From IMG/VR virus record IMGVR_UViG_3300042367_000066, positions 1-64,000 of that record: a stretch of DNA of 64,000 bases; one strand, 5' to 3'. The notes beneath the pieces were generated by a model. That model was not told the origin of the DNA. It was given only the letters and a program-made list of their open reading frames with translations, and did no database searches. This DNA comes from a virus. The position numbers were made by a program, and so were the translations under genes. Below are positions 1 through 64,000 of this stretch, in pieces. Position 1 is the first letter of the stretch. The number at the start of each line of letters is the position of its first letter.

Positions 1-55
1 GTACCCATACTGATATGCAGATTAATATTAATACTGCCCATACAATTCCTTTCAT
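1..55 (-). CDS. 25-residue membrane peptide gene (partial, runs off left edge)
   Basis: Start codon at 55-53; eighteen codons are visible before the window ends. The peptide starts MKGIVWAVLILIC and is almost entirely hydrophobic, so it should be a single membrane-spanning segment. The bases are identical to the complete gene at 63459-63536. It begins 17 nt downstream of the ribozyme at 72-124 with the AT-rich leader typical of these genes. Function unknown. The C-terminal end lies outside the window. Confidence 0.6.
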   Translation of the reverse strand, partial: MKGIVWAVLILICISVWV

Positions 56-71
56 AATAAATATATTTAAT

Positions 72-124
72 GGTTAAGACACCCACTTGGGGTGTTTCGA
101 TCATTTAGATCTCGTCAGTTAACC
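72..124 (-). ncRNA. Type I hammerhead ribozyme (copy 1)
   Basis: Read on the minus strand from 124: stem I strand GGUUAA; core CUGACGA; stem II GAUC, loop UAAAU, GAUC; core GAA; stem III ACACCC, loop CAAGU, GGGUGU; cleavage nucleotide C17; stem I return UUAACC. All invariant hammerhead core bases are present and all three stems pair perfectly. Stem I is the open stem, so this is type I. Cleavage is expected between minus-strand bases 78 and 77. It lies between the stop of the 73-residue gene (132) and the start of the 25-residue peptide (55). Confidence 0.93.
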
Positions 125-131
125 TTTTGTA

Positions 132-353
132 CTATTTTTTTAATTCTACTTCTGTTTGGCTATAATCCATATCAATTGTCAATCCATTCGTAATGTCGCA
201 GTTGTCAAAAACATCATTACATTTTCTAATGTCATATTTTAGTTTTGCAATTGCTTTTTCTCTTGCTTCATCTAAGCTATCCGCTTCAACTTCTCCATAA
301 TCAAATGAAGTCCAAATTGTTTGTGTTGAATTACTGTAAGTGTAAAGTGCCAT
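132..353 (-). CDS. Small acidic phage protein of unknown function (73 aa)
   Basis: An acidic 73-residue protein beginning MALYTYSN with a central Asp/Glu/Lys-rich helix (SLDEAREKAIAKLKYD) and no membrane segment or cysteine motif. The ATG at 353 is preceded by an A-rich stretch, and the TAG at 134-132 lies only 7 nt from the outer edge of the hammerhead at 124-72. It is part of the leftward mini-gene array. I do not recognise a family. The amphipathic pattern and the arrangement argue that it is real. Confidence 0.7.
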   Translation of the reverse strand: MALYTYSNSTQTIWTSFDYGEVEADSLDEAREKAIAKLKYDIRKCNDVFDNCDITNGLTIDMDYSQTEVELKK

Positions 354-354
354 A

Positions 355-459
355 ATTTCTGTTTTTTAGTTATTAATTTGTCTACATCATATTTTCCTTT
401 ATAAGCTATCTCAAGGAGGGAACGTGTCAAACCCCTCTGAAGACCGTCATAGTGTTAAC
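355..459 (-). other. Intercistronic spacer with hairpin and GTTAAC motif, no ribozyme core
   Basis: This 105-nt spacer occupies the place where other gaps in the array carry a hammerhead. It starts right after a TAG stop with GGTTAAC, the same junction (TAGGTTAAC) that begins the ribozyme at 63864, but no CUGANGA or GAAA core follows. A 5-bp hairpin GAGGG/CCCTC is visible at 414-435. One minus-strand frame is open and protein-like from about 448 across the whole spacer but lacks an ATG. It could be a decayed ribozyme site or a frameshifted gene remnant. Confidence 0.35.
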
Positions 460-654
460 CTATCTTCTAAATCCGAATGCATCTCCTAGATCGTTTACAT
501 AGTACACTGCATTCGACGTGTAACTTCCATATATAGCGCCTCCCGTTGATAGTGCTACTATTAAGAAGCAGGCTCCCGCATTTTTTCTAGCCTTAACTAG
601 TTTAGTGAAGTTTTCGTTTGTAATCTCATTTGCTTTGTTGATAATTGATGTCAT
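460..654 (-). CDS. Small membrane protein (64 aa), first gene of the leftward array
   Basis: I choose the ATG at 654 (MTSIINKANEIT) because it follows the typical AT-rich leader and lies 13 nt past the end of the type III ribozyme. A longer frame from 693 would start inside the ribozyme core. The protein has a charged N-terminus followed by a hydrophobic segment at about residues 25-42 (AGACFLIVALSTGGAIYGSY) and a short polar tail. Function unknown. With the promoter at 899-906 it appears to be the promoter-proximal gene of the leftward arm. Confidence 0.6.
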   Translation of the reverse strand: MTSIINKANEITNENFTKLVKARKNAGACFLIVALSTGGAIYGSYTSNAVYYVNDLGDAFGFRR

Positions 655-667
655 AATAAATAGTATT

Positions 668-721
668 AAACGTTTCGCCATTCTGTGGCTCATCAGTAAG
701 GATACACATCCTTATACGTTT
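668..721 (-). ncRNA. Type III hammerhead ribozyme
   Basis: Minus strand from 721: stem III AAACGU; cleavage nucleotide A17 at 715; stem I UAAGGAU, loop GUGU, AUCCUUA; core CUGAUGA; stem II GCCA, loop CAGAA, UGGC; core GAA; stem III return ACGUUU. Every core base is present and every stem is perfectly paired. Stem III is the open stem, giving type III topology. Cleavage is expected between 715 and 714. The 3' product keeps most of the ribozyme as the 5' UTR of the gene starting at 654. Confidence 0.93.
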
Positions 722-898
722 CTAAACCAATTACAAGACTCCCACCTTGCAATCTTTATAACACCTATTCGATGCTGTTTACATTTCGCTCTTCACGGCT
801 CCTAATCCGCTTATAACACCTGTTTGTTCAGTAGAGTGGTTATGGTTACACTTAAACCTCCGTCACTTTTTAAAACTGTGATCTCGTTTTCAACACTG
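722..898 (-). other. Untranslated leader of the leftward arm
   Basis: No open frame with protein character is visible. The leftward transcript from the promoter at 899-906 would cross this stretch before reaching the type III ribozyme. On the plus strand it holds two copies of TTATAACACCT, at 757-767 and 811-821, 54 nt apart. They could be protein-binding sites or halves of an RNA fold. Nothing else is recognisable. Confidence 0.4.
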
Positions 899-906
899 CA
901 AACATA
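899..906 (-). promoter_or_regulatory. Bacteroidota-type promoter for the leftward arm
   Basis: The minus strand reads TATGTTTG, a match to the Bacteroidota -7 element TAnnTTTG, with TTG-containing sequence about 20-30 nt upstream in an AT-rich tract. It is correctly placed to start leftward transcription towards the ribozyme at 668-721 and the gene at 654. It is the best match on this strand in the whole intergenic region. Confidence 0.55.
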
Positions 907-1736
907 CGACAACTATCAATTACAATCCTAATTTTTAACAAATATTTAACATTTGGCTCGGTTTTATTGGGCTCAGAAGGTATAGAATTTTAACAAACAT
1001 ACTAAGTTATTGATAACGTGTGAGTTATGAGATTTCTCTATTTTTTAATAATAAGTACACGCGCGTGAGGGGACTTGTTTTATTGCTCGTGTGAGGATCT
1101 CTGAACACAAAAACATATAATTTCGTACTGTACGCAAGATTATGCTCTCTCAAGCCAACAAACGTGTTCAAAACGTCGGTGGAATGTAAGCAAAACCTCG
1201 GGAAGTCCCTAGAATGTAAAGGTGGCGTTAAAAATGTAAAGAAATGTAAACTTTTTTTAAACTTTACATCGCGCTAACCCTTGGTATCATTGACTTAAGC
1301 CTCAAAAATGTAAGAATGTAAACTTTACTCCCTTCTTCACAGCGAAAAAAATATATATATTATAATAATTATCTATAGGCTGTATATAGGGTATAAACCC
1401 GCATTTCTACATTTTACTACGTAATCGTAGTGATATCAACGGCTCACACGATGTAACGGTTCCAAATACATTACATTTGCTTTACATTTCCTTACATTTA
1501 TTCTACATCGGAGCGCGTCATCGCCCGTAAACATGGGGCAACGTGGCGGGAATACCACCTAGTTGACGTGTGGTCTGGAGAGGTACCCACCTGGCACCCC
1601 AGGAAAAGCCTAGAAATCTGGAGGGAAATCTTGCTTTTGGTACCCCAGGGGTCTAAAAAGAATCGGTTTCCATTTTGGACGGCTCACGCAAACTCAATAT
1701 ATAACCCAACACCTAAAAATTTATAATATTTTTTTA
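907..1736. other. Intergenic region between the two divergent arms
   Basis: About 830 nt without a convincing gene. It contains the iteron and AT-rich cluster annotated separately and a second repeated word, CGTGTGAG. That word occurs at 1017-1024 and 1088-1095, with the related GCGTGAG at 1063-1069. It is inverted as CTCACACG at 1443-1450, and in part as GGCTCACG at 1681-1688. A palindrome CACGCGCGTG lies at 1058-1067. The stretch 1501-1690 is richer in GC and holds two similar blocks around GGTACCC and GGTACCCC, possibly a structured or protein-bound region. Confidence 0.5.
1183..1498. other. Putative replication origin: inverted AATGTAAA iterons around an AT-rich core
   Basis: AATGTAA(A) occurs in forward orientation at 1183, 1213, 1233, 1243, 1307 and 1315. 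The reverse form (T)TTACATT occurs at 1471-1477, 1481-1488 and 1492-1498; the shorter TTTACAT occurs at 1263-1269. Between the two clusters lies a run of nearly pure A/T at 1345-1375, suited to strand opening. The cluster sits exactly between the divergent transcription arms. Oriented initiator-binding iterons beside an unwinding element are typical of theta origins. A transcriptional operator array is the main alternative. Confidence 0.5.
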
Positions 1737-1744
1737 TATCTTTG
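1737..1744 (+). promoter_or_regulatory. Bacteroidota-type promoter of the rightward arm
   Basis: TATCTTTG matches TAnnTTTG. Only four bases separate it from the ATG at 1749, so with the usual spacing the transcript would start at or within a base or two of the start codon, giving a leaderless mRNA. A long A/T tract precedes it. Confidence 0.65.
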
Positions 1745-1748
1745 TACC

Positions 1749-1886
1749 ATGGAAATAGAAATTCAAAACAGATTTAACATCGGTCCATCTATAGGATGGG
1801 GATTCTATCCGATAGACGAAGATTATGACGACAACGAGTTGATCATTTATTTAACATTTATAAGTATACATTTCAGATGGGTATAA
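1749..1886 (+). CDS. Small conserved-looking phage protein (45 aa)
   Basis: A 45-residue frame starting MEIEIQNRFNIGPSIGWG and ending in a hydrophobic, aromatic segment (NELIIYLTFISIHFRWV). The shape, an N-terminal GxSIGWGFY-like stretch followed by a hydrophobic strand and terminal aromatic residues, resembles short proteins seen in many Bacteroidota phages, though I cannot name a family. The promoter at 1737-1744 directly abuts its ATG. It overlaps the next gene by 10 nt. Confidence 0.65.
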   Translation: MEIEIQNRFNIGPSIGWGFYPIDEDYDDNELIIYLTFISIHFRWV

Positions 1887-2059
1887 ACAAGAAGATGCCA
1901 GTTCAAGAGATTGGCTTGTACAGGATGGCAAAAGAGAAAAAGGCCATGCACGAGAGAAAAGAGATTGTAGAGGAGTCTATGATGATGGCTAGCGCCATGG
2001 CAATGTCAAAGGAGATGAAGGCTCCTATGCACAACATCATAATGAAGAAGAAGAAGTAA
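1877..2059 (+). CDS. Lysine- and methionine-rich small protein (60 aa)
   Basis: Sixty residues, very basic and unusually rich in methionine (about a dozen Met, clustered in the second half) with a C-terminal run of lysines. It starts inside the end of the preceding 45-residue gene, suggesting translational coupling. A rho-independent terminator follows 32 nt after the stop. Predicted largely helical; possibly nucleic-acid binding because of charge, but this is inference. Confidence 0.6.
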   Translation: MGINKKMPVQEIGLYRMAKEKKAMHERKEIVEESMMMASAMAMSKEMKAPMHNIIMKKKK

Positions 2060-2091
2060 GTTCACCTCTCATTCGAGTGGAAGAAATCATT

Positions 2092-2124
2092 AAACGCATA
2101 GCTTAAATGTTATGCGTTTTTTTT
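2092..2124 (+). terminator. Rho-independent terminator
   Basis: AAACGCATA, a ten-base loop, then TATGCGTTT running into a tract of eight T residues. It closes the first two-gene unit, and the next promoter starts two bases later. Confidence 0.8.
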
Positions 2125-2125
2125 G

Positions 2126-2133
2126 TATATTTG
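2126..2133 (+). promoter_or_regulatory. Bacteroidota-type promoter upstream of the sponge/chaperonin operon
   Basis: TATATTTG matches TAnnTTTG and lies 25 nt before the ATG at 2159, immediately downstream of the terminator. Terminator and promoter back to back give independent control of the genes from 2159 on. Confidence 0.6.
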
Positions 2134-2158
2134 TCGCATATAATTTAAATTAAATAAA

Positions 2159-2386
2159 ATGGAATTAACATTCGGTGAAAAACTAGTTGGACTAACATTC
2201 AACCCATCAGGAGATGAAAAAGTACAAAGAGCAAAGGAGCTATGTGCTGAACTAGCAGATTTATTAAATCAAAATGCAGATCCAAATCCTGAAAGACCTT
2301 TGTGTAGATTATTATTTGACAAAGCCATTGGAGACATTCTAGATGCACAGATGAATGTAGTTAAAGTATTAACTTTTAATTACTAA
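2159..2386 (+). CDS. Acb2/Tad1-hairpin-like protein, candidate cyclic-nucleotide sponge
   Basis: The 75-residue protein begins MELTFGEKLVGLTFNPSG and ends with ILDAQMNVVKVLTF. This is the pattern I associate with the Acb2/Tad1 hairpin domain: an N-terminal FGxKxVGxxFNPSGD, an acidic-hydrophobic helix (AKELCAELADLL), and a C-terminal AQMxxVKxLT helix. Characterised Acb2 proteins form hexamers that bind and hide the cyclic oligonucleotides of CBASS and in some cases Thoeris signals. Length fits a single-domain sponge. It sits two bases before groEL behind its own promoter. Identification rests on pattern memory, not on a search. Confidence 0.6.
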   Translation: MELTFGEKLVGLTFNPSGDEKVQRAKELCAELADLLNQNADPNPERPLCRLLFDKAIGDILDAQMNVVKVLTFNY

Positions 2387-2388
2387 TC

Positions 2389-3996
2389 ATGGAAGAATTT
2401 GGATACAGTCCCAAGGAACTACTGTTCGACGAGGAAGGAAGAGCAAAACTAATTACAGGCATAACTACAATTGCCAAGGCGGTTAAGAGCACGCTAGGAC
2501 CAAGGGGTCGTACGGTTCTGATCGAGTCACCGAACCATACACATGGTATCACAGTTACAAAGGATGGGGTAACGGTTGCTAAGTCAATCTTCTTGCTAGA
2601 CCCAGTGGAGAACCTAGCCGTCAAGATGATGAAGGAGGCAGCAGATAGGACAGCCACCAGTGCTGGAGATGGAACCACAACAGCCATCGTGCTTACGGAG
2701 GCAATCGTGAGACAGGGTCAGGAGCTCTTGAACGAAAAACACAACGTGACCGAGGTGATCAAGAACATCAACAGCGTTTCAAACGGTATCATCCACAGCC
2801 TTGAGAGATCATCCAAGAAGGTGAGTGGAAAGACGCTGCACAACGTGGCATCTATCTCGGCCAACAACGACAACGAGATCGGTAAGATCATATCAAACGC
2901 ATACACGAAGGTTGGTAAGAATGGGATCGTAACGATCGAGAACTCACAGACTGCTGAGACCTACTCAGAGTTCACGAATGGGATCAAGATCGGAAGGGGT
3001 TACACCTCGAACATGTTCGTGAACGACTTCAAGAACGACGAGTGCATCATGGACGATGTGTTGGTGCTGGTTACAGACCAGGAGATATCCAACATCCTGT
3101 CGATAGAGGGGGTTCTAAAGACGGTGATACAGGAGAACAAGAAGCTGCTCATCATAGGACCATGCAACCAGAACGTGATCAACACGCTGGCAGTCAACGT
3201 GGTGAAGAACAAGCTGAAGTTCTGTAACATTGCACCACCAGAGTTCGGTTACAAGATGAACGAGCTGATGAGCGACATCGCGCTGTCTTTGGGTGCGAAG
3301 TACTTCTCGGAGAGCACAGGAGACGACCTAAGTCTGATATCAATAGAGGATTTAGGTAGGGCAGAGAGGATCATAATAGGAAGGGATACTTCGTCCATCA
3401 TCAAGCCAGAGAGCAAGCAGCAGGACGTAGACGACAGAGTCAGTCAGCTGTGGGTAGCTCACGAGGCTGCACAGAAGAAGCAGGACAAGGAGTTCATCAA
3501 GAGTAGGATTGCCAGCCTTACAGGTAGCATCGCTGTTATATACGTGGGAGGTAACTCTGATTTGGAGCAGAAGGAGAGAAAGGACAGGGTAGACGACGCG
3601 GTATGCGCGGTAAGGTCTGCACTAGAGGAGGGGATCCTTCCAGGAGGAGGCTTAGCCTTGTTCAACGAGTCCTACAGAATCATTGTAGACGCAGATGACA
3701 TGATAGAGGACATCAGTGCGGAGCAGTACGTAGCTATGCAGATCATGGCAAGGGCTATACAGGCACCGTTGTTGCAGATCCACGAGAACGCAGGTAACGA
3801 TGGGTACGAGATCATGACTGGATGTGCATCAAACACGAACACTGGGTACGACGTTAAGAACGACGTGTACGGTAACATGTACGATATGGGGATCATAGAC
3901 CCACTGAAGGTTACGAAGAACGCGCTTAAGAACGCTGTCAGTGTGGCCACAACAATACTTAGTACTAACGCAATTATAACAATGACACGAGCATAA
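2389..3996 (+). CDS. groEL: Phage-encoded GroEL chaperonin
   Basis: A full-length 60-kDa chaperonin of 535 residues. Visible motifs include TLGPRGR (35-41), DGVTVAK (59-65), the nucleotide-binding AGDGTTT (92-98) and LPGGGLALF near residue 418. The glycine/methionine-rich C-terminal tail of bacterial GroEL is absent; the protein ends NAIITMTRA. Codons are visibly richer in G and C than in the flanking genes, which suggests separate acquisition. Together with the GroES-like gene at 4527 it would give the phage its own folding cage, most likely for capsid or other large virion proteins. Confidence 0.96.
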   Translation: MEEFGYSPKELLFDEEGRAKLITGITTIAKAVKSTLGPRGRTVLIESPNHTHGITVTKDGVTVAKSIFLLDPVENLAVKMMKEAADRTATSAGDGTTTAIVLTEAIVRQGQELLNEKHNVTEVIKNINSVSNGIIHSLERSSKKVSGKTLHNVASISANNDNEIGKIISNAYTKVGKNGIVTIENSQTAETYSEFTNGIKIGRGYTSNMFVNDFKNDECIMDDVLVLVTDQEISNILSIEGVLKTVIQENKKLLIIGPCNQNVINTLAVNVVKNKLKFCNIAPPEFGYKMNELMSDIALSLGAKYFSESTGDDLSLISIEDLGRAERIIIGRDTSSIIKPESKQQDVDDRVSQLWVAHEAAQKKQDKEFIKSRIASLTGSIAVIYVGGNSDLEQKERKDRVDDAVCAVRSALEEGILPGGGLALFNESYRIIVDADDMIEDISAEQYVAMQIMARAIQAPLLQIHENAGNDGYEIMTGCASNTNTGYDVKNDVYGNMYDMGIIDPLKVTKNALKNAVSVATTILSTNAIITMTRA

Positions 3997-4238
3997 TGGG
4001 ATTATATAGAAAAAAACCAGTAGTAATTGAAGCAATTCAATGGGATGGAAATACTGAACCAATGTTAGATTTTTGCAAAAGCGCTGAATTTATAGATGGG
4101 GAGCTATACATTCAAACCTTAGAAGGTAATATGAAAGCATCAATAGGTGACTTTATAATAAAAGGAGTACAAGGAGAGTTTTACGCTTGCAAACCAGATA
4201 TTTTTAACTTAACATACGAAAAAGAATTATGGAAGTAA
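3996..4238 (+). CDS. PGDYG-like small phage protein
   Basis: Eighty residues beginning MGLYRKKPVVIEAIQWDG, with LEGNMKASIGDFIIKGVQGE and FYACKPDIFNLTYE further on. This layout (YRKKPVVIEAxQW, then a GD(Y/F)IIxGVxGExYxCKPDIF core) is that of the small PGDYG family common in phages, whose role is unknown. It shares one base with the end of groEL and overlaps the next gene by 10 nt, so it belongs to the chaperonin operon. Confidence 0.75.
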   Translation: MGLYRKKPVVIEAIQWDGNTEPMLDFCKSAEFIDGELYIQTLEGNMKASIGDFIIKGVQGEFYACKPDIFNLTYEKELWK

Positions 4239-4525
4239 CAACAATCACCAACGGATCATCGCTTTATAGCGGAATAGGAACAACAACAGGTACAACATCA
4301 GGGTTGTATATAACACCAGAAAACAAAATGAAGCAAGTAAAGGTTGCAATATTCAACGTAACAAGAGATGAGAATTACGATATAATAGACTCTACATTTG
4401 ACCAAGAGGTATGGGTTTGTCAGAAGAAAGGGGTATCGCTAGAGGTCGCCACAATGAAGCAGCTAGGGTACGTAATAGATCCAGACAAGCAAGTCATAAG
4501 AGAGTTCTTATCAATAACAATATAG
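4229..4525 (+). CDS. Hypothetical protein between groEL and groES (98 aa)
   Basis: Ninety-eight residues. The first 25 are rich in Thr, Gly and Ser (TGTTSGLYITPENK), and the rest looks like a compact alpha/beta domain with one cysteine. The start overlaps the PGDYG-like gene and the stop lies two bases before the GroES start. I do not recognise it; its position suggests co-expression with the chaperonins. Confidence 0.7.
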   Translation: MEVTTITNGSSLYSGIGTTTGTTSGLYITPENKMKQVKVAIFNVTRDENYDIIDSTFDQEVWVCQKKGVSLEVATMKQLGYVIDPDKQVIREFLSITI

Positions 4526-4526
4526 T

Positions 4527-4784
4527 ATGCAGCCAATCAATAAATACTTAGTAATCAACACAATAGAGGAGCAGATGAGGACCCAGTCGGGTCTGCTGCT
4601 CACTGGAAACGAGACAGAACAGTTCAGGTACAAGAAGGGAGAGGTTGTGAAGCCTGGAACTAACGTGGACTGCGTGAAGGAGGGAGATATAATATACTAC
4701 GACAAGAACGCTGGTTACACGATGCTGGTAAACGACATCAAGTACACAGTGATCATGGAGAGAGACATCGTGGTTGTCCTCTAG
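4527..4784 (+). CDS. groES: Phage-encoded GroES-like co-chaperonin
   Basis: Eighty-five residues, slightly shorter than bacterial GroES (about 95). It begins MQPINKYLVIN, followed by a mobile-loop-like segment (TQSGLLLTG), then VKPGTNVDCVKEGDIIYYDKNAGY and a last strand YTVIMERDIVVV, the typical GroES order. The domain is the lid of the GroEL cage. It lies in the same operon as groEL with two small genes between. It converges with the minus-strand gene 4781-5245, overlapping by 4 nt. Confidence 0.85.
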   Translation: MQPINKYLVINTIEEQMRTQSGLLLTGNETEQFRYKKGEVVKPGTNVDCVKEGDIIYYDKNAGYTMLVNDIKYTVIMERDIVVVL

Positions 4785-5245
4785 ATCTTCTGATCCTCTA
4801 TATCCTTGAGCCTCTTGAGTTCCTTACGCGTACGATTCATCTTACGAATAATGGGCCTGGAGGCTCTCTCGGTATAGGAGGCGTCGGTCCTGAACATCGG
4901 GTTAGAGACTGGGTTCTCTGAGACGTGAACCTTGAGCTCTATCTTCTCGTATATGTCTGTTATAACCCTGCGAGTCTTGTAGGAGGCCTCGTACAGGGCA
5001 GCCTCACCGTTCTTGTTCGGTCTCCAGAGCGTGATCCACCCGTCGGCTATCATTCGCTTGAATCGGTCCTTCTCCCAGGTTAGTCCAGACTCGAACTCCC
5101 AGAACTGTCTGTGACGGAAGTACCCCTCGCTGTAGACGAAAAGGAGGATATCGATGTCGGAGCTGCTTAGGTTGTACTTGTGACGAATGAGCGTCTTTAT
5201 TGCCCTCCAGTACTTGAGGTAGTCTGCGTATGGCTTGTATTTCAT
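4781..5245 (-). CDS. MarR-like winged-helix protein
   Basis: One of very few minus-strand genes inside the rightward arm (154 aa). Residues 15-100 read as a winged-helix domain: LSSSDIDILLFVYSEGYFRHRQFWEF, a recognition-helix-like TWEKDRFKRMIADGW, then a wing with LYEASYKTRRVITDIYEKIEL, the usual MarR end. The C-terminal 50 residues are basic. A DNA-binding regulator is the likely role, perhaps acting at the palindromic promoter 16 nt upstream. It converges on groES. Confidence 0.65.
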   Translation of the reverse strand: MKYKPYADYLKYWRAIKTLIRHKYNLSSSDIDILLFVYSEGYFRHRQFWEFESGLTWEKDRFKRMIADGWITLWRPNKNGEAALYEASYKTRRVITDIYEKIELKVHVSENPVSNPMFRTDASYTERASRPIIRKMNRTRKELKRLKDIEDQKI

Positions 5246-5260
5246 TTGATTTATTATTAT

Positions 5261-5276
5261 TATCTTTGCAAAGATA
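5261..5276. promoter_or_regulatory. Palindromic back-to-back promoter (TAnnTTTG on both strands)
   Basis: The 16 bp TATCTTTGCAAAGATA is a perfect palindrome and reads TATCTTTG in both directions. It lies between the minus-strand regulator (start 5245) and the plus-strand gene at 5285. It may act as two overlapping promoters whose polymerases exclude each other, or as one promoter inside a dimer-binding operator. Confidence 0.7.
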
Positions 5277-5284
5277 AAACATTT

Positions 5285-5560
5285 ATGATGGCAAAAACAG
5301 CGGCTTGGACCAGAAAAGAAGGAAAGTCAGCATCGGGTGGGCTTAACGAGAAGGGCGTGGCCTCATACAGGAAGGAGAACCCAGGAAGTAAGTTGAAGAT
5401 GGCAGTAACAAAGAAGCCATCGGAGTTGAAGGCTGGTAGCAAGGATGCCATGAGACGCAAGTCATTCTGTGCACGAATGTCAGGGATGCCAGGACCGATG
5501 AAGAAATCAAACGGAGAGCCAACAAGAAAGAAACTAGCTTTAGACAAATGGAACTGTTAA
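5285..5560 (+). CDS. DUF6321 family protein, copy 1
   Basis: A basic 91-residue protein with TAAWTRKEGKSASGGLN near the start and SFCARMSGMPGPMKK plus [12 protein letters not shown] at the end, the pattern of DUF6321 in phages of Bacteroidota and others. A second copy at 23718-23987 is about nine-tenths identical in protein but has many silent differences in DNA, so both copies are kept by selection. The AWT and FxARMSGM motifs and high charge suggest nucleic-acid contact; the function is unknown. Confidence 0.85.
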   Translation: MMAKTAAWTRKEGKSASGGLNEKGVASYRKENPGSKLKMAVTKKPSELKAGSKDAMRRKSFCARMSGMPGPMKKSNGEPTRKKLALDKWNC

Positions 5561-5751
5561 AGAGAAAAGACGGGAGCACCTCCAAGAGAGGACTATGGGA
5601 CAACATCAGAGCAAACGAAGGATCTGGAAAGAAGCCTACAAAGGCTATGTTAGAGCAAGAGAAGAAGATCAAGAAGAAAGCAAGTCAGTACGAGTCAGCG
5701 AAGTCGTTGAACGGAAAGATGTCATACCTAAAAGGAAACGTAAAAAAATAG
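5548..5751 (+). CDS. Basic small protein (67 aa), [17 protein letters not shown] type
   Basis: Sixty-seven residues, overlapping the end of the DUF6321 gene by 13 nt. It begins [20 protein letters not shown], is strongly basic and helical ([13 protein letters not shown]), and resembles short phage proteins that follow DUF6321 genes elsewhere. No enzymatic motif is visible. It belongs to a run of very basic small genes from 5285 to 6763. Confidence 0.7.
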
Positions 5752-5755
5752 AGTC

Positions 5756-5893
5756 ATGCCATTGAAAAAGGGAAGTAGTCAGAAGGTAATATCAGCAAAT
5801 ATAAAGATGGAGTTGAAAAAAAATCCATCGATGAGTCAAAAACAAGCAATAGCAATCGCCTTATCTAAGGCAGGTAAAACAAAGAAAAAATGA
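5756..5893 (+). CDS. Very small basic protein (45 aa)
   Basis: The 45-residue frame begins [20 protein letters not shown] and includes [19 protein letters not shown], a pattern (KGSS.KVIS.NI..E...G.....AIAIAL.KAG) recurrent in tiny proteins of many phages, usually near structural genes. The function is unknown. The next gene starts inside its last codons (5890). Confidence 0.75.
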
Positions 5894-6003
5894 AAAAAGT
5901 ATCAGCAAAGTGTTCGTCTAAGATGACTAAAAAAGAAGTGAAACCAGTTCAGAAAAAAGAGAAGTTTGACTTCATGAAGATGATCGCGAACAAGAAGAAG
6001 TAA
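5890..6003 (+). CDS. Very small lysine-rich protein (37 aa)
   Basis: Thirty-seven residues starting [18 protein letters not shown], with about one third lysine and one cysteine. It overlaps both neighbours (4 nt with the preceding gene, TAATG with the next), which supports real translation. No family recognised. Confidence 0.55.
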
Positions 6004-6278
6004 TGCCAGGAAGGACAGCCAAATACTACGCAGCTAACCCAGAGGCTAAGAAGAAACACAACGACTACCAGAAGGAGTACAACAAGTCCCCTGATCAGGT
6101 AAAGAAGCGTGTCGAACTTAACGCTATTAACAGAAAACGTGGCACGTACGGTAACCAAGACGGACTAGATGCTAGCCACACAAAGAGTGGTGTAGTTATG
6201 AAGAGCGCGTCATCAAATCGCGGATCTAAATGTGCTATGCCTGGAGACAAGAGAGCAAGAGGAACTAAAAACAAATAA
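6003..6278 (+). CDS. Basic small phage protein (91 aa), NRKRGTYGNQDG type
   Basis: A highly basic 91-residue protein: KYYAANPEAKKKHNDYQKEY, then NRKRGTYGNQDGLDASHTK and a Ser/Lys/Arg-rich tail. This order recalls a conserved family of small basic proteins in many phages, sometimes loosely labelled HNH-like, but the histidines and asparagines do not form a clear HNH motif here. Possibly a DNA-binding virion component. Confidence 0.7.
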   Translation: MPGRTAKYYAANPEAKKKHNDYQKEYNKSPDQVKKRVELNAINRKRGTYGNQDGLDASHTKSGVVMKSASSNRGSKCAMPGDKRARGTKNK

Positions 6279-6280
6279 AA

Positions 6281-6763
6281 ATGGCATACAAGAGAATAGA
6301 CCCTACATTTAACAAGGATCCAGAAATTAAGAAGACTACTATTCAGAATCCAGATGGTACAACAACGTATAGAGACACATGGTCTTCAAAAAAACCAGCC
6401 AGGTCGTCATCGTTTAAATCACCTGAAGCAAAACAAGGGGCAAAAACAAGTTACGTAGCTAAGAAGTCTACTCCTGCACAGACTACATCTGGATCTAGAG
6501 AGATAACATCAATACCGTCACTAAAGCCAGTTGGTACAATGTCTAAAGAGATAACTGCTCCTGTAGATATTAAAGTTCCAGTAAAGACTGCTACAAGAAA
6601 GGAAAGGTTTGAGAGCGATAAGTCAACTTGGCAGAAGGATCACCCTGGAAAGGTCTGGGAGGATAGATATAAAGACACTGAGACATCTAAAACTGAAAGA
6701 GAGTGGAAGGGTGGAGGAATTTTTAAAGAAAAAAAAGCAGTAAAACTTTGTAAAACTTGTTAA
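6281..6763 (+). CDS. Low-complexity basic protein (160 aa)
   Basis: Rich in Lys, Thr, Ser and Pro, with little predicted fold (RIDPTFNKDPEIKKTTIQNP at the start, a repetitive middle). It ends in a short cysteine motif CKTC. It sits in the operon of basic small proteins two bases after the preceding stop. No family is recognised; a minor virion or DNA-associated protein is only a guess. Confidence 0.65.
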   Translation: MAYKRIDPTFNKDPEIKKTTIQNPDGTTTYRDTWSSKKPARSSSFKSPEAKQGAKTSYVAKKSTPAQTTSGSREITSIPSLKPVGTMSKEITAPVDIKVPVKTATRKERFESDKSTWQKDHPGKVWEDRYKDTETSKTEREWKGGGIFKEKKAVKLCKTC

Positions 6764-6764
6764 T

Positions 6765-6923
6765 ATGCTACTAGGAGATAGAATAGAACAGATAACAACA
6801 GCAACTGGAGTTAAGAAGGTTGTAGAGAAGGTTGCCAAGGCAGCAAACAAGGACTGTGGATGCGCAAAGAGAAAAGAGGCGCTAAACAATCCAGATCTAT
6901 TAATTAATAAAATATTAAAGTAA
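6765..6923 (+). CDS. Small CGC-motif protein (52 aa)
   Basis: Fifty-two residues: MLLGDRIEQITTATGVKK, a lysine/alanine-rich helix, then DCGCAKRKEALNNPD. The pattern (LGD.I..IT..TG......K........CGC..R...LN) matches a widespread family of tiny phage proteins of unknown role, in which the CxC pair is conserved. The stop shares bases with the next start (TAATG). Confidence 0.7.
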   Translation: MLLGDRIEQITTATGVKKVVEKVAKAANKDCGCAKRKEALNNPDLLINKILK

Positions 6924-7189
6924 TGGCATATCAAAAATTACAGCAGACCAGAGCAAAGGCGGTAGTAAAGTCTGACACAGTAGACATAACAACCCCAAGC
7001 TCAGAAGACGGACTATCAGTAGAACCTTGTGTACTTTACACAGGATCAGGAGGTACGATTCGTGTGCTTACAGCAGGAGGAGACGACGTGACGTTGGCAT
7101 CAGTTCCAGCAGGAGTTGTTCTACCAATACAGATAGTTCGAGTATTCTCATCAACAACAAACGCGACTGGTATGGTTGCCCTTTGGTAA
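6923..7189 (+). CDS. Small beta-rich protein, possible virion component (88 aa)
   Basis: An 88-residue protein with alternating hydrophobic strands (LSVEPCVLYTGSGGTIRVLT, then PAGVVLPIQIVRVFSSTTNA). The strand-turn pattern and its lack of catalytic motifs fit a small structural or decoration-type protein seen in many phages next to lysis genes. Function not known. Confidence 0.65.
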   Translation: MAYQKLQQTRAKAVVKSDTVDITTPSSEDGLSVEPCVLYTGSGGTIRVLTAGGDDVTLASVPAGVVLPIQIVRVFSSTTNATGMVALW

Positions 7190-7190
7190 G

Positions 7191-7373
7191 ATGAGCAGGG
7201 AGCAGATAGACGTAATACTGAACAAGTTTATAAGCAGAAAGCTACTAGTTTTTGCAATAGCTTGTATGGCACTATTCGCAGGTGACCTAACGTCTCAGGA
7301 CTGGGTTGTTATAGCAACTGCCTATATTAGTATTCAAGGATTTACGGACATAGTAAAATCACTGAAGAGCTAA
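7191..7373 (+). CDS. Small membrane protein, holin candidate (60 aa)
   Basis: I start at the ATG at 7191 (MSREQIDVILNKFISRK), one base after the preceding stop. The hydrophobic segments LLVFAIACMALFAG and WVVIATAYISIQGFTDI give one to two membrane spans in 60 residues. Placed directly before a second membrane protein, a DUF5675 lytic-type enzyme and a spanin, it is a holin candidate. Confidence 0.6.
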   Translation: MSREQIDVILNKFISRKLLVFAIACMALFAGDLTSQDWVVIATAYISIQGFTDIVKSLKS

Positions 7374-7567
7374 TGGAATCAACTAGGCTATACATAATAA
7401 ACTCGTTAACATTCTTTATTACGTTTACAAACATTGAGAATACACTGAAGATACTGTTGCTGTTATTATCTATTATATACACTGCGGTTAAAATTTACGA
7501 AATATTTAAGAGAAATGAAGATAGAAGTAAAGAGATTACACAGGACAGAGAACTCGACGATAGGTGA
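7373..7567 (+). CDS. Small membrane protein of the lysis cassette (64 aa)
   Basis: Sixty-four residues with one or two hydrophobic spans (IINSLTFFITF; TLKILLLLLSIIYTAVKIY) and a strongly charged C-terminus (KRNEDRSKEITQDRELDDR). It overlaps the start of the DUF5675 gene by 53 nt. It could be a second holin, an antiholin or a membrane anchor; the sequence alone does not decide. Confidence 0.6.
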   Translation: MESTRLYIINSLTFFITFTNIENTLKILLLLLSIIYTAVKIYEIFKRNEDRSKEITQDRELDDR

Positions 7568-7898
7568 GCTAACCATTGACGGAAAGTTTGAGTGCTACAC
7601 CTTAGAGGATAAGGAGAGAGATGTAAAGATAAAGAGAGAGACAGCAATACCTAAGGGTACGTACAAGGTTATAATCAACCAGTCAAACAGGTTCAAGAAG
7701 CTGCTACCATTATTAATAAACGTTCCTAACTTCGAAGGAATTCGTATACACCCTGGTAACTCGAATCACGACACAGAGGGTTGCATACTTGTTGGAATGA
7801 ATAGATCAGTTGACTACATCACAAAGTCAAGGAAGGCTTTCGACTCTTTGTTTAAAAAGATGCAAGGCGCTAAGAATATAACCATAACCATATCATGA
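7515..7898 (+). CDS. DUF5675 protein, probable cell-wall enzyme
   Basis: A 127-residue protein with the DUF5675 signature: TIGELTIDG and CYTLED near the start, AIPKGTYKV (45-52), NVPNFEGIRIHPGNSNHDTEGC (69-90) and ILVG. The His79 to Cys90 arrangement (IHPGN...TEGC) recalls the active site of L,D-transpeptidase-like enzymes, and the family often lies in phage lysis modules. Here it lies between membrane proteins and a spanin, so it is the best endolysin candidate in the window. The catalytic role is inference. Confidence 0.75.
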   Translation: MKIEVKRLHRTENSTIGELTIDGKFECYTLEDKERDVKIKRETAIPKGTYKVIINQSNRFKKLLPLLINVPNFEGIRIHPGNSNHDTEGCILVGMNRSVDYITKSRKAFDSLFKKMQGAKNITITIS

Positions 7899-8383
7899 CA
7901 AATCATAATAGGAACTACATATACTTCTGGATATGTATTTTAATATCAACATTGGCAGTGTTGCTAGCATCATGTTCTACTAGGAAGGTAGTGATAGATG
8001 AGGTTAAGAAGGATTCTGTGTCGCAAATATCGGTTAAAATTGCGACAAAAGAGGTTGTCGATGTCAAGAACGAGACAGATATATTTATAGAGGAGTTCAC
8101 AGTAACTCCACTAGACACGTGTAAAGACATAGTAATAGATGGTAAGGTTTACAAGAACGTTACTATTAACTATAAAAAGACAAAAGACAAGTCTGTATAT
8201 ACCGAGAAAAAAATAGAGTCTAAAATCGAAGATAAACAACAAACTATAACAGTTGTTGAAAAAATAAAAAAGAAAGAGGTTGATAGGACATCCTTAAATA
8301 TTCTCTGGATAATAATAATATCACTTATAATAGTATTATGGCTAAACAAACAGTATCTATTAAGTCTGTTAAGAAGGATATAA
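7895..8383 (+). CDS. Unimolecular spanin candidate (lipoprotein with C-terminal membrane span)
   Basis: 162 residues. The N-terminal signal has a lipobox L24-A25-S26-C27, so Cys27 would be lipidated and placed in the outer membrane. The middle (30-130) is charged and beta/coiled in character. The C-terminus carries a membrane span at about 134-153 (LNILWIIIISLIIVLWL) for the inner membrane. One protein tied to both membranes is the u-spanin design that completes lysis of diderm hosts. It follows the DUF5675 enzyme with a 4-nt overlap. Confidence 0.75.
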   Translation: MTNHNRNYIYFWICILISTLAVLLASCSTRKVVIDEVKKDSVSQISVKIATKEVVDVKNETDIFIEEFTVTPLDTCKDIVIDGKVYKNVTINYKKTKDKSVYTEKKIESKIEDKQQTITVVEKIKKKEVDRTSLNILWIIIISLIIVLWLNKQYLLSLLRRI

Positions 8384-8472
8384 ATAGACCAGGAGTACAC
8401 TCTAAAAATTCATCGTCTAAATTAAAATCTAGTAAAAACTATAAAAAATCCTATAAAGGACAAGGAAGATGA
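8338..8472 (+). CDS. Small basic protein overlapping spanin and fibre genes (44 aa)
   Basis: Forty-four residues, Lys/Ser-rich (MAKQTVSIKSVKKDINRPGV, then HSKNSSSKLK). Its start is inside the spanin gene and its stop shares four bases with the start of the 1153-residue fibre. It resembles other tiny basic K/S-rich phage proteins. Supported mainly by the tight overlaps. Confidence 0.6.
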   Translation: MAKQTVSIKSVKKDINRPGVHSKNSSSKLKSSKNYKKSYKGQGR

Positions 8473-11400
8473 CAAAAATAAGTGTTTATAATATAGATGA
8501 GTACGTAACGGCAGACGACAAGTGGATAGGAACGGACGTAAACACGTATAATAAGACTAAGAACTTTACTCCAAGGAAGCTATCACATTACTTTAACAAC
8601 AACCAGGTAATAAATACTGGTGTAGATCTACTGTACAAGTACTTCACAATAACTCCTCCAGAGACAAGGCCTACTGGAACACTGTCATTTGAGACAGAGA
8701 TAGGGCCTACAGTTAATTTCTCTGCAATAAGCACGTTCCTACTTAGTAACACAACACTAAAGGGAAACTACATAGTAGAGTTCTTTGATTTCTTGGTTGG
8801 TACAAATGTTTTAATGTACAAGGCTAAGAATATAAACCTGTTCGGAAGCTACAAGATATTGTCTGTAGAAGAGTATCTACCAGAGCCTAACTTCCTTGTT
8901 GTAAACATAGAGTTTATAGAGGGTAACGGATTTATAGAAGAGGACGAGGACTACATGATATCACTTATAGATATTAGTAGCGGAGGTGGAGGATCTCAGA
9001 ATCTTCAACAGGTTACAGATGAAGGATCGACTACTACTAATCCTATAACTGCTGCGTCATTTATAAAGCAAGGCGGAACAGGAACTAATATATTATTAGA
9101 TAATGGGAACACTGTTTCCTTATCTTCTATTGGTGGTAACACAAACTTATCTACGTCTCAGACTGCAAGTAACTTTACAATTAATAGCGATACTGGTACA
9201 GACGCAAGTGTTCCTTTAGGAAATGGAACTTTAGCAGGAGCTACTTTAAATGATTATACAACTGCTGAAAAGAATAAATTAGGTGGCATTGCACCTGGTG
9301 CAAACGTAGGTGTTGTACCAAATTCTCCTATAACTGGAGCGACAAAGACAAAGATAACATACGACTCTAAAGGACTTGTTACAGCAGGAGTAGACGCAAC
9401 CACAGCAGACATAACGGACTCAACAAATAAGAGATACGTGACAGATGCAAACTTGACTGTTCTAGGAAACACAAGCGGTACAAATACTGGTGACCAAAAT
9501 TTACAACAAGTTACTAATTTAGGTGCAACTACTACTAATCCAATAACTATTACTGTTGGAGATGTAGGAGCAAATGGTATTACTTCATATTCATCTCAAG
9601 GATATGGTGTCAGAGGAGAATCAAGCGAAAATTATGGTGTTTATGGAATTTCAACATCGACAGCAGGTGTTTATGGAACTTCAGAAAGTGGATATGGCGT
9701 TGAAGGATATTCTGAATCAGGAATAGCTGTACGTGGTTCGGCTATAACAGGATATGGCATAGAATCATATTCTTATAGTGGAAGAGCAATATCTGCAACT
9801 TCTGATATTGGAACTGGTTTATATGCTAATTCTGAATTTATTGGAGCATCTATTTATTCTAATGGAATAGGCTTACAGGTAAATGGTAATGGTACAATAG
9901 CTATTGACGTTATTTTAGGTAACTCAAATAAAGGACTTGTTATTAACAGTGGAACATCTTCAACAGGTAATTTTATAGAGTTAGCAAAAAATTCAGTTAA
10001 TAAACTAACAGTAAACCAAGCAGGAGAGTTAATTGCGCAAAAATTAATAAAAGAGGGGGGATTTGATAATCAATTCCTAAAGGCCGATGGTTCAGTTGAT
10101 AATAATACATACCTAACCTCTGCTGATTTACCATCTACATTAGATCTATACGCCACAACATCACCTGACCCAGTTATACCAGGATATACTGCATTAGTTA
10201 GAAACATAGCCGATTCAAGATATAATACAACTGCGGTTGACGTACCAACTCCTACAATTACTGGTACTTTAGCATCTCCTACGTTTTGCGGAGCAGTAAT
10301 TAGTGATCCTAGTATCTTATTAGGTAATCCTGGAGTATTTAACTTCTCAGTAATTGGTAAGATAAGAAGAACAGGCGGTTCTACATCTAGTGGTGCAGAC
10401 TTCTTTTATAGCATTTATAAGAGAGATACATCAGGAGTTGAAACATTAATAGCAGATAGCGCTCCAGTTGCCGTACCTGCTAACGGAGGAATTTATATCG
10501 AGTATATTTCAATAGCATTATGGAATAATGGTATCTTCTTAAGTACGGATAGAGTAGTTTTAAAATTCTATGGAATTCAATCAGGTACAGGTAGTGGAGC
10601 TACTTATGAGTTTCAATTTGGAGGCGCTGACCCAGTAAGGGGTACAGCGGCAATATCTTCTGCAATAATACCTAACATTTACTTAAAGGATTTAGCTGAT
10701 GTTGAGAAAACCCCAGCATTGAACAATGAGGTGTTGTATTGGAATGACTCTGCTTCGCTATGGGAACACTCACTAGTTGAAAATTTAGTTCCAGATGCAA
10801 GTGCAACTCAGAAGGGATTAGTTACAACAGGAACGCAAACATTTGCTGGAGCAAAAACATTTACAGGAGCAATAGGCGCAAGTAATTTAAGTGGAACAAA
10901 TACAGGTGACCAAGACTTACAGTCTGTTACAACTAAAGGAGCAAGTACTACTAATGCAATAACCGTTACTTCTTCCGTCATCGCTATAACAGGTAATTCC
11001 ACTGAGCAAATCGGCGTATATGGGACTTCTGTTTCAGGCACAGGAATAGCTGGAACTTCTATTGATGATGTGGGTGCATATGGAAGCTCTACTAACGCAG
11101 TAGGAGGAGTTTTTAATACTGTCAACGGTGCTAATATTGCTCAATTTCAAACAGGCTTTGATATAAAGGCAACAGTTAAAGCTGATGGAACTTTTGCAGG
11201 AACAGGATTAAACGCTTCAGGACAAACTATAAACACCATAGCTTCATTTGACGCTAATAAAAACGTAGTTAGTTTATCTACCGCAACCTATCCAAGTCTT
11301 ACTGAATTAGCGCTATTAAAAGGAGTTTCAGGAAGTTCTGTTCAAACACAATTAGATGGAAAACAAGCTACATTATCATCTACTGTAAACATTAAATCTA

Positions 11401-11930
11401 TAAACGGAAATGATATTTTAGGAAGTGGCAATTTAACTATAACTGCAGCTCCTGAAGAATTAGCAGCTTTTAGAATGTTGGCTAATAATTCAGCAGTAAC
11501 AGCAGTCCCAACAGTACAAGTTTTTAAAGATATAGGGGAACAAGATTATATCTTGTCGCCTACATTTACTCCAATTACTGGACCTACAAATATTATTTCA
11601 AATACATATAAATATGAACAAGTAGGTAGTTTAGTAACTGTTAGAGTAAATTTAATTTATACTACTGCTGGAAGTATTTCACAGGTTGTTATTCCATTGC
11701 CTGCAGATATGCCAACTCCATTAGCTCCAACGGGATTAGGTGCGGCATTAGATATTTTGTACTATGGCGTGGGTATGTTTAACACTTTAACAACTTCGAT
11801 AGCAACTGTTGGTAGAACTTGTCTTTTAAGAAGAAATGTAACAAATACTGGATATGAGTTTGTATTAACACATTCAACGGCAGTATCATCAAGAGTAATA
11901 TCTTTAACCTTACAATACTTTACAGAATGA
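8469..11930 (+). CDS. Large tail fibre / receptor-binding protein (1153 aa)
   Basis: The N-terminus (MTKISVYNIDEYVTADDKWI, then GTDVNTYNKTKNFT) matches that of the 589-residue protein at 12930 and is probably the virion-attachment part. A module reading LQ(Q/S)VTxxGxxTTNxIT occurs three times (about residues 179, 345 and 818). Gly/Tyr/Ser repeats of the form VYGTSESGYGVEGYSESG follow the second. A DUF-like beta domain lies near residues 590-750, and the C-terminus (about 1040-1153) looks like a globular tip. The repetitive beta-rich build is that of a trimeric fibre recognising the host surface. Confidence 0.85.
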   Translation: MTKISVYNIDEYVTADDKWIGTDVNTYNKTKNFTPRKLSHYFNNNQVINTGVDLLYKYFTITPPETRPTGTLSFETEIGPTVNFSAISTFLLSNTTLKGNYIVEFFDFLVGTNVLMYKAKNINLFGSYKILSVEEYLPEPNFLVVNIEFIEGNGFIEEDEDYMISLIDISSGGGGSQNLQQVTDEGSTTTNPITAASFIKQGGTGTNILLDNGNTVSLSSIGGNTNLSTSQTASNFTINSDTGTDASVPLGNGTLAGATLNDYTTAEKNKLGGIAPGANVGVVPNSPITGATKTKITYDSKGLVTAGVDATTADITDSTNKRYVTDANLTVLGNTSGTNTGDQNLQQVTNLGATTTNPITITVGDVGANGITSYSSQGYGVRGESSENYGVYGISTSTAGVYGTSESGYGVEGYSESGIAVRGSAITGYGIESYSYSGRAISATSDIGTGLYANSEFIGASIYSNGIGLQVNGNGTIAIDVILGNSNKGLVINSGTSSTGNFIELAKNSVNKLTVNQAGELIAQKLIKEGGFDNQFLKADGSVDNNTYLTSADLPSTLDLYATTSPDPVIPGYTALVRNIADSRYNTTAVDVPTPTITGTLASPTFCGAVISDPSILLGNPGVFNFSVIGKIRRTGGSTSSGADFFYSIYKRDTSGVETLIADSAPVAVPANGGIYIEYISIALWNNGIFLSTDRVVLKFYGIQSGTGSGATYEFQFGGADPVRGTAAISSAIIPNIYLKDLADVEKTPALNNEVLYWNDSASLWEHSLVENLVPDASATQKGLVTTGTQTFAGAKTFTGAIGASNLSGTNTGDQDLQSVTTKGASTTNAITVTSSVIAITGNSTEQIGVYGTSVSGTGIAGTSIDDVGAYGSSTNAVGGVFNTVNGANIAQFQTGFDIKATVKADGTFAGTGLNASGQTINTIASFDANKNVVSLSTATYPSLTELALLKGVSGSSVQTQLDGKQATLSSTVNIKSINGNDILGSGNLTITAAPEELAAFRMLANNSAVTAVPTVQVFKDIGEQDYILSPTFTPITGPTNIISNTYKYEQVGSLVTVRVNLIYTTAGSISQVVIPLPADMPTPLAPTGLGAALDILYYGVGMFNTLTTSIATVGRTCLLRRNVTNTGYEFVLTHSTAVSSRVISLTLQYFTE

Positions 11931-12352
11931 AACATATAAGACAAATTAATTCAGTAGGCACAAATAGCTACACGATAGTAAAATTAGACAACTATGTAGG
12001 GGAGTTAGAAGCCCATCCAATATTAGTTGATTATTCAGATTTGTTCGAAATTTCAGAAGACGAATTACCTGCATATATACAGTATGTAAGTATACCAACT
12101 CTAACTGTTCCAGATGAGGTACAGCTATGGAGAATTAGAACTGTATTAAAACTAATGCAACTAGAAACTTCAATAGAACAAACACTAGAAACATTACCTG
12201 AACCTTCAAAGACAGCCGCAAATTACATTTGGAATTACGGAACAACAGTAGAGAGATCAAGTCAGACAGTTCTATTGCTACAGTCCGCCTTACAAATGAC
12301 TAACGAACAGGTAGACGACCTATTTATACAAGCAGAAGCGATATTATTATGA
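11927..12352 (+). CDS. Hypothetical protein after the tail fibre (141 aa)
   Basis: Begins MKHIRQINSVGTNSYTIVKL, followed by an acidic domain and a helical C-terminal half with QTLETLPEPSKTAANYIWNY and QMTNEQVDDLFIQAEAI. It overlaps the fibre stop by 4 nt. The position suggests a fibre-associated or fibre-assembly protein, and the helical C-terminal half resembles parts of phage tail proteins. Not recognised with certainty. Confidence 0.65.
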   Translation: MKHIRQINSVGTNSYTIVKLDNYVGELEAHPILVDYSDLFEISEDELPAYIQYVSIPTLTVPDEVQLWRIRTVLKLMQLETSIEQTLETLPEPSKTAANYIWNYGTTVERSSQTVLLLQSALQMTNEQVDDLFIQAEAILL

Positions 12353-12678
12353 TCTTATTTATAATTGCATACGTATTATTTCTACCATTAAGTTTAATTA
12401 ATTGGTTCTTTGTAAAAGATAAATGGGGTTATTTCAAAAGTTCAGCAGTTAATATAGACAAGTTCGGAAATAGAGAGTTTAGAACCCTATTTAATAAAGT
12501 TTTAATATTAAAAGACGGTTGTAAGTTCGGTGACATTGGAGAGACTATATCTAGTGTATTAGGTAAGAATCAATTAACAGGCACGCTTACAAGATTTGGT
12601 AAGGTTATCGTTTGGATATTAGATAAGATAGATAAGGATCATTGTTTTAAAAGCATAAATAAATCACTATCTTTGTAA
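12349..12678 (+). CDS. Small membrane-associated protein (109 aa)
   Basis: An N-terminal hydrophobic segment (ILFIIAYVLFLPLSLINWFF) is followed by a basic soluble domain with FGNREFRTLFNKVLI and GETISSVLGKNQLTGTLTRF. Similar proteins with this N-terminal span and a GETISSVLGKN-like segment occur in Bacteroidota phages near tail fibre genes. The role is unknown. The promoter element at 12668-12675 overlaps its last codons. Confidence 0.65.
   Translation: MILFIIAYVLFLPLSLINWFFVKDKWGYFKSSAVNIDKFGNREFRTLFNKVLILKDGCKFGDIGETISSVLGKNQLTGTLTRFGKVIVWILDKIDKDHCFKSINKSLSL
12668..12675 (+). promoter_or_regulatory. Bacteroidota-type promoter
   Basis: TATCTTTG lies in the last codons of the preceding gene and 20 nt before the ATG at 12695. 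The leader ends in ATCAAATG, a leader word shared with other strong-looking starts in this genome. Confidence 0.55.
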
Positions 12679-12694
12679 AAAAAAATTAAATCAA

Positions 12695-12943
12695 ATGAAA
12701 ACAATAACAGAACAAGAATTAGAAGACTTAAGAAGAGTTAACTCAGAGTTTAATACGTTAAAAGGTAAAATCGCAGACGCTGAGATTGAAATCAAGAAAC
12801 TTAACGTGTTTAAGGAAGACGTGTTCTCTAAATTAGAGACAGCGTCTTTAGATTTTAAAGAACAAGAAAAGAAACTATTAGAAGTTTACGGAAACGTAAA
12901 CATAAACCTACAAACAGGAGAGATCACAAATGACAAAAATTAG
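12695..12943 (+). CDS. Coiled-coil small protein (82 aa)
   Basis: Eighty-two residues, almost entirely helical with heptad spacing (EQELEDLRRVNSEFNTLKGK, then EIEIKKLNVFKEDVFSKLE) and a short C-terminal strand (GNVNINLQTGEI). This layout matches small coiled-coil proteins often placed before tail fibre genes, where they may act as fibre chaperones or trimerisation partners. It overlaps the next fibre by 14 nt. Confidence 0.7.
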   Translation: MKTITEQELEDLRRVNSEFNTLKGKIADAEIEIKKLNVFKEDVFSKLETASLDFKEQEKKLLEVYGNVNINLQTGEITNDKN

Positions 12944-14699
12944 CCAGTATCAAGAAGTAGCACTACCAGACGTTGATGATTTATTAATTGGAACAGATGT
13001 TGAAAATGACAATTCAACTAAGAACTTTACTATACAAAGTATAGTTGACTTAGTTAGTGCAGCTGCTGGAGTAACTCCAACGCTTCAACAGGTTACAATT
13101 GCAGGAAATGAAACTATTACAGACATAACTGCTAATAAGTTTAAAAAATCTGGTGGACTGTCATCTCAAATACTAGCAGCTAATGGAGATGTTATAACAG
13201 CGGGAGCTAACATAACAATATCTGGAGGTACAATATCTTCCTCTGGAGGAGGAGGCGGAGGAGGGATAACCTCTATAAACAGTCTAAGTGCAGCTGCACA
13301 ATCTTTAGAGGTAGGAACCACTGGTACTAACTTCAATATAAGTTCAGTAGGAACAGTTCATACGTTTAATATACCTAGTGCCTCTGTTTCAAACAGGGGT
13401 CTATTAAGTAATACAGACTGGATTAATTTTAATTCTAAGCAGGCAGACTTAGGTTATGTACCAGTGAATAGAGCTGGAGACACAATGTCAGGACTACTAG
13501 TTCTTAGTGGTGATCCAGGAGCTGCTCTAGGTGCTGCAACAAAACAGTACGTAGACAATATCTCAGGAAATGTTGTATTTAACTCTCCTGTGTACACAGC
13601 AACAACAGGCAACCTAACAGCTACCTATAGCAACGGAACGGCAGGAGTTGGAGCCACATTGACGGCAACAACAAACGGCGCGTTACAGGTAGACGGAGAG
13701 TTTCCTTTGTACTTAGACAGGGTATTAGTTTGGCAACAGACAAGTGCACTACAAAACGGTGTGTACACTGTAGACGTTGTAGGAGACTCTGTGACACCTT
13801 ACAGATTAATTAGATCTGCAGACTCAGACAACACACCTTCAGGAGAGATTAGATATGGTGACTACACTCTTATACTGTCAGGAGATACAAATGGAGGAAA
13901 GGGTTTCATATGTAACACTGTAGGAACAGTGGTAGTTGGTACCACTCCTATAACCTTTGTACAGTACAACGTGGCACAAGCTGTTACACCTGGATTTGGG
14001 TTACTTACATCATCACCAAATGTTATTGCAATAGACACCGCAATCACACAAGAAAAGATAACACTTACAACAAATGGAACTGGAGCAGCTACATTAAACC
14101 CTACTACTAATGTCTTAAATATTCCAGTTACATCTGGAGGAAGTGGAGGAATAGGAACTGTTACATCAGTAGCTGCCCTAACGCTTACTAGTATAAGTCA
14201 AACTGACCTATCAAGCACGGTAGCGAATTCAACATCAACACCAGTTATTACATTGAACGTTCCAAACGCATCTGCTACTAATAGGGGTGTGCTAACAGCT
14301 GCAAATTGGACAACGTTTAATAATAAACAAGACGCACTTTCTAGTTTAAATATAAAAACGGTTGGAGGCACGTCTTTAATTGGACCAGGAGATGTCCCAT
14401 TAATATACAGTGTGTTAGAAAAAACAGCTAACTACACATTAACTTCAGCTGATAACGGAAGGGTAATTATATTTACAGCTCCAGTGCCAGCAACTCCTTT
14501 AGTGCTAACAGTACCTTTGTCTTTGCCAGATGGGTTTGAGTGCACGTTTGTGACAATGGACTCAACGCTATTGACAGTAACTCCAGCAGTTGGGGTAACA
14601 CTATATAACAACTCAGCCTTAACTATGTTTCCTAAGTTAAGTTTTACACTAAAGAGAATAGTAACTCCAAATGCATTTATAACTTCAGGAAACCTATGA
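12930..14699 (+). CDS. Second tail fibre protein (589 aa)
   Basis: The N-terminus [20 protein letters not shown] with [14 protein letters not shown] aligns with that of the 1153-residue fibre, pointing to the same docking site on the virion. A glycine run near residue 108, the module LQQVTIAG at about 50 and repeated VTSVAxLT-type strands follow. The region around residues 210-350 resembles a depolymerase- or fibre-type beta domain, and the last 90 residues form a separate beta tip. Probably a receptor-binding or branching fibre. It overlaps the next gene by 4 nt. Confidence 0.8.
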
Positions 14700-17600
14700 A
14701 TAGACTAGCATTCCAAACATACGGAACAAAAAAATTAAGTTTATTTCAATCTGTTTGGGATACAACCAAAACTAGCACAGTTGGAACAGAACTAGCTAAT
14801 ACAGCGGCAACAACACCACTACCATCAGGGTGGAGTGGAACAAATCTTTTGCCAAATGGATACACTCATACTGCAGGAAATACAGCTGTGTTACTAGTTA
14901 ATAATTTAACACCTACTGAAGGACAGAGTTATCGAATAATATGTACACTTTCAGCAGGATCAACAGGTTCAGTTACAATAAACTTTGGAGGAGTGTCCAG
15001 TGCTTCATTAACTGTTACCACTACAACAATCCTAACACCAATAAATGCAGCAATTAAGTTATCAATTACTCCATCAAATGACTTTGTTGGAACAGTGTCA
15101 CTAAGTATAAAACAGAGTTCGTCAGCACTTAATCAAATACAGCTACCAATAACTCTTGCCTCTGGAAAGTCAGTATGGATAGACTGGGGAGATGGTCAGT
15201 ATAGCACCATGAATAGTGTTAATTTTTATGCAAATAGAATCCACACGTATACAACACCAGGAGAGTATCCAGTAAGGGTATTTGGAGATGACTTCAGTTT
15301 TGGATTTGGGAGTGGAGGTATTAATGATAGATTAAAAATAAAGTCTATATCTAGTTGGGGTAAACTAAAATTAGGAGCAAATTCTTTTAATGGATGTTCT
15401 AATGTGACCATGTCTGGAATAACTGATATTCCTGATTTAACTGGAGTAACTGACTTATCAAGTGCATTTTTAAGCTGTTCACTACTAACTACTGTTGGTA
15501 GAATAAATGAATGGAATACAAGTTCAGTTACTAACATGAGCTTTATGTTTTCTTATTGTACATTATTTAATAGCAATATTGGAAATTGGAATACTTCAGA
15601 AGTTATTAACATGAGTTCTATGTTTGGATCATTTGGCTCCACAAGTAATTTTAACCAAGACATCAGTGGATGGAATGTAAATAAGGTTACTAATATGAAT
15701 CAGATGTTTGATGGTGCATCAGCATTTAATCAAAATCTTAGTAACTGGGAGAGAGTATCATCACCTGATACTTCTTCTTTATCGAAAGTAATATTTATGT
15801 CCAATATGTTCCGAGGAGCGTCTAATTTTAATAATGGATTTGCATCTGGAGTAGCAAATCAATTACCATGGAATACTAGTGCATGTACTACTATGGAAAG
15901 TATGTTTATTGGCGCAATAGCATTCAACTCTAATTTAGGAACAGGAACAACACCATGGAATGTAAGTAAGGTTACTACATTTGCAAGTATGTTTAGTGGA
16001 GCTACAGCATTTACTAATGGTGATAATTCAGCTCCTATTAATAATTGGGCTATAAACACTGTGTCTAATGTTACCATGGGTAATATGTTTAATAATGCTG
16101 ATGCTTTCAATAGAGCTATTAGTAACTGGAACATGACTAAGGTAACTAATACAAGTTCTATGTTTGCTAACACTAATGTATTCAACCAATCATTATCTAA
16201 TTGGGAAAGACCTGGGGCTACAATGGGTAATGTTACAGATATGAGCAGTATGTTTCAAGGTGCTTCTACCTTTAACCAAAATATAGGAGCATGGAATGTT
16301 AGTAAAGTAACAACATTTGCAAGTATGTTCAATGGAGCTACAGCATTTAACAATAACGGAAGTTCTGATATTAATAATTGGTCTATAAACACTGTGTCTA
16401 ATGTTACCATGGGTAATATGTTTGTTAATGCATCTAATTTCAATATGCCTATTAGCAACTGGAATATGACTAAGGTAAACAATACAGCAGGTATGTTTAA
16501 TGGAACAACACTGTTTAATCAACCTTTAGCTAACTGGGAAAGAGCTGGGTCTACAACAGGCAATATTACCAACATGCAATCTATGTTCCAAGGTGCTTCT
16601 GCATTCAATCAAAACATTGGTAACTGGAATGTAAACAAGGTAACTATTTTTCAACAAATGTTTCAATTATCAGGATTTAACAATAATGGAAGTCCTGATA
16701 TAAACAATTGGGTTATAAATACTATAGCATCTGTTAATATGTCATCTATGTTTAATAATGCTGATGCCTTTAATCAACCTATTGGGTCTTGGAATGTTAG
16801 TAAGGTTACTAATTTCCAAAGTATGTTTCAATCAACATTTGCCTTTAATCAACCTATTGGGTCTTGGAATGTGAGCAGTGTAACTAATATGTCTTATATG
16901 TTTGGAAGCACTACTTCCTTTGACCAACCTATTGGGTCTTGGAATGTGAGTAATGTGACTAATATGGAAGGTATGTTTAATGGTGCAGCCGCCTTCAACC
17001 AACCTATCGGGTCATGGAATGTGAGTAAGGTGACTAGTATGAATGTTATGTTTCAAAATGCTCTTGCTTTCAATAGAGATATAGGTTCTTGGAACGTATC
17101 TAATGTAATAAGTTTCAATTCTTTTATGACAGGAAAAACAAATCTAAACTTCTCATCAACTAACCTAGATGCAATATATAACGGATGGATAGTAAATGGT
17201 GTTAAACCAAACATAACAATAAGTTTTGGAACAGCTAAGTATTCACAAGCTGGTAAAACAGGCAAGGATACATTATTAGCAAGTCCAAATAACTGGATAA
17301 TAACAGATGGAGGAAATGAAAATGTATTAGTTCTAGATGCAGGAAATTCAGCCTCATATCCAGGAACAGGAATCACATGGACAGATTTAAGTGGTAACAA
17401 CAATAATGGAACATTAGTAAATGGACCAACTTTTGATTCTGGTAATGGAGGAAGTATTGTATTTGATGGTATAAATCAATATGTAAATTGTGGAAATGCT
17501 TCTAATTTAAAATTTACAAATAACTTCACAATTAATGTATGGGTAAAATTTAATTCATTATTGGGTCCTCAATCAATAATTTCCAATAATGAAAATGGAG

Positions 17601-17971
17601 GTTATGGAATACTTGCTAATTCGGCTAGTAGTAGATTAGAAACTTTCTACTGGATAAACGGAAGTTATAGAAAGGCTGGAGAGGATATGGTAAATTACAA
17701 TACATCTTCATGGTTTAATATATCGGTAACTTTTAATGGAAGTAATGTTTTATTTTACAGAAATGGAAATTTAATACAAAGTGTTTCTGCAATAGGAACT
17801 GTTTCTACAACTAATCTACCGTTACTAATAGGGGGGAACCCAACCACATCTGGAAATTATGAGGATTTTTTTAATGGTAAAATTTCTCAAGCACAAGCAT
17901 ATAATAAAGTGTTAACACCAACAGAAGTATTAGCAAACTTTGACGCAACAAAAGGAAGATACGGACTATAA
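14696..17971 (+). CDS. BspA-like (DUF285) adhesin with C-terminal LamG-like domain (1091 aa)
   Basis: Residues 1-150 are a beta domain. From about 150 a PKD-like stretch ([12 protein letters not shown]) leads into a long DUF285 array of about 25-residue units (pattern NMSSMFxGAxAFNQxIGxWNVSKVT). Roughly eighteen units are visible up to residue 820. The final 220 residues ([38 protein letters not shown]) form a LamG/concanavalin-type sugar-binding domain. Such leucine-rich-like repeats are common on Bacteroidota cell surfaces. In the phage it is probably an exchangeable host-binding fibre tip or adhesin. Confidence 0.85.
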
Positions 17972-17983
17972 TAATCAAATCAA

Positions 17984-18211
17984 ATGAACGATATTAGAAA
18001 GATATCTATAGGACCTAACTACAAGAGCGACGCGATGCACTTCATCGTCGGTCAGGAGGTCCTGGATAAAAGCTACACAGTGCACTCTATACTGCTAGAC
18101 GACAAGTCTGGTGGTATAAAGGTTTGGATAGAGAAGAACTCAGAGGTGTTCTGCTGGAAGGAGTTTAACATTAACATGCCAGTATCGCTAGAGTACAACA
18201 TAAACTTCTGA
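17984..18211 (+). CDS. Hypothetical protein (75 aa)
   Basis: Seventy-five residues, beta-rich (YTVHSILLDDKSGGIKVWI, then FCWKEFNINMPVSLEYNI). It has an ATCAAATCAAATG leader and its stop shares one base with the next start. Its small strand-rich design resembles capsid-proximal phage proteins, but I cannot assign a family. Confidence 0.65.
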   Translation: MNDIRKISIGPNYKSDAMHFIVGQEVLDKSYTVHSILLDDKSGGIKVWIEKNSEVFCWKEFNINMPVSLEYNINF

Positions 18212-18783
18212 TGAGATCCCCAGATATGTTTGTCGTCCGACCATTAGATGGTAGGCGATACGATAATATAAAAAGTATTGGAGGGGTTGACTTTATAACT
18301 AGCACGTCTAAGGAGGACCACACGGTGTCTAACAGGCTTGCAGAAGTTGTAAGTGTACCTATAACTTACGACGGAAATGTAAAAGTTAACGATATACTTC
18401 TAGTTCACCACAACGTGTTCAAGGTCTACTACGACATGAAGGGTAGAGAGAAGAGCGGAGCCAGCTTCTTTAAGGACGACCTGTTCTTTATAGACGACGA
18501 GCAGTACTTCATGTACAACCAGAACGGTGAGTGGAACACACACTCCAAGTACTGCTTTATTAAGCCACTGAAACAGATGGAATCTACCATAAATAAGAAC
18601 AGCAAGGAGGAGCCACTGATGGGTACCATTGTCTATATAAATCAAGAGTTGCTAGACCTTGGTCTAAGCATTGGAGATGAGATCTCGTTTGAGCCAGACA
18701 GTGAGTACCCATTCTATATAAACGACGAGAAGCTGTACAGGATGACCACCAAAAACATTACAATCAAATGGACCACAACATAA
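18211..18783 (+). CDS. Hypothetical protein upstream of terminase, GroES-fold-like (190 aa)
   Basis: Contains VKVNDILLVHHNVFKVYYD near residue 60 and CFIKPLKQ at about 115, which recall the barrel and lid strands of GroES-like proteins. The second half carries GTIVYINQELLDLGLSIGDE. This could be a divergent co-chaperonin or a GroES-fold virion protein. It is the last gene but one before the terminase and overlaps the next gene by 16 nt. Low certainty on function. Confidence 0.55.
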   Translation: MRSPDMFVVRPLDGRRYDNIKSIGGVDFITSTSKEDHTVSNRLAEVVSVPITYDGNVKVNDILLVHHNVFKVYYDMKGREKSGASFFKDDLFFIDDEQYFMYNQNGEWNTHSKYCFIKPLKQMESTINKNSKEEPLMGTIVYINQELLDLGLSIGDEISFEPDSEYPFYINDEKLYRMTTKNITIKWTTT

Positions 18784-19040
18784 TAAAACAGAGGATCATT
18801 GCTGCTGGATACAAGGCAGTTAATGAGTTAATAAAGGTTGCAGAGGACGAGATTATAACTGGTATGGATACAGACCTATCTGCAGATAAGCTAAAGAACG
18901 CGGCAGCTACCAAAAGGCTTGCAATCGAAGATGCCTTCCAGATACTTAATAGGATAGAGCAAGAGAACGACAAACTAACCGAGGAGGTTAAGGTATCGGA
19001 ACCTAAAATACAGGGATTTGCAGAAAAAAGATCAAAATAA
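18768..19040 (+). CDS. Possible terminase small subunit (90 aa)
   Basis: A 90-residue, mostly helical protein (IIAAGYKAVNELIKVAEDEI, then AFQILNRIEQENDKLTEEV) that overlaps the large terminase gene by 23 nt. Position and helical character fit a small terminase or DNA-recognition subunit. No helix-turn-helix is obvious, so this is based on context. Confidence 0.5.
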   Translation: MDHNIIKQRIIAAGYKAVNELIKVAEDEIITGMDTDLSADKLKNAAATKRLAIEDAFQILNRIEQENDKLTEEVKVSEPKIQGFAEKRSK

Positions 19041-21264
19041 TCTATACACTAGGCTTAGCGACTTCCTTCCTGCTAACACCATACACATGAAGAACAAGGC
19101 CAAGTCTTGGGCTTATGGTTATGACGAGAAGCACGACCTGGTAGTTATATCTAAGGACGGAACAATTGGTGACATATACGAGATAAATGGTCTCAATATA
19201 GCGCTGCCATCCGTCCCAAAAATTGTGTATAAAAGGGACGAGAAGAAGGAGAACCAGTACTGGGAACCAGCTGACTATCCAAGGGAACTATCAAACATAA
19301 AGTCTATATTCCAGTGGCACACGATGTCAAAGGAGTTCAAGGCCAAGTGGGTAGACTACATAGAGGGTGAGTTTGATCGTAGGGAGAACGGGTTCTTCTT
19401 CAAGAACAACGGAATCGATACGTACATAACTGGCTCTCAGTACATGTACCTGCAGTGGACAAAGATTGACGTTGGACTTCCAGACTTCAGGGAGGCTAAC
19501 AGGGTGTTCTTTATATTCTGGGAGGCCTGCAAGGCTGACGACAGGTGCTTCGGTATGACCTACCTGAAGATCAGACGTTCTGGGTTCTCTTTCATGGGAT
19601 CAAGCGAGCTGGCCAACATAGGAACTCTTGCAAAGGACTCAAGGCTAGGAATACTGTCAAAGACTGGTAACGATGCCAAGACAATGTTTACGGACAAGGT
19701 TGTGCCCATCGTGAACAACTACCCGTTCTTCTTCAAGCCGATACAGGATGGTATGGACAAGCCTAAGACAGAGCTAGCGTTCAGAGTTCCTGCATCCAAG
19801 ATTACAAAGAAGAACATGTACGAGGACGGTGAGGTTGAGATCGAGGGTCTTGACACCACAATCGACTGGAAGAACACAGGAGACAACTCGTACGATGGTC
19901 AGAAGCTACAGCTACTAATACACGACGAGAGCGGTAAATGGCTCGCACCAGATAACATCCTGAATAACTGGAGGGTTACCAAGACCTGTCTACGATTAGG
20001 TAGCAGGATTATTGGTAAGTGTCTAATGGGGTCAACACCTAACGCTCTTGTAAAGGGAGGGTCAAACTTCAAGAGGCTGTACGAGGACTCTAACATAAAG
20101 ACAAGGAACAACAACGGACAGACTAAGTCTGGTATGTACTCGCTGTATATACCGATGGAGTGGAACTTTGAGGGTTACATAGACATCTACGGTATGCCAG
20201 TGTTCAGAGAACCAGAAAAGCCAGTTCAGAGTATAGACAAGTCTATGATAAGGACTGGTGCGGTTGACTACTGGGAGAACGAGGTGGAGTCTCTTAAGGG
20301 TGACGCTGATGCTCTTAACGAGTTCTACAGGCAGTTCTCTAGGACAGAGTCTCACGCGTTCAGGGACGAGAGTAAGTCATCCATATTCAACCTTACAAAG
20401 ATATACCAGCAGATAGACTACAACGACTCGCTTATAAAGGACAGGGTTCTTACACGTGGATCGTTCAGCTGGTACGAAGGAAATAAGGACACAAGGGTTG
20501 TGTGGACTCCAGACTCAAGGGGAAGGTTTCTAGTGTCATGGATACCTAGCAACCAGATGCAGAATAATGTAATCAATAAGAACGGAATGAGGTACCCAGG
20601 TAACGACCACATCGGTGCGTTTGGGTGTGACCCGTACGACATATCTGGGACAGTTGGCGGTGGTGGATCTAACGGATCACTTCACGGTCTGACCAAGTTC
20701 AATATGGACGACGCACCTAGCAACCACTTCTTCCTTGAGTACATAGCAAGGCCACAGACAGCAGAGATATTCTTTGAGGAGGTCCTGATGGCTTGTGTGT
20801 TCTATGGGATGCCAATACTTGTAGAGAATAACAAGCCTAGGCTGCTGTACCACCTAAAGAACAGGGGATATAGGGGATTCTCCATGAACAGGCCAGACAA
20901 GCACGTAACAAACCTGTCTAAGACAGAGAAAGAGCTTGGTGGTATACCTAACTCGTCTGAGGACGTTAAGCAGTCTCACGCGGCTGCAATTGAGTCGTAC
21001 ATAGAGAAGTACGTTGGACTTGACATGGAGGGAACGTACAGGGACTCTGACGAGATGGGCGACATGTACTTCACGAGAACGATTGAGGAGTGGGCCAAGT
21101 TTGATATAAACAATCGTACAAAGTTTGACGCTGCAATCAGCTCTGGACTAGCTATAATGGCTAACCAAAAGAATGTGTACCTTACGGCAAAAAAAGAATC
21201 GAAATTAAGCATTACCTTTGCGAAATATAATAATAACGGAAGATATAGTGAAATTATAAGATGA
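19018..21264 (+). CDS. terL: Terminase large subunit
   Basis: The 748-residue packaging motor. A degenerate Walker A-like motif RRSGFSFMGSS lies near residue 186, a Walker B with HDE (LLIHDESGKW) near 300 followed by a motif-III-like KCLMGSTPN near 339, and a nuclease-type acidic segment GCDPYDISG near 538. The RRSGFS substitution of the usual GxGKS is like that in crAss-like phage terminases. It translocates DNA into the prohead and cuts it. The last codons overlap the portal start by 4 nt, and a promoter element sits inside its 3' end. Confidence 0.9.
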   Translation: MQKKDQNNLYTRLSDFLPANTIHMKNKAKSWAYGYDEKHDLVVISKDGTIGDIYEINGLNIALPSVPKIVYKRDEKKENQYWEPADYPRELSNIKSIFQWHTMSKEFKAKWVDYIEGEFDRRENGFFFKNNGIDTYITGSQYMYLQWTKIDVGLPDFREANRVFFIFWEACKADDRCFGMTYLKIRRSGFSFMGSSELANIGTLAKDSRLGILSKTGNDAKTMFTDKVVPIVNNYPFFFKPIQDGMDKPKTELAFRVPASKITKKNMYEDGEVEIEGLDTTIDWKNTGDNSYDGQKLQLLIHDESGKWLAPDNILNNWRVTKTCLRLGSRIIGKCLMGSTPNALVKGGSNFKRLYEDSNIKTRNNNGQTKSGMYSLYIPMEWNFEGYIDIYGMPVFREPEKPVQSIDKSMIRTGAVDYWENEVESLKGDADALNEFYRQFSRTESHAFRDESKSSIFNLTKIYQQIDYNDSLIKDRVLTRGSFSWYEGNKDTRVVWTPDSRGRFLVSWIPSNQMQNNVINKNGMRYPGNDHIGAFGCDPYDISGTVGGGGSNGSLHGLTKFNMDDAPSNHFFLEYIARPQTAEIFFEEVLMACVFYGMPILVENNKPRLLYHLKNRGYRGFSMNRPDKHVTNLSKTEKELGGIPNSSEDVKQSHAAAIESYIEKYVGLDMEGTYRDSDEMGDMYFTRTIEEWAKFDINNRTKFDAAISSGLAIMANQKNVYLTAKKESKLSITFAKYNNNGRYSEIIR
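21213..21220 (+). promoter_or_regulatory. Possible promoter inside the terL 3' end
   Basis: TACCTTTG matches TAnnTTTG and lies 40 nt upstream of the portal ATG at 21261. It could give extra transcripts of portal and capsid genes. Being inside a coding region it may be chance. Confidence 0.35.
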
Positions 21265-23696
21265 AGGAAGTAACTATTAAAATAAATCCTGCCAGCTTTC
21301 CTGACCAGTTCGCGTCAGATAGAGAAAAGGAGACATATGAGTATGGACTACAGATTGGGCAATCCATTCAATATGAGTGGTTCAGGAAGGATAACAGTAA
21401 CTCAAGATTTTATAATCAGTGGGGAGACTTCCATAGATTAAGACTATACGCAAGGGGTGAGCAGTCGGTGGCCAAGTACAAGAACGAGATGGCTGTTGAC
21501 GGTGACCTTAGTCACCTGAACCTAGACTGGACTCCAGTACCTATTATACCAAAGTTTGTTGACGTTGTTGTTAACGGAATGAATGACAGACTGTTCAAGG
21601 TTAAGGCATACGCACAGGACTCGATATCACTACAGAAGAAGACCAAGTATCAGGACATGATACAGGCTGACATGTTGTCAAAGGATATTCTTACAGATAT
21701 CAAGAACAACCTAGGAGTTGATGCGTTTGACACAAATCCAGAGGAGCTTCCAGAGAACGACGAGGAGCTTGCTCTATACATGGAGCTTAAGTACAAGCCA
21801 GCTATAGAGATTGCAGAGGAGGAGGCAATCAACACGATTCTAGATCAGAATAAGTACAACGAGACAAGAAAAAGAATAGACTACGACATTGCCACGCTAG
21901 GAATTGGTGTTGCAAAGCACATGTTCCTTCCAGGAGCAGGTGTTAAGATTGAGTACGTAGATCCAGCAAACATAGTATACAGCTACACAGAAGATCCAAA
22001 CTTTAAGGACTGCTTCTACTGGGGAGAGATAAAGACAGTTCCAATAACAGAACTTGTAAAGATAGACACTACCTTAACTAATGAACAACTTGAAGAGATT
22101 TCTAAGTATAGTCAGTCTTGGTACAACTATAATAATTCATCCCAGTTTTATAATAACAGCCTCTTTAGTAAGGACTCTGCTACACTGTTATATTTTAACT
22201 ATAAGACTACCAAGAAGATAGTATACAAGAAGAAGAATCTAGACAATGGAAACTTCAAGATAATAGACAAGGAAGACACGTTCAATCCTCCACAGGAGAT
22301 GATGGACGAGGGTAACTTTGAAAAAATAGAGAAGACTATAGACGTTTGGTACGATGGTGTTATGGTTATGGGAACTAACATAATGCTTAAGTGGGAGTTA
22401 TCAAGAAATATGGTAAGGCCTAAGTCCGCATCTCAGCATGCAATTCCAAACTATGTGGCTGTTGCTCCAAGGATGTACAAGGGAGCTATAGAGTCATTAG
22501 TAAAAAGGATGATACCATTTGCTGACCTTATACAGGTTGTACACCTAAAGCTACAGCAGGTTATATCTAAGGTTGTACCTGACGGTGTATTCATTGACGC
22601 TGACGGTATTAACGAGGTAGACCTTGGTACTGGATCGGCATACACGCCAGAGGACGCACTTAGACTGTACTTCCAGACTGGTAGTGTTATTGGTAGGAGC
22701 TACACAGGAGATGGTGAGTTTAATAACGCAAGGGTTCCTATCCAGGAGCTTAACTCTAACAGTGGACAGGCCAAGATATCTAGCCTTGTAGGAAGCTACA
22801 ACCACTACCTAGGAATGATTAGGGATGTAACAGGACTTAACGAGGCACGTGACGGCTCTATGCCAGATCCAAACTCTTTGGTTGGAGTACAGAAACTAGC
22901 GGCACTTAATTCGAATACAGCTACAAGACACATACTAGAGTCTAGTCTATACATAACTAAGACTCTGTCTGAGGCTATATCTTGTAGGGTTGCTGACATA
23001 CTAGAGTACTCAGACTTTAAGGAGGAGTTCATCCTTCAGATAGGTAAGTACAACGTGAGTATACTAGAAGATATAAAGGACTTACATATACACGACTTTG
23101 GTATATTTATAGAGGTTGCACCAGACGAAGAGGAGAAGGCTCAGCTAGAGGCTAACATTCAGATGGCTCTGTCTAGGGACGCTATTTATCTAGAGGATGC
23201 GATAGACATCAGAGAGATCAGAAACCTTAAGCTGGCTAACCAGTACCTTAAACTTCAGAGAAAGAAGAAGGAGGAGACCATTCAGAAGAACCAACAGGCT
23301 CAGCAGGAGATGCAGGGCAAAATTCAGCAGCAGTCACAACAAGCTGCAGCTCAGAACGCGTTGCAAGCAATACAGGCAGAGACACAGTCTAAGATGCAGA
23401 TCAAGCAGGCAGAGGTAGGATTTGATATTGAGAAACTTAAACAAGAGGCCCAGCTTAAGATGGAATTAATGCAGATGGAGTTTAATCTACAGATGCAACT
23501 AAAGGGCGTTGAAACAGAACAGCTTAATCAGAAGGACACACTTAAGGAGAAGGCTAAGGACAAGAGAATAAGCATACAGAACACACAGCAGTCAAAGCTA
23601 ATTGATCAGCGTAAGAATAATCTTCCACCAGTAAACTTTGAGTCAAACGAGGATAGCTTGGATGGATTCGATATGGCTGAATTTGAACCAAGATAA
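21261..23696 (+). CDS. Portal protein
   Basis: An 811-residue protein directly after the terminase, the usual portal position. It includes a start typical of large podovirus-type portals (FASDREKETYEYGLQIGQSI), a central PDPNSLVGVQKLAALN segment near residue 535, and a long Gln/Lys-rich helical C-terminus (about 670-770) that would form a barrel or inner crown. It forms the dodecameric ring through which DNA enters and leaves. The assignment is based on length, order and the conserved PDPNSLVGVQK-type stretch. Confidence 0.85.
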   Translation: MKEVTIKINPASFPDQFASDREKETYEYGLQIGQSIQYEWFRKDNSNSRFYNQWGDFHRLRLYARGEQSVAKYKNEMAVDGDLSHLNLDWTPVPIIPKFVDVVVNGMNDRLFKVKAYAQDSISLQKKTKYQDMIQADMLSKDILTDIKNNLGVDAFDTNPEELPENDEELALYMELKYKPAIEIAEEEAINTILDQNKYNETRKRIDYDIATLGIGVAKHMFLPGAGVKIEYVDPANIVYSYTEDPNFKDCFYWGEIKTVPITELVKIDTTLTNEQLEEISKYSQSWYNYNNSSQFYNNSLFSKDSATLLYFNYKTTKKIVYKKKNLDNGNFKIIDKEDTFNPPQEMMDEGNFEKIEKTIDVWYDGVMVMGTNIMLKWELSRNMVRPKSASQHAIPNYVAVAPRMYKGAIESLVKRMIPFADLIQVVHLKLQQVISKVVPDGVFIDADGINEVDLGTGSAYTPEDALRLYFQTGSVIGRSYTGDGEFNNARVPIQELNSNSGQAKISSLVGSYNHYLGMIRDVTGLNEARDGSMPDPNSLVGVQKLAALNSNTATRHILESSLYITKTLSEAISCRVADILEYSDFKEEFILQIGKYNVSILEDIKDLHIHDFGIFIEVAPDEEEKAQLEANIQMALSRDAIYLEDAIDIREIRNLKLANQYLKLQRKKKEETIQKNQQAQQEMQGKIQQQSQQAAAQNALQAIQAETQSKMQIKQAEVGFDIEKLKQEAQLKMELMQMEFNLQMQLKGVETEQLNQKDTLKEKAKDKRISIQNTQQSKLIDQRKNNLPPVNFESNEDSLDGFDMAEFEPR

Positions 23697-23701
23697 ATAA
23701 C

Positions 23702-23709
23702 TAACTTTG
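23702..23709 (+). promoter_or_regulatory. Bacteroidota-type promoter before DUF6321 copy 2
   Basis: TAACTTTG matches TAnnTTTG; the next ATG (23718) is only eight bases further on, so the leader would be very short. Confidence 0.5.
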
Positions 23710-23717
23710 CAAAAAAA

Positions 23718-23987
23718 ATGAAGACAGCAGCCTGGACACGAAAAGAGGGTAAGTCAGAAACTGGAGGATTAAACGCTAAGGGTGTAGCATCCTATAGAAA
23801 AGAGAACCCAGGAAGTAAGTTAAAGATGGCCGTAACGAAGAAGCCATCTGAATTAAAGCCAGGAAGTAAGGACGCAAATCGTAGGAAATCATTCTGCGCT
23901 AGAATGTCTGGAATGCCAGGACCAATGAAGAAACCAAACGGAGAACCAACAAGAAAAAAACTTGCGTTAGACAAGTGGAATTGTTAA
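23718..23987 (+). CDS. DUF6321 family protein, copy 2
   Basis: Eighty-nine residues, a close paralogue of 5285-5560: the same KTAAWTRKEGKS start, NPGSKLKMAVTKKPSEL core and SFCARMSGMPGPMKK with a final KWNC. The DNA differs at many third positions, so this is not a fresh duplication. Lying between portal and scaffold genes, this copy is probably expressed with the head genes, whereas copy 1 follows the early-looking palindromic promoter. Function unknown. Confidence 0.85.
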   Translation: MKTAAWTRKEGKSETGGLNAKGVASYRKENPGSKLKMAVTKKPSELKPGSKDANRRKSFCARMSGMPGPMKKPNGEPTRKKLALDKWNC

Positions 23988-23997
23988 AACAAATAAA

Positions 23998-24972
23998 ATG
24001 AGTACAGTACCATCAGGAACAAGATTTATAGGTATAGCAGAAAATGTTAACCTTACAGAAAGAAAGTCAGCAGTGTTGAATACAGAAACACAGCCTTATA
24101 CTATTCAAGATATAGCAGACACAGTTGGTGTTGGAGCACAGGGACCACAAGGAGTTCAAGGACCAGCAGGACCTCTAGGACCAGTTGGACCAGCTGGATT
24201 AAACTGGCAAGGGGCATGGGTATCAGGAACGTCTTATGTTGCAGATGATGCTGTAGGATATGGAGGAGCGTCTTACTTCTGTATACTAGCAACTTCTGGA
24301 ACTACAACTCCAAATCTAGCTACAACAAACTGGGCACTGTTAGCCTCTCAAGGAGCACAAGGTATTCAAGGTGTACAAGGACCAACTGGAGCGCAGGGAG
24401 CATCTGGTGGAGCTGGAACATTACAGCAGACTGTTGATAATGGAAACGAAGTAAACGATGGTTTTGGAAACATAACTAAAATTTATAGCGGAGCAATAGA
24501 AACTATAGATATAGCTGGACGTATAACTATTGGTTCTGATGTGGATTTACAAAAAGGAATTTATACTGCTAAAATATACAACCCAGGTAATCATACAGCA
24601 AATAGAACATATACATTGCCTAATGCTTCAGGAACTGTTGCTTTAGAGGATTATAAAGTGTATTCAGCTTTGATATCTCAATCAGGAAGTTCAGCTCCAA
24701 CAGCTAAGGTTCTTAAAAATACAACAGGTGCAACTTTTTCATACTCAAAACTAACCGATGGATATTACGGAATTACAGCATCATCTGATGTTTTTACAAC
24801 AGATAAGACAGCACTTGTATATAGTTTAAATTCAAGTGGAATATATCCTAGTGCAATTATGACTTTTTATAAGTCTGGACCAACATCTTTTGTAATAGAA
24901 ACTTTATATTCATCAAATAATGCAGATAATATTATGAAAGATACTTTTATAGAGATAAGAGTATACAATTAA
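23998..24972 (+). CDS. Collagen-like fibre protein with carbohydrate-binding-like segment (324 aa)
   Basis: Gly-x-y triplets occur in two blocks, around residues 42-65 (GAQGPQGVQGPAGPLGPVGP) and 120-142 (GAQGIQGVQGPTGAQG). Between them is a module WQGAWVSGTSYVADDAVGYG that looks like a chitin- or carbohydrate-binding domain of the CBM5/12 type. The C-terminal 180 residues are beta-rich. Collagen-like trimers are common in phage fibres. Located between portal and capsid genes, it may be a head fibre displayed on the capsid. Confidence 0.75.
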   Translation: MSTVPSGTRFIGIAENVNLTERKSAVLNTETQPYTIQDIADTVGVGAQGPQGVQGPAGPLGPVGPAGLNWQGAWVSGTSYVADDAVGYGGASYFCILATSGTTTPNLATTNWALLASQGAQGIQGVQGPTGAQGASGGAGTLQQTVDNGNEVNDGFGNITKIYSGAIETIDIAGRITIGSDVDLQKGIYTAKIYNPGNHTANRTYTLPNASGTVALEDYKVYSALISQSGSSAPTAKVLKNTTGATFSYSKLTDGYYGITASSDVFTTDKTALVYSLNSSGIYPSAIMTFYKSGPTSFVIETLYSSNNADNIMKDTFIEIRVYN

Positions 24973-24992
24973 AATTAAATAAATCAAATCAA

Positions 24993-26078
24993 ATGGAAAA
25001 TTTCACAGTTAGAGACTTAGGTGTCTCTGAGCAAAAGTCTATTCAAGAGGTAGAGCAACAGTTGTTAGATCAACACGAGGAAAAGTTTAGTCAGAATATT
25101 CAACAGGAGGATCCGATTATTACAACTGAACAAGTTGAAGAGGTAGGACTAAAGGATGAGGATGTACTGTCGTACATTAAGAACAGATACAATAAGGAGG
25201 TAACATCAATTGATGAGTTATTTCAAAAGAGGGAGGAAACAGAGGAGTTGCCAGGCGACGTATCTGCATACTTCAAATATAAGAAAGAGACTGGACGTGG
25301 GATAGAAGACTTTGTTAAGTTAAACAGGGACTATAGCTCAATGGATTCAGACTCATTGTTGGCAGAGTACTACTCACAGACAGATGAAGATCTGGACGAG
25401 GAGGATATCGCTTATATGATTGAGGACAAGTTCTCGTACGACGAGGACCTAGACGATCCAAAGGATATCAAGAAGAAGGAACTCGCCAAGAAGAAAGAGC
25501 TTGTTAAGGCCAAGAAGTACTTTGAGGATTCAAAGGAGGCATATAAGATACCAGTTGAGTCAGCTGGAGGTCTTGTCTCTGAAGATGAGAAGGAGACTTA
25601 CAACGCCTACAAGAAATATGTTCAAGATTCGCAGAGTCAACAAGAAGAAAATTACAGAAAATCTGAGTATTTTCAAAAGAAGACGGAGGAGCTTTTCTCT
25701 GATGATTTCAAAGGTTTTGATTTCGTTATAGGAGATAAGACAGTTAAGTTTTCACCTGGAGATGTTAAGGAGACTAAGAAAATTCAGTCAGATGTTTCAA
25801 ACTTTATATCTAAGTATATAGATGCAAATGGAATGATATCTGATCCTGTTGGTTACCACAGATCATTAGCAGCTGCTATGAACCCAGAGAAGATGGCCAC
25901 GTTCTTTTACGAACAGGGCAAGGCTGAGGCGTTATTAGATAATGCAAGAAAAATTAAGAACATTGATATGGATACTAGAAACGTACCACAATCAATCAGC
26001 CAATCTGGTTTTAAAGTTGTAGCTACTGAAAGTGATAGCGGAAGAGGACTAAAAATAAAAAGTAATAGAAACATTTAA
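24993..26078 (+). CDS. Scaffold or capsid-assembly protein candidate (361 aa)
   Basis: A strongly acidic, charged and mostly helical protein with low-complexity Glu/Asp/Lys stretches (DEEDIAYMIEDKFSYDEDLD, KDIKKKELAKKKELVKAKKY), ending basic. Directly upstream of the major capsid gene, this composition and place are typical for scaffolding proteins, which shape the prohead and leave. The leader AAATCAAATCAAATG precedes its ATG. No protease motif is apparent. Confidence 0.65.
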   Translation: MENFTVRDLGVSEQKSIQEVEQQLLDQHEEKFSQNIQQEDPIITTEQVEEVGLKDEDVLSYIKNRYNKEVTSIDELFQKREETEELPGDVSAYFKYKKETGRGIEDFVKLNRDYSSMDSDSLLAEYYSQTDEDLDEEDIAYMIEDKFSYDEDLDDPKDIKKKELAKKKELVKAKKYFEDSKEAYKIPVESAGGLVSEDEKETYNAYKKYVQDSQSQQEENYRKSEYFQKKTEELFSDDFKGFDFVIGDKTVKFSPGDVKETKKIQSDVSNFISKYIDANGMISDPVGYHRSLAAAMNPEKMATFFYEQGKAEALLDNARKIKNIDMDTRNVPQSISQSGFKVVATESDSGRGLKIKSNRNI

Positions 26079-26089
26079 AACACAAAAAC

Positions 26090-27511
26090 ATGCCAGCACA
26101 AGTAGCAAGTACCCCAGGGTTCGCATTACAGCCAAGCGCAACGAGACAAACTCTTGCGACAAATTACATCACTGACTTCAACTTCTTGAATCAGTACCTT
26201 CCAGACACGTACGAGAAAGAATTCGAGCGTTATGGAAATCGCTCAGTAGCATCTTTCTTAAGAGCTGTTGGAGCAGAGATGCCATCTACATCAGACCTTA
26301 TCAAGTGGGCTGAACAAGGGCGTCTACACACTAAGTACGTAAACTGTGCCTCTGGAGCAGCAGCTGGAGCTGATACTGCAACAATCACAGTTTCTGACAC
26401 ATTGATCCCATCTTCTAACCAATCTGGTACTTCTAGAATTGCTTTTAAAGTTGGTCAAACAGTATTGATCTCTGACAACGCGTCTTCAAAATCAAACAAG
26501 GGTATCATCACAGCTGTTGCTTCTGGTGCAAACACATTCGACGTTGCATACTACGCAGCTGCAGGACAAACATTTGCATCTACAGATACTGTAACTTGTT
26601 TTGTTTACGGTTCTGAGTTCAGAAAAGGAACAGAAGGAATGGTTCAGTCTGTTGAGGCTTCTGACTCTATCTTCTCTAACAACCCAATCATCATCAAAGA
26701 CAAGTACGCTGTTAGTGGATCTGATATGGCTCAGATTGGATGGATTGAGGTTACAACTGAGAATGGAGCTACAGGATTCTTGTGGTACATTAAATCAGAG
26801 CACGAGACTCGTCTACGTTTCGAGGACTACTTAGAGATGTCTATGATCGAGGCAGTTCCTGCTGAGGCAGATTCTGGAGCTAAGGCTACTACATCTGTAG
26901 GAAACAAAGGATCTGAGGGTATGTTCTACGTTATTGGAAACAGAGGTAACGTATTCAGTGGTGGTAACCCAACAGCATTGTCTGATTTTGATGAGATCAT
27001 CAAGAGACTTGACAAGCAAGGTGCTATCGAAGAGAACGTATTGTTCATCAACCGTCAGTTCTCTTTTGACATTGACGATATGTTAGCATCTCAAAACTCT
27101 TACGGAGCAGGTGGTACATCTTATGGTTTGTTTGATAACGACAAGGAGATGGCATTGAACTTAGGGTTCACAGGTTTCCGTAGAGGTTATGACTTCTACA
27201 AGACTGACTGGAAGTACTTAAATGATGCAGCTCTTAGAGGTGGTATCGTTGGTGGTGCTATCAATGGTGTATTAGTTCCAGCTGGATCTACTACAGTATA
27301 CGATCAAGTTCTTGGTAAAAACGCTAAACGTCCATTCTTACACGTACGTTACAGAGCTTCTGAGACAGAAGACAGACGTTACAAGACTTGGATCACAGGT
27401 TCTGCAGGTGGAGCACAAAACTCTAGCTTAGATGCAATGGAGGTTCACTTCTTATCTGAGAGAGCTTTATGTACATTAGGAGCTAATAACTTCTTCTTGT
27501 TCACAAACTAG
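26090..27511 (+). CDS. Major capsid protein
   Basis: A 473-residue protein, of HK97-type size, between the scaffold candidate and connector genes and followed by a strong terminator. It uses more GC-ending, apparently translation-optimised codons than its neighbours, as expected for the most abundant virion protein. Segments such as YEKEFERYGNRSVASFLRAV, YWIDEV-like core strands and a C-terminal HVRYRASETEDRRYKTWITG fit capsid proteins of Bacteroidota podophages. Identification rests on order, size and codon use. Confidence 0.85.
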   Translation: MPAQVASTPGFALQPSATRQTLATNYITDFNFLNQYLPDTYEKEFERYGNRSVASFLRAVGAEMPSTSDLIKWAEQGRLHTKYVNCASGAAAGADTATITVSDTLIPSSNQSGTSRIAFKVGQTVLISDNASSKSNKGIITAVASGANTFDVAYYAAAGQTFASTDTVTCFVYGSEFRKGTEGMVQSVEASDSIFSNNPIIIKDKYAVSGSDMAQIGWIEVTTENGATGFLWYIKSEHETRLRFEDYLEMSMIEAVPAEADSGAKATTSVGNKGSEGMFYVIGNRGNVFSGGNPTALSDFDEIIKRLDKQGAIEENVLFINRQFSFDIDDMLASQNSYGAGGTSYGLFDNDKEMALNLGFTGFRRGYDFYKTDWKYLNDAALRGGIVGGAINGVLVPAGSTTVYDQVLGKNAKRPFLHVRYRASETEDRRYKTWITGSAGGAQNSSLDAMEVHFLSERALCTLGANNFFLFTN

Positions 27512-27520
27512 AATAGTTAG

Positions 27521-27550
27521 GGATGCGGCGGTAATCGCCGCATTCTTTTT
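27521..27550 (+). terminator. Rho-independent terminator after the capsid gene
   Basis: GATGCGGCG, loop GTAAT, CGCCGCATT, then five T residues. A strong GC-rich hairpin ten bases after the capsid stop; it should give an abundant separate capsid mRNA end. Confidence 0.88.
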
Positions 27551-27570
27551 AATAAATTAAATCACATCAA

Positions 27571-28311
27571 ATGAAAAATCAAGCAGTACCAGTAGATAAG
27601 ATCTACATTTTAAAGGGAGACTCAACTCCACTTACTTACATGTTGTCGTCAAGAAACACACGTAGAGCACCTCTACTTCACTTCGATGGAACATCAAACA
27701 GGGCATTACGTTATGCCGTAAATCAAAAATCACCATTCGAGGAAGAACAGGACGGAAACTCTATACTAGAGCCAATTGTTTTTGTTGATGGGGCACTAAT
27801 TGTTCCTAAAACAAATCCAGTTCTACAACACTTCTTATCTCTACATCCAGGATATGGAGATGTATTCGAAGAGGTTAACAATGAGCAGAATGCTGCAAGC
27901 GATATCGAGTACTTTAATGCAGAACTAGATGCTCAGTTAGCAGCTAGAGACTTAAATGTTGAGATGCTAGAGGCAGTTGCTAGAGTTTTATTAGGGGCAA
28001 ACATCGAGAAGATGTCTACAGCAGAGCTTAAGAGGGACGTGTTTGTTTACGCTAGGTCGTACCCATCAGACTTCTTGAGTATGCTTAACGACCCTATGTT
28101 GAAGCTACAGAATACCTGCGCTAAGTTCTTTGAGTATAATGTGATCGTTATGAAGAATAAGGATAGAGACATTTACTTTAACTTACCACAGAATAAAAAG
28201 AAGGTTCTAACCGTCCCATATGGGGAGGATAAAAATTATATACTGGCGTCATACCTTCAGACAGACGAAGGGATTGAGGTCCTTAAGTTATTAGAAAATA
28301 ACGTAAAATAA
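27571..28311 (+). CDS. Hypothetical head-region protein (246 aa)
   Basis: Begins MKNQAVPVDKIYILKGDSTP and contains HFDGTSNRALRYAVNQ and a helical C-terminal half (EMLEAVARVLLGANIEKM, YARSYPSDFLSMLNDPMLKL). The LHFDGTxNRALRY stretch is reminiscent of a conserved head protein of marine Bacteroidota phages, but I cannot name it. It sits between two terminators, so it may be transcribed as a single-gene unit. Confidence 0.65.
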   Translation: MKNQAVPVDKIYILKGDSTPLTYMLSSRNTRRAPLLHFDGTSNRALRYAVNQKSPFEEEQDGNSILEPIVFVDGALIVPKTNPVLQHFLSLHPGYGDVFEEVNNEQNAASDIEYFNAELDAQLAARDLNVEMLEAVARVLLGANIEKMSTAELKRDVFVYARSYPSDFLSMLNDPMLKLQNTCAKFFEYNVIVMKNKDRDIYFNLPQNKKKVLTVPYGEDKNYILASYLQTDEGIEVLKLLENNVK

Positions 28312-28320
28312 TTCAAACTA

Positions 28321-28350
28321 AACACTCCAAAATAAGGGGTGTTTTTTTTT
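28321..28350 (+). terminator. Rho-independent terminator
   Basis: AACACTCC, loop AAAATAA, GGGGTGTT and a run of T residues; one G-U pair. The next promoter begins three bases later. Confidence 0.85.
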
Positions 28351-28352
28351 GT

Positions 28353-28360
28353 TATCTTTG
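28353..28360 (+). promoter_or_regulatory. Bacteroidota-type promoter for connector and tail genes
   Basis: TATCTTTG matches TAnnTTTG, 16 nt before the ATG at 28377 and directly after a terminator, so the connector/tail block is probably a separate late unit. Confidence 0.65.
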
Positions 28361-28376
28361 TAAAAAGTTTTTAATA

Positions 28377-29060
28377 ATGATAGACTCAGTAAGAAGTACT
28401 GTGCTGTCTGCTGTGAACAAGAGTAACTTTGGGTACATAACACCAGATGACTTTAATTTATTTGCTAAGCAGGCACAGATAGATATATTTGAAGATTATT
28501 TTTACCAGTACAACACCTGGATAAATAAGATGAACAATAGACAGTCTGGTACTGGATATGCAGACATGGTCAAACTTGCTGAGGAGGTTATAGATAGCCT
28601 CTCTTCAACAGTTACACTTGCATATGATACAGATAAATTTGAACTTCCTAGTGACTACTACTACGTAAATACAATTAGATACGGTTCTAAGGAGATAGAT
28701 AGGATATCACACGACAAGGTTCTGAACCTTTTATCTTCAAACCTTACGTCTCCGTCTAAGTTATACCCAGTGTATACTCAGGAGGGTAACAATATAACTG
28801 TCTATCCAGACACAATTATAAACAACGTTAAGTCTCAGTACATAAGGATTCCAAAGGATCCAAAGTGGACATACATAATGGTGAACGGATCTCCTGTATT
28901 TAATCAAAACAATGACTACCAGGACTTCGAACTTCCGTCTACAGACGAGCCGTTAATAGTAGCTAAGATACTTAAGTACGCTGGTCTGTCTATAAGAGAG
29001 GGAGATGTGTACCAGTTTGGTACTAATGAGCAGAATAGTAATAAACAAATACAGGGGTAA
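28377..29060 (+). CDS. Head-tail connector (ring) protein candidate (227 aa)
   Basis: Starts MIDSVRSTVLSAVNKSNFGY and contains ITPDDFNLFAKQAQIDIFED, then FELPSDYYYVNTIRYG and YPDTIINNVKSQYIRIPKDP. This is the pattern of an adaptor/connector protein that follows the capsid gene in many podophages (N-terminal helical pair, central beta strands with PxDYY). Two related-looking connectors (this and the next) are adjacent, as in crAss-like ring proteins. Confidence 0.7.
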   Translation: MIDSVRSTVLSAVNKSNFGYITPDDFNLFAKQAQIDIFEDYFYQYNTWINKMNNRQSGTGYADMVKLAEEVIDSLSSTVTLAYDTDKFELPSDYYYVNTIRYGSKEIDRISHDKVLNLLSSNLTSPSKLYPVYTQEGNNITVYPDTIINNVKSQYIRIPKDPKWTYIMVNGSPVFNQNNDYQDFELPSTDEPLIVAKILKYAGLSIREGDVYQFGTNEQNSNKQIQG

Positions 29061-29062
29061 TA

Positions 29063-29980
29063 ATGGCATACTTAACTGGATATCAATACTATGAGAACTC
29101 TGGAGGAAATCCAGAAGGTGAGAACTGGGGTTCGTATCAGTACACATCATTGGATGATATTGTGAATAACTTTATGCTGATGTACGTCGGAAATGATAAG
29201 TTAATTAATAACATATCTAGATACAATGTATTATTTCACGCAAAGAGAGGAATACAGGAGGTAAATTACGACGCGCTCAAGGAGATAAAGGTTCTTGAGA
29301 TAAGCATATGTGACGACCTTAAGTTCGTACTGCCAGACAACTACGTAAACTACGTAAGGATATCCTTATACAAGGACGGGGTTCTTCGTCCACTTACAGA
29401 GAATATTCAGACAAACTATAGCAACAGTTACCTTCAGGATAACAACTGTAGGATATTATTTGATGAAGATGGAGATGTCTTAGAGGGAACATCTATAATG
29501 GATAATGATAGGATTACAAACCAACAGAGAACAATGTACCCAGGATCTGGTCCATTCAGTGGAAGAGAGGGGTTCAACTACAACGGTATGTGGTACTTCG
29601 ACTACCCTATAGGGTCTAGGTTTGGGCTTAACACTGAGACTGCTAATATAAATCCTACATATAGAATAGACAAGAAGTCTGGAGTTATAAACTTTGGATC
29701 TGGAATGGCAGGAGAGCTGTGTATACTTGAGTATGTGTCAGACGGAATGGAAGAAGGAGACGACTCAAAGATAAGCATAAACAAGATGGCCGAGGAGTTT
29801 CTGTACGCTCACATAAAGTACCAGATACTGTCATCTAAGCTAGGCGTGCAGGAGTACGTTGTACAGAGAGCCAAGAAAGAAAGAACAGCAATACTAAGGA
29901 ATACCAGAATAAGACTCGGAAACATTCACCCAGGAAGACTTCTTATGAACATGAGAGGCAAAGATAAATGGATTAAATAG
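29063..29980 (+). CDS. Second head-tail connector protein candidate (305 aa)
   Basis: A 305-residue protein with SLDDIVNNFMLMYVGNDKLI, FHAKRGIQEVNYDALKEIKV and VLPDNYVNYVRISLYKDG; the RGIQE and LPDNYVNYV segments are typical of phage adaptor proteins that bind beneath the portal. Three residues separate it from the previous gene and two bases from the next, very large tail gene. Probably a ring of the neck. Confidence 0.7.
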   Translation: MAYLTGYQYYENSGGNPEGENWGSYQYTSLDDIVNNFMLMYVGNDKLINNISRYNVLFHAKRGIQEVNYDALKEIKVLEISICDDLKFVLPDNYVNYVRISLYKDGVLRPLTENIQTNYSNSYLQDNNCRILFDEDGDVLEGTSIMDNDRITNQQRTMYPGSGPFSGREGFNYNGMWYFDYPIGSRFGLNTETANINPTYRIDKKSGVINFGSGMAGELCILEYVSDGMEEGDDSKISINKMAEEFLYAHIKYQILSSKLGVQEYVVQRAKKERTAILRNTRIRLGNIHPGRLLMNMRGKDKWIK

Positions 29981-29982
29981 GT

Positions 29983-32900
29983 ATGGCAGATGGACTAAAT
30001 ACAGCTGAGGCATTATTCTACGCTGGAAGAATGAACAAGGACCTTGACGAGAGATTCATAAAGGATGGTGAGTACATAGACGCCTTGAATATAAGGATCG
30101 GATCTACAGAACTAGGTGCTTCAAGCAACTCAGATCTTGGTAGTATTGGTGCTATAGAGAACTCAAAGGGAAACACTTCGTTAACAGACATACAGTACGT
30201 AAGTAGTGACGCAAAGTGTATAGGAGCGTACGATGATAGTGCTAACGAGACTATATACTGGTTTGTAACATCTACTGATGCCGACCTTGTGCTCTCGTAT
30301 AATGTAGACAATGGTGCTACAATATACCACCTAGTATCTTTGTCATTAAATCCTATTTTAAAATTCGATAAGGATTACCTTATAAATGGTATAAATAAGA
30401 TTGACGACTTATTATTTTGGACGGACAACTTGAACCCTCCAAGGAGAATTAATGTAAAAAGCAGTTACGCTACATTTGATGAGAGTGACATATCTGTAAT
30501 AGTTGCTCCACCTATGAGCGCTCCGAAAATTTCATTGTTCAATGTATTAGGAGAGGAGAACTATATGTTAGATAAGTTTCCTTCATTTTGTTATAGATAC
30601 AGATACCTTGACGGAGAGTATAGTGCACTATCTCAGTTCTCAGACATAGCATTTGAGCCAGGAGAGTTTGAGTTGGACTATTCTAGATTTGTTAATGTTG
30701 GAATGACTAACTCGTTTAATTCAGTAAATATAACTTTTAATACTGGACCAAAACAAGTTGTAGGTATAGATATATGTTTTAAATTGTCAGACTCAAATAT
30801 TGTAAATGTAATAGAGAAGTTTGACAAGAAAAAAGAACAGTGGGCTAATAATAGAGAAAGGTCGTTAGTATTTACAAATAGAAAGATATATACAACCCTT
30901 CCTGAGAGTGAGCTACTTAGATTGTACGATAATGTACCTAGAATTGCAAAGTCTCAGACATCTATTGGTAACAGAATAATGTATGGGAACTATGTGGATG
31001 GGTATGATGTAGGTGAGATAAATTATTCATTAGACGTTATAAGCACAAATTCAGAAAATAATCTATTACCAGTTACATATACAACTGGATCTGCGTATAC
31101 AATAGATCCAGGATCTACAAAGAGTGTACCTAAGTCTGTGTTAAATATAGATTTTACAGATTATTCACTAAAAAAAGATTACGTACTATCTATAGAATTT
31201 AATATTGTAGGTGATTCATTTTCAGGAAATTCAAATTTTAATACTACTACGTCTCCTGCTCCAAACAATGACTTTTCTTTTTCTTTTTCTTTTTTATTAG
31301 AACAAGACTACGACTCAGTTTTTCAAATGGCTACAAGCCAGGAGTTTATAGATGCCATATCTACACACGAGTTGTATGCAGATTCAGCAGATGGGATATC
31401 ATTAACAGACTTCTTTAATGCTGATAAGGTGGCTAAGCCAGATGATGGAACATATCCTCAGTGGAACGATATAGATAGTGGGATATTTAGTACAAATGGA
31501 GCCTTCTTAATAACTGCTATTCCAGGAAGTAATATAATTGGAATACAGTGTCCTGCCGTTAAATTTGAAACAGAGTTTCCAACAGGAACATTTTTATACG
31601 CTTATCAATACTATAATAATTCAATTACTGACGTATTCTTTAGTAAGTTAGGAGCTAAGAGAAGTCTTCATAGTAATAGGGACTACGAGGTTGCTATTGT
31701 GTATATGGACAACTACTTAAGAAGTTCAACGGCACTTGTAGATACAGATAACACAGTTTTTATAGATGCTGTTAACTCTGATTATACAAATAACATTAGA
31801 GCCACAATAATAAGCAAGGCTCCTAGTTGGGCTACTAAATACAAGTTTGTTCTAAAGCAGTCTGTATCTTCTTATCAAATAGTGTATACAAATTTATTTT
31901 TTATAGATGATCTTGGTAACACTTGGTTTAAGTTAGACGGAGATAATAGACAGAAGGTAAGTGAAAATCAAACACTTATAGTTAAGAGAGATACAAATGG
32001 AGTTGTTAAGAACTTAGTAAATACTACTGTACTTGAACTAGTTACACAGGGTGCGAATTTTATAGCTGGAAACGAAAATAGTAACAGTGAAGCTATATCA
32101 GAGCCAGCTGGTCTATATATGAGGCTTCGTCCATCTGGATTCACAGCTGAGTACGATCCTAACTCATTTAAAGATAATGGTAGTTCAGGGTCAGAAGATA
32201 GAGTCTCTTATTATTTTGATGAGTTGAATCCAGCATATATTCCAGGCCCAACTCCTGGTATTAGTGAAACAAATAGAAAGTACAGGCCATACGCAGTTCC
32301 AGCAGGAAGTCAGATATCTTTTAAGATAAGTATGGGAAGGGGAGGTACTGGTGGTAAGTGTCAAGACTTTGGATATACTTTTTCTAAGAATTATGTGTCA
32401 TCAAAGGACTATAATAATATGTTCGAGTGGTTTATTGGAGATAAAGTAAATGTAACTACAGGAGAGTTTAGAGGAGCAGGAGAAGCAAATCCAGAACAAG
32501 AACAATACTATGATTTTCAAACTTGGACTAACGGTACAACTGGAAACTCTGGTAATGGAACTAGTTATTATTTTTGGCAGGCAGAGAATGCTGCTCAAGG
32601 AGATACATTTATTGATCCATATGGATTAGATTATGAACAGGGAAGACTTAAGTTTACAGCTACAACTGGAGTTCCTTGCTGTAGGTGTGGTGGAATAAAT
32701 CCAAAACGTTCTTTTGTAGATATACATGTAACAGTTCAGACAGGTTCTGGAGCACTTATATTTGAGACTCAACCAGAGCCGTCAAATGGTGAGATATACT
32801 ACGAGAACAGTCAGAGTTTTGATATAATTGACGAATACCACATGAGTGGTAATGGAGATAATGATCAGAACCAGACCGCAACACAGGACGCGATTATAGA

Positions 32901-35262
32901 CCTAGACTTCTTTAACTGCTTCTCATTTGGAAACGGTGTAGAGAGTTATAAGGTATACGACTCACTTACTGGGGTTCCTTTCTACTTAGGTAGCAGGGTT
33001 ACTGCTGTGTCTCAGGAGGACTTCAAGGAAGCTAAAAGATACGCTGGTATTACCTATAGTGGTATATATAACTCAGAGACAAATCTAAACAAACTTAACG
33101 AGTTCAATCTTGCACTCGTGAACTGGAAGGACTGCGAGAAGTCGTTTGGTCCAATTAACGTGCTACACGGAAGGAAGACAGATGTGCTTGTTCTTCAAGA
33201 GGATAAGGTTTCAAATGTGTTAGTTGGTAAGAACTTACTTTCTGATGCAGCTGGTGGTGGAGCAATAACAGCTACACCAGAGGTCCTTGGAACTCAGATA
33301 GCTAGGATAGAGGAGTACGGAATAAGTAGTAACCCAGAGAGCTTTGTTGTGTATGGTTACGACTCGTACTTCACAGACACTAAGAGGAACGTGGTTCTTA
33401 ATCTAAAGGGTGAGGATTTGATTCCTATATCTAACACTGGGATGAGTAGCTGGTTTAGGAATAAGTTTAAGGACAGGGTTGGATACCAGAATATTGGAGG
33501 TTACGACCCGTATATGAAGGAGTACGTACTATCTCTTAGTGATAATAAGTTACCGTCAGAACCAATAGTGTATAACTGTGGAACAACAATATCTCAGCAA
33601 AATACATCTACACCATCATTTTTTTATGTTGAGGTTGGAAGTATAATTGGCGATGTTGATATAGACTATAACTTCTCTAGCGGAAGCTCTGCCATAATTG
33701 TTAGGTATAATGGAGCTGTGGTTGTAGACAGAACAATTACTGGGACTGGTTTCTATTCGTTCTATAAAACACTGGTAGATCCAACTATAATAGAGGTGGA
33801 GATGTATCCTGTTGATGCTACTTATAGCATACTATTTAATTGTGCAGCATCTGAAGAGATAACAGTAGTTAGAGTTGTTTTAAACTCTGTTGATGACATA
33901 GGAAAGACCATACATAATAACTATAACTGGACACTTGGGTCTCACACAAGTATTACCAACACAGACTTTATAACAATGGAGAGCGATACTGTGTCTCTAT
34001 ACGATACGGATACAGAGATGGCTTCGTTTGGAGTTATACCTGCGTTTGGAAGTACGGTTAAGATGAGCTCTAATAAACTTACTGGAGACACATTTGTCTT
34101 TAATAACAGTGATTTCAAGTACCTAATATCCGATACACTATACTCAGAGGGTGAGGTTGACCTATTAAAGTATGAGTTAGACGTGGCTAGTCCAGTGTTT
34201 AACCCTTCAACTGGAAACTACGAGGCTAGTTTTGACTACATCAATCCAAATAGAGAAAAGTATCTATACCTTGTGTGGGATTATATGATAAGTACAGAGA
34301 TAGACCTATGTTACGACGAGTTGTATTTTACTCAAGCATGTATTGATTGTTATACTGGATCTATCCCTAGTGTAATAACAACAAGCCTATCTAGCATAGC
34401 TAGTACTACAGCAACATCTGGTGGGACAATACTTAGTGGTGGTGGATCTAATATAACTGACAAGGGAGTTGTATGGAGTACGTCTCCAAACCCAACAACA
34501 AGCCTTCCAACGAAGACAAATGATGGAACTGGTACTGATTCATTTATTAGCTCTATTACAGGGCTTACACCTAGTGTTACATACTACGTTAGGGCATACG
34601 CTATAAATGGAGTTGGAACTGCTTATGGAAATGAGTTATCTTTTACATCAGCGGTACCTGCGTTGCCTACGGTAAAGATTTGCGATCAGACTTGGACACT
34701 ATATAATCTTGATGTTACAAAATATAGAAATGGAGATGATATTCCACAAGCAGCTACTGATGCAGATTGGTTAGATAAAGGTGCAAATGGAATAGGAGCC
34801 TGGTGTTATCCAAACAACGATCCAGCAAATGGTCCAATATATGGTAAGTTATATAACTGGTATGCAGTGAATGACACTGCCCATGGTGGGTTAGCACCTG
34901 TAGGATACCATGTTCCATCAGATGCAGAATGGACTACATTAACCAATAATTGTTTAGGTGGAGAAAGTGTAGCAGGTGGTAAAATGAAATCAACAGGTAC
35001 AGTAGAAGCAGGTACTGGTTTGTGGTATAGCCCTAACACAGGCGCTACAAATTCTAGTGGTTTTACAGGTATTCCTGCAGGTAATCGAAGTTCAGTTGGA
35101 GCGTTCCTAACAGCATTTAGAGGGGGTGGGGCTTGGTGGAGTTCTTCAGAGTACAATGAATTCCAAGCCTTTTGGCGCTACATGATTTACAATACAGATA
35201 ATGTTACTAGTTTCAACGCTAATAAAAGAAATGGTTTATCAGTAAGACTAATAAAAGATTAA
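29983..35262 (+). CDS. Giant tail-hub (stabilisation/muzzle-like) protein with C-terminal FISUMP lectin-fold domain (1759 aa)
   Basis: Residues 1-1440 resemble the large stabilisation or tail-tube proteins of Bacteroidota podophages (start AEALFYAGRMNKDLDERFIK; LLFWTDNLNPPRRINVK near 145). Around 1460-1550 a fibronectin-like module (TYYVRAYAINGVGTAYGNEL) follows. The last 200 residues form a Fibrobacter succinogenes major paralogous (FISUMP) domain, with YGKLYNWYAVND, APVGYHVPSDAEWTTL, GGGAWWSSSEYNEF and a final GLSVRLIKD. That C-terminal domain has the C-type lectin fold used for ligand binding. This suggests a tail hub fused to a receptor-binding head. Confidence 0.85.
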   Translation: MADGLNTAEALFYAGRMNKDLDERFIKDGEYIDALNIRIGSTELGASSNSDLGSIGAIENSKGNTSLTDIQYVSSDAKCIGAYDDSANETIYWFVTSTDADLVLSYNVDNGATIYHLVSLSLNPILKFDKDYLINGINKIDDLLFWTDNLNPPRRINVKSSYATFDESDISVIVAPPMSAPKISLFNVLGEENYMLDKFPSFCYRYRYLDGEYSALSQFSDIAFEPGEFELDYSRFVNVGMTNSFNSVNITFNTGPKQVVGIDICFKLSDSNIVNVIEKFDKKKEQWANNRERSLVFTNRKIYTTLPESELLRLYDNVPRIAKSQTSIGNRIMYGNYVDGYDVGEINYSLDVISTNSENNLLPVTYTTGSAYTIDPGSTKSVPKSVLNIDFTDYSLKKDYVLSIEFNIVGDSFSGNSNFNTTTSPAPNNDFSFSFSFLLEQDYDSVFQMATSQEFIDAISTHELYADSADGISLTDFFNADKVAKPDDGTYPQWNDIDSGIFSTNGAFLITAIPGSNIIGIQCPAVKFETEFPTGTFLYAYQYYNNSITDVFFSKLGAKRSLHSNRDYEVAIVYMDNYLRSSTALVDTDNTVFIDAVNSDYTNNIRATIISKAPSWATKYKFVLKQSVSSYQIVYTNLFFIDDLGNTWFKLDGDNRQKVSENQTLIVKRDTNGVVKNLVNTTVLELVTQGANFIAGNENSNSEAISEPAGLYMRLRPSGFTAEYDPNSFKDNGSSGSEDRVSYYFDELNPAYIPGPTPGISETNRKYRPYAVPAGSQISFKISMGRGGTGGKCQDFGYTFSKNYVSSKDYNNMFEWFIGDKVNVTTGEFRGAGEANPEQEQYYDFQTWTNGTTGNSGNGTSYYFWQAENAAQGDTFIDPYGLDYEQGRLKFTATTGVPCCRCGGINPKRSFVDIHVTVQTGSGALIFETQPEPSNGEIYYENSQSFDIIDEYHMSGNGDNDQNQTATQDAIIDLDFFNCFSFGNGVESYKVYDSLTGVPFYLGSRVTAVSQEDFKEAKRYAGITYSGIYNSETNLNKLNEFNLALVNWKDCEKSFGPINVLHGRKTDVLVLQEDKVSNVLVGKNLLSDAAGGGAITATPEVLGTQIARIEEYGISSNPESFVVYGYDSYFTDTKRNVVLNLKGEDLIPISNTGMSSWFRNKFKDRVGYQNIGGYDPYMKEYVLSLSDNKLPSEPIVYNCGTTISQQNTSTPSFFYVEVGSIIGDVDIDYNFSSGSSAIIVRYNGAVVVDRTITGTGFYSFYKTLVDPTIIEVEMYPVDATYSILFNCAASEEITVVRVVLNSVDDIGKTIHNNYNWTLGSHTSITNTDFITMESDTVSLYDTDTEMASFGVIPAFGSTVKMSSNKLTGDTFVFNNSDFKYLISDTLYSEGEVDLLKYELDVASPVFNPSTGNYEASFDYINPNREKYLYLVWDYMISTEIDLCYDELYFTQACIDCYTGSIPSVITTSLSSIASTTATSGGTILSGGGSNITDKGVVWSTSPNPTTSLPTKTNDGTGTDSFISSITGLTPSVTYYVRAYAINGVGTAYGNELSFTSAVPALPTVKICDQTWTLYNLDVTKYRNGDDIPQAATDADWLDKGANGIGAWCYPNNDPANGPIYGKLYNWYAVNDTAHGGLAPVGYHVPSDAEWTTLTNNCLGGESVAGGKMKSTGTVEAGTGLWYSPNTGATNSSGFTGIPAGNRSSVGAFLTAFRGGGAWWSSSEYNEFQAFWRYMIYNTDNVTSFNANKRNGLSVRLIKD

Positions 35263-35264
35263 AT

Positions 35265-36206
35265 ATGATTGTATATATAAACTCGGCAAGTTTTTCAAAC
35301 GCAACGTCAGTGTTCCTAAACGAGTTGCTAACTATTATAGCTCCAGACGGGTTTTACTCAGATGGACTGTACTACAGACAACAAATAAATGGTAACTTAA
35401 TAGATCTGCTTCCTTGCGTTGGTATAGACACTGTATCTATAACCAATATAGCTGAAACCACAGCAACATTTAATGGTGACTTTGTAAACAACGGAGGTGA
35501 TGTCAACGCTATAAGAGGATTCGTCTATGGCACAAGTACTAACCCTACTACAGCAAATAGCGTTATAACAGACACTGTAAGGGGTCAGGGAGTGTACTCG
35601 TTAAATGTTACTGGACTAACATCTGGAGTTACCTACTACGTAAGGGCTTACGCTATAGTGTTTGGAGAGACTCTATATGGGGATCAGTTAACATTTACAA
35701 CCGTTATTATTGATCCTTGTGCTGCGTATACAATAGGTCAATTAGCATTAGGTGGTATCATTGCATATATTTTACAACCAGGTGATCCTGGATATAACGC
35801 AGGAGTTTGTCATGGGCTTGTTGCAACTGAAGCAGATTTTCCATTTCCTGCACCATGGGGATGTAGTGGAACATTACTTATAGGAGCAGATGGAACAGCA
35901 ATAGGAACAGGAGAGCAAAATACTGTTGATATTACATCAGGGTGTTTAACACCAGGTATTGCTGCAAAAGTATGTCTTGATTTAGTAGAAAATACTTACA
36001 ATGATTGGTATTTACCAAGTAAGGATGAATTAAATAAATTATACTTAAATAGAGTTGCAATTGGAGGTTTCTCTACTACAGTTTATTGGAGTTCTAGTGA
36101 AGTTAGTCTAGATTATGCATGGTCTAAAGATTTTACTAGTGGAGTAGATATAAATAGTATATTTAAAATGAATTCTATGCCTATTCGTCCTATAAGATCT
36201 TTTTAA
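35265..36206 (+). CDS. DUF1566-like lectin-fold receptor-binding protein (313 aa)
   Basis: The N-terminal 50 residues are unique. Residues 60-145 repeat the fibronectin-like module of the preceding protein (VTYYVRAYAIVFGETLYGDQ). From 150 on there is a DUF1566-type domain: IGQLALGGIIAYI, a segment with GTGEQNT, NDWYLPSKDELNKLY, VYWSSSEVSL and a final MPIRPIRSF. This domain is another C-type lectin-fold module. With the preceding gene it gives two tandem lectin-fold tips of different family, probably alternative or joint host-recognition devices. Confidence 0.8.
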   Translation: MIVYINSASFSNATSVFLNELLTIIAPDGFYSDGLYYRQQINGNLIDLLPCVGIDTVSITNIAETTATFNGDFVNNGGDVNAIRGFVYGTSTNPTTANSVITDTVRGQGVYSLNVTGLTSGVTYYVRAYAIVFGETLYGDQLTFTTVIIDPCAAYTIGQLALGGIIAYILQPGDPGYNAGVCHGLVATEADFPFPAPWGCSGTLLIGADGTAIGTGEQNTVDITSGCLTPGIAAKVCLDLVENTYNDWYLPSKDELNKLYLNRVAIGGFSTTVYWSSSEVSLDYAWSKDFTSGVDINSIFKMNSMPIRPIRSF

Positions 36207-36219
36207 TAATAATAACAAT

Positions 36220-36987
36220 ATGGCAAACACACTAGTATACAGCGAGGCTTCAAAGGGTTGGCCGTCATTCTTCTCTTACGAACCAGAGAAGATGATTGGG
36301 ATGAACAGCTACTTCTACACATTTAAGGGTGGCAATCTGTGGAGACACAACGTAAACGAGACAAGGAACAAATTCTATGACGCACCGCCACCATATATAT
36401 CAAAGGTAGCTGGGGTATTCAACGTGCAACCAAATGTTGTGAAGAACTTCAACACGTTTGTTACAAACAACGACACACCTTGGGACTGTACGTTCTACAC
36501 GGATCTTTCTAAGGGTACTGCCTCTAAATCTCAATTTACTGAGAAGGAGGGAGGATACTTTGCGTATATACGTGGGGCTTCAAATAGTAACGACCCTAAG
36601 CTGAGGTCTAACCACGGTATTGGTGTGCCAACATCTGTTGATACGTCTAATCCAACTGAAGTTGTTGTAACATTTGCAGGAGATATAGGGAGTATTATAA
36701 GCACAGGTAGTGACGTATACGCTGGAGAGATAGTATCTGATGCAGTGCCGTCAACACGGTTAATAGGACCTGTTATGTCAAGAACAAACAACTCTATAAC
36801 AATAGACTGCACGGTTTTTGGTGGAAGTCTTCCGCTTGTAACTGACATGGTGATATGCTCTAAGAACCTACAGGCTGAGTCTTATGGACTGAGGGGGTAC
36901 TTCATGCAGTTTGAGTTAGAGAATACCGCAACCAGTAGGGTACAGTTGTACAATGTGCAGTCAAGTATTTTCAAAAGTAATCCTTAA
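36220..36987 (+). CDS. Virion structural protein, tail region (255 aa)
   Basis: A soluble, aromatic, beta-rich protein starting MANTLVYSEASKGWPSFFSY with EPEKMIGMNSYFYTFKGGNL shortly after. The motif KGWPSFFSYxPExMIGMNSxFYTFxxGxLW is one I associate with conserved tail proteins of Bacteroidota phages. Placed between the lectin-fold genes and internal proteins, it is likely a tail component. Confidence 0.7.
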   Translation: MANTLVYSEASKGWPSFFSYEPEKMIGMNSYFYTFKGGNLWRHNVNETRNKFYDAPPPYISKVAGVFNVQPNVVKNFNTFVTNNDTPWDCTFYTDLSKGTASKSQFTEKEGGYFAYIRGASNSNDPKLRSNHGIGVPTSVDTSNPTEVVVTFAGDIGSIISTGSDVYAGEIVSDAVPSTRLIGPVMSRTNNSITIDCTVFGGSLPLVTDMVICSKNLQAESYGLRGYFMQFELENTATSRVQLYNVQSSIFKSNP

Positions 36988-36995
36988 AAATTCAC

Positions 36996-37003
36996 TACCT
37001 TTG
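36996..37003 (+). promoter_or_regulatory. Bacteroidota-type promoter, ATG-proximal
   Basis: TACCTTTG matches TAnnTTTG and lies four bases before the ATG at 37008, exactly the spacing of the 1737-1744 promoter. Transcripts starting at the usual distance would have essentially no leader. Confidence 0.55.
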
Positions 37004-37007
37004 CAGT

Positions 37008-37412
37008 ATGTATATACGAAAGTTAGAGCATAGCGACTACGACGAGATACTTACAAAGTGGTGGAAGGACTGGAGATGGTCGGCACCTCCAAGGGATTTT
37101 CTTCCAGAGGATGCAACAGGAGGTCTAATTATATACGACGAAGAGGTTCCAGTTTGCGCTGGATTTGTCTACATGACAAACTCTAAGGTTGGATGGGTTG
37201 AGTTCGTGGTTTCAAATATAGAGTACAAGGACAAGGAGAACAGGAAGTTGTACCTGTCAACTCTTGTTAACTCGCTAGGGAATATACTAAAGAACGTAGG
37301 GGCAAAGTACACGTACGTGTCTCTAAAGAACGAGAGTCTAATAAAAATATACGAGGAACTTGGGTACGTTAAGGGATCCAAGGGATGTTTTGAAATGATA
37401 AAACAATTATAG
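37008..37412 (+). CDS. GNAT-family acetyltransferase (134 aa)
   Basis: Layout of a small Gcn5-related N-acetyltransferase: start YIRKLEHSDYDEILTKWW, central strand VCAGFVYMTNSKVGWVEFVV, and C-terminal GAKYTYVSLKNESLIKIYEE with LGYVKGSKGCFEM. Small GNAT genes among virion genes are common in podophages, where they may modify virion or host proteins. The pyrophosphate-loop signature is weak, so substrate and activity are unknown. Confidence 0.75.
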   Translation: MYIRKLEHSDYDEILTKWWKDWRWSAPPRDFLPEDATGGLIIYDEEVPVCAGFVYMTNSKVGWVEFVVSNIEYKDKENRKLYLSTLVNSLGNILKNVGAKYTYVSLKNESLIKIYEELGYVKGSKGCFEMIKQL

Positions 37413-37413
37413 A

Positions 37414-38157
37414 ATGGCAGTAGTAACAGGATTAGCTATAGCAGCAGTAGGAACAGCAGCGTCAATAGGGATGAACCTATCGGCAGCGGCAAAGCAGTCA
37501 AAGGCTCAGTCTGCGGCAGAGCAGGCAGCTGGTGAGGCTGCAGCAAAGGCAGAGGCAGAGTACCAGAAGGAGTTTGCAGGTGGAGTACAGCTACCTATGG
37601 AGGCCTACCAGCAGGCTGGAAGAGAGAACACAGCACAGCAGATGCAGTCGTTACAGGCACTACAGGAGGCAGACACACGGTCACTTGCCGCTGGAGTTGG
37701 TAAGGTTCAGGCAGCAGCCACAGAGGCTCAGGCTGGAATAACAGATAAGATGAGGGAAGACCTGTTTTCATTAGAGTCTACTCAGATGAAGGAGAAGATG
37801 GCAAACAGGGACCAGATAGCTAGAATGAATGAGGAACGTGCTAAGGGAGCACAGATAGCTGCGGCAAATGCAGAGGCAGCTAAGATGAAAGCCTATGGAG
37901 GGATAGCGTCTAGCTTATCTGGATTAGGACAAACGGCATTACAGTCAGCTCCTTTGTATGGGACTTCAACTCCACCAACTGCTGGTTCTTTTTCTAGTAA
38001 TCCAGCAAATCAGTTACCAACTAGTTTAAGTGGGTTTACAAATAGTACGCCTAGTGCATTTAATCCACCTCAGGTACCAGGTCTTACATCTCCATCTGTT
38101 TTAGCTAGTGGGTATGACTTTAATAAGCCGTTATATACTTTTAATAACATAAAATAA
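37414..38157 (+). CDS. Internal virion protein candidate, alanine-rich (247 aa)
   Basis: An N-terminal hydrophobic glycine/alanine stretch (VVTGLAIAAVGTAASIGMNL) is followed by a long Ala/Gln/Glu helical region (residues 25-160) and a Pro/Ser-rich tail. This matches T7 gp14-like internal proteins that cross the outer membrane on ejection. It starts one base after the GNAT gene stop and precedes two more probable internal proteins. Confidence 0.7.
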   Translation: MAVVTGLAIAAVGTAASIGMNLSAAAKQSKAQSAAEQAAGEAAAKAEAEYQKEFAGGVQLPMEAYQQAGRENTAQQMQSLQALQEADTRSLAAGVGKVQAAATEAQAGITDKMREDLFSLESTQMKEKMANRDQIARMNEERAKGAQIAAANAEAAKMKAYGGIASSLSGLGQTALQSAPLYGTSTPPTAGSFSSNPANQLPTSLSGFTNSTPSAFNPPQVPGLTSPSVLASGYDFNKPLYTFNNIK

Positions 38158-39639
38158 ATGGAATACTACGGATATAAGGACAGAGGTGAGGCAGGTAACC
38201 CTATAGTTGACTGGGGTAAGATTGCAAGTGACCTTACACAGAATCTAACAAAGATTGAAGAGGGTAGGGAGGCAAAGCGTAAGGAGATCGATGAGGTAAC
38301 TCAGGGCTTTGTTGACGAGATAGGCAAGGTTGACTTTGGTCACAGCCAGTCTATGGGCACATTCATTCAAGACTCTGCCAACTCTACCAAGCAGTACACA
38401 CTACTACAACAGAAGTTACTCAAGCAGGGTAAGATAGATCCTAACCAGTACAAGATGAACCTTCAGAATCAGAAGGACTCCTGGAATTCATTCACCAATG
38501 TAACAAAGAACTGGAACTCTAACTACGACAGGTTTGTGGATATGCAGGCCAAGGGACTAGTTGGACAGCAGGCCGCTGACCAGATGGAGTTGCTAGGTAA
38601 CATGCAGAACTTCCAGAACAAGAAGTCATTCATTGATCCAGCTAGTGGTAACCTATACGTTGCTGAGTATGACAAGGAGGGTAAGATAGATACAACAAAG
38701 TTTCAGCCACAGAGCGCAACTGGTATGTTTAAGATTATGGGAGATATTCCTACAAAAGTAAATATTACAGCTGAGGTTGCTAAGAATAGTAAGATAGCAG
38801 AGTTCAAGAAGATGACTGCTGGAATGATGGTATCAGATCCAACAGCAAGACCAGAGTACACAAAAATGGCAGATCAGGTTGCTAACAGCGTACTGTCTTC
38901 AGACAGAGCTATTGGAAGCGTTCTTATGGACACTGTGGGTGGATATACGACAACATACCAGCCAGATCCTAGTAAGTATACAGACGAAGAGAAGACAGCC
39001 GCTAAGGCAGGAAAACTGATCGTATACAAGAGAGACGGAACTGGAAACTATAACCCAGCTGACTTTACACAAGCACAGATGGAAGAGGCTAGAAAGGCTG
39101 TTAAGGACAACCTAAGATCACAGCTTGGATACGAGGCAGAGCCTATTAAGACTACAAGTAGTGGACGTGGTGGATCTGATAAAGGACTTACAGAAGCACA
39201 AAGATTAGCTCAGGAGGCTAAGCAGCCTATATTTGGTGATCCAACTCCAGATAAAGGAATGAAAGGAAAGACTGTTGTAGACGTTAGAAACGCTGCAATA
39301 TCAATAGGAAAGAGTGGTGACGTTCAAAATATTACCGAGATAGGATACTCTCCAAAAAGGGGAGGTTTGTATTTATTGTATGATAAGTATACTGGAGTAA
39401 AGGATGAGTTTGATTTTGCTTCAGGTAAGAAAATGAATACAGTAGTTGTAAATGAAGGAGACGCTTCGTTTAGTTCTATATTAAAGCAACTAGGAGTTAA
39501 TAAAAGTGAGTTTCAATACTTAAAACAAGGTGCTAAAACTGCTTCAGGTACACAGTCTGATTTTAATTCAAAGTGGGCTAAATTAAAGAAAGGTCAATCA
39601 TTGGTAGGTCCTGATGGGAATACATACACAAAAAAATAA
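38158..39639 (+). CDS. Internal virion protein candidate (493 aa)
   Basis: A hydrophilic, mostly helical protein beginning MEYYGYKDRGEAGNPIVDWG with the helix IASDLTQNLTKIEEGREAK. The middle has conserved-looking GHSQSMGTFIQDSANSTKQY. No enzyme motif. Position between the gp14-like protein and the polyvalent giant suggests an ejected core component. Codon use shifts to AT-rich in the last 100 codons. Confidence 0.65.
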   Translation: MEYYGYKDRGEAGNPIVDWGKIASDLTQNLTKIEEGREAKRKEIDEVTQGFVDEIGKVDFGHSQSMGTFIQDSANSTKQYTLLQQKLLKQGKIDPNQYKMNLQNQKDSWNSFTNVTKNWNSNYDRFVDMQAKGLVGQQAADQMELLGNMQNFQNKKSFIDPASGNLYVAEYDKEGKIDTTKFQPQSATGMFKIMGDIPTKVNITAEVAKNSKIAEFKKMTAGMMVSDPTARPEYTKMADQVANSVLSSDRAIGSVLMDTVGGYTTTYQPDPSKYTDEEKTAAKAGKLIVYKRDGTGNYNPADFTQAQMEEARKAVKDNLRSQLGYEAEPIKTTSSGRGGSDKGLTEAQRLAQEAKQPIFGDPTPDKGMKGKTVVDVRNAAISIGKSGDVQNITEIGYSPKRGGLYLLYDKYTGVKDEFDFASGKKMNTVVVNEGDASFSSILKQLGVNKSEFQYLKQGAKTASGTQSDFNSKWAKLKKGQSLVGPDGNTYTKK

Positions 39640-39642
39640 TAA

Positions 39643-42600
39643 ATGGAAGAAAATAATTTCGTACCGCCATCTGACGCAGTTGTAACTAAGTCTAAAAAAA
39701 GTAACTTTGTTCCTCCAACAGACGCTATATTAAAAAAAAAAGTAGATTCAAAGCCTCGTTCTCAAGAGGAACTGTGGGGATCAGACTCACAACCTCAAGA
39801 TTTGTATACTTCTTTGGCTACAGGCGCACAGGAACCTCAACAGGAATCGGATGGTTTAGGTGGGCCGCCTAGTCCACCTGTAAAGAAGAAGCCTTCTGTA
39901 CTATTTCCAGAGACTCCAATGGGACGTCCTGCATCTTCTGTTATGTATGAAACTAAACAGCCTGTACTAGTTGAGTCAACTCCATTTGAGACAAAACCTA
40001 ATAAGTACTACAGAATGGTTTCTGACGAGAAGAAGGCGGTTGAGCAACAACTATCTGACCTTGAAGAAAGAAACACTAGACTAGGAAGAAGACCTGAGGA
40101 CCTAACTACAGAGGGTACGTACCAGGCACTACAAAAACAGAAGGCTCAACTTGACCAAGAGTTCGAGCCAGCTCAGACAGCTATTAAGCAAATACAAAGG
40201 CAGGCTGCAGAAACTAACCAACCATTTGAAAGAATTGTTTACGGAGCTACAGATGGAAAGTATTCGTACTTCACGACTGATATAATAAATCTAAATAAAG
40301 ACGTAGAGGATAAAATTATAGATAGATTTGATGACGCTCCAGAAGAGACTAAAAAAAAGTGGTACAAGGGAGCTCTTCCTGTTGAAGCCAAGGAGGCAAT
40401 AATAAATTCAGCAAAGAATGAAGTACTTACTGACAAGTACAATATATTAAAAAAAGATGCAGATAACTACATTAAGAACATAAAGGATAATCCAGCTATT
40501 CCACTTGAAGAAAAGTTAAAATTTCAGAAGGAGTTTAAAGATAGTAGTGATGCATTTAATTCTCAGATAGCTTTAGATTACTCTGGTAAATTATTAAAGA
40601 ATAACTTTAAGATAACAGACGCTAATAAGGGTATGGATGAGGCTATACTTAGCAAGTATAAAGGGTTTATACCAGATACAGTAGATGTATTATCTACTTT
40701 TGTAGAGGGTATGGGTCAGGTTGGTGCTAAGGTAGCAACTGGTATTCCTAGTCTAGCTTTAATTGGAGCTGAAAGATTTAATCAGTTAACTGGAATATCT
40801 AAACCAGATGACTACACAGCGATAGAGGCTACAGAAGACTGGATAAACGACACTACAAATCTTAACTTTCTTCCTAGCTCTCAGACAAAAAGAGGAAACA
40901 TTGTAGTTGATGGAGAATTTAATCCGAGTTATTATAGCATGACTAAAACTCTTGCAAAAACACTTCCGTTTACATTAAAGATAATGAGTGATGTAAAGAA
41001 GGGAAGAATAGACGGTACGCCTCAGTCAATGATATCTCAGTTAGTAAATCCAAAGTATAGTAAGGACTTTGCAGATAAGTTAAGGGTTGTTGAGACTGCG
41101 TACAAGGGCACTATTTCAGATAATTATAGAGAAGCTAAAGAGATGGGTATGGACGACTCTAAGTCATTCCTTTACGCCAATACTATGTCTTTGGCAGAGG
41201 GTGTTTCTGAGAATATTATGCCTGACTATAAGTACTTCGACTCTTTAACAGGATCAGCACTAAAGTCTGCGTTCAAGGGTAACTTAAAACAGGCAGTCAC
41301 AAAGCAGGCGGCAAAGAATGTAACAAAGGACTTTTTTAAGAATTTTGTTCTAGAGACTGGAGAAGAAGAGGTTATACTAGCAACTGAGGATGCCCTTAAG
41401 TACTCACTACTACTAAACCACAAGAACTCTGAGTTCTTTAACATGAGTAGACAGAAGGAGTTAGTAGCTACAACTGCACTATTATCTGGAGCCTTGGGTA
41501 CTGTTTCTACAAATCAAAAGTTTAAACAAAACAAGAAGGACTTATACAATAGCATCCATAGTAATATATACGATCTACAGGACGCTTTTCTTGATGAGAT
41601 AGACTCTCCTTTAAACGATCAGAAGGCTAAGGAGGCCCTTATAACTGCATACAAGTTTGCTAATGACGTTTCAGTTGCAGTGTCTAACGCTCCAGAGAAT
41701 GTAACCGCTGATCAGATAGACTTGCTAGTTCAAAAGAAGAACTTAGAGGAGAAGAAGAAGACCATAGATACAGCGTTCCATCCAGATATAAACGAGGAGA
41801 TTACCGCTATAGACACTAAGATTAGAGAGTTGGCTAAGATTCCAGTTGCAGTAGAGGAAGTAACTCCTGCTGAAGTTGTAGTAGAAGAACCTGCAGTAGA
41901 AGAAGTAAAACCTACTGAAATAAAACCATCAGGGCAGAAGGTAACAGACGTTATAAACAGACCTGCCACGCTTGAGTCACAGGCTGGTGTCAAGTTAGAG
42001 ACTCCTATCGAGGGGGACGTGTACCAGGAGGGTCAGAGGGTTATATTCGAGGACAAGAACAAGAAGGTATACGACCTTGGAAATATCGATGAGATATCTG
42101 ACAAGACCGTAGAGGAACTAGGAATTAAGCCACAGGAGGAGATGGTAAGCGTCACTCTAGAGGGTAAGGTTAAGGTAGGAGAGAACGAATGGAACATGCA
42201 GTCTGATTTACCTAACTATGGTATCGAGTACGACAAGGATGGGAATGTAAAAGCTATATCACTAAAAGATGACGCTGGAAAGACCGTCATGTACGAGGGA
42301 CAGGTTGCAGAGGACGCTGCGTATCAGGTTCTACTAAAGCAGACAGAGACACCAGAACAGAGACAAGCTATAAACGAAATATTAGAAAACGATGAAGAAC
42401 TCAATCGACAACTTAGAGAGGCTGAAGAAGCTACCCAAGCAGCAGCAGCTGAAGTTACTGAGCCAGGTGCTCCAAAAACTCAAGCAGAACAGTACTCCGA
42501 AGAGCTAGACAAGACCAAGGAGTCTGATCCAGAGGCCTACTGGTCCGTAAGTCCAGTGTCAGCTGCAGATGCTGCCAAGGGAACCATTATAGACACACCT

Positions 42601-45600
42601 GATGGTGCCGCTATAGTTAAGCCTGATGGTGACATCGCTGGCCTATTCAAGAAGGCCACATCAAAGGCCAAGGGTGTTGCACAGGACCTACTAAAGAGAG
42701 CTATAGCTGCTGGAGGTAAGAAGCTGGACAACTTTGACACGTACCTTACGCCACAGTACATTAAGGCTGGATTCAGAGTAGTATCTAGAACTCCGTTCAA
42801 TGAGGAGTACGCTCCTCCAGGATGGAACAAGGAACTACACGGAACACCAGATGTTGTTGCCATGGTCTACGACCCAGAGGGTAAGCTAGATATAGAGGAG
42901 AAGACGTTCGACGACTACGACGAGGCTATGGCTTACAGAGACTCTCTCCTTGAGCCTTCAGTTGAAACGGAGCTTGAGGGCCTAGCAAAACTATTTGATG
43001 AGAGTGACAAGGGCTTTAGAATGTCACAGGTTGACAAGGCCAAGGAGGCTCTAAAGGGAATCCTTCCTGGTGTCAAGTTTATTGTTCACGAGACTAACGA
43101 TGCTTATAAGAATGCTACAGGAGAGTCAGGTTCTGGTGGTATGTATATATACAGTGCAGGAGGAGACAAGGTAATCCATATAAACAAACAGAAGGCAAAC
43201 GGTAGGACTGTTGCTCACGAGGTGTTCCACGCTGTGATCCTAGACAAGATAAAGGGCGACAAGGCCGTTCAGGAGATAACCGCACGTATGGTTGACGCTG
43301 TCTACAAGACTGCAAGTCCAGAGTTAAGGGCTGAGCTGGACGCGTTCGCTGCAAGGTACTCAGACAAGACAATACGTGATGAGGAGAGACTGGCAGAACT
43401 TATCGGTATAATAGCTGACGGGTACCCAAAGATGTCTCCAGCTAACAAGAGTATAGTTAAGAGATGGTTAGACGCGTTGGCTAAGACATTTGGACTTAAG
43501 CCGTTCACAGACAACGAGGTTATAGATTTGCTCAACACACTAGCTGGAAAGATATCCACTGGTGAGGTTATTAGTGCGGAGGATGTTGCTATGTTTGATG
43601 AAGAAGGATCTGGTGGATTTGCTGGAGTATTTAAAATATCAAGACAACAAAAGGGAATTGAGGCTCCTAAAGCAAAAGATGATTCTAGAAGTTTTGTTAA
43701 GAATCTTGTTGAGGATGTAGATATTAGAGAATTCAATGGAGAGAAGTTTATTACTAATATGTATGACTATACAAATGCTGGAAAAACTGACTTAGGAAAT
43801 GGATTTGAAATAAATCTTTTTGGAGGCAAAGGATATGTTCCATATATGATGGAATTAAATAATAAAAAGATAGGTGATGTTTCTAATCTAGCTGCATTTA
43901 ACACTCAAGCTCAAGCAGAAACATTTATTAGAAACGCTGAAAAATCAGGCGCTAAATTATTTGCACCACACTCTGGAACAAAAGATCAGTCTTGGCAATT
44001 TCAACAACATACATTTGCAGAACTTGTTAATGTAGCTTTAGATAAGAATATACTTACAAATAAAGAATTGATAGATACGTTTAATAATTCAATAAAAGGT
44101 AGTAAGGCTCTTAAAGAAACTTTTTCTAAATTTTCAGATAGATATGGTAAAAAAATAAAAGATTTTAGTTCTTTTAAATCAGATCCTAAAAAAATAGTAG
44201 ATCTATTAGATATTAAAAATAATCTTTCTCCAGACTTAAGAAAGGCACTTAATAATAGCATAGCATCAAATAAGAAATTTCAAGAAGCTATAGGTATTAA
44301 AAATAAAGAACAGTTTTTTAATAAAATAATGGACCCTTTAAATAACGGTGTTACTGGTGGAGAAATTATGGGTGTAGTAAAATTTGATCCTAATACATTT
44401 GAAGTAGTTGAAACAAAACCAGATGCAATAGATCATCATCCATCTTTTGGATATACATTGTTAGCTAAGATAAATGGTATATATCAACCAACTGAGTTTT
44501 ATAAATCATATGATGTTACTGAGTCTTATACTAAATATAATACTAATGAAACAAAGGTATCTATAAAATCAGAAGACATTAAGTTTAATGAAAAAAATGT
44601 AACTAGTAGTGCAGGAGCAATTCCAAAAGTAGCTGAGTTTAAAATAAAACGCTCACAGGAAGTAACTAAAAAACTACAGCAGACTAATGACATTAACGAG
44701 ATTGTTAGAATAGCCAAGGAGGCCAAGTACTCTGACGCTGCTATATCCACATTCCTTAAGGCTAAGGGGTTCTCTGATGCAGAGATAACTAGTGCGCTTG
44801 CTACTGATAGACCATCTGTAAATAAGATATACGAGGACAGTAAGAAGGCTATAGATGACAAGAAAAAAAGAGTATCTATAAAGGACCTTACTCCGTTCCT
44901 CAGGAAGTCACTTCTTGACAGACAGGCTTACATAAAGAGAGTAATAAACAGGATAGATAACAAGTCTGCTAAGAAGACTTATGACTTACTTGTAACAAAG
45001 GCTGGGGCGTCTGCACTTGCATCTGAAAGATTTAAGCGTGCAGAGAAGAAGATATACGGAGGACTAAGCTCTGAAGATGTGAGCACACTTGACAAGATTA
45101 TATATGCCAAGAGGATGGTTGCAGTTAACGAGAGCAGAGCAAAGCTGGGTCTTGAACCATACAAGGGTATGGACGGGTACTCGATAGATGATGCCAATAG
45201 AGATCTTGCAGACTTTAAGAACTCACTAGGTGATAAGAAATTCAATGATCTGAGTAACAGAGCTACGGAATACTTTGATGTGTTTAAGTTAAACCTTAAG
45301 AAGTTGTACGAGTCTGGTAGGATCAGTGAGGAGACCTATGAGTCTCTAAAGGATACCGAGTACTCTCCAATAAAGACCATCAAGTACATCATAGGTGACA
45401 ACCTAAGCGTTGATGAGATAGACACCCAGGCAAAGTCCTTGGGTATATCTAGAAACGATATAATGAAGTTGTCTGATAACAATGAGAACGAAATAATATT
45501 GGACTCTAAGTGGCTTCTTGCTATGAGTATAAATAGCGTAGAGGGTAGAGCATTTGAGAACAACATGCTGAGAGAGTTTGACAAGGCCATAAAGGAAGCA

Positions 45601-47640
45601 ACTCCAGAAGAGAAGAATGCATTTGAGGATATAATACTTGACAACCCAGTTGTAGGAACCAAGAAGGACGGTGGTTTGAAGTATAAGTACGACGACACTA
45701 GGTTGCCAGTTGGATACACTAAGGTGTCATACTTCAATGATGGGAACAAGGTGGAGATTGTACTTAAGGATCAGTACGCAAAGCAACTCCTTGACGTAAA
45801 GAACAAGAACAAGGCACTAGAGACACTAGGTAAACTAACTGGAACTAAGATACTTAGGTTCTTTGCTACTGGTGGTAACCCGTTGTTTATTATTGGTAAC
45901 ACGGCTGTCGATTTCCAGAACATCGCGTTCTTCTCTGACGTTTACTCTAAGTTCAAGCCTATGGCCACAGCTCAGTTAGCCAGAGACTATACCAAGAACT
46001 TTGTAAAGAAACTGTTTGTCTCTAACGAGTACAACAAGGTATTTAACGAGTACATAAACCACGGTGGTGCTTTAGACTATATGGCTAGTGATGGTCTTAG
46101 ATCTCTAGAGTCAATGAACCCAGTTAAGGGTGTTACAAAGGCAGTTCAGAAGGGACTTGTTGCGTACGGAAGGGCTATGTCATTACTTGGTGAGACATCA
46201 GAGGTTGCGTTCAGACTTTCTGTTTTCCAGAAGGTTAAGGAGGACTCTATTAAAGAGTTTAATAAAGAGAACAACAGAGAGCCAAACGCGCAGGAGCTTG
46301 ATGACATCATGTGGAATGCTGGAAGACAGTCTAGAGAGACTATGGACTTTAGCCAGGGAGGCGATGTGGCCAAGAACATAGACGCTGTGTTCCCTTACTT
46401 TAACGCCGCACTTCAGGGTATAAGAAGACCAATAGACTTCGCTAAGAATGATCCTGTTGGGTTCTCAAGCAGCGTGCTTCAGTACACGGTTATGGCCTCA
46501 AGTTTAGCAGCTGGTTCGTTCGCAATGCTTATAAATGCAGTAGGTGGTGATGATGACGAGGACAGAGCTAAAAAGATAATGGACGCTATGAACTCTTTGA
46601 GTGAGTACGAGAAGGCCAACTATCACATCATGTTCACTGGTGAGAAAAATAAGGATGGTGAGTACGAGTACTATAGAGTTAAAAAACTTCCAGTACTATC
46701 TGTTATCAGTACAGTTGCAGAGCAGTTAATATATAAGGAGTTCTTTAATTCTAAGGGTATAGATTACGACATGGACTCTAAGGTTATGCTAGAGGCAGTC
46801 AACAAATCAAATCCTTTACCAGTAACTGTTCAGGAGGTAGCTGGTAAGAACCCTGTAGCGTCTGGTCTTGTTAGCTACTGGGCAAACAAGGACACGTTCA
46901 CTGGAGATAAGATCTTCAGAGAGCCTGACAACAAAAAAATATTACCAGAGGCAGAGGGGATGTTTGATGACAGAGTTGATCAGATATACAAGGACCTGGC
47001 TCCTGGATTTGGATTGTCACCAGCCAGAACTAAGGTTATGGTAGAGAAGGTTATAACAAGCGCGAACACTAACCCTACAATTCCTTTGATATACTCTGCG
47101 TACGATGGACTGTTCAATAAGAGTGACGGACTAGGTTCTGAGGTTAAGGAGGCTATGTCAGGTGTCGGTGATGCCTTCGGAAAGAAGGTTGTAAGGTATA
47201 CTGACAAGAAAATCATAAGGTACAAGGATCAAGATGAGAAAGAGTACCAAGAGAGCTTACTAGAGACTAAGGTATGGAATAGCGAGCAGAAGGTGTACAA
47301 CGAGATAAAGAAGAAGTACGATGGAGGAGGTAATCTAACAAAGAAGGAACTTATTGATCTTGTAAAAGAAAACTTCGAGCCTATGGACTATATGAAGTAT
47401 GCTAAAAAATATAACGCATACATACACAATATGAACATAGACAAGTCTGTTTTAGACATTATATTCGAAGATGTTCCAGAGGTTCAGGCCATGAAGTTAA
47501 ATCAGAGGTACGGACCTAACTTAGAGGGTGAAGAGTTGAAGGAGTTGGGAAGAGCCATGAACTCAGCTGGTAAGAGGATAAATAATAAGTCTATCTATAT
47601 ATACAATAAAAAATATAAGAACAGAAATAAAGCCCAGTAA
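39643..47640 (+). CDS. Giant polyvalent ejection protein with zincin domain and LPD38-like C-terminus (2665 aa)
   Basis: The largest gene. Two short N-terminal repeats (NFVPPSDAV, NFVPPTDAI) begin a long disordered, helical region. Around residues 985-1105 lies a GNAT-like fold segment (GIAGLFKKA-type with LDNFDTYLTPQYIKAGFRVV). At about 1187 is a metallopeptidase motif VAHEVFHAVI (HExxH). The section at about 1330-1665 is an AT-rich module of unknown type. Residues about 2070-2320 (NPLFIIGNTAVDFQN, RETMDFSQGGDVAKNI, VFPYFNAALQGIRRP) fit the large polyvalent protein domain LPD38. Such proteins are packed in the virion and enter the cell with the DNA. Confidence 0.85.
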   Translation: MEENNFVPPSDAVVTKSKKSNFVPPTDAILKKKVDSKPRSQEELWGSDSQPQDLYTSLATGAQEPQQESDGLGGPPSPPVKKKPSVLFPETPMGRPASSVMYETKQPVLVESTPFETKPNKYYRMVSDEKKAVEQQLSDLEERNTRLGRRPEDLTTEGTYQALQKQKAQLDQEFEPAQTAIKQIQRQAAETNQPFERIVYGATDGKYSYFTTDIINLNKDVEDKIIDRFDDAPEETKKKWYKGALPVEAKEAIINSAKNEVLTDKYNILKKDADNYIKNIKDNPAIPLEEKLKFQKEFKDSSDAFNSQIALDYSGKLLKNNFKITDANKGMDEAILSKYKGFIPDTVDVLSTFVEGMGQVGAKVATGIPSLALIGAERFNQLTGISKPDDYTAIEATEDWINDTTNLNFLPSSQTKRGNIVVDGEFNPSYYSMTKTLAKTLPFTLKIMSDVKKGRIDGTPQSMISQLVNPKYSKDFADKLRVVETAYKGTISDNYREAKEMGMDDSKSFLYANTMSLAEGVSENIMPDYKYFDSLTGSALKSAFKGNLKQAVTKQAAKNVTKDFFKNFVLETGEEEVILATEDALKYSLLLNHKNSEFFNMSRQKELVATTALLSGALGTVSTNQKFKQNKKDLYNSIHSNIYDLQDAFLDEIDSPLNDQKAKEALITAYKFANDVSVAVSNAPENVTADQIDLLVQKKNLEEKKKTIDTAFHPDINEEITAIDTKIRELAKIPVAVEEVTPAEVVVEEPAVEEVKPTEIKPSGQKVTDVINRPATLESQAGVKLETPIEGDVYQEGQRVIFEDKNKKVYDLGNIDEISDKTVEELGIKPQEEMVSVTLEGKVKVGENEWNMQSDLPNYGIEYDKDGNVKAISLKDDAGKTVMYEGQVAEDAAYQVLLKQTETPEQRQAINEILENDEELNRQLREAEEATQAAAAEVTEPGAPKTQAEQYSEELDKTKESDPEAYWSVSPVSAADAAKGTIIDTPDGAAIVKPDGDIAGLFKKATSKAKGVAQDLLKRAIAAGGKKLDNFDTYLTPQYIKAGFRVVSRTPFNEEYAPPGWNKELHGTPDVVAMVYDPEGKLDIEEKTFDDYDEAMAYRDSLLEPSVETELEGLAKLFDESDKGFRMSQVDKAKEALKGILPGVKFIVHETNDAYKNATGESGSGGMYIYSAGGDKVIHINKQKANGRTVAHEVFHAVILDKIKGDKAVQEITARMVDAVYKTASPELRAELDAFAARYSDKTIRDEERLAELIGIIADGYPKMSPANKSIVKRWLDALAKTFGLKPFTDNEVIDLLNTLAGKISTGEVISAEDVAMFDEEGSGGFAGVFKISRQQKGIEAPKAKDDSRSFVKNLVEDVDIREFNGEKFITNMYDYTNAGKTDLGNGFEINLFGGKGYVPYMMELNNKKIGDVSNLAAFNTQAQAETFIRNAEKSGAKLFAPHSGTKDQSWQFQQHTFAELVNVALDKNILTNKELIDTFNNSIKGSKALKETFSKFSDRYGKKIKDFSSFKSDPKKIVDLLDIKNNLSPDLRKALNNSIASNKKFQEAIGIKNKEQFFNKIMDPLNNGVTGGEIMGVVKFDPNTFEVVETKPDAIDHHPSFGYTLLAKINGIYQPTEFYKSYDVTESYTKYNTNETKVSIKSEDIKFNEKNVTSSAGAIPKVAEFKIKRSQEVTKKLQQTNDINEIVRIAKEAKYSDAAISTFLKAKGFSDAEITSALATDRPSVNKIYEDSKKAIDDKKKRVSIKDLTPFLRKSLLDRQAYIKRVINRIDNKSAKKTYDLLVTKAGASALASERFKRAEKKIYGGLSSEDVSTLDKIIYAKRMVAVNESRAKLGLEPYKGMDGYSIDDANRDLADFKNSLGDKKFNDLSNRATEYFDVFKLNLKKLYESGRISEETYESLKDTEYSPIKTIKYIIGDNLSVDEIDTQAKSLGISRNDIMKLSDNNENEIILDSKWLLAMSINSVEGRAFENNMLREFDKAIKEATPEEKNAFEDIILDNPVVGTKKDGGLKYKYDDTRLPVGYTKVSYFNDGNKVEIVLKDQYAKQLLDVKNKNKALETLGKLTGTKILRFFATGGNPLFIIGNTAVDFQNIAFFSDVYSKFKPMATAQLARDYTKNFVKKLFVSNEYNKVFNEYINHGGALDYMASDGLRSLESMNPVKGVTKAVQKGLVAYGRAMSLLGETSEVAFRLSVFQKVKEDSIKEFNKENNREPNAQELDDIMWNAGRQSRETMDFSQGGDVAKNIDAVFPYFNAALQGIRRPIDFAKNDPVGFSSSVLQYTVMASSLAAGSFAMLINAVGGDDDEDRAKKIMDAMNSLSEYEKANYHIMFTGEKNKDGEYEYYRVKKLPVLSVISTVAEQLIYKEFFNSKGIDYDMDSKVMLEAVNKSNPLPVTVQEVAGKNPVASGLVSYWANKDTFTGDKIFREPDNKKILPEAEGMFDDRVDQIYKDLAPGFGLSPARTKVMVEKVITSANTNPTIPLIYSAYDGLFNKSDGLGSEVKEAMSGVGDAFGKKVVRYTDKKIIRYKDQDEKEYQESLLETKVWNSEQKVYNEIKKKYDGGGNLTKKELIDLVKENFEPMDYMKYAKKYNAYIHNMNIDKSVLDIIFEDVPEVQAMKLNQRYGPNLEGEELKELGRAMNSAGKRINNKSIYIYNKKYKNRNKAQ

Positions 47641-47652
47641 CCCTGGGCTTAA
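47631..47652. terminator. Hairpin between converging arms, probable bidirectional terminator
   Basis: A GCCCAG/CTGGGC-centred hairpin with an 8-bp stem and five-base loop spans the stop codon of the polyvalent gene and sits before the end of the last minus-strand gene. There is no strong T run on either side, so efficiency is uncertain. Confidence 0.6.
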
Positions 47653-47657
47653 TGTCT

Positions 47658-47933
47658 TTAAAGTGGTGTCTTGCTTGAGATCTCGTACTTCGCTGGATCT
47701 ATTATCAGCTTCAGAAGGATGAACAGCTGCTCTGCCTCAGAGTAGTCAATCCTGCCCTTCTCGTTGAACCTGACAACAAGTCCGTTGCCGTCGTCTTCAA
47801 TCTTTAGTGCCACCTCTCCCCTCACGTGGTCAGACCACTGTGAGGCGTAGCTCCTGCTTAGTGTGTGCACGTTGTCGTTTACTACCTCGTAGTCGTAGTC
47901 GTAGTTATCATCTACAAATATCTGCTTTTTCAT
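47658..47933 (-). CDS. Hypothetical protein, last gene of leftward arm (91 aa)
   Basis: Ninety-one residues starting MKKQIFVDDNYDYDYEVVND, very acidic at the front, with WSDHVRGEVALKIEDDGNGL and YSEAEQLFILLKLI. The shape resembles short phage proteins of unknown function. It overlaps the upstream gene by 26 nt and ends next to the arm-separating hairpin. Confidence 0.65.
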   Translation of the reverse strand: MKKQIFVDDNYDYDYEVVNDNVHTLSRSYASQWSDHVRGEVALKIEDDGNGLVVRFNEKGRIDYSEAEQLFILLKLIIDPAKYEISSKTPL

Positions 47934-48264
47934 ATAATTCGTATATTGAGTTTGTTGTTTTGAATTTAATATAATCTTCTCTTTGTTCTATAATCTCTTT
48001 TATGTCTGTAGTCTGCCAGGTAAAGAACTGACTGAATGGAGACATCAGTAGGCTTCTTCCTACAGCTATGTCCTTGTGCTTTGCTTTGAACTTTCCGTTC
48101 TCATCAAACTCTAGCCACATAACATCCTTGGATTGTTTTGTTAGGCCGTCTTCTCGAACTAGCTTGTAGTTATGTACAAAGATCTCTTCAAACCTCTTGT
48201 CTAGTTCTAAATTACCATCCTCATTCTGAGTTAGTAACACCTTTGGTTGCGCTCCTCCTATCAT
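47908..48264 (-). CDS. Hypothetical protein (118 aa)
   Basis: A mixed alpha/beta protein with LVREDGLTKQSKDVMWLEFD and FSQFFTWQTTDIKEIIEQRE. The VMWLEFDENGKFK plus WQTTxIxEIxE pattern suggests a compact domain, but no family comes to mind. It shares four bases with the upstream stop and 26 with the next gene. Confidence 0.65.
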   Translation of the reverse strand: MIGGAQPKVLLTQNEDGNLELDKRFEEIFVHNYKLVREDGLTKQSKDVMWLEFDENGKFKAKHKDIAVGRSLLMSPFSQFFTWQTTDIKEIIEQREDYIKFKTTNSIYELYEKADICR

Positions 48265-48560
48265 TTCCCAAAGTATTTAAAGTGGTTAAGACAAGCAAAG
48301 AATGTTTCTAGTTCGTCTGTATGTAGCTCAATTCTTTTATTCTCCCACCTTCCTTTACTTACTTCACTTTCGAAACTTACATCATAGCCCTCTCCATTTG
48401 CCCACTGAGTTAGTTTGCAGAAGGACTTTTTCATTCCATCAATCTCGTACTCAACGGTCTTTCCTTCTCCAAATAGCTTTGGCATGTAGTACTCTTCCTC
48501 TATGGCCTCTTCATTTTGTTTTATAAGAAACCTACCGATCTTACTTAATAATTTTTTCAT
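48261..48560 (-). CDS. Hypothetical protein (99 aa)
   Basis: Begins MKKLLSKIGRFLIKQNEEA (amphipathic basic helix) followed by a small beta domain (CKLTQWANGEGYDVSFESEV, RIELHTDELETFFACL). The final motif resembles small proteins encoded in Bacteroides and Flavobacterium phages, function unknown. ATGA-type overlaps on both sides support translation coupling. Confidence 0.65.
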   Translation of the reverse strand: MKKLLSKIGRFLIKQNEEAIEEEYYMPKLFGEGKTVEYEIDGMKKSFCKLTQWANGEGYDVSFESEVSKGRWENKRIELHTDELETFFACLNHFKYFGK

Positions 48561-48799
48561 TCTATCAGTTTATCAATGTTAATGTTGTGTTCCTCAAGTA
48601 TCTCTCCAATTCCATTAGCCATGAACTGGATGCCGTCAAATATGTCAGCGGTGTTATAGGCTATGTTCTCGCACTGTCTCTCTACCTTCTTACGAAGTTG
48701 TAGTATGTCAAACAATGCACAGGCCATATCAAATGACTTTATAGATCTGTAGAACTCCATCTGTTGTTCTGGTAGTTTAAACTCTAGCTTTGCTTTCAT
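48557..48799 (-). CDS. Hypothetical helical protein (80 aa)
   Basis: Begins MKAKLEFKLPEQQMEFYRSI with FDMACALFDILQLRKKVERQ. The pattern KAKLEFxLPEExxEFxxAxxAxxxxxALxxxxxxLR is recurrent in short proteins of many phages, typically next to replication genes, and has no known function. It overlaps both neighbours by 4 nt. Confidence 0.75.
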   Translation of the reverse strand: MKAKLEFKLPEQQMEFYRSIKSFDMACALFDILQLRKKVERQCENIAYNTADIFDGIQFMANGIGEILEEHNINIDKLIE

Positions 48800-48945
48800 C
48801 TTATTTTTTTAAATTGAACTAATCCGTCATTTGATGTTCTTTTTAGGATAATTCCACTTAGTTCACCTGTACTATAAGTTAAATCTTGTATGTGCTCCCA
48901 GTTACCCCATTTTCTATTCCACCACTTTTTAATTGAATCTTTCAT
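48796..48945 (-). CDS. Small basic protein, WNRKWGNW type (49 aa)
   Basis: I start at 48945 (MKDSIKKWWNRKWGNWEHIQ) rather than further upstream because that ATG follows the previous stop by one base. The rest (GELSGIILKRTSNDGLVQF) is beta-like. Similar Trp-rich short proteins appear in other Bacteroidota phages. Confidence 0.6.
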   Translation of the reverse strand: MKDSIKKWWNRKWGNWEHIQDLTYSTGELSGIILKRTSNDGLVQFKKIR

Positions 48946-48946
48946 C

Positions 48947-49126
48947 TTATTTCTTTTTAAATTGTTCAAACCATTCTTCAAATGTTACGCTATTGATATT
49001 AAAACCATTAGTGAAACCACTTTGAAAAGCATCTTTTAAATCTTCCTCACTATAACTTCTTTCTTGCTCAGGTCCACAATCACAAGTTGTAGTATGACCA
49101 CAATAACATTTTATCAAATCTTTCAT
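48947..49126 (-). CDS. Cysteine-motif small protein (59 aa)
   Basis: MKDLIKCYCGHTTTCDCG carries a CxC-x5-CxC cysteine cluster (C7, C9, C15, C17), suggesting a metal site. Helical residues follow (EEDLKDAFQSG, FEEWFEQFKKK). The C-terminal FEEWxxxxKKK is common in small phage proteins. It overlaps the preceding gene by 4 nt (ATGA). Confidence 0.65.
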   Translation of the reverse strand: MKDLIKCYCGHTTTCDCGPEQERSYSEEDLKDAFQSGFTNGFNINSVTFEEWFEQFKKK

Positions 49127-49218
49127 TCTCCTTGTCCTTTTTTAATTAAATAATACCATAGCCAAATCAACTTCGACCTTATAAACTCGTATGCCATTAG
49201 AACTAGTAGATACTTCAT
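49123..49218 (-). CDS. Very small membrane protein (31 aa)
   Basis: MKYLLVLMAYEFIRSKLIWL and a short basic tail: one amphipathic or membrane-inserted helix. ATGA overlaps at both ends (with the phosphoesterase stop and the next start) strongly support translation. Function unknown. Confidence 0.6.
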   Translation of the reverse strand: MKYLLVLMAYEFIRSKLIWLWYYLIKKGQGE

Positions 49219-50780
49219 AACGTGGTGTACTTATTATTAATTATGTGTACGTGCTGTGACTTTCCGTTAGGGTAGATCACCACGTTGGTATTCATCCAGC
49301 TCGATGCACCCTTGTTGTATCCAACCCTTAGGTGGGTCAATGTTCCAACCGAAGAGTGGCCGTCTTCCCTACACGGACTATGAGTGTGACCAGTGATGTT
49401 CTTGGTGTTCAAGTTCTTAAATTGAATAACTCCACCACGACTGCCGTTGGCTCCTATGTGCCCGTGCACTCCACACTCTATGTTAGCAACCCTGAAGCTG
49501 TCGTTTATACCTAGGCAGTTAACGTTTGTAACTTGGTACTTGTTCAGTATAGCAGGGATGATACCCTTGCCAATGGTGTCATTCTTAAGCACATGCGCCA
49601 GCTCAAGGTAGGTACTCTTGTTGGTACTCTTTCTCCAGTCCACGTCGTTAAGCCACCTATCCAAGAACTCGTCGTGGTTACTCCTGACCATCACAAAGTT
49701 AAAGTCTGAGTACCTGTCAAAGAACGCGGCCATGTTGTTTAGCTCCAGCATAAGGTCACCAGAGCCGTCCTCCTCCCTGGCCATCACCTGGAACGGTTGG
49801 TTACGCTCGTGGTGTGATATGGAGTGCCCGTTGAACACGTCGTGTAGTACTATATCCTCACAGTTCAGGTCCTCAGCCATCCTGAAAGACACGTCAAGAA
49901 CATCGTCGTTTGTCTCACCAAGGTGTAGGTCACCAAACACCATAACGGTCTTGCTTGTCTCACGTATGGATCCAGCTATTACATTGTAGTGCAGGTCATA
50001 GAACGACCCGTCCTCGTCAGCAGTAACCTGTCTGATGTGGAAGTCATCCTCGTCCAGCTCTATGATAACAAAACCTAGCGTGTGGTGGAACTCACCCTTC
50101 TTACCAGACTTGGTGTCTGTGTAGTTCTGTAACGATATGGCTCCTGTAGTCACCAACAGCTTGTGAGGATAGCCGTCAAGTATTGGTAGTGACTTAAGGT
50201 GTACCCTAGGGTGCCCAACGACGCAACTTTCAAGCCCTGTGAGTCCGTTAATCCCAGAAAGGGGAGTAGATGCTGTCGGCTGAATTTTAAGGTCTGATAG
50301 GATGCACAGGTGCTTGTGTACCTTGTGCCTGTTTGCGTCTAGGTACCTCTCTACCCTTGGCGACCATGAGTTCCTCTCCTCCTTCTCCTTTACCCTCTTG
50401 CTTGAGTTAAGTGATGTAGGGTTCTTGTACCTGCCAGCTATGATGGATATCTCTGCATCTATCTCGTTGGCGTACGCCTCTATGTTTGTAAGGAACTGCT
50501 CGTGTATCTCTGTGTCAGACTGACACCAGGATACTATGAACCTCTGCTTAGTCTTGTCAAGCTCCCTCTTCTGGGCCTCTAGGAACATGTCCGACTCTGG
50601 AAGTTCTTTGTTGTCAGTTACTCCAGTTCTCTCTAGGTGCTTAGACATTGTCCTGCGAACCTGATCCTCGTAAGGGATACCGAACTCAATGCACGCCATC
50701 TTTGTGGCGTGTGTAATGTTGTGACCCATAGCTAGTGCTAGTCCTATGTACGCCTTAAACTCTTCTGAATACTTTCCCAT
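49215..50780 (-). CDS. Calcineurin-like metallophosphoesterase, T5 A1-like (521 aa)
   Basis: The C-terminal half has the metallophosphoesterase motifs in order: GDLHLGE (near 283), a GD-equivalent segment DVFNGHSISHHE, VRSNHDEF (near 363), GVHGH, and GHTHSP (near 461). The N-terminal half starts with a small helical DNA-binding-like region. This build, especially the HSISHHE segment, resembles phage A1-type proteins (T5 A1), linked to host DNA destruction during infection. Metal ligands are all present, so it should be active; substrate is inferred. Confidence 0.85.
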   Translation of the reverse strand: MGKYSEEFKAYIGLALAMGHNITHATKMACIEFGIPYEDQVRRTMSKHLERTGVTDNKELPESDMFLEAQKRELDKTKQRFIVSWCQSDTEIHEQFLTNIEAYANEIDAEISIIAGRYKNPTSLNSSKRVKEKEERNSWSPRVERYLDANRHKVHKHLCILSDLKIQPTASTPLSGINGLTGLESCVVGHPRVHLKSLPILDGYPHKLLVTTGAISLQNYTDTKSGKKGEFHHTLGFVIIELDEDDFHIRQVTADEDGSFYDLHYNVIAGSIRETSKTVMVFGDLHLGETNDDVLDVSFRMAEDLNCEDIVLHDVFNGHSISHHERNQPFQVMAREEDGSGDLMLELNNMAAFFDRYSDFNFVMVRSNHDEFLDRWLNDVDWRKSTNKSTYLELAHVLKNDTIGKGIIPAILNKYQVTNVNCLGINDSFRVANIECGVHGHIGANGSRGGVIQFKNLNTKNITGHTHSPCREDGHSSVGTLTHLRVGYNKGASSWMNTNVVIYPNGKSQHVHIINNKYTTL

Positions 50781-51331
50781 TATATCTTTGTGTAAAATGT
50801 TACTAAAACTTTTCTTATTCCCTCAGTGATCTCTGATGGATACTTTGAGTGGAAGTAATCTGCATCATACGTCAGCATCCTGTTCGGACTTGACGATATG
50901 TAGTCCTTCTTTAACCAACTGGATCTGTTATCGGCATCCTCAAGTAGTATATTATCAAAATCTGCATCTGTACAATCTTTTGATAATTTCTTTCCGTATA
51001 TGTAGTGATTCCAGAACGCTGTTCCATTTGGAGTGACTCCTTCCTCGTCGTTGATATACAGCACAGAGGCTATGTCTATCTTCTTTCCCTGCACTATGTT
51101 GTCAGCGTGGATCCACAGGCTTGTGTCGAACCCCTTGTAGGCACTCCTAACAAACGACAGCACCATCTCGTACCCGTCCATGTGCAGGTAATTGTATATG
51201 CTACTTGGTGGAGTCAGGACTGAGAACGACTTTCCTGGAAAGTTAACTATCTCAAACAGGTTGTTGTCGCAGTACTCCTGCAACGACTTGAACTCATCCT
51301 CTGGTAGGAAGTTGTCTACTACACTAATCAT
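50780..51331 (-). CDS. 2-oxoglutarate/Fe(II)-dependent oxygenase (183 aa)
   Basis: HxD at H75-D77 (WIHADN), distal H161 (DADYFHSKYP) and a 2OG-binding R173 (GIRKVLVTFY) make up the complete iron and cosubstrate set of the prolyl-4-hydroxylase-like double-stranded beta-helix fold. The start VVDNFLPEDEFKSLQEY is also typical. Phage versions may hydroxylate nucleic acids or proteins; the target cannot be told. It shares bases with both neighbours inside the operon. Confidence 0.85.
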   Translation of the reverse strand: MISVVDNFLPEDEFKSLQEYCDNNLFEIVNFPGKSFSVLTPPSSIYNYLHMDGYEMVLSFVRSAYKGFDTSLWIHADNIVQGKKIDIASVLYINDEEGVTPNGTAFWNHYIYGKKLSKDCTDADFDNILLEDADNRSSWLKKDYISSSPNRMLTYDADYFHSKYPSEITEGIRKVLVTFYTKI

Positions 51332-51452
51332 TAGCCTTGCAGATTATCTTCCTGTACACCTCGTTCACAGACTCCTTGTTTGCCCCACGTGAGTACAGGT
51401 ACTTCATCACTATGAGTATCCTCTGCTTCTTACTTATCTTGTGCTCTTTCAT
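51324..51452 (-). CDS. Small basic protein (42 aa)
   Basis: MKEHKISKKQRILIVMKYLY, then SRGANKESVNEVYRKI. An amphipathic, basic helical peptide; the pattern might be half of a helix-turn-helix. It overlaps the oxygenase gene by 8 nt and the upstream gene by 23. Translation is supported by the overlaps only. Confidence 0.55.
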   Translation of the reverse strand: MKEHKISKKQRILIVMKYLYSRGANKESVNEVYRKIICKAND

Positions 51453-51840
51453 TCTTTATCTTTTTTCTAAGTTCAACCATTTTAAATTCATAATAATCTT
51501 CTAAATACTTTATAGATATGTCTGGCTTATTTAATAGTATGTATTCTTCTGCTACATTTAGTGATGTGAAGTATTTTACATAATTTCTATCGTAAGAATA
51601 TGCTGATGCAATGTACGGCTCCCAACATTTAAAACTAGTTTCTTCTTTAGTAAAAACTAAATAATATACATTAGCAACTTCTTCCCAGTACTCTGGATTA
51701 TCTTCTACATGATTATTAATAACTACGGTACTACTATTTTCTATTTGATAAAAACTAGAACTGGATTCTTTAAATTTTTCAACAATCGTATTTAATACTG
51801 GACTTCCAGGATACTCTTTAATTAACTTATATCTTTTCAT
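51430..51840 (-). CDS. Hypothetical protein (136 aa)
   Basis: Begins MKRYKLIKEYPGSPVLNTIV with NHVEDNPEYWEEVAN and FKCWEPYIASAYSYD. The KRYKLIKEYPGSPxLGTxV....NPEYWEEV pattern is a well-known small domain in phages, found alone or duplicated, of unknown function. AT-rich compared with the genes on either side, hinting at recent exchange. Confidence 0.75.
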   Translation of the reverse strand: MKRYKLIKEYPGSPVLNTIVEKFKESSSSFYQIENSSTVVINNHVEDNPEYWEEVANVYYLVFTKEETSFKCWEPYIASAYSYDRNYVKYFTSLNVAEEYILLNKPDISIKYLEDYYEFKMVELRKKIKNERAQDK

Positions 51841-52072
51841 TTCTCTCGATTTCGATTATACTTCTCTTTAAATAGTTTGCCTGGTCTAGGCACTCCTCGT
51901 ATGCGTGCTGTAGCCACCCCTTCAGGTCTATGTCTGTCCTGTCCAGCGTGTTGTTGTACTTGTCTATTCCTAGCTCTGACCTGTCTAGCAAGTCCTGTCT
52001 TACAGCCCTAACCACCGTGTCGACGGTTGGGTTGATTATCTTGTGGCCGTTCACCACTATGTCATTTATCAT
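51827..52072 (-). CDS. Small helical protein, MazG-like fragment (81 aa)
   Basis: The core GIDKYNNTLDRTDIDLKGWL followed by QHAYEECLDQANYLKRSI has the YxxTLxRxDL...WLxHxxEExxDxxxYLKR layout of a family of phage-encoded all-alpha proteins related to nucleotide pyrophosphohydrolases. A full MazG set of acidic residues is not visible, so catalysis is doubtful. It overlaps the upstream gene by 11 nt. Confidence 0.7.
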   Translation of the reverse strand: MINDIVVNGHKIINPTVDTVVRAVRQDLLDRSELGIDKYNNTLDRTDIDLKGWLQHAYEECLDQANYLKRSIIEIERNEKI

Positions 52073-52436
52073 CTCTGTAGTCTATTTCTTTTTTGATTAA
52101 ATTTATGTGCCACTCTGGGCCTCCGTAGTCAAGTATGGCATACAGCCAGTCCTCGTCCATGTCCTTCAACTTCACCCATGTAAGTGGCTCTGTCCCGTCC
52201 TTACCGCGTCCACCCCTCTCGGCGTACTCTCGTACCTCCTCGTATGGATCGTCATCGTGAACCAGGAATGGCTTCACCTTCTTTAGGTCTATCCCACCGT
52301 ACCTTGAGTACGCTGTTCCTCCGTCAACCATGGTCTGGTTCTCGCAACCACACGTCTTGTAGTCGTGCCTGTGGTGTGACACCAGCACCTCATTACAACT
52401 GAGGCACGTAACTGAGTTGTACACTAGCTGTCTCAC
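52062..52436 (-). CDS. Zinc-ribbon-like protein (124 aa)
   Basis: Putative metal ligands at C11, C14, H21, H24, C29 and C31 (TCLSCNEVLVSHHRHDYKTC). The rest has GGTAYSRYGG and LTWVKLKDMDEDWLYAILDY. Such proteins (DUF7695-like, by memory) are widespread in phages of many hosts. Start codon is GTG, in the overlap GTGA with the upstream stop. Function unknown. Confidence 0.75.
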   Translation of the reverse strand: MRQLVYNSVTCLSCNEVLVSHHRHDYKTCGCENQTMVDGGTAYSRYGGIDLKKVKPFLVHDDDPYEEVREYAERGGRGKDGTEPLTWVKLKDMDEDWLYAILDYGGPEWHINLIKKEIDYRDDK

Positions 52437-52591
52437 AGTTCAGTCTTCATTGAGGTTTGGATCTCCTTTAACAGTGCAACTAGCTCAGCTATTGTCTTGT
52501 TTAGCGCAACATAGTCCCTGTCCGCTAGGTTCTCGTATATGTCATCCGTTAGATTATTAATAGATAACATTGTCTTATTCACATATTCCAT
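52433..52591 (-). CDS. Small acidic helical protein (52 aa)
   Basis: MEYVNKTMLSINNLTDDIYE followed by NLADRDYVALNKTIAELVAL: two amphipathic helices with a clear NLADRDY turn. Similar short proteins accompany replication genes in other phages. The stop overlaps the next GTG start. Too short for most gene callers but clearly coding by pattern and context. Confidence 0.7.
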   Translation of the reverse strand: MEYVNKTMLSINNLTDDIYENLADRDYVALNKTIAELVALLKEIQTSMKTEL

Positions 52592-52631
52592 ATTGTTTTT
52601 TTATCAAATGTATAAATTAACGTACTTACTA

Positions 52632-52988
52632 TTAAAAAAAGTTATCAACATTCATCCTCGATGCAACTACCACACACCCTGTATCGAGGTACTCGTTGAG
52701 TGCTGTGTTAACGTTTGTCACGCTTATATCCATTGCACTTGCGATCTCTGACTGTGTGTTGTACCTGTGCGTGAGGTAGAAGTCTACTATACTTATCTTC
52801 TTCTTAGAGTACCTGAAGTAGTTCGTGGACATCGTCCTCTTGTACTTCTGTATGGCATCTATCTGTTTGTCGTTCCACATGAACACGCCAGACTCTCTCC
52901 TTGCCACAAGGCCAATTAATTTAGCCCTCTTTCTGAACGCGTCTGGCTTCATGTCTATCTCCTTGCAGGCCTCTACTGTTGTGTACAC
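52632..52988 (-). CDS. Helix-turn-helix DNA-binding protein (118 aa)
   Basis: Two HTH-like regions: TTVEACKEIDMKPDAFRKRA (MerR- or excisionase-like, residues 3-22) and TQSEIASAMDISVTNVNTAL (residues 79-98, a typical HTH with small residue turn). The C-terminal LDTGCVVVASRMN forms a possible wing. It overlaps the VRR-NUC gene by 16 nt. Likely a regulator or a replication-associated DNA binder. Confidence 0.7.
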   Translation of the reverse strand: MYTTVEACKEIDMKPDAFRKRAKLIGLVARRESGVFMWNDKQIDAIQKYKRTMSTNYFRYSKKKISIVDFYLTHRYNTQSEIASAMDISVTNVNTALNEYLDTGCVVVASRMNVDNFF

Positions 52989-53242
52989 TCTGGATATATC
53001 TGCCCCTTGGTTGCGTGGAGGCAGTAAGCCTCGAAACCTCTGGATATTAGGTCATCTATTCTGTACTCCTGTAGTGGCTTAAGCGTGTCACCGTCCTCCT
53101 TGCACTCTATGAAGACTGCCTTTCCGTCCTTAAGACAGATCAGGTCTGGGTAACCGCTCTCGCTCAGCTTGATTGTGTTCAGCACGATCCATCCGTCGGA
53201 CTTGAACCTTGTTATTGTCTTTGTTTGAAATCTACTAGCCAT
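52973..53242 (-). CDS. VRR-NUC domain nuclease (89 aa)
   Basis: Start at the ATG 53242 (MASRFQTKTITRFKSDGW). Active-site pattern of VRR-NUC: GYPDL (30-34), then AVFIECK with E47 and K49, then QEYRIDDL. At 89 residues it is a stand-alone VRR-NUC domain, usually a structure-specific (for example Holliday-junction) endonuclease in phages. It sits beside the SF2 helicase; in several phages VRR-NUC and SNF2-type helicase genes are neighbours. Confidence 0.88.
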   Translation of the reverse strand: MASRFQTKTITRFKSDGWIVLNTIKLSESGYPDLICLKDGKAVFIECKEDGDTLKPLQEYRIDDLISRGFEAYCLHATKGQIYPECTQQ

Positions 53243-53322
53243 TGCTTCCAAAATTGTTTTAAGTTGTTAGGTATTGTCTCCCACGTGTACAAAGGTACAT
53301 CTTTCTCTTGTCCCTCGTTCAT
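53212..53322 (-). CDS. Very small protein between helicase and nuclease (36 aa)
   Basis: MNEGQEKDVPLYTWETIPNN, then a Trp/Gln-rich end (LKQFWKQW). It starts right after the helicase stop (53324) and overlaps the VRR-NUC start in another frame. Supported by position and amino-acid pattern; unknown function. Confidence 0.5.
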   Translation of the reverse strand: MNEGQEKDVPLYTWETIPNNLKQFWKQWLVDFKQRQ

Positions 53323-53323
53323 T

Positions 53324-54559
53324 TTATTTATTATTTTTTGTTTCATTTTTAAAGTGTGATAATGTGAAATTCTTTTTCTTAAGCACCTGCTTGTATATGT
53401 CTTGCTCTATTCCTCCCTTGGAGAATACCCAGTACACCTTATTGAACTTGCGCTCCATCGTGGTCATACGATCCCTTGCCTGCCAGTAACTCGTGGCCGA
53501 GAAGTCTATGTTGTAGAACACGATGAACTCAGCATTCCTAAGACTTATCCCCTCCCTACCAGATACGATCTGTAGCGCTATGGATTTGTCTGTTGTGTTG
53601 AACTCCTCTAGGTCTGTTGTCAAAGTATCCGAGCTGTACGCTGTGCGCAGTGCGTCCAACTCTGCAACAAACTTGTAGAATATACCTATCTTCTTACCCT
53701 TAAACTTCTCCATTATGTAGAGAGCCTTTGAGTAATCTATAACCATCCTACTGCCAGACTCGAACTTGATCGTGCCTGAGTAGATCTGGTGTAGCTTCTG
53801 CATCAACTTGACCCCCGTGTCTGCCAGTATGACCTCCTCCTTACCCTGTACCACGAGGTCTCTCTTGAGCCTGTTCGCTAGGTTGTAGGTTGACTGCTTC
53901 ATGTCCACGGTCAGAACCTCCTCCTCAATCTCTGATACAAAGCCTGCCTGCTCCTGCGTGTACGTTAGAACGTACGTCTCTATCACACTCATGACTAGGT
54001 CGATCTTGGCGTTGGAGTAGTCTGGCGCAGGCCCGTAGCTCGTGTACTTGGTTCCAGGTATCACGTAGTCCTTAGCCCACTTGTAGAAGTTCACGTAGTT
54101 CTTGAACGGGCTACTGTGCGATACCCAGTACTGATGAAACAGCTGGCTGTAGTTCTCTGGGCTCGGGGTACCCGACAGGAACACCATCGGCAGGTGGCCG
54201 AACATCTTCTTGAACGTCTTGGTGGCCTTTCCAGGCTTAGGTATCGCTCCGAATCTGTGGTGCTCGTCGTGTATCACAAGGTCGTACTTGCCGACACACT
54301 TGTGCATAGACTCGTCGTTCATGATCTCTATCGAGAAGTCGAACCCGAAGTCTAGGTAGTCGCTGAGTATGTCGCTCATTGCCTTCTTCTTGGTAAGGAA
54401 CAGGACGCTCTTGGCTCCGTACAACTTGGCTATCTGCATTGACGTGGCGGTCTTGCCCGTCCTAACGCTCATGCACAGGTAGACTAGACCCCTGTCCCTT
54501 AGTATCTTGACCCCCTTACTTGCTAGGTCTGACTGATAATCCCTTAGTGTTTTCTTCAT
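53324..54559 (-). CDS. SF2 (SNF2-like) DNA helicase (411 aa)
   Basis: Start at 54559 (MKKTLRDYQSDLASKGVKIL); the open frame extends upstream, but that part is a shadow of the overlapping gene. Motifs: Q-like LRDYQ, Walker A variant SVRTGKTAT (near 31), DEHH (near 96), LSGTP (near 132), and a helicase C-part with QIVSGREGISLRNAEF and YWQARDRM (motifs V and VI). DEHH and the single-chain length fit phage recombination/replication SF2 helicases, often paired with VRR-NUC. Confidence 0.9.
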   Translation of the reverse strand: MKKTLRDYQSDLASKGVKILRDRGLVYLCMSVRTGKTATSMQIAKLYGAKSVLFLTKKKAMSDILSDYLDFGFDFSIEIMNDESMHKCVGKYDLVIHDEHHRFGAIPKPGKATKTFKKMFGHLPMVFLSGTPSPENYSQLFHQYWVSHSSPFKNYVNFYKWAKDYVIPGTKYTSYGPAPDYSNAKIDLVMSVIETYVLTYTQEQAGFVSEIEEEVLTVDMKQSTYNLANRLKRDLVVQGKEEVILADTGVKLMQKLHQIYSGTIKFESGSRMVIDYSKALYIMEKFKGKKIGIFYKFVAELDALRTAYSSDTLTTDLEEFNTTDKSIALQIVSGREGISLRNAEFIVFYNIDFSATSYWQARDRMTTMERKFNKVYWVFSKGGIEQDIYKQVLKKKNFTLSHFKNETKNNK

Positions 54560-54806
54560 ATAGGTACTTATAAACATCGTGTAACTTTGCTGACGCCATG
54601 TCAACACTCTTGTATCTAACCGAGCCTGTCCTCTCGTTACTGTAGTACTCCATCCCCGTATCTCTGTCGTAGTGGAAGTCCTTGCCGTTTGATGTGATGC
54701 CACCCTTACGGATCGCTATCTTAAAGTAATAACTCTCAGGCTTGATGTAAACCTGAAAGTCATTCTCTATGCACCACCTAAAATAATAAGCTGTCCTCGG
54801 ACTCAT
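54516..54806 (-). CDS. Hypothetical protein (96 aa)
   Basis: Starts MSPRTAYYFRWCIENDFQVY inside the primase-helicase gene and ends inside the SF2 helicase start. A compact beta-rich domain (YYFKIAIRKGGITSNGKDFH) with a helical tail. Length and overlap (29 and 44 nt) support coupling. No family recognised. Confidence 0.65.
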   Translation of the reverse strand: MSPRTAYYFRWCIENDFQVYIKPESYYFKIAIRKGGITSNGKDFHYDRDTGMEYYSNERTGSVRYKSVDMASAKLHDVYKYLYEENTKGLSVRPSK

Positions 54807-57180
54807 CCTTACCAACGAATTTAATCCACATTCCTGTACTGCTCCTGCCCTCTATAGGCTTGACACCTGATATGTATATACCGTAGGAGATCAGCCAGTT
54901 ATAGAACTCTGTCCTAGAGATAGTCCTCTTAGCCTTGGGCTGGAAGTCTGGGTTGTCCTGAATGAAGTCTATGTACAGATCCTGCTTGTATATCACCTCA
55001 CCTAGCACCAGCTTGTCGCTGTGTGCCTCACCGTTGATAAGGCCACACCAGTCGATAAACTCGTGGCATGTGTCTGCAGATAGCTTACGTATCTTAAGGT
55101 TCACGAACTCGCTCTTGAGTAGCCCTGATGTGAGGTACCTCTGAAGGCTCTTTATCATGTAGTTGTCGAACCTGCACCACTCCTGCTCGTCCCACTCCGT
55201 GAACAGTAGCCTGCCGAACTCGACCTGTGGAGTGAACTCCTTGGTGTAGAACTGCTTGAACTCCAACTCCCACTTACGTCTCTCGAACGAGTTACCCTTA
55301 CCCTTGATGGCGTAGTTGGTCGTGATGATGATCTTTGGCGACTTGTTGAATGGTATGTGCATGGCCTGTTGGTTCTTCCTCTCTAGGGTGATACCCTCTG
55401 TGATGATCGAGAAAAGCCTCTCGAAGTTGAAGTGCTTCTTAACGTCATCAAACGCTAGCACCTGAGTATCAACCGATACCGTCTGAAACGGGAAACCACT
55501 GTCAAAGTTGATACTCTTTCCATCTATGAATGCTAGCTTCTTCATCTGCGATATCGCGTTGGTGAACAGTCCCTTTCCTGTTCCTCCCTCTGGGTTGTCT
55601 GTTATGACCTCGTCATTTAGAATGACCGCAGGACAGTAAGATAGATTCTTATATCCGTGCAGAAGGAACCCAATAGTACTCTCAACCGAGTTAATCCTAA
55701 CTGTATCATCGTCCGATATGTTTGAAATGAATGTCTTGAAGTCGCAGTCCTCTACCTCGCACAGGTCGAACTCCCTGTCTATCACCTGATCCTTCCATAT
55801 GTAACCGCCCAGGTCTAGGTAGTCTATAATACTTATGGTGTCCTTGGTGATGTTTACCGCACAGTTCGTGTAGTAAAGGTACGCGTTGTTCTTGTTGTCC
55901 TCCATGAAGTGCACGTCAACCGATGACAGCAGAGACAGGAAGTCCTCCTTGAAGAACCTTGTCTTGTCAGCGAAGAAGTTGTACACAGAGAGGTCGTCCA
56001 CATTCTGTAGGTAGTTGAGCACGAAGTCCTTGATCTCGTCCTCTGACGTGTGGTCTATCAGGTTGTTTGTGACACGTACGAATATAAAACTCTTGTTACC
56101 AACGGGCATGTACTTGTAGAACCCGTTGTCCTCCAAGAAGTCCCTGAACATGTAGTGCACGATGCTTATGGATCCCTTGTCCGACTTGCTCCAGAACTTG
56201 TTGACCGACTCGTCCTTGTCTATAGAGTCTATCACCGAGTCTATCGTGAAGCTAGGCAGGTTGGTCTCTGACAGGTCTGACTTGATCTCCTTCTTGGACA
56301 CCCCTCGCTTGATCTTCTGACGAACCTGATTGATCATGTCGTCATCCTCGAAGTACTTGGAACCGAACGACCCCGTGTTCTTGTAGGCTGAGTTTATGAT
56401 CGTCTGTATCTCTGACATCGGGTGCTTCTGACTCACGAACTGACTCATCACGTACTCCGACAGTGACTTGTTAACACCGTAATCGTTTAAGGCTGAGGCT
56501 AGTATGAACATGTTGTTGTTTCTCTTGCCGTCAACCATCGGGTAATTCTTTGACCACCACCTCATCAGGATCTCGACCACCTTGTTGTCGTTCGTTATCG
56601 GTATCGTTGTGACACTGCTAGACCTGTCTAGTTCAACGTACTCTGCCTCCTCCAACCTGTCCCATAGCGTAGAGTCCACATTTATATATATCTCTGGGTC
56701 GTACGACTCGTAGCACACCCTAGATATGTTCTTGGACGTGGTGTCGAAGTACTTGGAGTCGAAGTGCTTCTCTAGTGAGTTGAAGTAGTTCTTGTGGTTG
56801 TCTATGTCCTTAGGTATCTTCACGATCACCTTTAGGCCGTTACCTGACGGAGACACGAACACTGAGTAGCTATGAGCGTCCTCTGACAGCCTTACCTTGT
56901 CTGCTAGTAGGTCATCCTCGGTCTCGTATCCGTCGAAGTCAAGGCATATAAAACCACTGTGGTCTACGATGGCCTTGTCCTCACGCTTGTTGAATGTACC
57001 TGAGAAGCAGACCGAAGGCAGATCCCTCTTGAGCAGGTTCCTCCTCTCCTTGTCTGACTCGGTTCGGATGGCCTCGACCTTGTCCCTTGAGGATCCGTCC
57101 TTGATCCTCTGTAGAACCACACCTATACCCCTGAAGAATGGTGTGTCTGTGCTCTTTATGTTTGAAAATATTGTTATCAT
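54778..57180 (-). CDS. Primase-SF3 helicase (BT4734-like N-terminus; 800 aa)
   Basis: Residues 1-200 contain the BT4734/VirE-type primase-associated domain: FSGTFNKREDKAIVDHSGFI, CLDFDGYE, SPSGNGLKVIVKI. Residues 300-470 form a linker. The C-terminus is an SF3/D5-like ATPase: Walker A NPEGGTGKGL (near 532), Walker B VLAFDDVK (near 577), sensor KIIITTNYA. It would prime and unwind DNA at the fork and is the only visible replication initiator-type enzyme in the window, so host polymerase is probably recruited. Confidence 0.9.
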   Translation of the reverse strand: MITIFSNIKSTDTPFFRGIGVVLQRIKDGSSRDKVEAIRTESDKERRNLLKRDLPSVCFSGTFNKREDKAIVDHSGFICLDFDGYETEDDLLADKVRLSEDAHSYSVFVSPSGNGLKVIVKIPKDIDNHKNYFNSLEKHFDSKYFDTTSKNISRVCYESYDPEIYINVDSTLWDRLEEAEYVELDRSSSVTTIPITNDNKVVEILMRWWSKNYPMVDGKRNNNMFILASALNDYGVNKSLSEYVMSQFVSQKHPMSEIQTIINSAYKNTGSFGSKYFEDDDMINQVRQKIKRGVSKKEIKSDLSETNLPSFTIDSVIDSIDKDESVNKFWSKSDKGSISIVHYMFRDFLEDNGFYKYMPVGNKSFIFVRVTNNLIDHTSEDEIKDFVLNYLQNVDDLSVYNFFADKTRFFKEDFLSLLSSVDVHFMEDNKNNAYLYYTNCAVNITKDTISIIDYLDLGGYIWKDQVIDREFDLCEVEDCDFKTFISNISDDDTVRINSVESTIGFLLHGYKNLSYCPAVILNDEVITDNPEGGTGKGLFTNAISQMKKLAFIDGKSINFDSGFPFQTVSVDTQVLAFDDVKKHFNFERLFSIITEGITLERKNQQAMHIPFNKSPKIIITTNYAIKGKGNSFERRKWELEFKQFYTKEFTPQVEFGRLLFTEWDEQEWCRFDNYMIKSLQRYLTSGLLKSEFVNLKIRKLSADTCHEFIDWCGLINGEAHSDKLVLGEVIYKQDLYIDFIQDNPDFQPKAKRTISRTEFYNWLISYGIYISGVKPIEGRSSTGMWIKFVGKDESEDSLLF

Positions 57181-57198
57181 AGTTCATTTTTTATCGAT

Positions 57199-57215
57199 GT
57201 TCATTGTTAATGAAC
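57199..57215. promoter_or_regulatory. Inverted repeat upstream of the primase-helicase gene
   Basis: GTTCATT-gtt-AATGAAC, a perfect 7-bp inverted repeat starting 19 nt upstream of the primase ATG (57180). It may be an operator for a dimeric regulator or a small 5' UTR hairpin that affects translation. Confidence 0.5.
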
Positions 57216-57233
57216 GTTACCTTTTACTGAACA

Positions 57234-57318
57234 ATAGACCCTATAAGTTGGGGTCTATCCTACCACACAAAGTAAAGTCCAGCCTGTGTAGACTGGACTA
57301 ATTACTGGGACAGTTCCC
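57234..57318 (-). other. Three consecutive hairpins in the SSB-primase gap
   Basis: On the minus transcript: GGGA/TCCC (57307-57318), CAGTCC-type stem AGTCCAG/CTGGACT (57276-57299) and ATAGACCC/GGGTCTAT (57234-57258), the last two of seven and eight perfect pairs. No T-run follows on the minus strand, so these are not ordinary terminators. They may be RNA processing or attenuation signals between the SSB and primase genes. Confidence 0.5.
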
Positions 57319-57323
57319 TTAAT

Positions 57324-57656
57324 CTAGAATGGCAGATCTGGAGTGAAGTCCTGTTGTACAGGCTCTGCTATAACCTGTGGCTTTTTATCATCCCAATAGG
57401 ATGTGAAACCCTCTCCGATGTAGACTGTGTCGGCCTTGGCCTCTCTCTCTTCCTTGGTCTGGATCACACACGCGAAGTGCGTCTTAACAATTCTCATCGT
57501 GTCCTTAGCAAAGATCTGCTTAGGTTCCTTAACCTCAACCAACTCAAACTTAACCTCTTGTACATTTACATTTGTACCGTCCTTGCTCTCGTAACTTCTT
57601 GTAGAGATCAGGTTTCTTAACTTTGACGCGTCTAACGTCACTTGAATTTTCGCCAT
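57324..57656 (-). CDS. SSB-like single-stranded DNA-binding protein (110 aa)
   Basis: Ends TPDLPF, a copy of the acidic C-terminal tip with terminal Asp-Leu-Pro-Phe by which SSB proteins recruit partners. The body (residues 1-90) is strand-rich with KIQVTLDASKLRNLI and MRIVKTHFACVIQTKEE, compatible with an OB fold of reduced size. Between the primase-helicase and the recombination genes, this is the natural place for an SSB. Fold assignment is inferred from tail, length and context. Confidence 0.7.
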   Translation of the reverse strand: MAKIQVTLDASKLRNLISTRSYESKDGTNVNVQEVKFELVEVKEPKQIFAKDTMRIVKTHFACVIQTKEEREAKADTVYIGEGFTSYWDDKKPQVIAEPVQQDFTPDLPF

Positions 57657-57711
57657 TTTATTAAATTTAATTTTGCCTACCTATTTATTCTGTTGTCGGC
57701 TTTTCAGTTTG

Positions 57712-57775
57712 GTCAAGGGGTTGGAATCGAACCAACGACTTTCTTTCGACCCTCTAACCAATGAGGTACCCTTGA
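57712..57775 (-). tRNA. tRNA-like gene lacking a normal anticodon arm
   Basis: Acceptor TCAAGGG pairs with CCCTTGA (7 bp, perfect), D-arm CCTC/GAGG, T-arm GTTGG-TTCGATT-CCAAC with the T-loop consensus; CCA follows the acceptor stem directly, so there is no separate discriminator base. Only 14 nt (57737-57750, with a tiny UC-GAAA-GA hairpin) lie between D- and T-arms, where a normal tRNA has about 22 including a 5-bp stem and 7-nt loop. It is therefore anticodon-less or strongly reduced. It may be a decayed tRNA or a tRNA mimic. Confidence 0.55.
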
Positions 57776-57779
57776 CTTT

Positions 57780-57909
57780 GTTGAGATTGGAGCTTTGGAT
57801 ACCCTACTTCCCTATAAGTACTCAACTCCTTCTATGCGCTGATAGGACTTAACATTCGTGGTATGCAAACTACCCAATGTCTGTTACTGTACTATTTGCG
57901 TCAAGTAAC
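57780..57909 (-). other. Degenerate tRNA-like inverted repeats between the two tRNA-like genes
   Basis: 57780-57826 is bounded by GTTGAG/CTCAAC and contains a hairpin TACTT/AAGTA. 57847-57906 is bounded by a 7-bp inverted repeat (ACTTAAC/GTCAAGT with one G-U) and contains a T-arm-like GGTA-TGCAAAC-TACC. A separate stem GTTACT/AGTAAC lies at 57883-57909. None folds as a full tRNA, but sizes and spacing suggest eroded or unusual members of the same cluster. Confidence 0.35.
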
Positions 57910-57914
57910 TGCTG

Positions 57915-58007
57915 ATCTTGTGGCAGGATTCGAACCTGCACCACCCCGTACCTGCCGAGATATTACTGATTGATTACAGTAAGTGCTAACCATTACACCA
58001 CACAACA
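57915..58007 (-). tRNA. tRNA-like gene with long variable region; isotype unassigned
   Basis: D-arm GTGTAATGGTTAGCAC, T-arm GCAGG-TTCGAAT-CCTGC and acceptor TGTTGTG/CACAAGA (one G-G mismatch) are clear. The anticodon stem TACTG/CAGTA closes an eight-base loop (UAAUCAAU) in which no standard U33-anticodon can be placed. The variable region is about 20 nt, as in class II tRNAs. The isotype is therefore not assigned. A promoter match lies just upstream at 58033-58040. Confidence 0.6.
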
Positions 58008-58032
58008 AACCGACCAGGGACACCCTAATCCG

Positions 58033-58040
58033 CAACAAAT
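58033..58040 (-). promoter_or_regulatory. Bacteroidota-type promoter for the tRNA-like cluster
   Basis: The minus strand reads TATATTTG (TAnnTTTG), about 25 nt upstream of the first tRNA-like gene and in the gap after the exonuclease gene. It would also transcribe the SSB and primase genes. Confidence 0.55.
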
Positions 58041-58054
58041 ATACAACAAATTTG

Positions 58055-58777
58055 TTACAAATCTTCCCTTATGAAGAAATTATTTATGTCCTCCTTAGGA
58101 CTGTCTCCAAAGAACTTCTCGTAGACCTCAACCGCACGTAGCACCTTCTCTCTACCTCCTAGTAGGAACTCTGCACTAGGCTCGAACACACCCAACTCAT
58201 GACTTGTCTTGTCTATTACATAGAATATCAATGGCTTATCAAAAAATTGCTGATACAAATATGACTGCGAGTCGTAGTTGTACTTCTTTGCAGACCACCT
58301 GAAGTCAGAGATCTTTGACGTGGTCTTTATGTCAATAATAATCTCGTCTGTCACAATGTCTGCCTTGCCCTTGAACTTGTGGCCGAACAACTCCATGATG
58401 GCGGGTTCCTCGTACACGTTACCGTCCTTGTAGATGTTCTCGTAAAAGAAGAAGTTCGACTTGATCACGCGAACCATCTCGTCTAGGTTGTCACACTCAT
58501 TCCTTAGCAGGAGCAGGTTTCCCTTGGACGCGTCCTTGTATATGTTTGTGTTACGCGTACTCGCCTCCACTATCTCAAAGTTGGCCAACTTCTCAGGCTC
58601 CAATATGGCCGTGTGGAAGTAGCTACCCTGTAGCATAGGAACCGTCGGCTCCTGCTTCACCTTAAACATCTTAGGGTTACTTAATAGTACACCCACTGCG
58701 CTATTACTTAGGAACTGCGATCCGTAGTCCCCGTAGTAGTCTTTGTCATTTCTTAGTCTATCCAACATATTTCCCAA
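58055..58777 (-). CDS. PD-(D/E)XK exonuclease, lambda-exonuclease/RecB-like (240 aa)
   Basis: Active-site pattern GKAD with D140, then D149-I-K151 (EIIIDIKTT), and QSYLY (Q171, Y175), with H55 in GSYFHTAILEPE, the usual first motif of phage DUF3799-like nucleases. Such enzymes resect one DNA strand and hand it to an annealing protein, here the DUF1071 gene next to it (20-nt overlap). The pair would form a Red-type recombination module. Confidence 0.88.
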   Translation of the reverse strand: MGNMLDRLRNDKDYYGDYGSQFLSNSAVGVLLSNPKMFKVKQEPTVPMLQGSYFHTAILEPEKLANFEIVEASTRNTNIYKDASKGNLLLLRNECDNLDEMVRVIKSNFFFYENIYKDGNVYEEPAIMELFGHKFKGKADIVTDEIIIDIKTTSKISDFRWSAKKYNYDSQSYLYQQFFDKPLIFYVIDKTSHELGVFEPSAEFLLGGREKVLRAVEVYEKFFGDSPKEDINNFFIREDL

Positions 58778-59327
58778 GTTCTTTTTTGATTACGGTTGAA
58801 ATTTTATACTTCGTCTCAAGGTTCTTGACTATCGTGGCCAAGCCAAGGTGCTTGTTGTCTTTGATGTACTTGATTACCTTATCCCAATTCGCGTCACCTA
58901 TGGTCAACTCTAGAGGGCCTGAAGGCTTCTCTACCTTGGTAGTTGTTACTAGGTCTTCACCACTCCAGAGACTAAGACCAAGTCCTTGCATTGCGATTGC
59001 CTTAACCGTGCTCCTCTGTATGGTCTTGTTCACGTCCATCGATGTGATGGCGTCAATACCTATAGACTTGTTACGGAAATCCATAACAGGCAGATAATCA
59101 ATGTGTTCCAATCCTTCTATTACAATTCCAACCTTTACATAACACGTTCTTCCATCTGTAAAATAATTTAATCCTGTTGAAGGATCCTCATAAACTACCC
59201 TCTGTACTGTTGGAAACTCGCTCTTAACGATTCCCCATGCGTTACTCCACGATAGGTACTCGACGTTACCCTTCTTCTCAATCTTTGCCTTCACGTTGAT
59301 GGCTGACAACTTCTTAAATACTTCCAT
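58758..59327 (-). CDS. DUF1071 (Sak3-type) single-strand annealing protein (189 aa)
   Basis: The start MEVFKKLSAINVKAKIEKKG with VEYLSWSNAWGIVKSEFPTV is the N-terminal signature of DUF1071 annealing proteins. Segments DYLPVMDFRNKSIG, TIQRSTVKAIAMQGLGLSLW follow in order. Residues 135-189 form a separate helical tail. It would coat and anneal ssDNA made by the adjacent exonuclease during recombination-dependent replication. Confidence 0.9.
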   Translation of the reverse strand: MEVFKKLSAINVKAKIEKKGNVEYLSWSNAWGIVKSEFPTVQRVVYEDPSTGLNYFTDGRTCYVKVGIVIEGLEHIDYLPVMDFRNKSIGIDAITSMDVNKTIQRSTVKAIAMQGLGLSLWSGEDLVTTTKVEKPSGPLELTIGDANWDKVIKYIKDNKHLGLATIVKNLETKYKISTVIKKELGKYVG

Positions 59328-59706
59328 TATACTTGATTTTTAAAACATTAGTGTACTTCTCCATTAGGTTTGTTCTCATTGTCTTCAGATACTGGTAGTG
59401 CTTCTGATTGTTTCGACTTCCTATCTCATCACGTATGCTACGGATGATTGTATTCAGCGACATCCTATAATTCGCTAGGCACATCTCGTAGCATCCCTGC
59501 TCAAATCCTAGCCTATAGAACATCCTGTACTCCTCCTTCGATACCTCCTGGTAGAAGTCCCCGTTTAACTTTGTGTTCAGGATCTTTATGTCCCCGTCCG
59601 TGTTCTCGATCTTGATACCCTTGAATATTCTTGACTTCGAGTACGGTGTGTCAAGCCTCGTGGACTTGTGGAACCATGTCGCGTCCCTCCAAATTTCATT
59701 CTTCAT
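59314..59706 (-). CDS. Hypothetical protein upstream of the annealing protein (130 aa)
   Basis: A basic, Tyr-rich protein: IWRDATWFHKSTRLDTPYSK, LGFEQGCYEMCLANYRMSLN, then a long basic helix. Overlaps both neighbours by 11-14 nt. No motif recognised; the location suggests a DNA-metabolism role. Confidence 0.65.
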   Translation of the reverse strand: MKNEIWRDATWFHKSTRLDTPYSKSRIFKGIKIENTDGDIKILNTKLNGDFYQEVSKEEYRMFYRLGFEQGCYEMCLANYRMSLNTIIRSIRDEIGSRNNQKHYQYLKTMRTNLMEKYTNVLKIKYNGSI

Positions 59707-59941
59707 AGTTCTTTCTTATTAGTGTGTCAATCTTCTTACTCAACTCTTGGAAGTACGTACCCCTCTGTATCACGTTGGTGTCTGCCACCTCGTTGTTCAA
59801 CTCCTCGCAGAAGCCTATCAGGTCGTCCCTGAACTTCAGCATCCTTGGTGTGGTCGGTTCCAACTCGTCTAGACACTCTAGCAGTAGACTGCACAGGCAG
59901 TACATCAACTGCGCCTTTACCTTCTTACGCTTATTCATCAT
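59696..59941 (-). CDS. Small helical protein (81 aa)
   Basis: MMNKRKKVKAQLMYCLCSLL, then LLECLDELEPTTPRMLKFRD. Two or three long helices with a PTTPRM turn. Start codon overlaps the previous stop. The ELxPTTPxxxKFxxDLxxFCE pattern is familiar from other phages of Bacteroidota, function unknown. Confidence 0.7.
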   Translation of the reverse strand: MMNKRKKVKAQLMYCLCSLLLECLDELEPTTPRMLKFRDDLIGFCEELNNEVADTNVIQRGTYFQELSKKIDTLIRKNYEE

Positions 59942-60071
59942 CCGTCAAAGTTTTTCTTACGTCGTACCAATACTTTGCTCCCGTCTCACGTATCAACTCG
60001 TTAATACATCTCAATGCGAATACATAGTCTCCATTGAATAAATCTAAAATTCTTTGTGCTTCTTCTTTCAT
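59931..60071 (-). CDS. Small protein (46 aa)
   Basis: MKEEAQRILDLFNGDYVFAL, then RCINELIRETGAKYWYDVRK. Starts in an ATGA overlap with the upstream gene and overlaps the next by 11 nt. The helix-strand pattern and couplings indicate a real gene missed by length cut-offs. Confidence 0.7.
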   Translation of the reverse strand: MKEEAQRILDLFNGDYVFALRCINELIRETGAKYWYDVRKTLTDDE

Positions 60072-60259
60072 TTTACTATTGTTTTTATTGTTGTTATTGG
60101 CGTGGTATCCTTACCAAGCATCTGCTCTTCTATACTTTTAATCGCTAGAGTTAATATTCCAATCAACTCTATTGGACTGAACCCGTCATTGATTCTAGAC
60201 ATGGTCAGGGTCTCATCGTCCCATTGTATCCCGTATTTTTTTAATTTGTTAGTAACCAT
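60068..60259 (-). CDS. Small protein (63 aa)
   Basis: MVTNKLKKYGIQWDDETLTM, then SPIELIGILTLAIKSIEEQM: a short N-terminal beta part and a C-terminal amphipathic helix. The GIxxxxxxxxxxxxxxxFSPIELIGxLTLA pattern recurs in small phage proteins. ATGA overlap downstream. Confidence 0.65.
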   Translation of the reverse strand: MVTNKLKKYGIQWDDETLTMSRINDGFSPIELIGILTLAIKSIEEQMLGKDTTPITTIKTIVK

Positions 60260-60483
60260 CCCATCTTGTTTTGTTGTTGATACTCCTCATACGTGCAACG
60301 TCTCATAGACCCGTAGTCAGGCCTTAACTTCACGTGCGTCGGGTACTCCTTCTCGTGTTTCTTACTCTCTCTTATAACCTTTGCGTAGGCCTCGCGCTTA
60401 CTTCTTGCCCACACATCGTTAAAACCACCACCTACCCAATTAAATAGGTACAAATACTCTCCACTTATACTTCTGTATTTCAT
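60241..60483 (-). CDS. Hypothetical protein (80 aa)
   Basis: Start at 60483 (MKYRSISGEYLYLFNWVGGG); the frame runs further upstream but through the terminator hairpin. Contains FNDVWARSKREAYAKVIRES and RRCTYEEYQQQNKMGWLL. The FNxVxAxSKREAxKxAxxxE pattern is known from other phages. It lies just after an internal terminator. Confidence 0.65.
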   Translation of the reverse strand: MKYRSISGEYLYLFNWVGGGFNDVWARSKREAYAKVIRESKKHEKEYPTHVKLRPDYGSMRRCTYEEYQQQNKMGWLLTN

Positions 60484-60496
60484 ATGTTTAGTTTTT

Positions 60497-60518
60497 AAAA
60501 AATGATGTCTCTCCATCA
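60497..60518 (-). terminator. Internal rho-independent terminator of the leftward arm
   Basis: Minus strand: TGATG, GAGAGA loop, CATCA followed by six T residues. It lies after a 110-nt stretch (60519-60628) in which I see no gene, only weak structure. It would split the leftward operon or attenuate it before the replication genes. Confidence 0.65.
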
Positions 60519-60628
60519 GTCAAGAATATCTGTGTTTGTAGGACTATGAACTCATTGCCACCTGATTCCTACTTTGACTCACGCACACAGACGGCCTACA
60601 TTGTATCTTTTACAAGGACTGTATTTAA

Positions 60629-60919
60629 TCAGATGGCGTTTATTTCTTCCAAGACCTCTACCTCTCTCGGCTTCAGTCTTCTGAACCTCGATATCTTAAA
60701 CATCGGCTCTATTGTTTTGTCTATGAGCCTGAAGTACCTAGGCTCGTTCCTTATCTCCTCCAACAACACGCCAACGGCTCCGAAGTCGTGCTCTTGTATC
60801 TCTCTTATCGTGTACTGACTGCCATCGACCACCCAATTGGGCACGTCTACAGACAACTCGTCGCACGTGTGTGGTAGCTTACTAGCGTCCACGCACACAA
60901 CCCTCTCTCCGACTAAAAT
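60629..60919 (-). CDS. Small beta-rich protein, probable non-AUG (ATT) start (96 aa)
   Basis: The frame is clearly coding from LVGERVVCVDASKLPHTCDE on, but no ATG precedes it: the stop of the previous gene lies at 60915-60913 and the only candidates are ATT at 60919 or GTG at 60898. The ATT start gives the (M)LVGERVVCVDxS opening usual for this kind of small phage protein (VGxxVVCVDDS...G..YTI.EI). The remaining motif QYTIREI is present. Function unknown. Confidence 0.6.
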   Translation of the reverse strand: MLVGERVVCVDASKLPHTCDELSVDVPNWVVDGSQYTIREIQEHDFGAVGVLLEEIRNEPRYFRLIDKTIEPMFKISRFRRLKPREVEVLEEINAI

Positions 60920-61143
60920 AGTTGTGCTATCTGCTTGTTACTCATCCCCAACACGCAGTTCAGCGCGTCGTCAACTAACTCGTCCGTGTCCAATATCCTG
61001 AACAAGACTTGAACCTTGCTATGCGTTAGTTCGCGTCCACGTGCAAACTCTTTCACTCTCACAAGTCTGTCCGTGAAGTCTTGGTTGTCTGCCACCGTGA
61101 GCGCGTCTCCATTGCGCGTCCACCTTCCGTTTTTAATTTCCAT
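60913..61143 (-). CDS. Hypothetical protein (76 aa)
   Basis: MEIKNGRWTRNGDALTVADN, then FTDRLVRVKEFARGRELTHS. A mixed small domain ending NKQIAQLF. It overlaps the ferredoxin gene by 11 nt. The pattern GRxLxHSKxQVLFRILD is not one I can assign. Confidence 0.65.
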   Translation of the reverse strand: MEIKNGRWTRNGDALTVADNQDFTDRLVRVKEFARGRELTHSKVQVLFRILDTDELVDDALNCVLGMSNKQIAQLF

Positions 61144-61435
61144 GTAGTCTATGTTTTTTAGTTAGTAAGTCTGTCTCGTACGTGCTAGGCACACAACAAT
61201 TTGAAGGACACACTGACGCACACTGTGGTGCACCGTAGAAGCCGACACACTCTGTGCACTTCTCCTCCACGATGTAGAACACGTCGCTTGAACGTGGTGC
61301 CTGAGGTGTATCATCCGTCAGGCTAGTGCCGTCGCTCCATCTCCAATCCGTGTCAGGCTCGTATATCGCGTTGTTCGGACACACGGGCTCACACAGTCCG
61401 CAGTTGATGCAGTCGTCTGTTATCTTTATTGCCAT
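61133..61435 (-). CDS. 2[4Fe-4S] ferredoxin, YfhL-like (100 aa)
   Basis: Two iron-sulfur motifs: CINCGLCEPVCP (C9, C12, C15, C19) and C60-TE-C63 with C72 and C76 (CTECVGFYGAPQCASVCP). The wide spacing in the second motif is that of YfhL-type bacterial ferredoxins. All eight ligands are present, so two [4Fe-4S] clusters are expected. Residues 27-50 are an insertion compared with YfhL. In a phage this is an unusual redox gene: it could feed host or phage oxygen-dependent or radical enzymes, such as the 2OG oxygenase or nucleotide reduction. Sits in an operon of hypothetical small genes. Confidence 0.9.
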   Translation of the reverse strand: MAIKITDDCINCGLCEPVCPNNAIYEPDTDWRWSDGTSLTDDTPQAPRSSDVFYIVEEKCTECVGFYGAPQCASVCPSNCCVPSTYETDLLTKKHRLHGN

Positions 61436-61647
61436 GTCTTTATTAGTTTATTATTTACATCATATAATGATGTAAGGTTATACTCTTTATCTATTCTCTC
61501 TAAAACCTGATCTAGGTTAGCCGTCTGAAATACCATGTGGAAGTCCTGAAGGGGGATGTCTTTACCGCCCTTGCTTCTGTAGTACTTGTGGAACCACTCT
61601 ATGTTATACTGCCCACTGTTACGCATTCTGATATACTCTTGTATCAT
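61426..61647 (-). CDS. Hypothetical protein (73 aa)
   Basis: MIQEYIRMRNSGQYNIEWFH, then YYRSKGGKDIPLQDFHMVFQ. Strongly charged and helical; the Y.MRNSG.YN..WF..YY....G..I....F..VF pattern recurs in small phage proteins. Overlaps the ferredoxin start by 10 nt. Confidence 0.7.
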   Translation of the reverse strand: MIQEYIRMRNSGQYNIEWFHKYYRSKGGKDIPLQDFHMVFQTANLDQVLERIDKEYNLTSLYDVNNKLIKTWQ

Positions 61648-61649
61648 GT

Positions 61650-61922
61650 CTAATAATTTAAGTCAGGGAAGTCGCAAGGGTCACTACTGAATCCGCAGTC
61701 AGGACACGTTATGGTCTCGTCTGCTATTCTGTGTAGTAGTGTGCTCCCGCAGTCTCCACATGTTACTATGTTAATACCTGTCTTTTTAGCCACCTCAATC
61801 TGAAGGTCTAGTTGTGTCTCCCTTGGCTTTACTCTTATGGTCGTAGTGCCGTCTCCTACATTAACCCACTTGTCTGTGAACTTGTTGAAGAACTCTAACT
61901 CGTCTGATTTAAAATGTGTCAT
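61650..61922 (-). CDS. Small zinc-ribbon protein (90 aa)
   Basis: C55-GD-C58 and C73-PD-C76 form a clear four-cysteine zinc ribbon in the C-terminal half; the first 50 residues are a separate beta-alpha segment. Small zinc ribbons in phages often bind nucleic acid or act as transcription modifiers. The gene is closely packed with neighbours. Confidence 0.7.
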   Translation of the reverse strand: MTHFKSDELEFFNKFTDKWVNVGDGTTTIRVKPRETQLDLQIEVAKKTGINIVTCGDCGSTLLHRIADETITCPDCGFSSDPCDFPDLNY

Positions 61923-61927
61923 GTCTT

Positions 61928-62251
61928 TTAGTTGTTATACCAATTAATAAATTTTACTACGGCATCGTACACGTGCTCTATCTTATGCTCAAAGGATATG
62001 TCTGCACTATTATCTACAATGACCTCTCCTCCCGTTCTCCATTCGTATATCCTTGTTCCGTTGGTTAGAATGTTCACGTCTATAGAATCAATGTGCTCAA
62101 TCTTTTCTACTGCCTCTATTAAGTCATTCCAATTATTTTCGAAATCAAACTTTTTATAGATAAATTTTGTACCTGTTTTCTTTCTATAACTATTTAATTC
62201 TTGACTGTCTAAAGTCCATCCTAAAAACTCTGCGATTAATTTATTGTTCAT
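61928..62251 (-). CDS. Hypothetical protein, 'FLGWxxD' type (107 aa)
   Basis: NNKLIAEFLGWTLDSQELNS near the start; NDLIEAVEKIEHIDSIDVNI and a C-terminal AVVKFINWYNN end. The layout (IAxFLGW..........L.F..DWN.LM.VVEKIE....) is that of a common phage/Bacteroidota small protein with unknown function. Confidence 0.75.
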   Translation of the reverse strand: MNNKLIAEFLGWTLDSQELNSYRKKTGTKFIYKKFDFENNWNDLIEAVEKIEHIDSIDVNILTNGTRIYEWRTGGEVIVDNSADISFEHKIEHVYDAVVKFINWYNN

Positions 62252-62260
62252 CTTGTTTAG

Positions 62261-62551
62261 TTATTGTGCACACAAACCCCACGCCTCTATGCGCTTGAAG
62301 TTGTGTCCGTTAATGTTTAGTTGTTTGCATATGAACCTTGCCAATATGCGGTTGCCCTTCGTGTCGTTGTCTATCTCTCGGGTGCCTATCCTGAACACCA
62401 CCTCTGACGGATCCATACCGAGCACCCTCTTGCAGAACTTTCCGTCCTGACCTAGGTAGAACCTTTGGTGGTGCTTCTTTGTCTCTAATACCAAACACCA
62501 ATCGTGACCGATGCTATATGCACCCCTACTTACTATTACCTTTGCTTTCAT
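62261..62551 (-). CDS. Hypothetical protein (96 aa)
   Basis: Contains SIGHDWCLVLETKKHHQRFY, LGQDGKFCKRVLGMDP and GNRILARFICKQLNINGHNF. Looks like a compact alpha/beta domain with scattered His and Cys but no recognisable metal motif. The pattern YSLGQDxKFCSRVLGM is reminiscent of a small phage family. Overlaps the upstream gene. Confidence 0.65.
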   Translation of the reverse strand: MKAKVIVSRGAYSIGHDWCLVLETKKHHQRFYLGQDGKFCKRVLGMDPSEVVFRIGTREIDNDTKGNRILARFICKQLNINGHNFKRIEAWGLCAQ

Positions 62552-62726
62552 TCTGAATTAGTTTTAAGATTAATTTCCACGCCTCTAGGTCGCGCTCTAT
62601 ACTATTTATTATTATGCTCATGTGACCCTCATCGTACATCTGTCTGTCGATTTGTTGTAACTCGTCCTCTAGGCTCATGACCTTGACCATCGCCTTTATT
62701 AGTGCTCTCTCTACTACTGAATCCAT
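62526..62726 (-). CDS. Small helical protein (66 aa)
   Basis: I start at 62726 (MDSVVERALIKAMVKVMSLE), the ATG nearest the end of the preceding gene; a longer frame exists but overlaps that gene by 100 nt. Largely helical and acidic, with a possible coiled coil DELQQIDRQMYDEGH. Unknown function. Confidence 0.55.
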   Translation of the reverse strand: MDSVVERALIKAMVKVMSLEDELQQIDRQMYDEGHMSIIINSIERDLEAWKLILKLIQNESKGNSK

Positions 62727-62902
62727 GACAACTCCCTTCTCATTAGTCCAAACCTGATTGAATTCTTTACTGACTGCTTTGCTTCGTGCCATGTCAGTTG
62801 TGGGTTGTCCTTGCACTCGTACTTTACAAGTGCCGTGAACTTCTGCTCACGCTCCCTGATTGACCGTATGGTCTGATTAACTAGTGTTATCCTTGGTCGC
62901 AT
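62714..62902 (-). CDS. Small basic protein (62 aa)
   Basis: MRPRITLVNQTIRSIREREQ, then QLTWHEAKQSVKNSIRFGLM. Very basic and helical; the LTWxEAxxxV pattern is seen in short HTH-like phage proteins. Overlaps both neighbours by 13-16 nt. Confidence 0.6.
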   Translation of the reverse strand: MRPRITLVNQTIRSIREREQKFTALVKYECKDNPQLTWHEAKQSVKNSIRFGLMRRELSWIQ

Positions 62903-63111
62903 AGTCTCTCTATTAATAAGTTAGTACTGAACTCTATCTCTTCTATGGTCTGCTTGTGCTTGTCTAGGAACCACTGTGGGAACTCAATCGCCACTAGTTC
63001 AGGACTCACATCCTTGTGCTCAAATGACGATGGCACAAAGAAGGGTTTACTTCCGTGTGCCAACGTGATTGAGTCATGACCTAACTGCCTTCTATATTTT
63101 TGTAGTATCAT
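62887..63111 (-). CDS. Hypothetical protein (74 aa)
   Basis: MILQKYRRQLGHDSITLAHG, then EHKDVSPELVAIEFPQWFLD. A short mixed domain with no metal or catalytic motif. Close overlaps with neighbours (20 and 16 nt). Not recognised. Confidence 0.6.
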   Translation of the reverse strand: MILQKYRRQLGHDSITLAHGSKPFFVPSSFEHKDVSPELVAIEFPQWFLDKHKQTIEEIEFSTNLLIERLCDQG

Positions 63112-63289
63112 CTATCTCTTGAAATATTTGTTCTGTAATCCAATCACTATTCAATACTTGCTCTAGTATGTCATAAGCCTCGTCGTCTGTGCACTCGTGA
63201 TATTGTTTAACATCTTTTATGTGCCAAAGGCTACCCGTACAGTAACCCGCTTCCTTAAGTATAGCCTTCGCTTGTTTTATTTTGTCCAT
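63092..63289 (-). CDS. Hypothetical protein (65 aa)
   Basis: MDKIKQAKAILKEAGYCTGS, then LWHIKDVKQYHECTDDEAYD. The LWHxxDVxxxxxxTDDEAxxIL pattern is widespread among tiny phage proteins, often with a conserved Trp-His pair; function unknown. Confidence 0.75.
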   Translation of the reverse strand: MDKIKQAKAILKEAGYCTGSLWHIKDVKQYHECTDDEAYDILEQVLNSDWITEQIFQEIDDTTKI

Positions 63290-63462
63290 GATGTGATAAA
63301 GTTTTTATAGTCGTTATAAATATAAAACACCGTCTGCTCAAACGTGCAGTCAGGTTGATAGATGTTTGGAGCATACTCCTTAATGATGGCGGTCACTTGC
63401 TCCAATGTTGGAACCTCGTCCTTGTACGTGTCAGCGATGTGCTGATAGATTGATTTCTTCAT
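63277..63462 (-). CDS. Hypothetical protein (61 aa)
   Basis: Start at 63462 (MKKSIYQHIADTYKDEVPTL), whose ATG overlaps the stop of the mini-gene upstream (ATGA). Helical, acidic and Tyr-rich (FEQTVFYIYNDYKNF). An upstream extension of the open frame lies across the mini-gene and ribozyme and is not used. Confidence 0.65.
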   Translation of the reverse strand: MKKSIYQHIADTYKDEVPTLEQVTAIIKEYAPNIYQPDCTFEQTVFYIYNDYKNFITSWTK

Positions 63463-63536
63463 AGTATTGATTTTATAATTAGTACCCATACTGATATGCA
63501 GATTAATATTAATACTGCCCATACAATTCCTTTCAT
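63459..63536 (-). CDS. 25-residue membrane peptide
   Basis: Complete copy: MKGIVWAVLILICISVWVLI and a short tail IKSIL. One hydrophobic helix, no signal peptide. The ATG lies 17 nt after ribozyme stem I; the TGA overlaps the next gene's ATG (ATGA), a coupling that argues strongly for translation. The WAVxLxLI segment resembles the peptide at 63864-63941. Possibly an antiholin, a small membrane regulator or a defence/exclusion peptide; this is open. Confidence 0.65.
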   Translation of the reverse strand: MKGIVWAVLILICISVWVLIIKSIL

Positions 63537-63607
63537 AATAAATATATTTAATGGTTAAGACACCCACTTGGGGTGTTTCGATCATTTAGATCTCGTCAGT
63601 TAACCTT
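63482..63607. repeat. 126-bp exact direct repeat, copy 2
   Basis: Identical to positions 1-126; includes the complete ribozyme 63553-63605 and 18 codons of the peptide gene. The identity ends at the outer edge of ribozyme stem I, where the upstream genes differ (132-353 versus 63600-63791). A recent cassette duplication or an assembly effect. Confidence 0.9.
63553..63605 (-). ncRNA. Type I hammerhead ribozyme (copy 2)
   Basis: Base-for-base the same as 72-124: stem I GGUUAA/UUAACC, core CUGACGA and GAA, stem II GAUC with loop UAAAU, stem III ACACCC with loop CAAGU, C17 at 63559. The stop codon TAA of the upstream gene lies within stem I (63602-63600), so the reading frame ends inside the ribozyme. 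Cleavage is expected between 63559 and 63558. Confidence 0.93.
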
Positions 63608-63791
63608 GGCTCTCAATCCAACGTCTAAACGCAATAGCCACGTCTCCATCACTCCAATTAACTTCGTCTGCCTTGTCGCATACATCGTCATAACAAAATT
63701 GAGTTATGTCGTCAATATTGCTTGGAATATCGATATTTATTCTATCAAATATATCGATAATTAAACCTTGAATTTCATTTTTTTTGTCCAT
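63600..63791 (-). CDS. Small acidic protein bracketed by two ribozymes (63 aa)
   Basis: MDKKNEIQGLIIDIFDRINI, then ITQFCYDDVCDKADEVNWSD and VAIAFRRWIESQG. Acidic and helical with two cysteines four residues apart; the DVNxxDVxxAFxRWIESQ end is a pattern known in small phage proteins. A type I hammerhead starts 18 nt upstream of its ATG and another overlaps its stop, so the mRNA would be cut on both sides. Confidence 0.8.
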   Translation of the reverse strand: MDKKNEIQGLIIDIFDRINIDIPSNIDDITQFCYDDVCDKADEVNWSDGDVAIAFRRWIESQG

Positions 63792-63809
63792 GATAAATAT
63801 TTTTTAATT

Positions 63810-63864
63810 GGTTAATACACCCCGTAGTGGGGTGTTTCGGATACTTAATCCTCATCAGTTAACC
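63810..63864 (-). ncRNA. Type I hammerhead ribozyme (diverged copy 3)
   Basis: Minus strand from 63864: stem I GGUUAA; core CUGAUGA; stem II GGAU, loop UAAGU, AUCC; core GAA; stem III ACACCCC, loop ACUAC, GGGGUGU; A17 at 63816; return UUAACC. Invariant core is complete. Stems II and III differ from copies 1 and 2 by compensating changes, so pairing is conserved while sequence is not, the mark of a functional RNA. The GUA cleavage site is also permitted. Confidence 0.93.
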
Positions 63865-63941
63865 TAGATTATTGATATTAAAGTTAGAAATACTGCCCAT
63901 AGTACTAGGGCAAGTCCGATGTCTTTTAGGTTCTTATCCAT
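63864..63941 (-). CDS. 25-residue membrane peptide (relative of 63459-63536)
   Basis: MDKNLKDIGLALVLWAVFLT, then LISII and TAG. One hydrophobic segment after a short charged start; the LWAVFLTLI segment is similar to VWAVLILI of the duplicated peptide. The G of its TAG is the first base of ribozyme stem I. Same size and same neighbour relation as the other mini-gene, so they look like one family. Confidence 0.6.
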   Translation of the reverse strand: MDKNLKDIGLALVLWAVFLTLISII

Positions 63942-64000
63942 AGATTCCAAATGTTAGGTGGGAGCACTCTCCCGTTACTAATCCTACTACTACTCTTAAA
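63942..64000 (-). other. Right-edge fragment: hairpin and possible C-terminal end of a gene
   Basis: Two minus-strand frames remain open to the window edge and would end within the start of the next mini-gene; neither can be chosen on 59 bases. A perfect 5-bp hairpin GGGAG/CTCCC with four-base loop is present at 63961-63974. No ribozyme core is seen here. Confidence 0.3.

Follow-up and report, generated by a model that had tools for sequence, protein, structure and literature searches.

An array of predicted hammerhead ribozymes between tiny genes at the head of an early operon in a virus of flavobacteria

Four canonical hammerhead ribozymes (HHRs) are located on the minus strand of the 64,000-nt stretch of viral DNA analyzed here (the window), where they head a single early operon. 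The array consists of one type III copy and three type I copies, designated A, B, and C. By sequence and predicted fold the four elements are hammerhead ribozymes, and self-cleavage is predicted for them (Table 1). We infer that they are probably active in the cell, where they would cut an early polycistronic transcript into insulated small mRNAs.

Table 1. Coordinates of the ribozyme array and its genes in the window
Feature	Position	Strand	Basis or remark
-7 element TATGTTTG of the Bacteroidota-type promoter for the leftward early operon	899..906	-	exact TAnnTTTG
5′ leader, ~185 nt, that type III cleavage would remove	715..898	-	between promoter and predicted cut; length inferred
Type III HHR	668..721	-	RF00008 43.2 bits, E 4e-6 for the window; fold; orthologs
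Predicted cut of type III HHR	between 715 and 714, after GUA	-	body remains downstream as 5′ hairpin
First gene, MTSIIN..., 64 aa	460..654	-	ORF 13 nt past HHR; ortholog in L140
HHR-less junction, begins TAGGTTAAC like a type I HHR, core lost	354..459	-	no Rfam match; fold z +0.7
Small gene MALYTY..., 73 aa	132..353	-	ORF; phrog_35246, function unknown
Type I HHR B	72..124	-	RF00163 25.2 bits; fold; predicted cut 78/77 after GUC
Probable assembly spur, copy of 63482-63537, foreign to the circle here	1..56		end repeats
3′ part of 41-aa gene MNTFEK... (record 63934-64059)	63934..64000	-	begins 16 nt past HHR B; read across true join
25-aa hydrophobic peptide gene MDKNLKDIGLALVLWAVFLTLISII (MDKNLK...)	63864..63941	-	ORF; overlaps MNTFEK gene
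Type I HHR C	63810..63864	-	core and stems; fold z -3.25; predicted cut 63816/63815 after GUA
Small gene MDKKNE..., 63 aa	63600..63791	-	stem I of HHR A is formed by its final codon and stop (GGT TAA)
Type I HHR A	63553..63605	-	RF00163 25.2 bits; fold; predicted cut 63559/63558 after GUC
25-aa hydrophobic peptide gene MKGIVWAVLILICISVWVLIIKSIL (MKGIVW...)	63459..63536	-	ORF; overlaps MKKSIYQ gene
Gene MKKSIYQ..., 61 aa, opens the downstream operon conserved in relatives	63277..63462	-	position after array

All four copies contain the core CUGANGA ... GAAA and an NUH cleavage site (GUA or GUC), and the minimum-energy structure of each is the exact hammerhead fold with three stems (z -2.1 to -3.3). 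A finder that requires core, stems, and NUH site was run on the whole record; it scored the four HHRs at 15-17 and returned nothing else, while 20 mononucleotide shuffles of the record gave one match at score 13 and zero at ≥14. Rfam detects three of the four copies, all below the gathering score (43.2 versus 48.5 for RF00008, 25.2 versus 34 for RF00163). HHR C is absent from the Rfam listing, although its canonical core and all three stems are complete. Gathering scores are curation cut-offs, not biochemical criteria, and since no copy reaches them, the case for the HHRs rests on core, fold, and relatives. HHR A and HHR B are identical in sequence. A match to the RAGATH-1 hammerhead (RF03152) at 73-145 was set aside, as it scores 31.1 bits versus a gathering score of 56.3 and a plain type I description is enough. 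The original prediction of four HHRs at these positions is confirmed, with all copies on the minus strand. It had also placed each HHR 13-18 nt before a start codon, which agrees with the distances from HHR end to ATG (13, 16, 16, and 18 nt), and each type I copy at the stop codon of the preceding gene. The latter is correct for C, which overlaps TAG, and for A, which holds an in-frame GGT-TAA; it is loose for B, which begins 7 nt past TAG.

The full record is 64187 nt long, and its ends fall inside an HHR repeat. Positions 57-183 equal 64061-64187 (127 nt) and positions 1-126 equal 63482-63607, so that the true circle, as read from these repeats, joins 64060 to 57. The repeat lengths are consistent with opening of the circle within the repeated ribozyme by a k = 127 assembly. 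An apparent fifth HHR at 64076-64128 of the record was rejected, being the same copy as that at 72-124 seen through the assembly overlap. The join is backed by a related locus, L140, in which a type I HHR directly precedes MNIFEK, the ortholog of the join-straddling MNTFEK gene; on its other side this HHR is preceded by the ortholog of the MTSIIN gene. Because the record was opened inside a repeat, the circle has to be closed for genes at the two ends of the window to be read correctly. Once 64060 is joined to 57, HHR B precedes the 41-aa gene that crosses the window end, and the HHRs lie close together, as had been proposed for a circular genome.

Read 5′ to 3′ in the RNA, the order is TATGTTTG (906-899), leader, type III HHR, MTSIIN, HHR-less gap, MALYTY, B, MNTFEK/MDKNLK, C, MDKKNE, A, and MKGIVW/MKKSIYQ. 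The presence of TATGTTTG bears out the promoter that had been proposed at 899-906, upstream of the HHRs. Genes within a block overlap or abut, and the ribozymes separate the blocks; the long early operon after MKKSIYQ contains no further HHRs. The proposal that a single operon of tiny genes contains several HHRs between its cistrons is supported, and the layout recurs in relatives. When compared with Pfam and PHROG, the tiny array genes matched no family above cut-off, MALYTY (phrog_35246) excepted. Homologs of the MDKNLKDIGLALVLWAVFLTLISII peptide (MGQNLKDIG.../MKQNLKDIA...) are found in L117 and L120. The core of the type III HHR contains an AUG in frame with the first gene (window 652-693, MSHRMAKRLILFIM...), as is also the case in L117, L118, L119, and L140 despite a differing first gene. 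A longer product made before cutting or from cut RNA is possible. Elsewhere, the window encodes a GroEL-like chaperonin (2389-3996, phrog_5725), an early phage gene with a ferredoxin-like 4Fe-4S cysteine pattern (61133-61435, CINCGLCEPVCPNNAIYEP), and an odd tRNA with an unclear anticodon loop (57914-58007, ATCA), near which lies a weak tRNA-like match (57712-57776).

The junction at 354-459 looks like the left edge of an insertion bearing the MALYTY gene. It starts with TAGGTTAAC, L140 carries an intact type I HHR at the equivalent point after the ortholog of the MTSIIN gene, and the segment 125-459 that carries the 73-aa MALYTY gene has GGTTAAC at both borders, its far side included; together, these features suggest an insertion that broke or replaced a type I HHR. 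Another ribozyme class was considered for 354-459 and rejected, as no Rfam match was found, the fold is no better than that of shuffles, and relatives contain no similar DNA; given L140, an insertion edge is simpler.

The window is from a virus of flavobacteria. Its major capsid protein is 68% identical to that of an uncultured podovirus, 56% to that of Maribacter phage Panino, and 49% to those of the Flavobacterium elemo phages, and its cultured relatives belong to Elemovirus, Callevirus (Pervagoviridae), and Baltivirus (Pachyviridae). Rfam hammerheads are present in 10 of 47 related or pattern-matched viral contigs; a BLAST search with a single ribozyme against phage records gave weak partial matches only. 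Five loci (L117, L118, L119, L120, and L140) share the layout of a type III HHR followed by type I HHRs between differing tiny genes. The MKKSIYQ gene directly follows the last HHR in the window, L117, and L119, and comes one gene later in L118, L120, and L140. A gene a few positions downstream of the array, MILQKYRRQ, was found in four surveyed contigs, all four of which carry arrays.

At the head of the operon, relatives have a conserved flavobacterial promoter, a 120-190-nt leader, and then the type III HHR; in L117-L120 and the elemo phages, a TAnnTTTG element followed by GCAGTGTT sits 127-187 nt before it. The type III orthologs of L117-L120, L140, and the elemo phages differ by compensatory stem changes. 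The elemo phages share this promoter, and stem II of their type III copy is compensated; the 401-nt stretch with this leader ribozyme is ≥99% identical in 68 of 68 elemo records, which come from one laboratory host, Flavobacterium sp. BAL314. A plausible type I copy, bulged in stem III, lies further down in elemoB. Stem II of this copy is intact in elemoB (NC_062741.1, 17240-17264) and broken in the near-identical elemoF (MT497071.1, 16072-16096). With the tools used here, no HHR was detected in MW202828, Maribacter phage Panino, or Cellulophaga phages phi38:1 and phi13:2. As some close cultured relatives show none, the wider group can do without the arrays.

Arrays also occur elsewhere. A survey pattern that fixes the core and four stem I bases per side matched at least 120 viral stretches, and 65 in genome contigs. 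Two or more same-strand HHRs flank individual genes in the window and at least 33 other loci, and at least 15 of the listed loci have three or more. The arrays are always on the coding strand. The largest comprise eight HHRs (L269) and, according to the finder, nine (the contig behind L127). L269 lies in a metagenome-assembled genome labelled Aliivibrio and is probably a binned phage; it and L317 (contig 1-12000), with eight and nine HHRs, contain near-identical small genes in differing order. As the pattern ignores pairing in stems II and III, stem pairing serves as an independent test. Both stems have at least 4 bp in 142 of the 164 distinct viral matches listed, compared with 0.2% in shuffled loops, and all pair types occur at most positions of the two stems in these matches. 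In the genome contigs both stems are paired in just 18 of 72 matches, which marks most of those as chance. In the viral matches listed, a variable stem II is capped by a conserved U-N-A-N-U pentaloop (loop II), which suggests a tertiary contact, possibly with loop I.

The type I copies are precisely placed between stop and start codons. Of the 153 distinct type I copies listed with an upstream ORF of at least 30 aa, 105 have an upstream stop that starts inside stem I or at the core UGA (2.6% at random positions), and in 148 this stop lies no more than 14 nt from the core. The fixed TTAAC of the pattern favors one stop, and copies that do not fit the pattern behave alike (6/11 inside, 11/11 near). 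On the other side, 139 of the 164 copies listed have their next ATG 18-27 nt past the cut. Upstream of the AUG, these 164 copies are enriched in A at -3, -6, and -11 to -13 (78% A at -3, 82% at -12, 66% at -13), and just 31 of them have a Shine-Dalgarno-like motif. This profile matches the initiation determinants described for Flavobacterium johnsoniae, which comprise these A signals as well as low structure and a lack of nearby AUGs (PMC9976891, PMC8710568). Cutting off the type I body would remove structure and, in most cases, the AUG of CUGAUGA from the downstream mRNA, which fits these determinants.

In the proposed mechanism, the four HHRs would cut one early polycistronic transcript during or just after transcription, yielding separate small mRNAs. 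Cleavage by the head copy would remove the ~185-nt leader and, because this copy is of type III, would leave its body as a hairpin at the 5′ end of the first mRNA. The intercistronic copies are of type I, so their bodies would instead stay on the upstream mRNA, where stems II and III would form a hairpin end just past the stop codon. The downstream mRNA would begin with a short, unstructured 5′-OH leader of 18-27 nt that bears the A-rich signal by which flavobacterial ribosomes initiate. Stem I would be unfolded by any ribosome arriving at the stop codon, which means that cutting has to outpace translation. With cutting, every gene or pair of genes would acquire ends of its own, independent of its neighbors. 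Such ends would insulate a variable set of small accessory genes, inserted behind the promoter and ahead of the conserved replication operon. We infer cleavage, hairpin protection, and insulation from the sequences, folds, placement, and conservation. Processing is favored by the minimum-energy folds, the shuffles, the stem pairing, the stop and start placement, the layout in relatives, the coding-strand orientation, and a published precedent (PMC3088659); the sub-threshold Rfam scores, the cultured relatives that show no HHR, the broken stem II of elemoF, and the race with translation count against it. More tentatively, Bacteroidota phages in general may use a cassette format, each unit of which joins an A-rich leader and a small gene to a type I HHR whose first bases are the stop of that gene, with self-cleavage replacing promoters, terminators, and Shine-Dalgarno-based spacing. 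This generalization is possible, with the odds against it. If it holds, units could be inserted, lost, and reordered between promoter and essential operon while the ends and translation of their neighbors stay unchanged.

The HHRs might also cut without any regulatory use and act as compact modular spacers that persist and spread by providing a stop, a neutral cut, and a start leader, their near-identical sequences also giving homology for cassette shuffling. B and A are indeed identical over ~70 nt within one genome, GGTTAAC flanks the MALYTY insertion on both sides, and L269 and L317 share 84-100% identical genes in a different order, with the neighbor kept at none of six shared HHR junctions. 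Over all comparisons the neighbor is kept at 15 of 77 junctions with an HHR versus 61 of 189 without, but this difference in synteny is modest and the comparisons are non-independent; HHR junctions as preferred breakpoints were rejected on the same grounds. The type III head copy, moreover, holds its place while the genes change. Stems II and III vary in sequence yet stay paired, which points to selection on the fold rather than on DNA homology, and a role purely as spacers is considered unlikely.

A different use of cleavage would be the formation of circular or trans-ligated RNAs, in which fragments lying between two type I copies, with UUAACC at the 5′ end and a ribozyme bearing GGUUAA at the 3′ end, are religated by the ribozyme or an RNA ligase. 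All three type I copies of the window share stem I, so the ends of different ribozymes are compatible, and perfect cross pairings are more frequent within arrays (84%) than between arrays (58%). Stem I is nevertheless non-identical in 13 of 34 arrays, several of them incompatible (L122, L129, L131, L116), no RNA ligase was recognized among the few window proteins scanned, and spliced or circular products were sought in an earlier study of phage hammerheads and not found (PMC3088659). Such religation is very unlikely.

The main role could finally be the production of small RNAs, with the leader as one of them, or a switch in which ligand, ions, or translation would control cleavage. In all relatives the promoter and the type III HHR are separated by a leader of comparable length, and because stem I contains the stop codon, cutting could be inhibited by ribosomes that terminate there. 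The leader sequence, however, differs among relatives (L117 versus L118), and the ribozymes have no aptamer-like extension, their loops being short and of constant type, which makes this role extremely improbable. That the HHR-like sequences are inactive relics or chance, as their scores below the Rfam gathering thresholds and the damaged elemoF copy might suggest, is scarcely credible in view of the shuffle and covariation tests and the conserved core and placement.

Processing of a phage early transcript between its genes is familiar from T7, whose polycistronic early mRNA is cut by RNase III to leave hairpin ends. The difference is that T7 is cut by a host protein, whereas here the RNA itself would cut. 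Phage hammerheads had been regarded as known singly in the original prediction, which is wrong, since Perreault et al. published clustered hammerheads flanking single phage genes in 2011 and proposed single-gene mRNA processing (PMC3088659). They demonstrated tandem-array cleavage in vitro, and the triple from Agrobacterium tumefaciens was cleaved in E. coli (PMC3088659). Phage hammerhead clusters and the processing idea have been reviewed (PMC6155905), and an association with other ribozymes has been noted (PMC10085705). No report of the layout described here was found in the open-access literature searched, which is not proof of absence, and stop-codon placement is unmentioned in the main text of PMC3088659. 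The purpose of phage and bacterial hammerheads is a question that dates back to 2011. The strict layout, with the stop codon inside the ribozyme, the start codon about 22 nt past the cut, and type III ahead of type I, gives precise predictions in place of a vague notion of processing. The elemo phages, which are cultured and carry the same leader HHR, make the purpose of the arrays testable, and the damaged intercistronic copy of elemoF compared with elemoB provides a natural test.

Among single elements, HHphage of haloviruses HF1/HF2 (PMC3088659) resembles the head copy in lying 13 nt before the first early gene start, with a transcript 5′ end near the cut, but it is single, has a variant core, and belongs to an archaeal virus. 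The closest clusters are those of prophages in Clostridium scindens, Azorhizobium caulinodans, and A. tumefaciens, the last being a triple around ardA (PMC3088659). As in the window, mixed-type HHRs flank single phage genes or short blocks whose gene identity is variable. Unlike these clusters, the arrays described here belong to uncultured relatives of virulent Flavobacterium podoviruses, stand at the head of the early operon, and combine type III at the head with type I between genes and a stop built into the ribozyme; in other phages surveyed here they reach up to 8-9 copies. Clustered phage HHRs and the idea of processing are thus already published, and the strict layout and its wide recurrence appear to be the new part.
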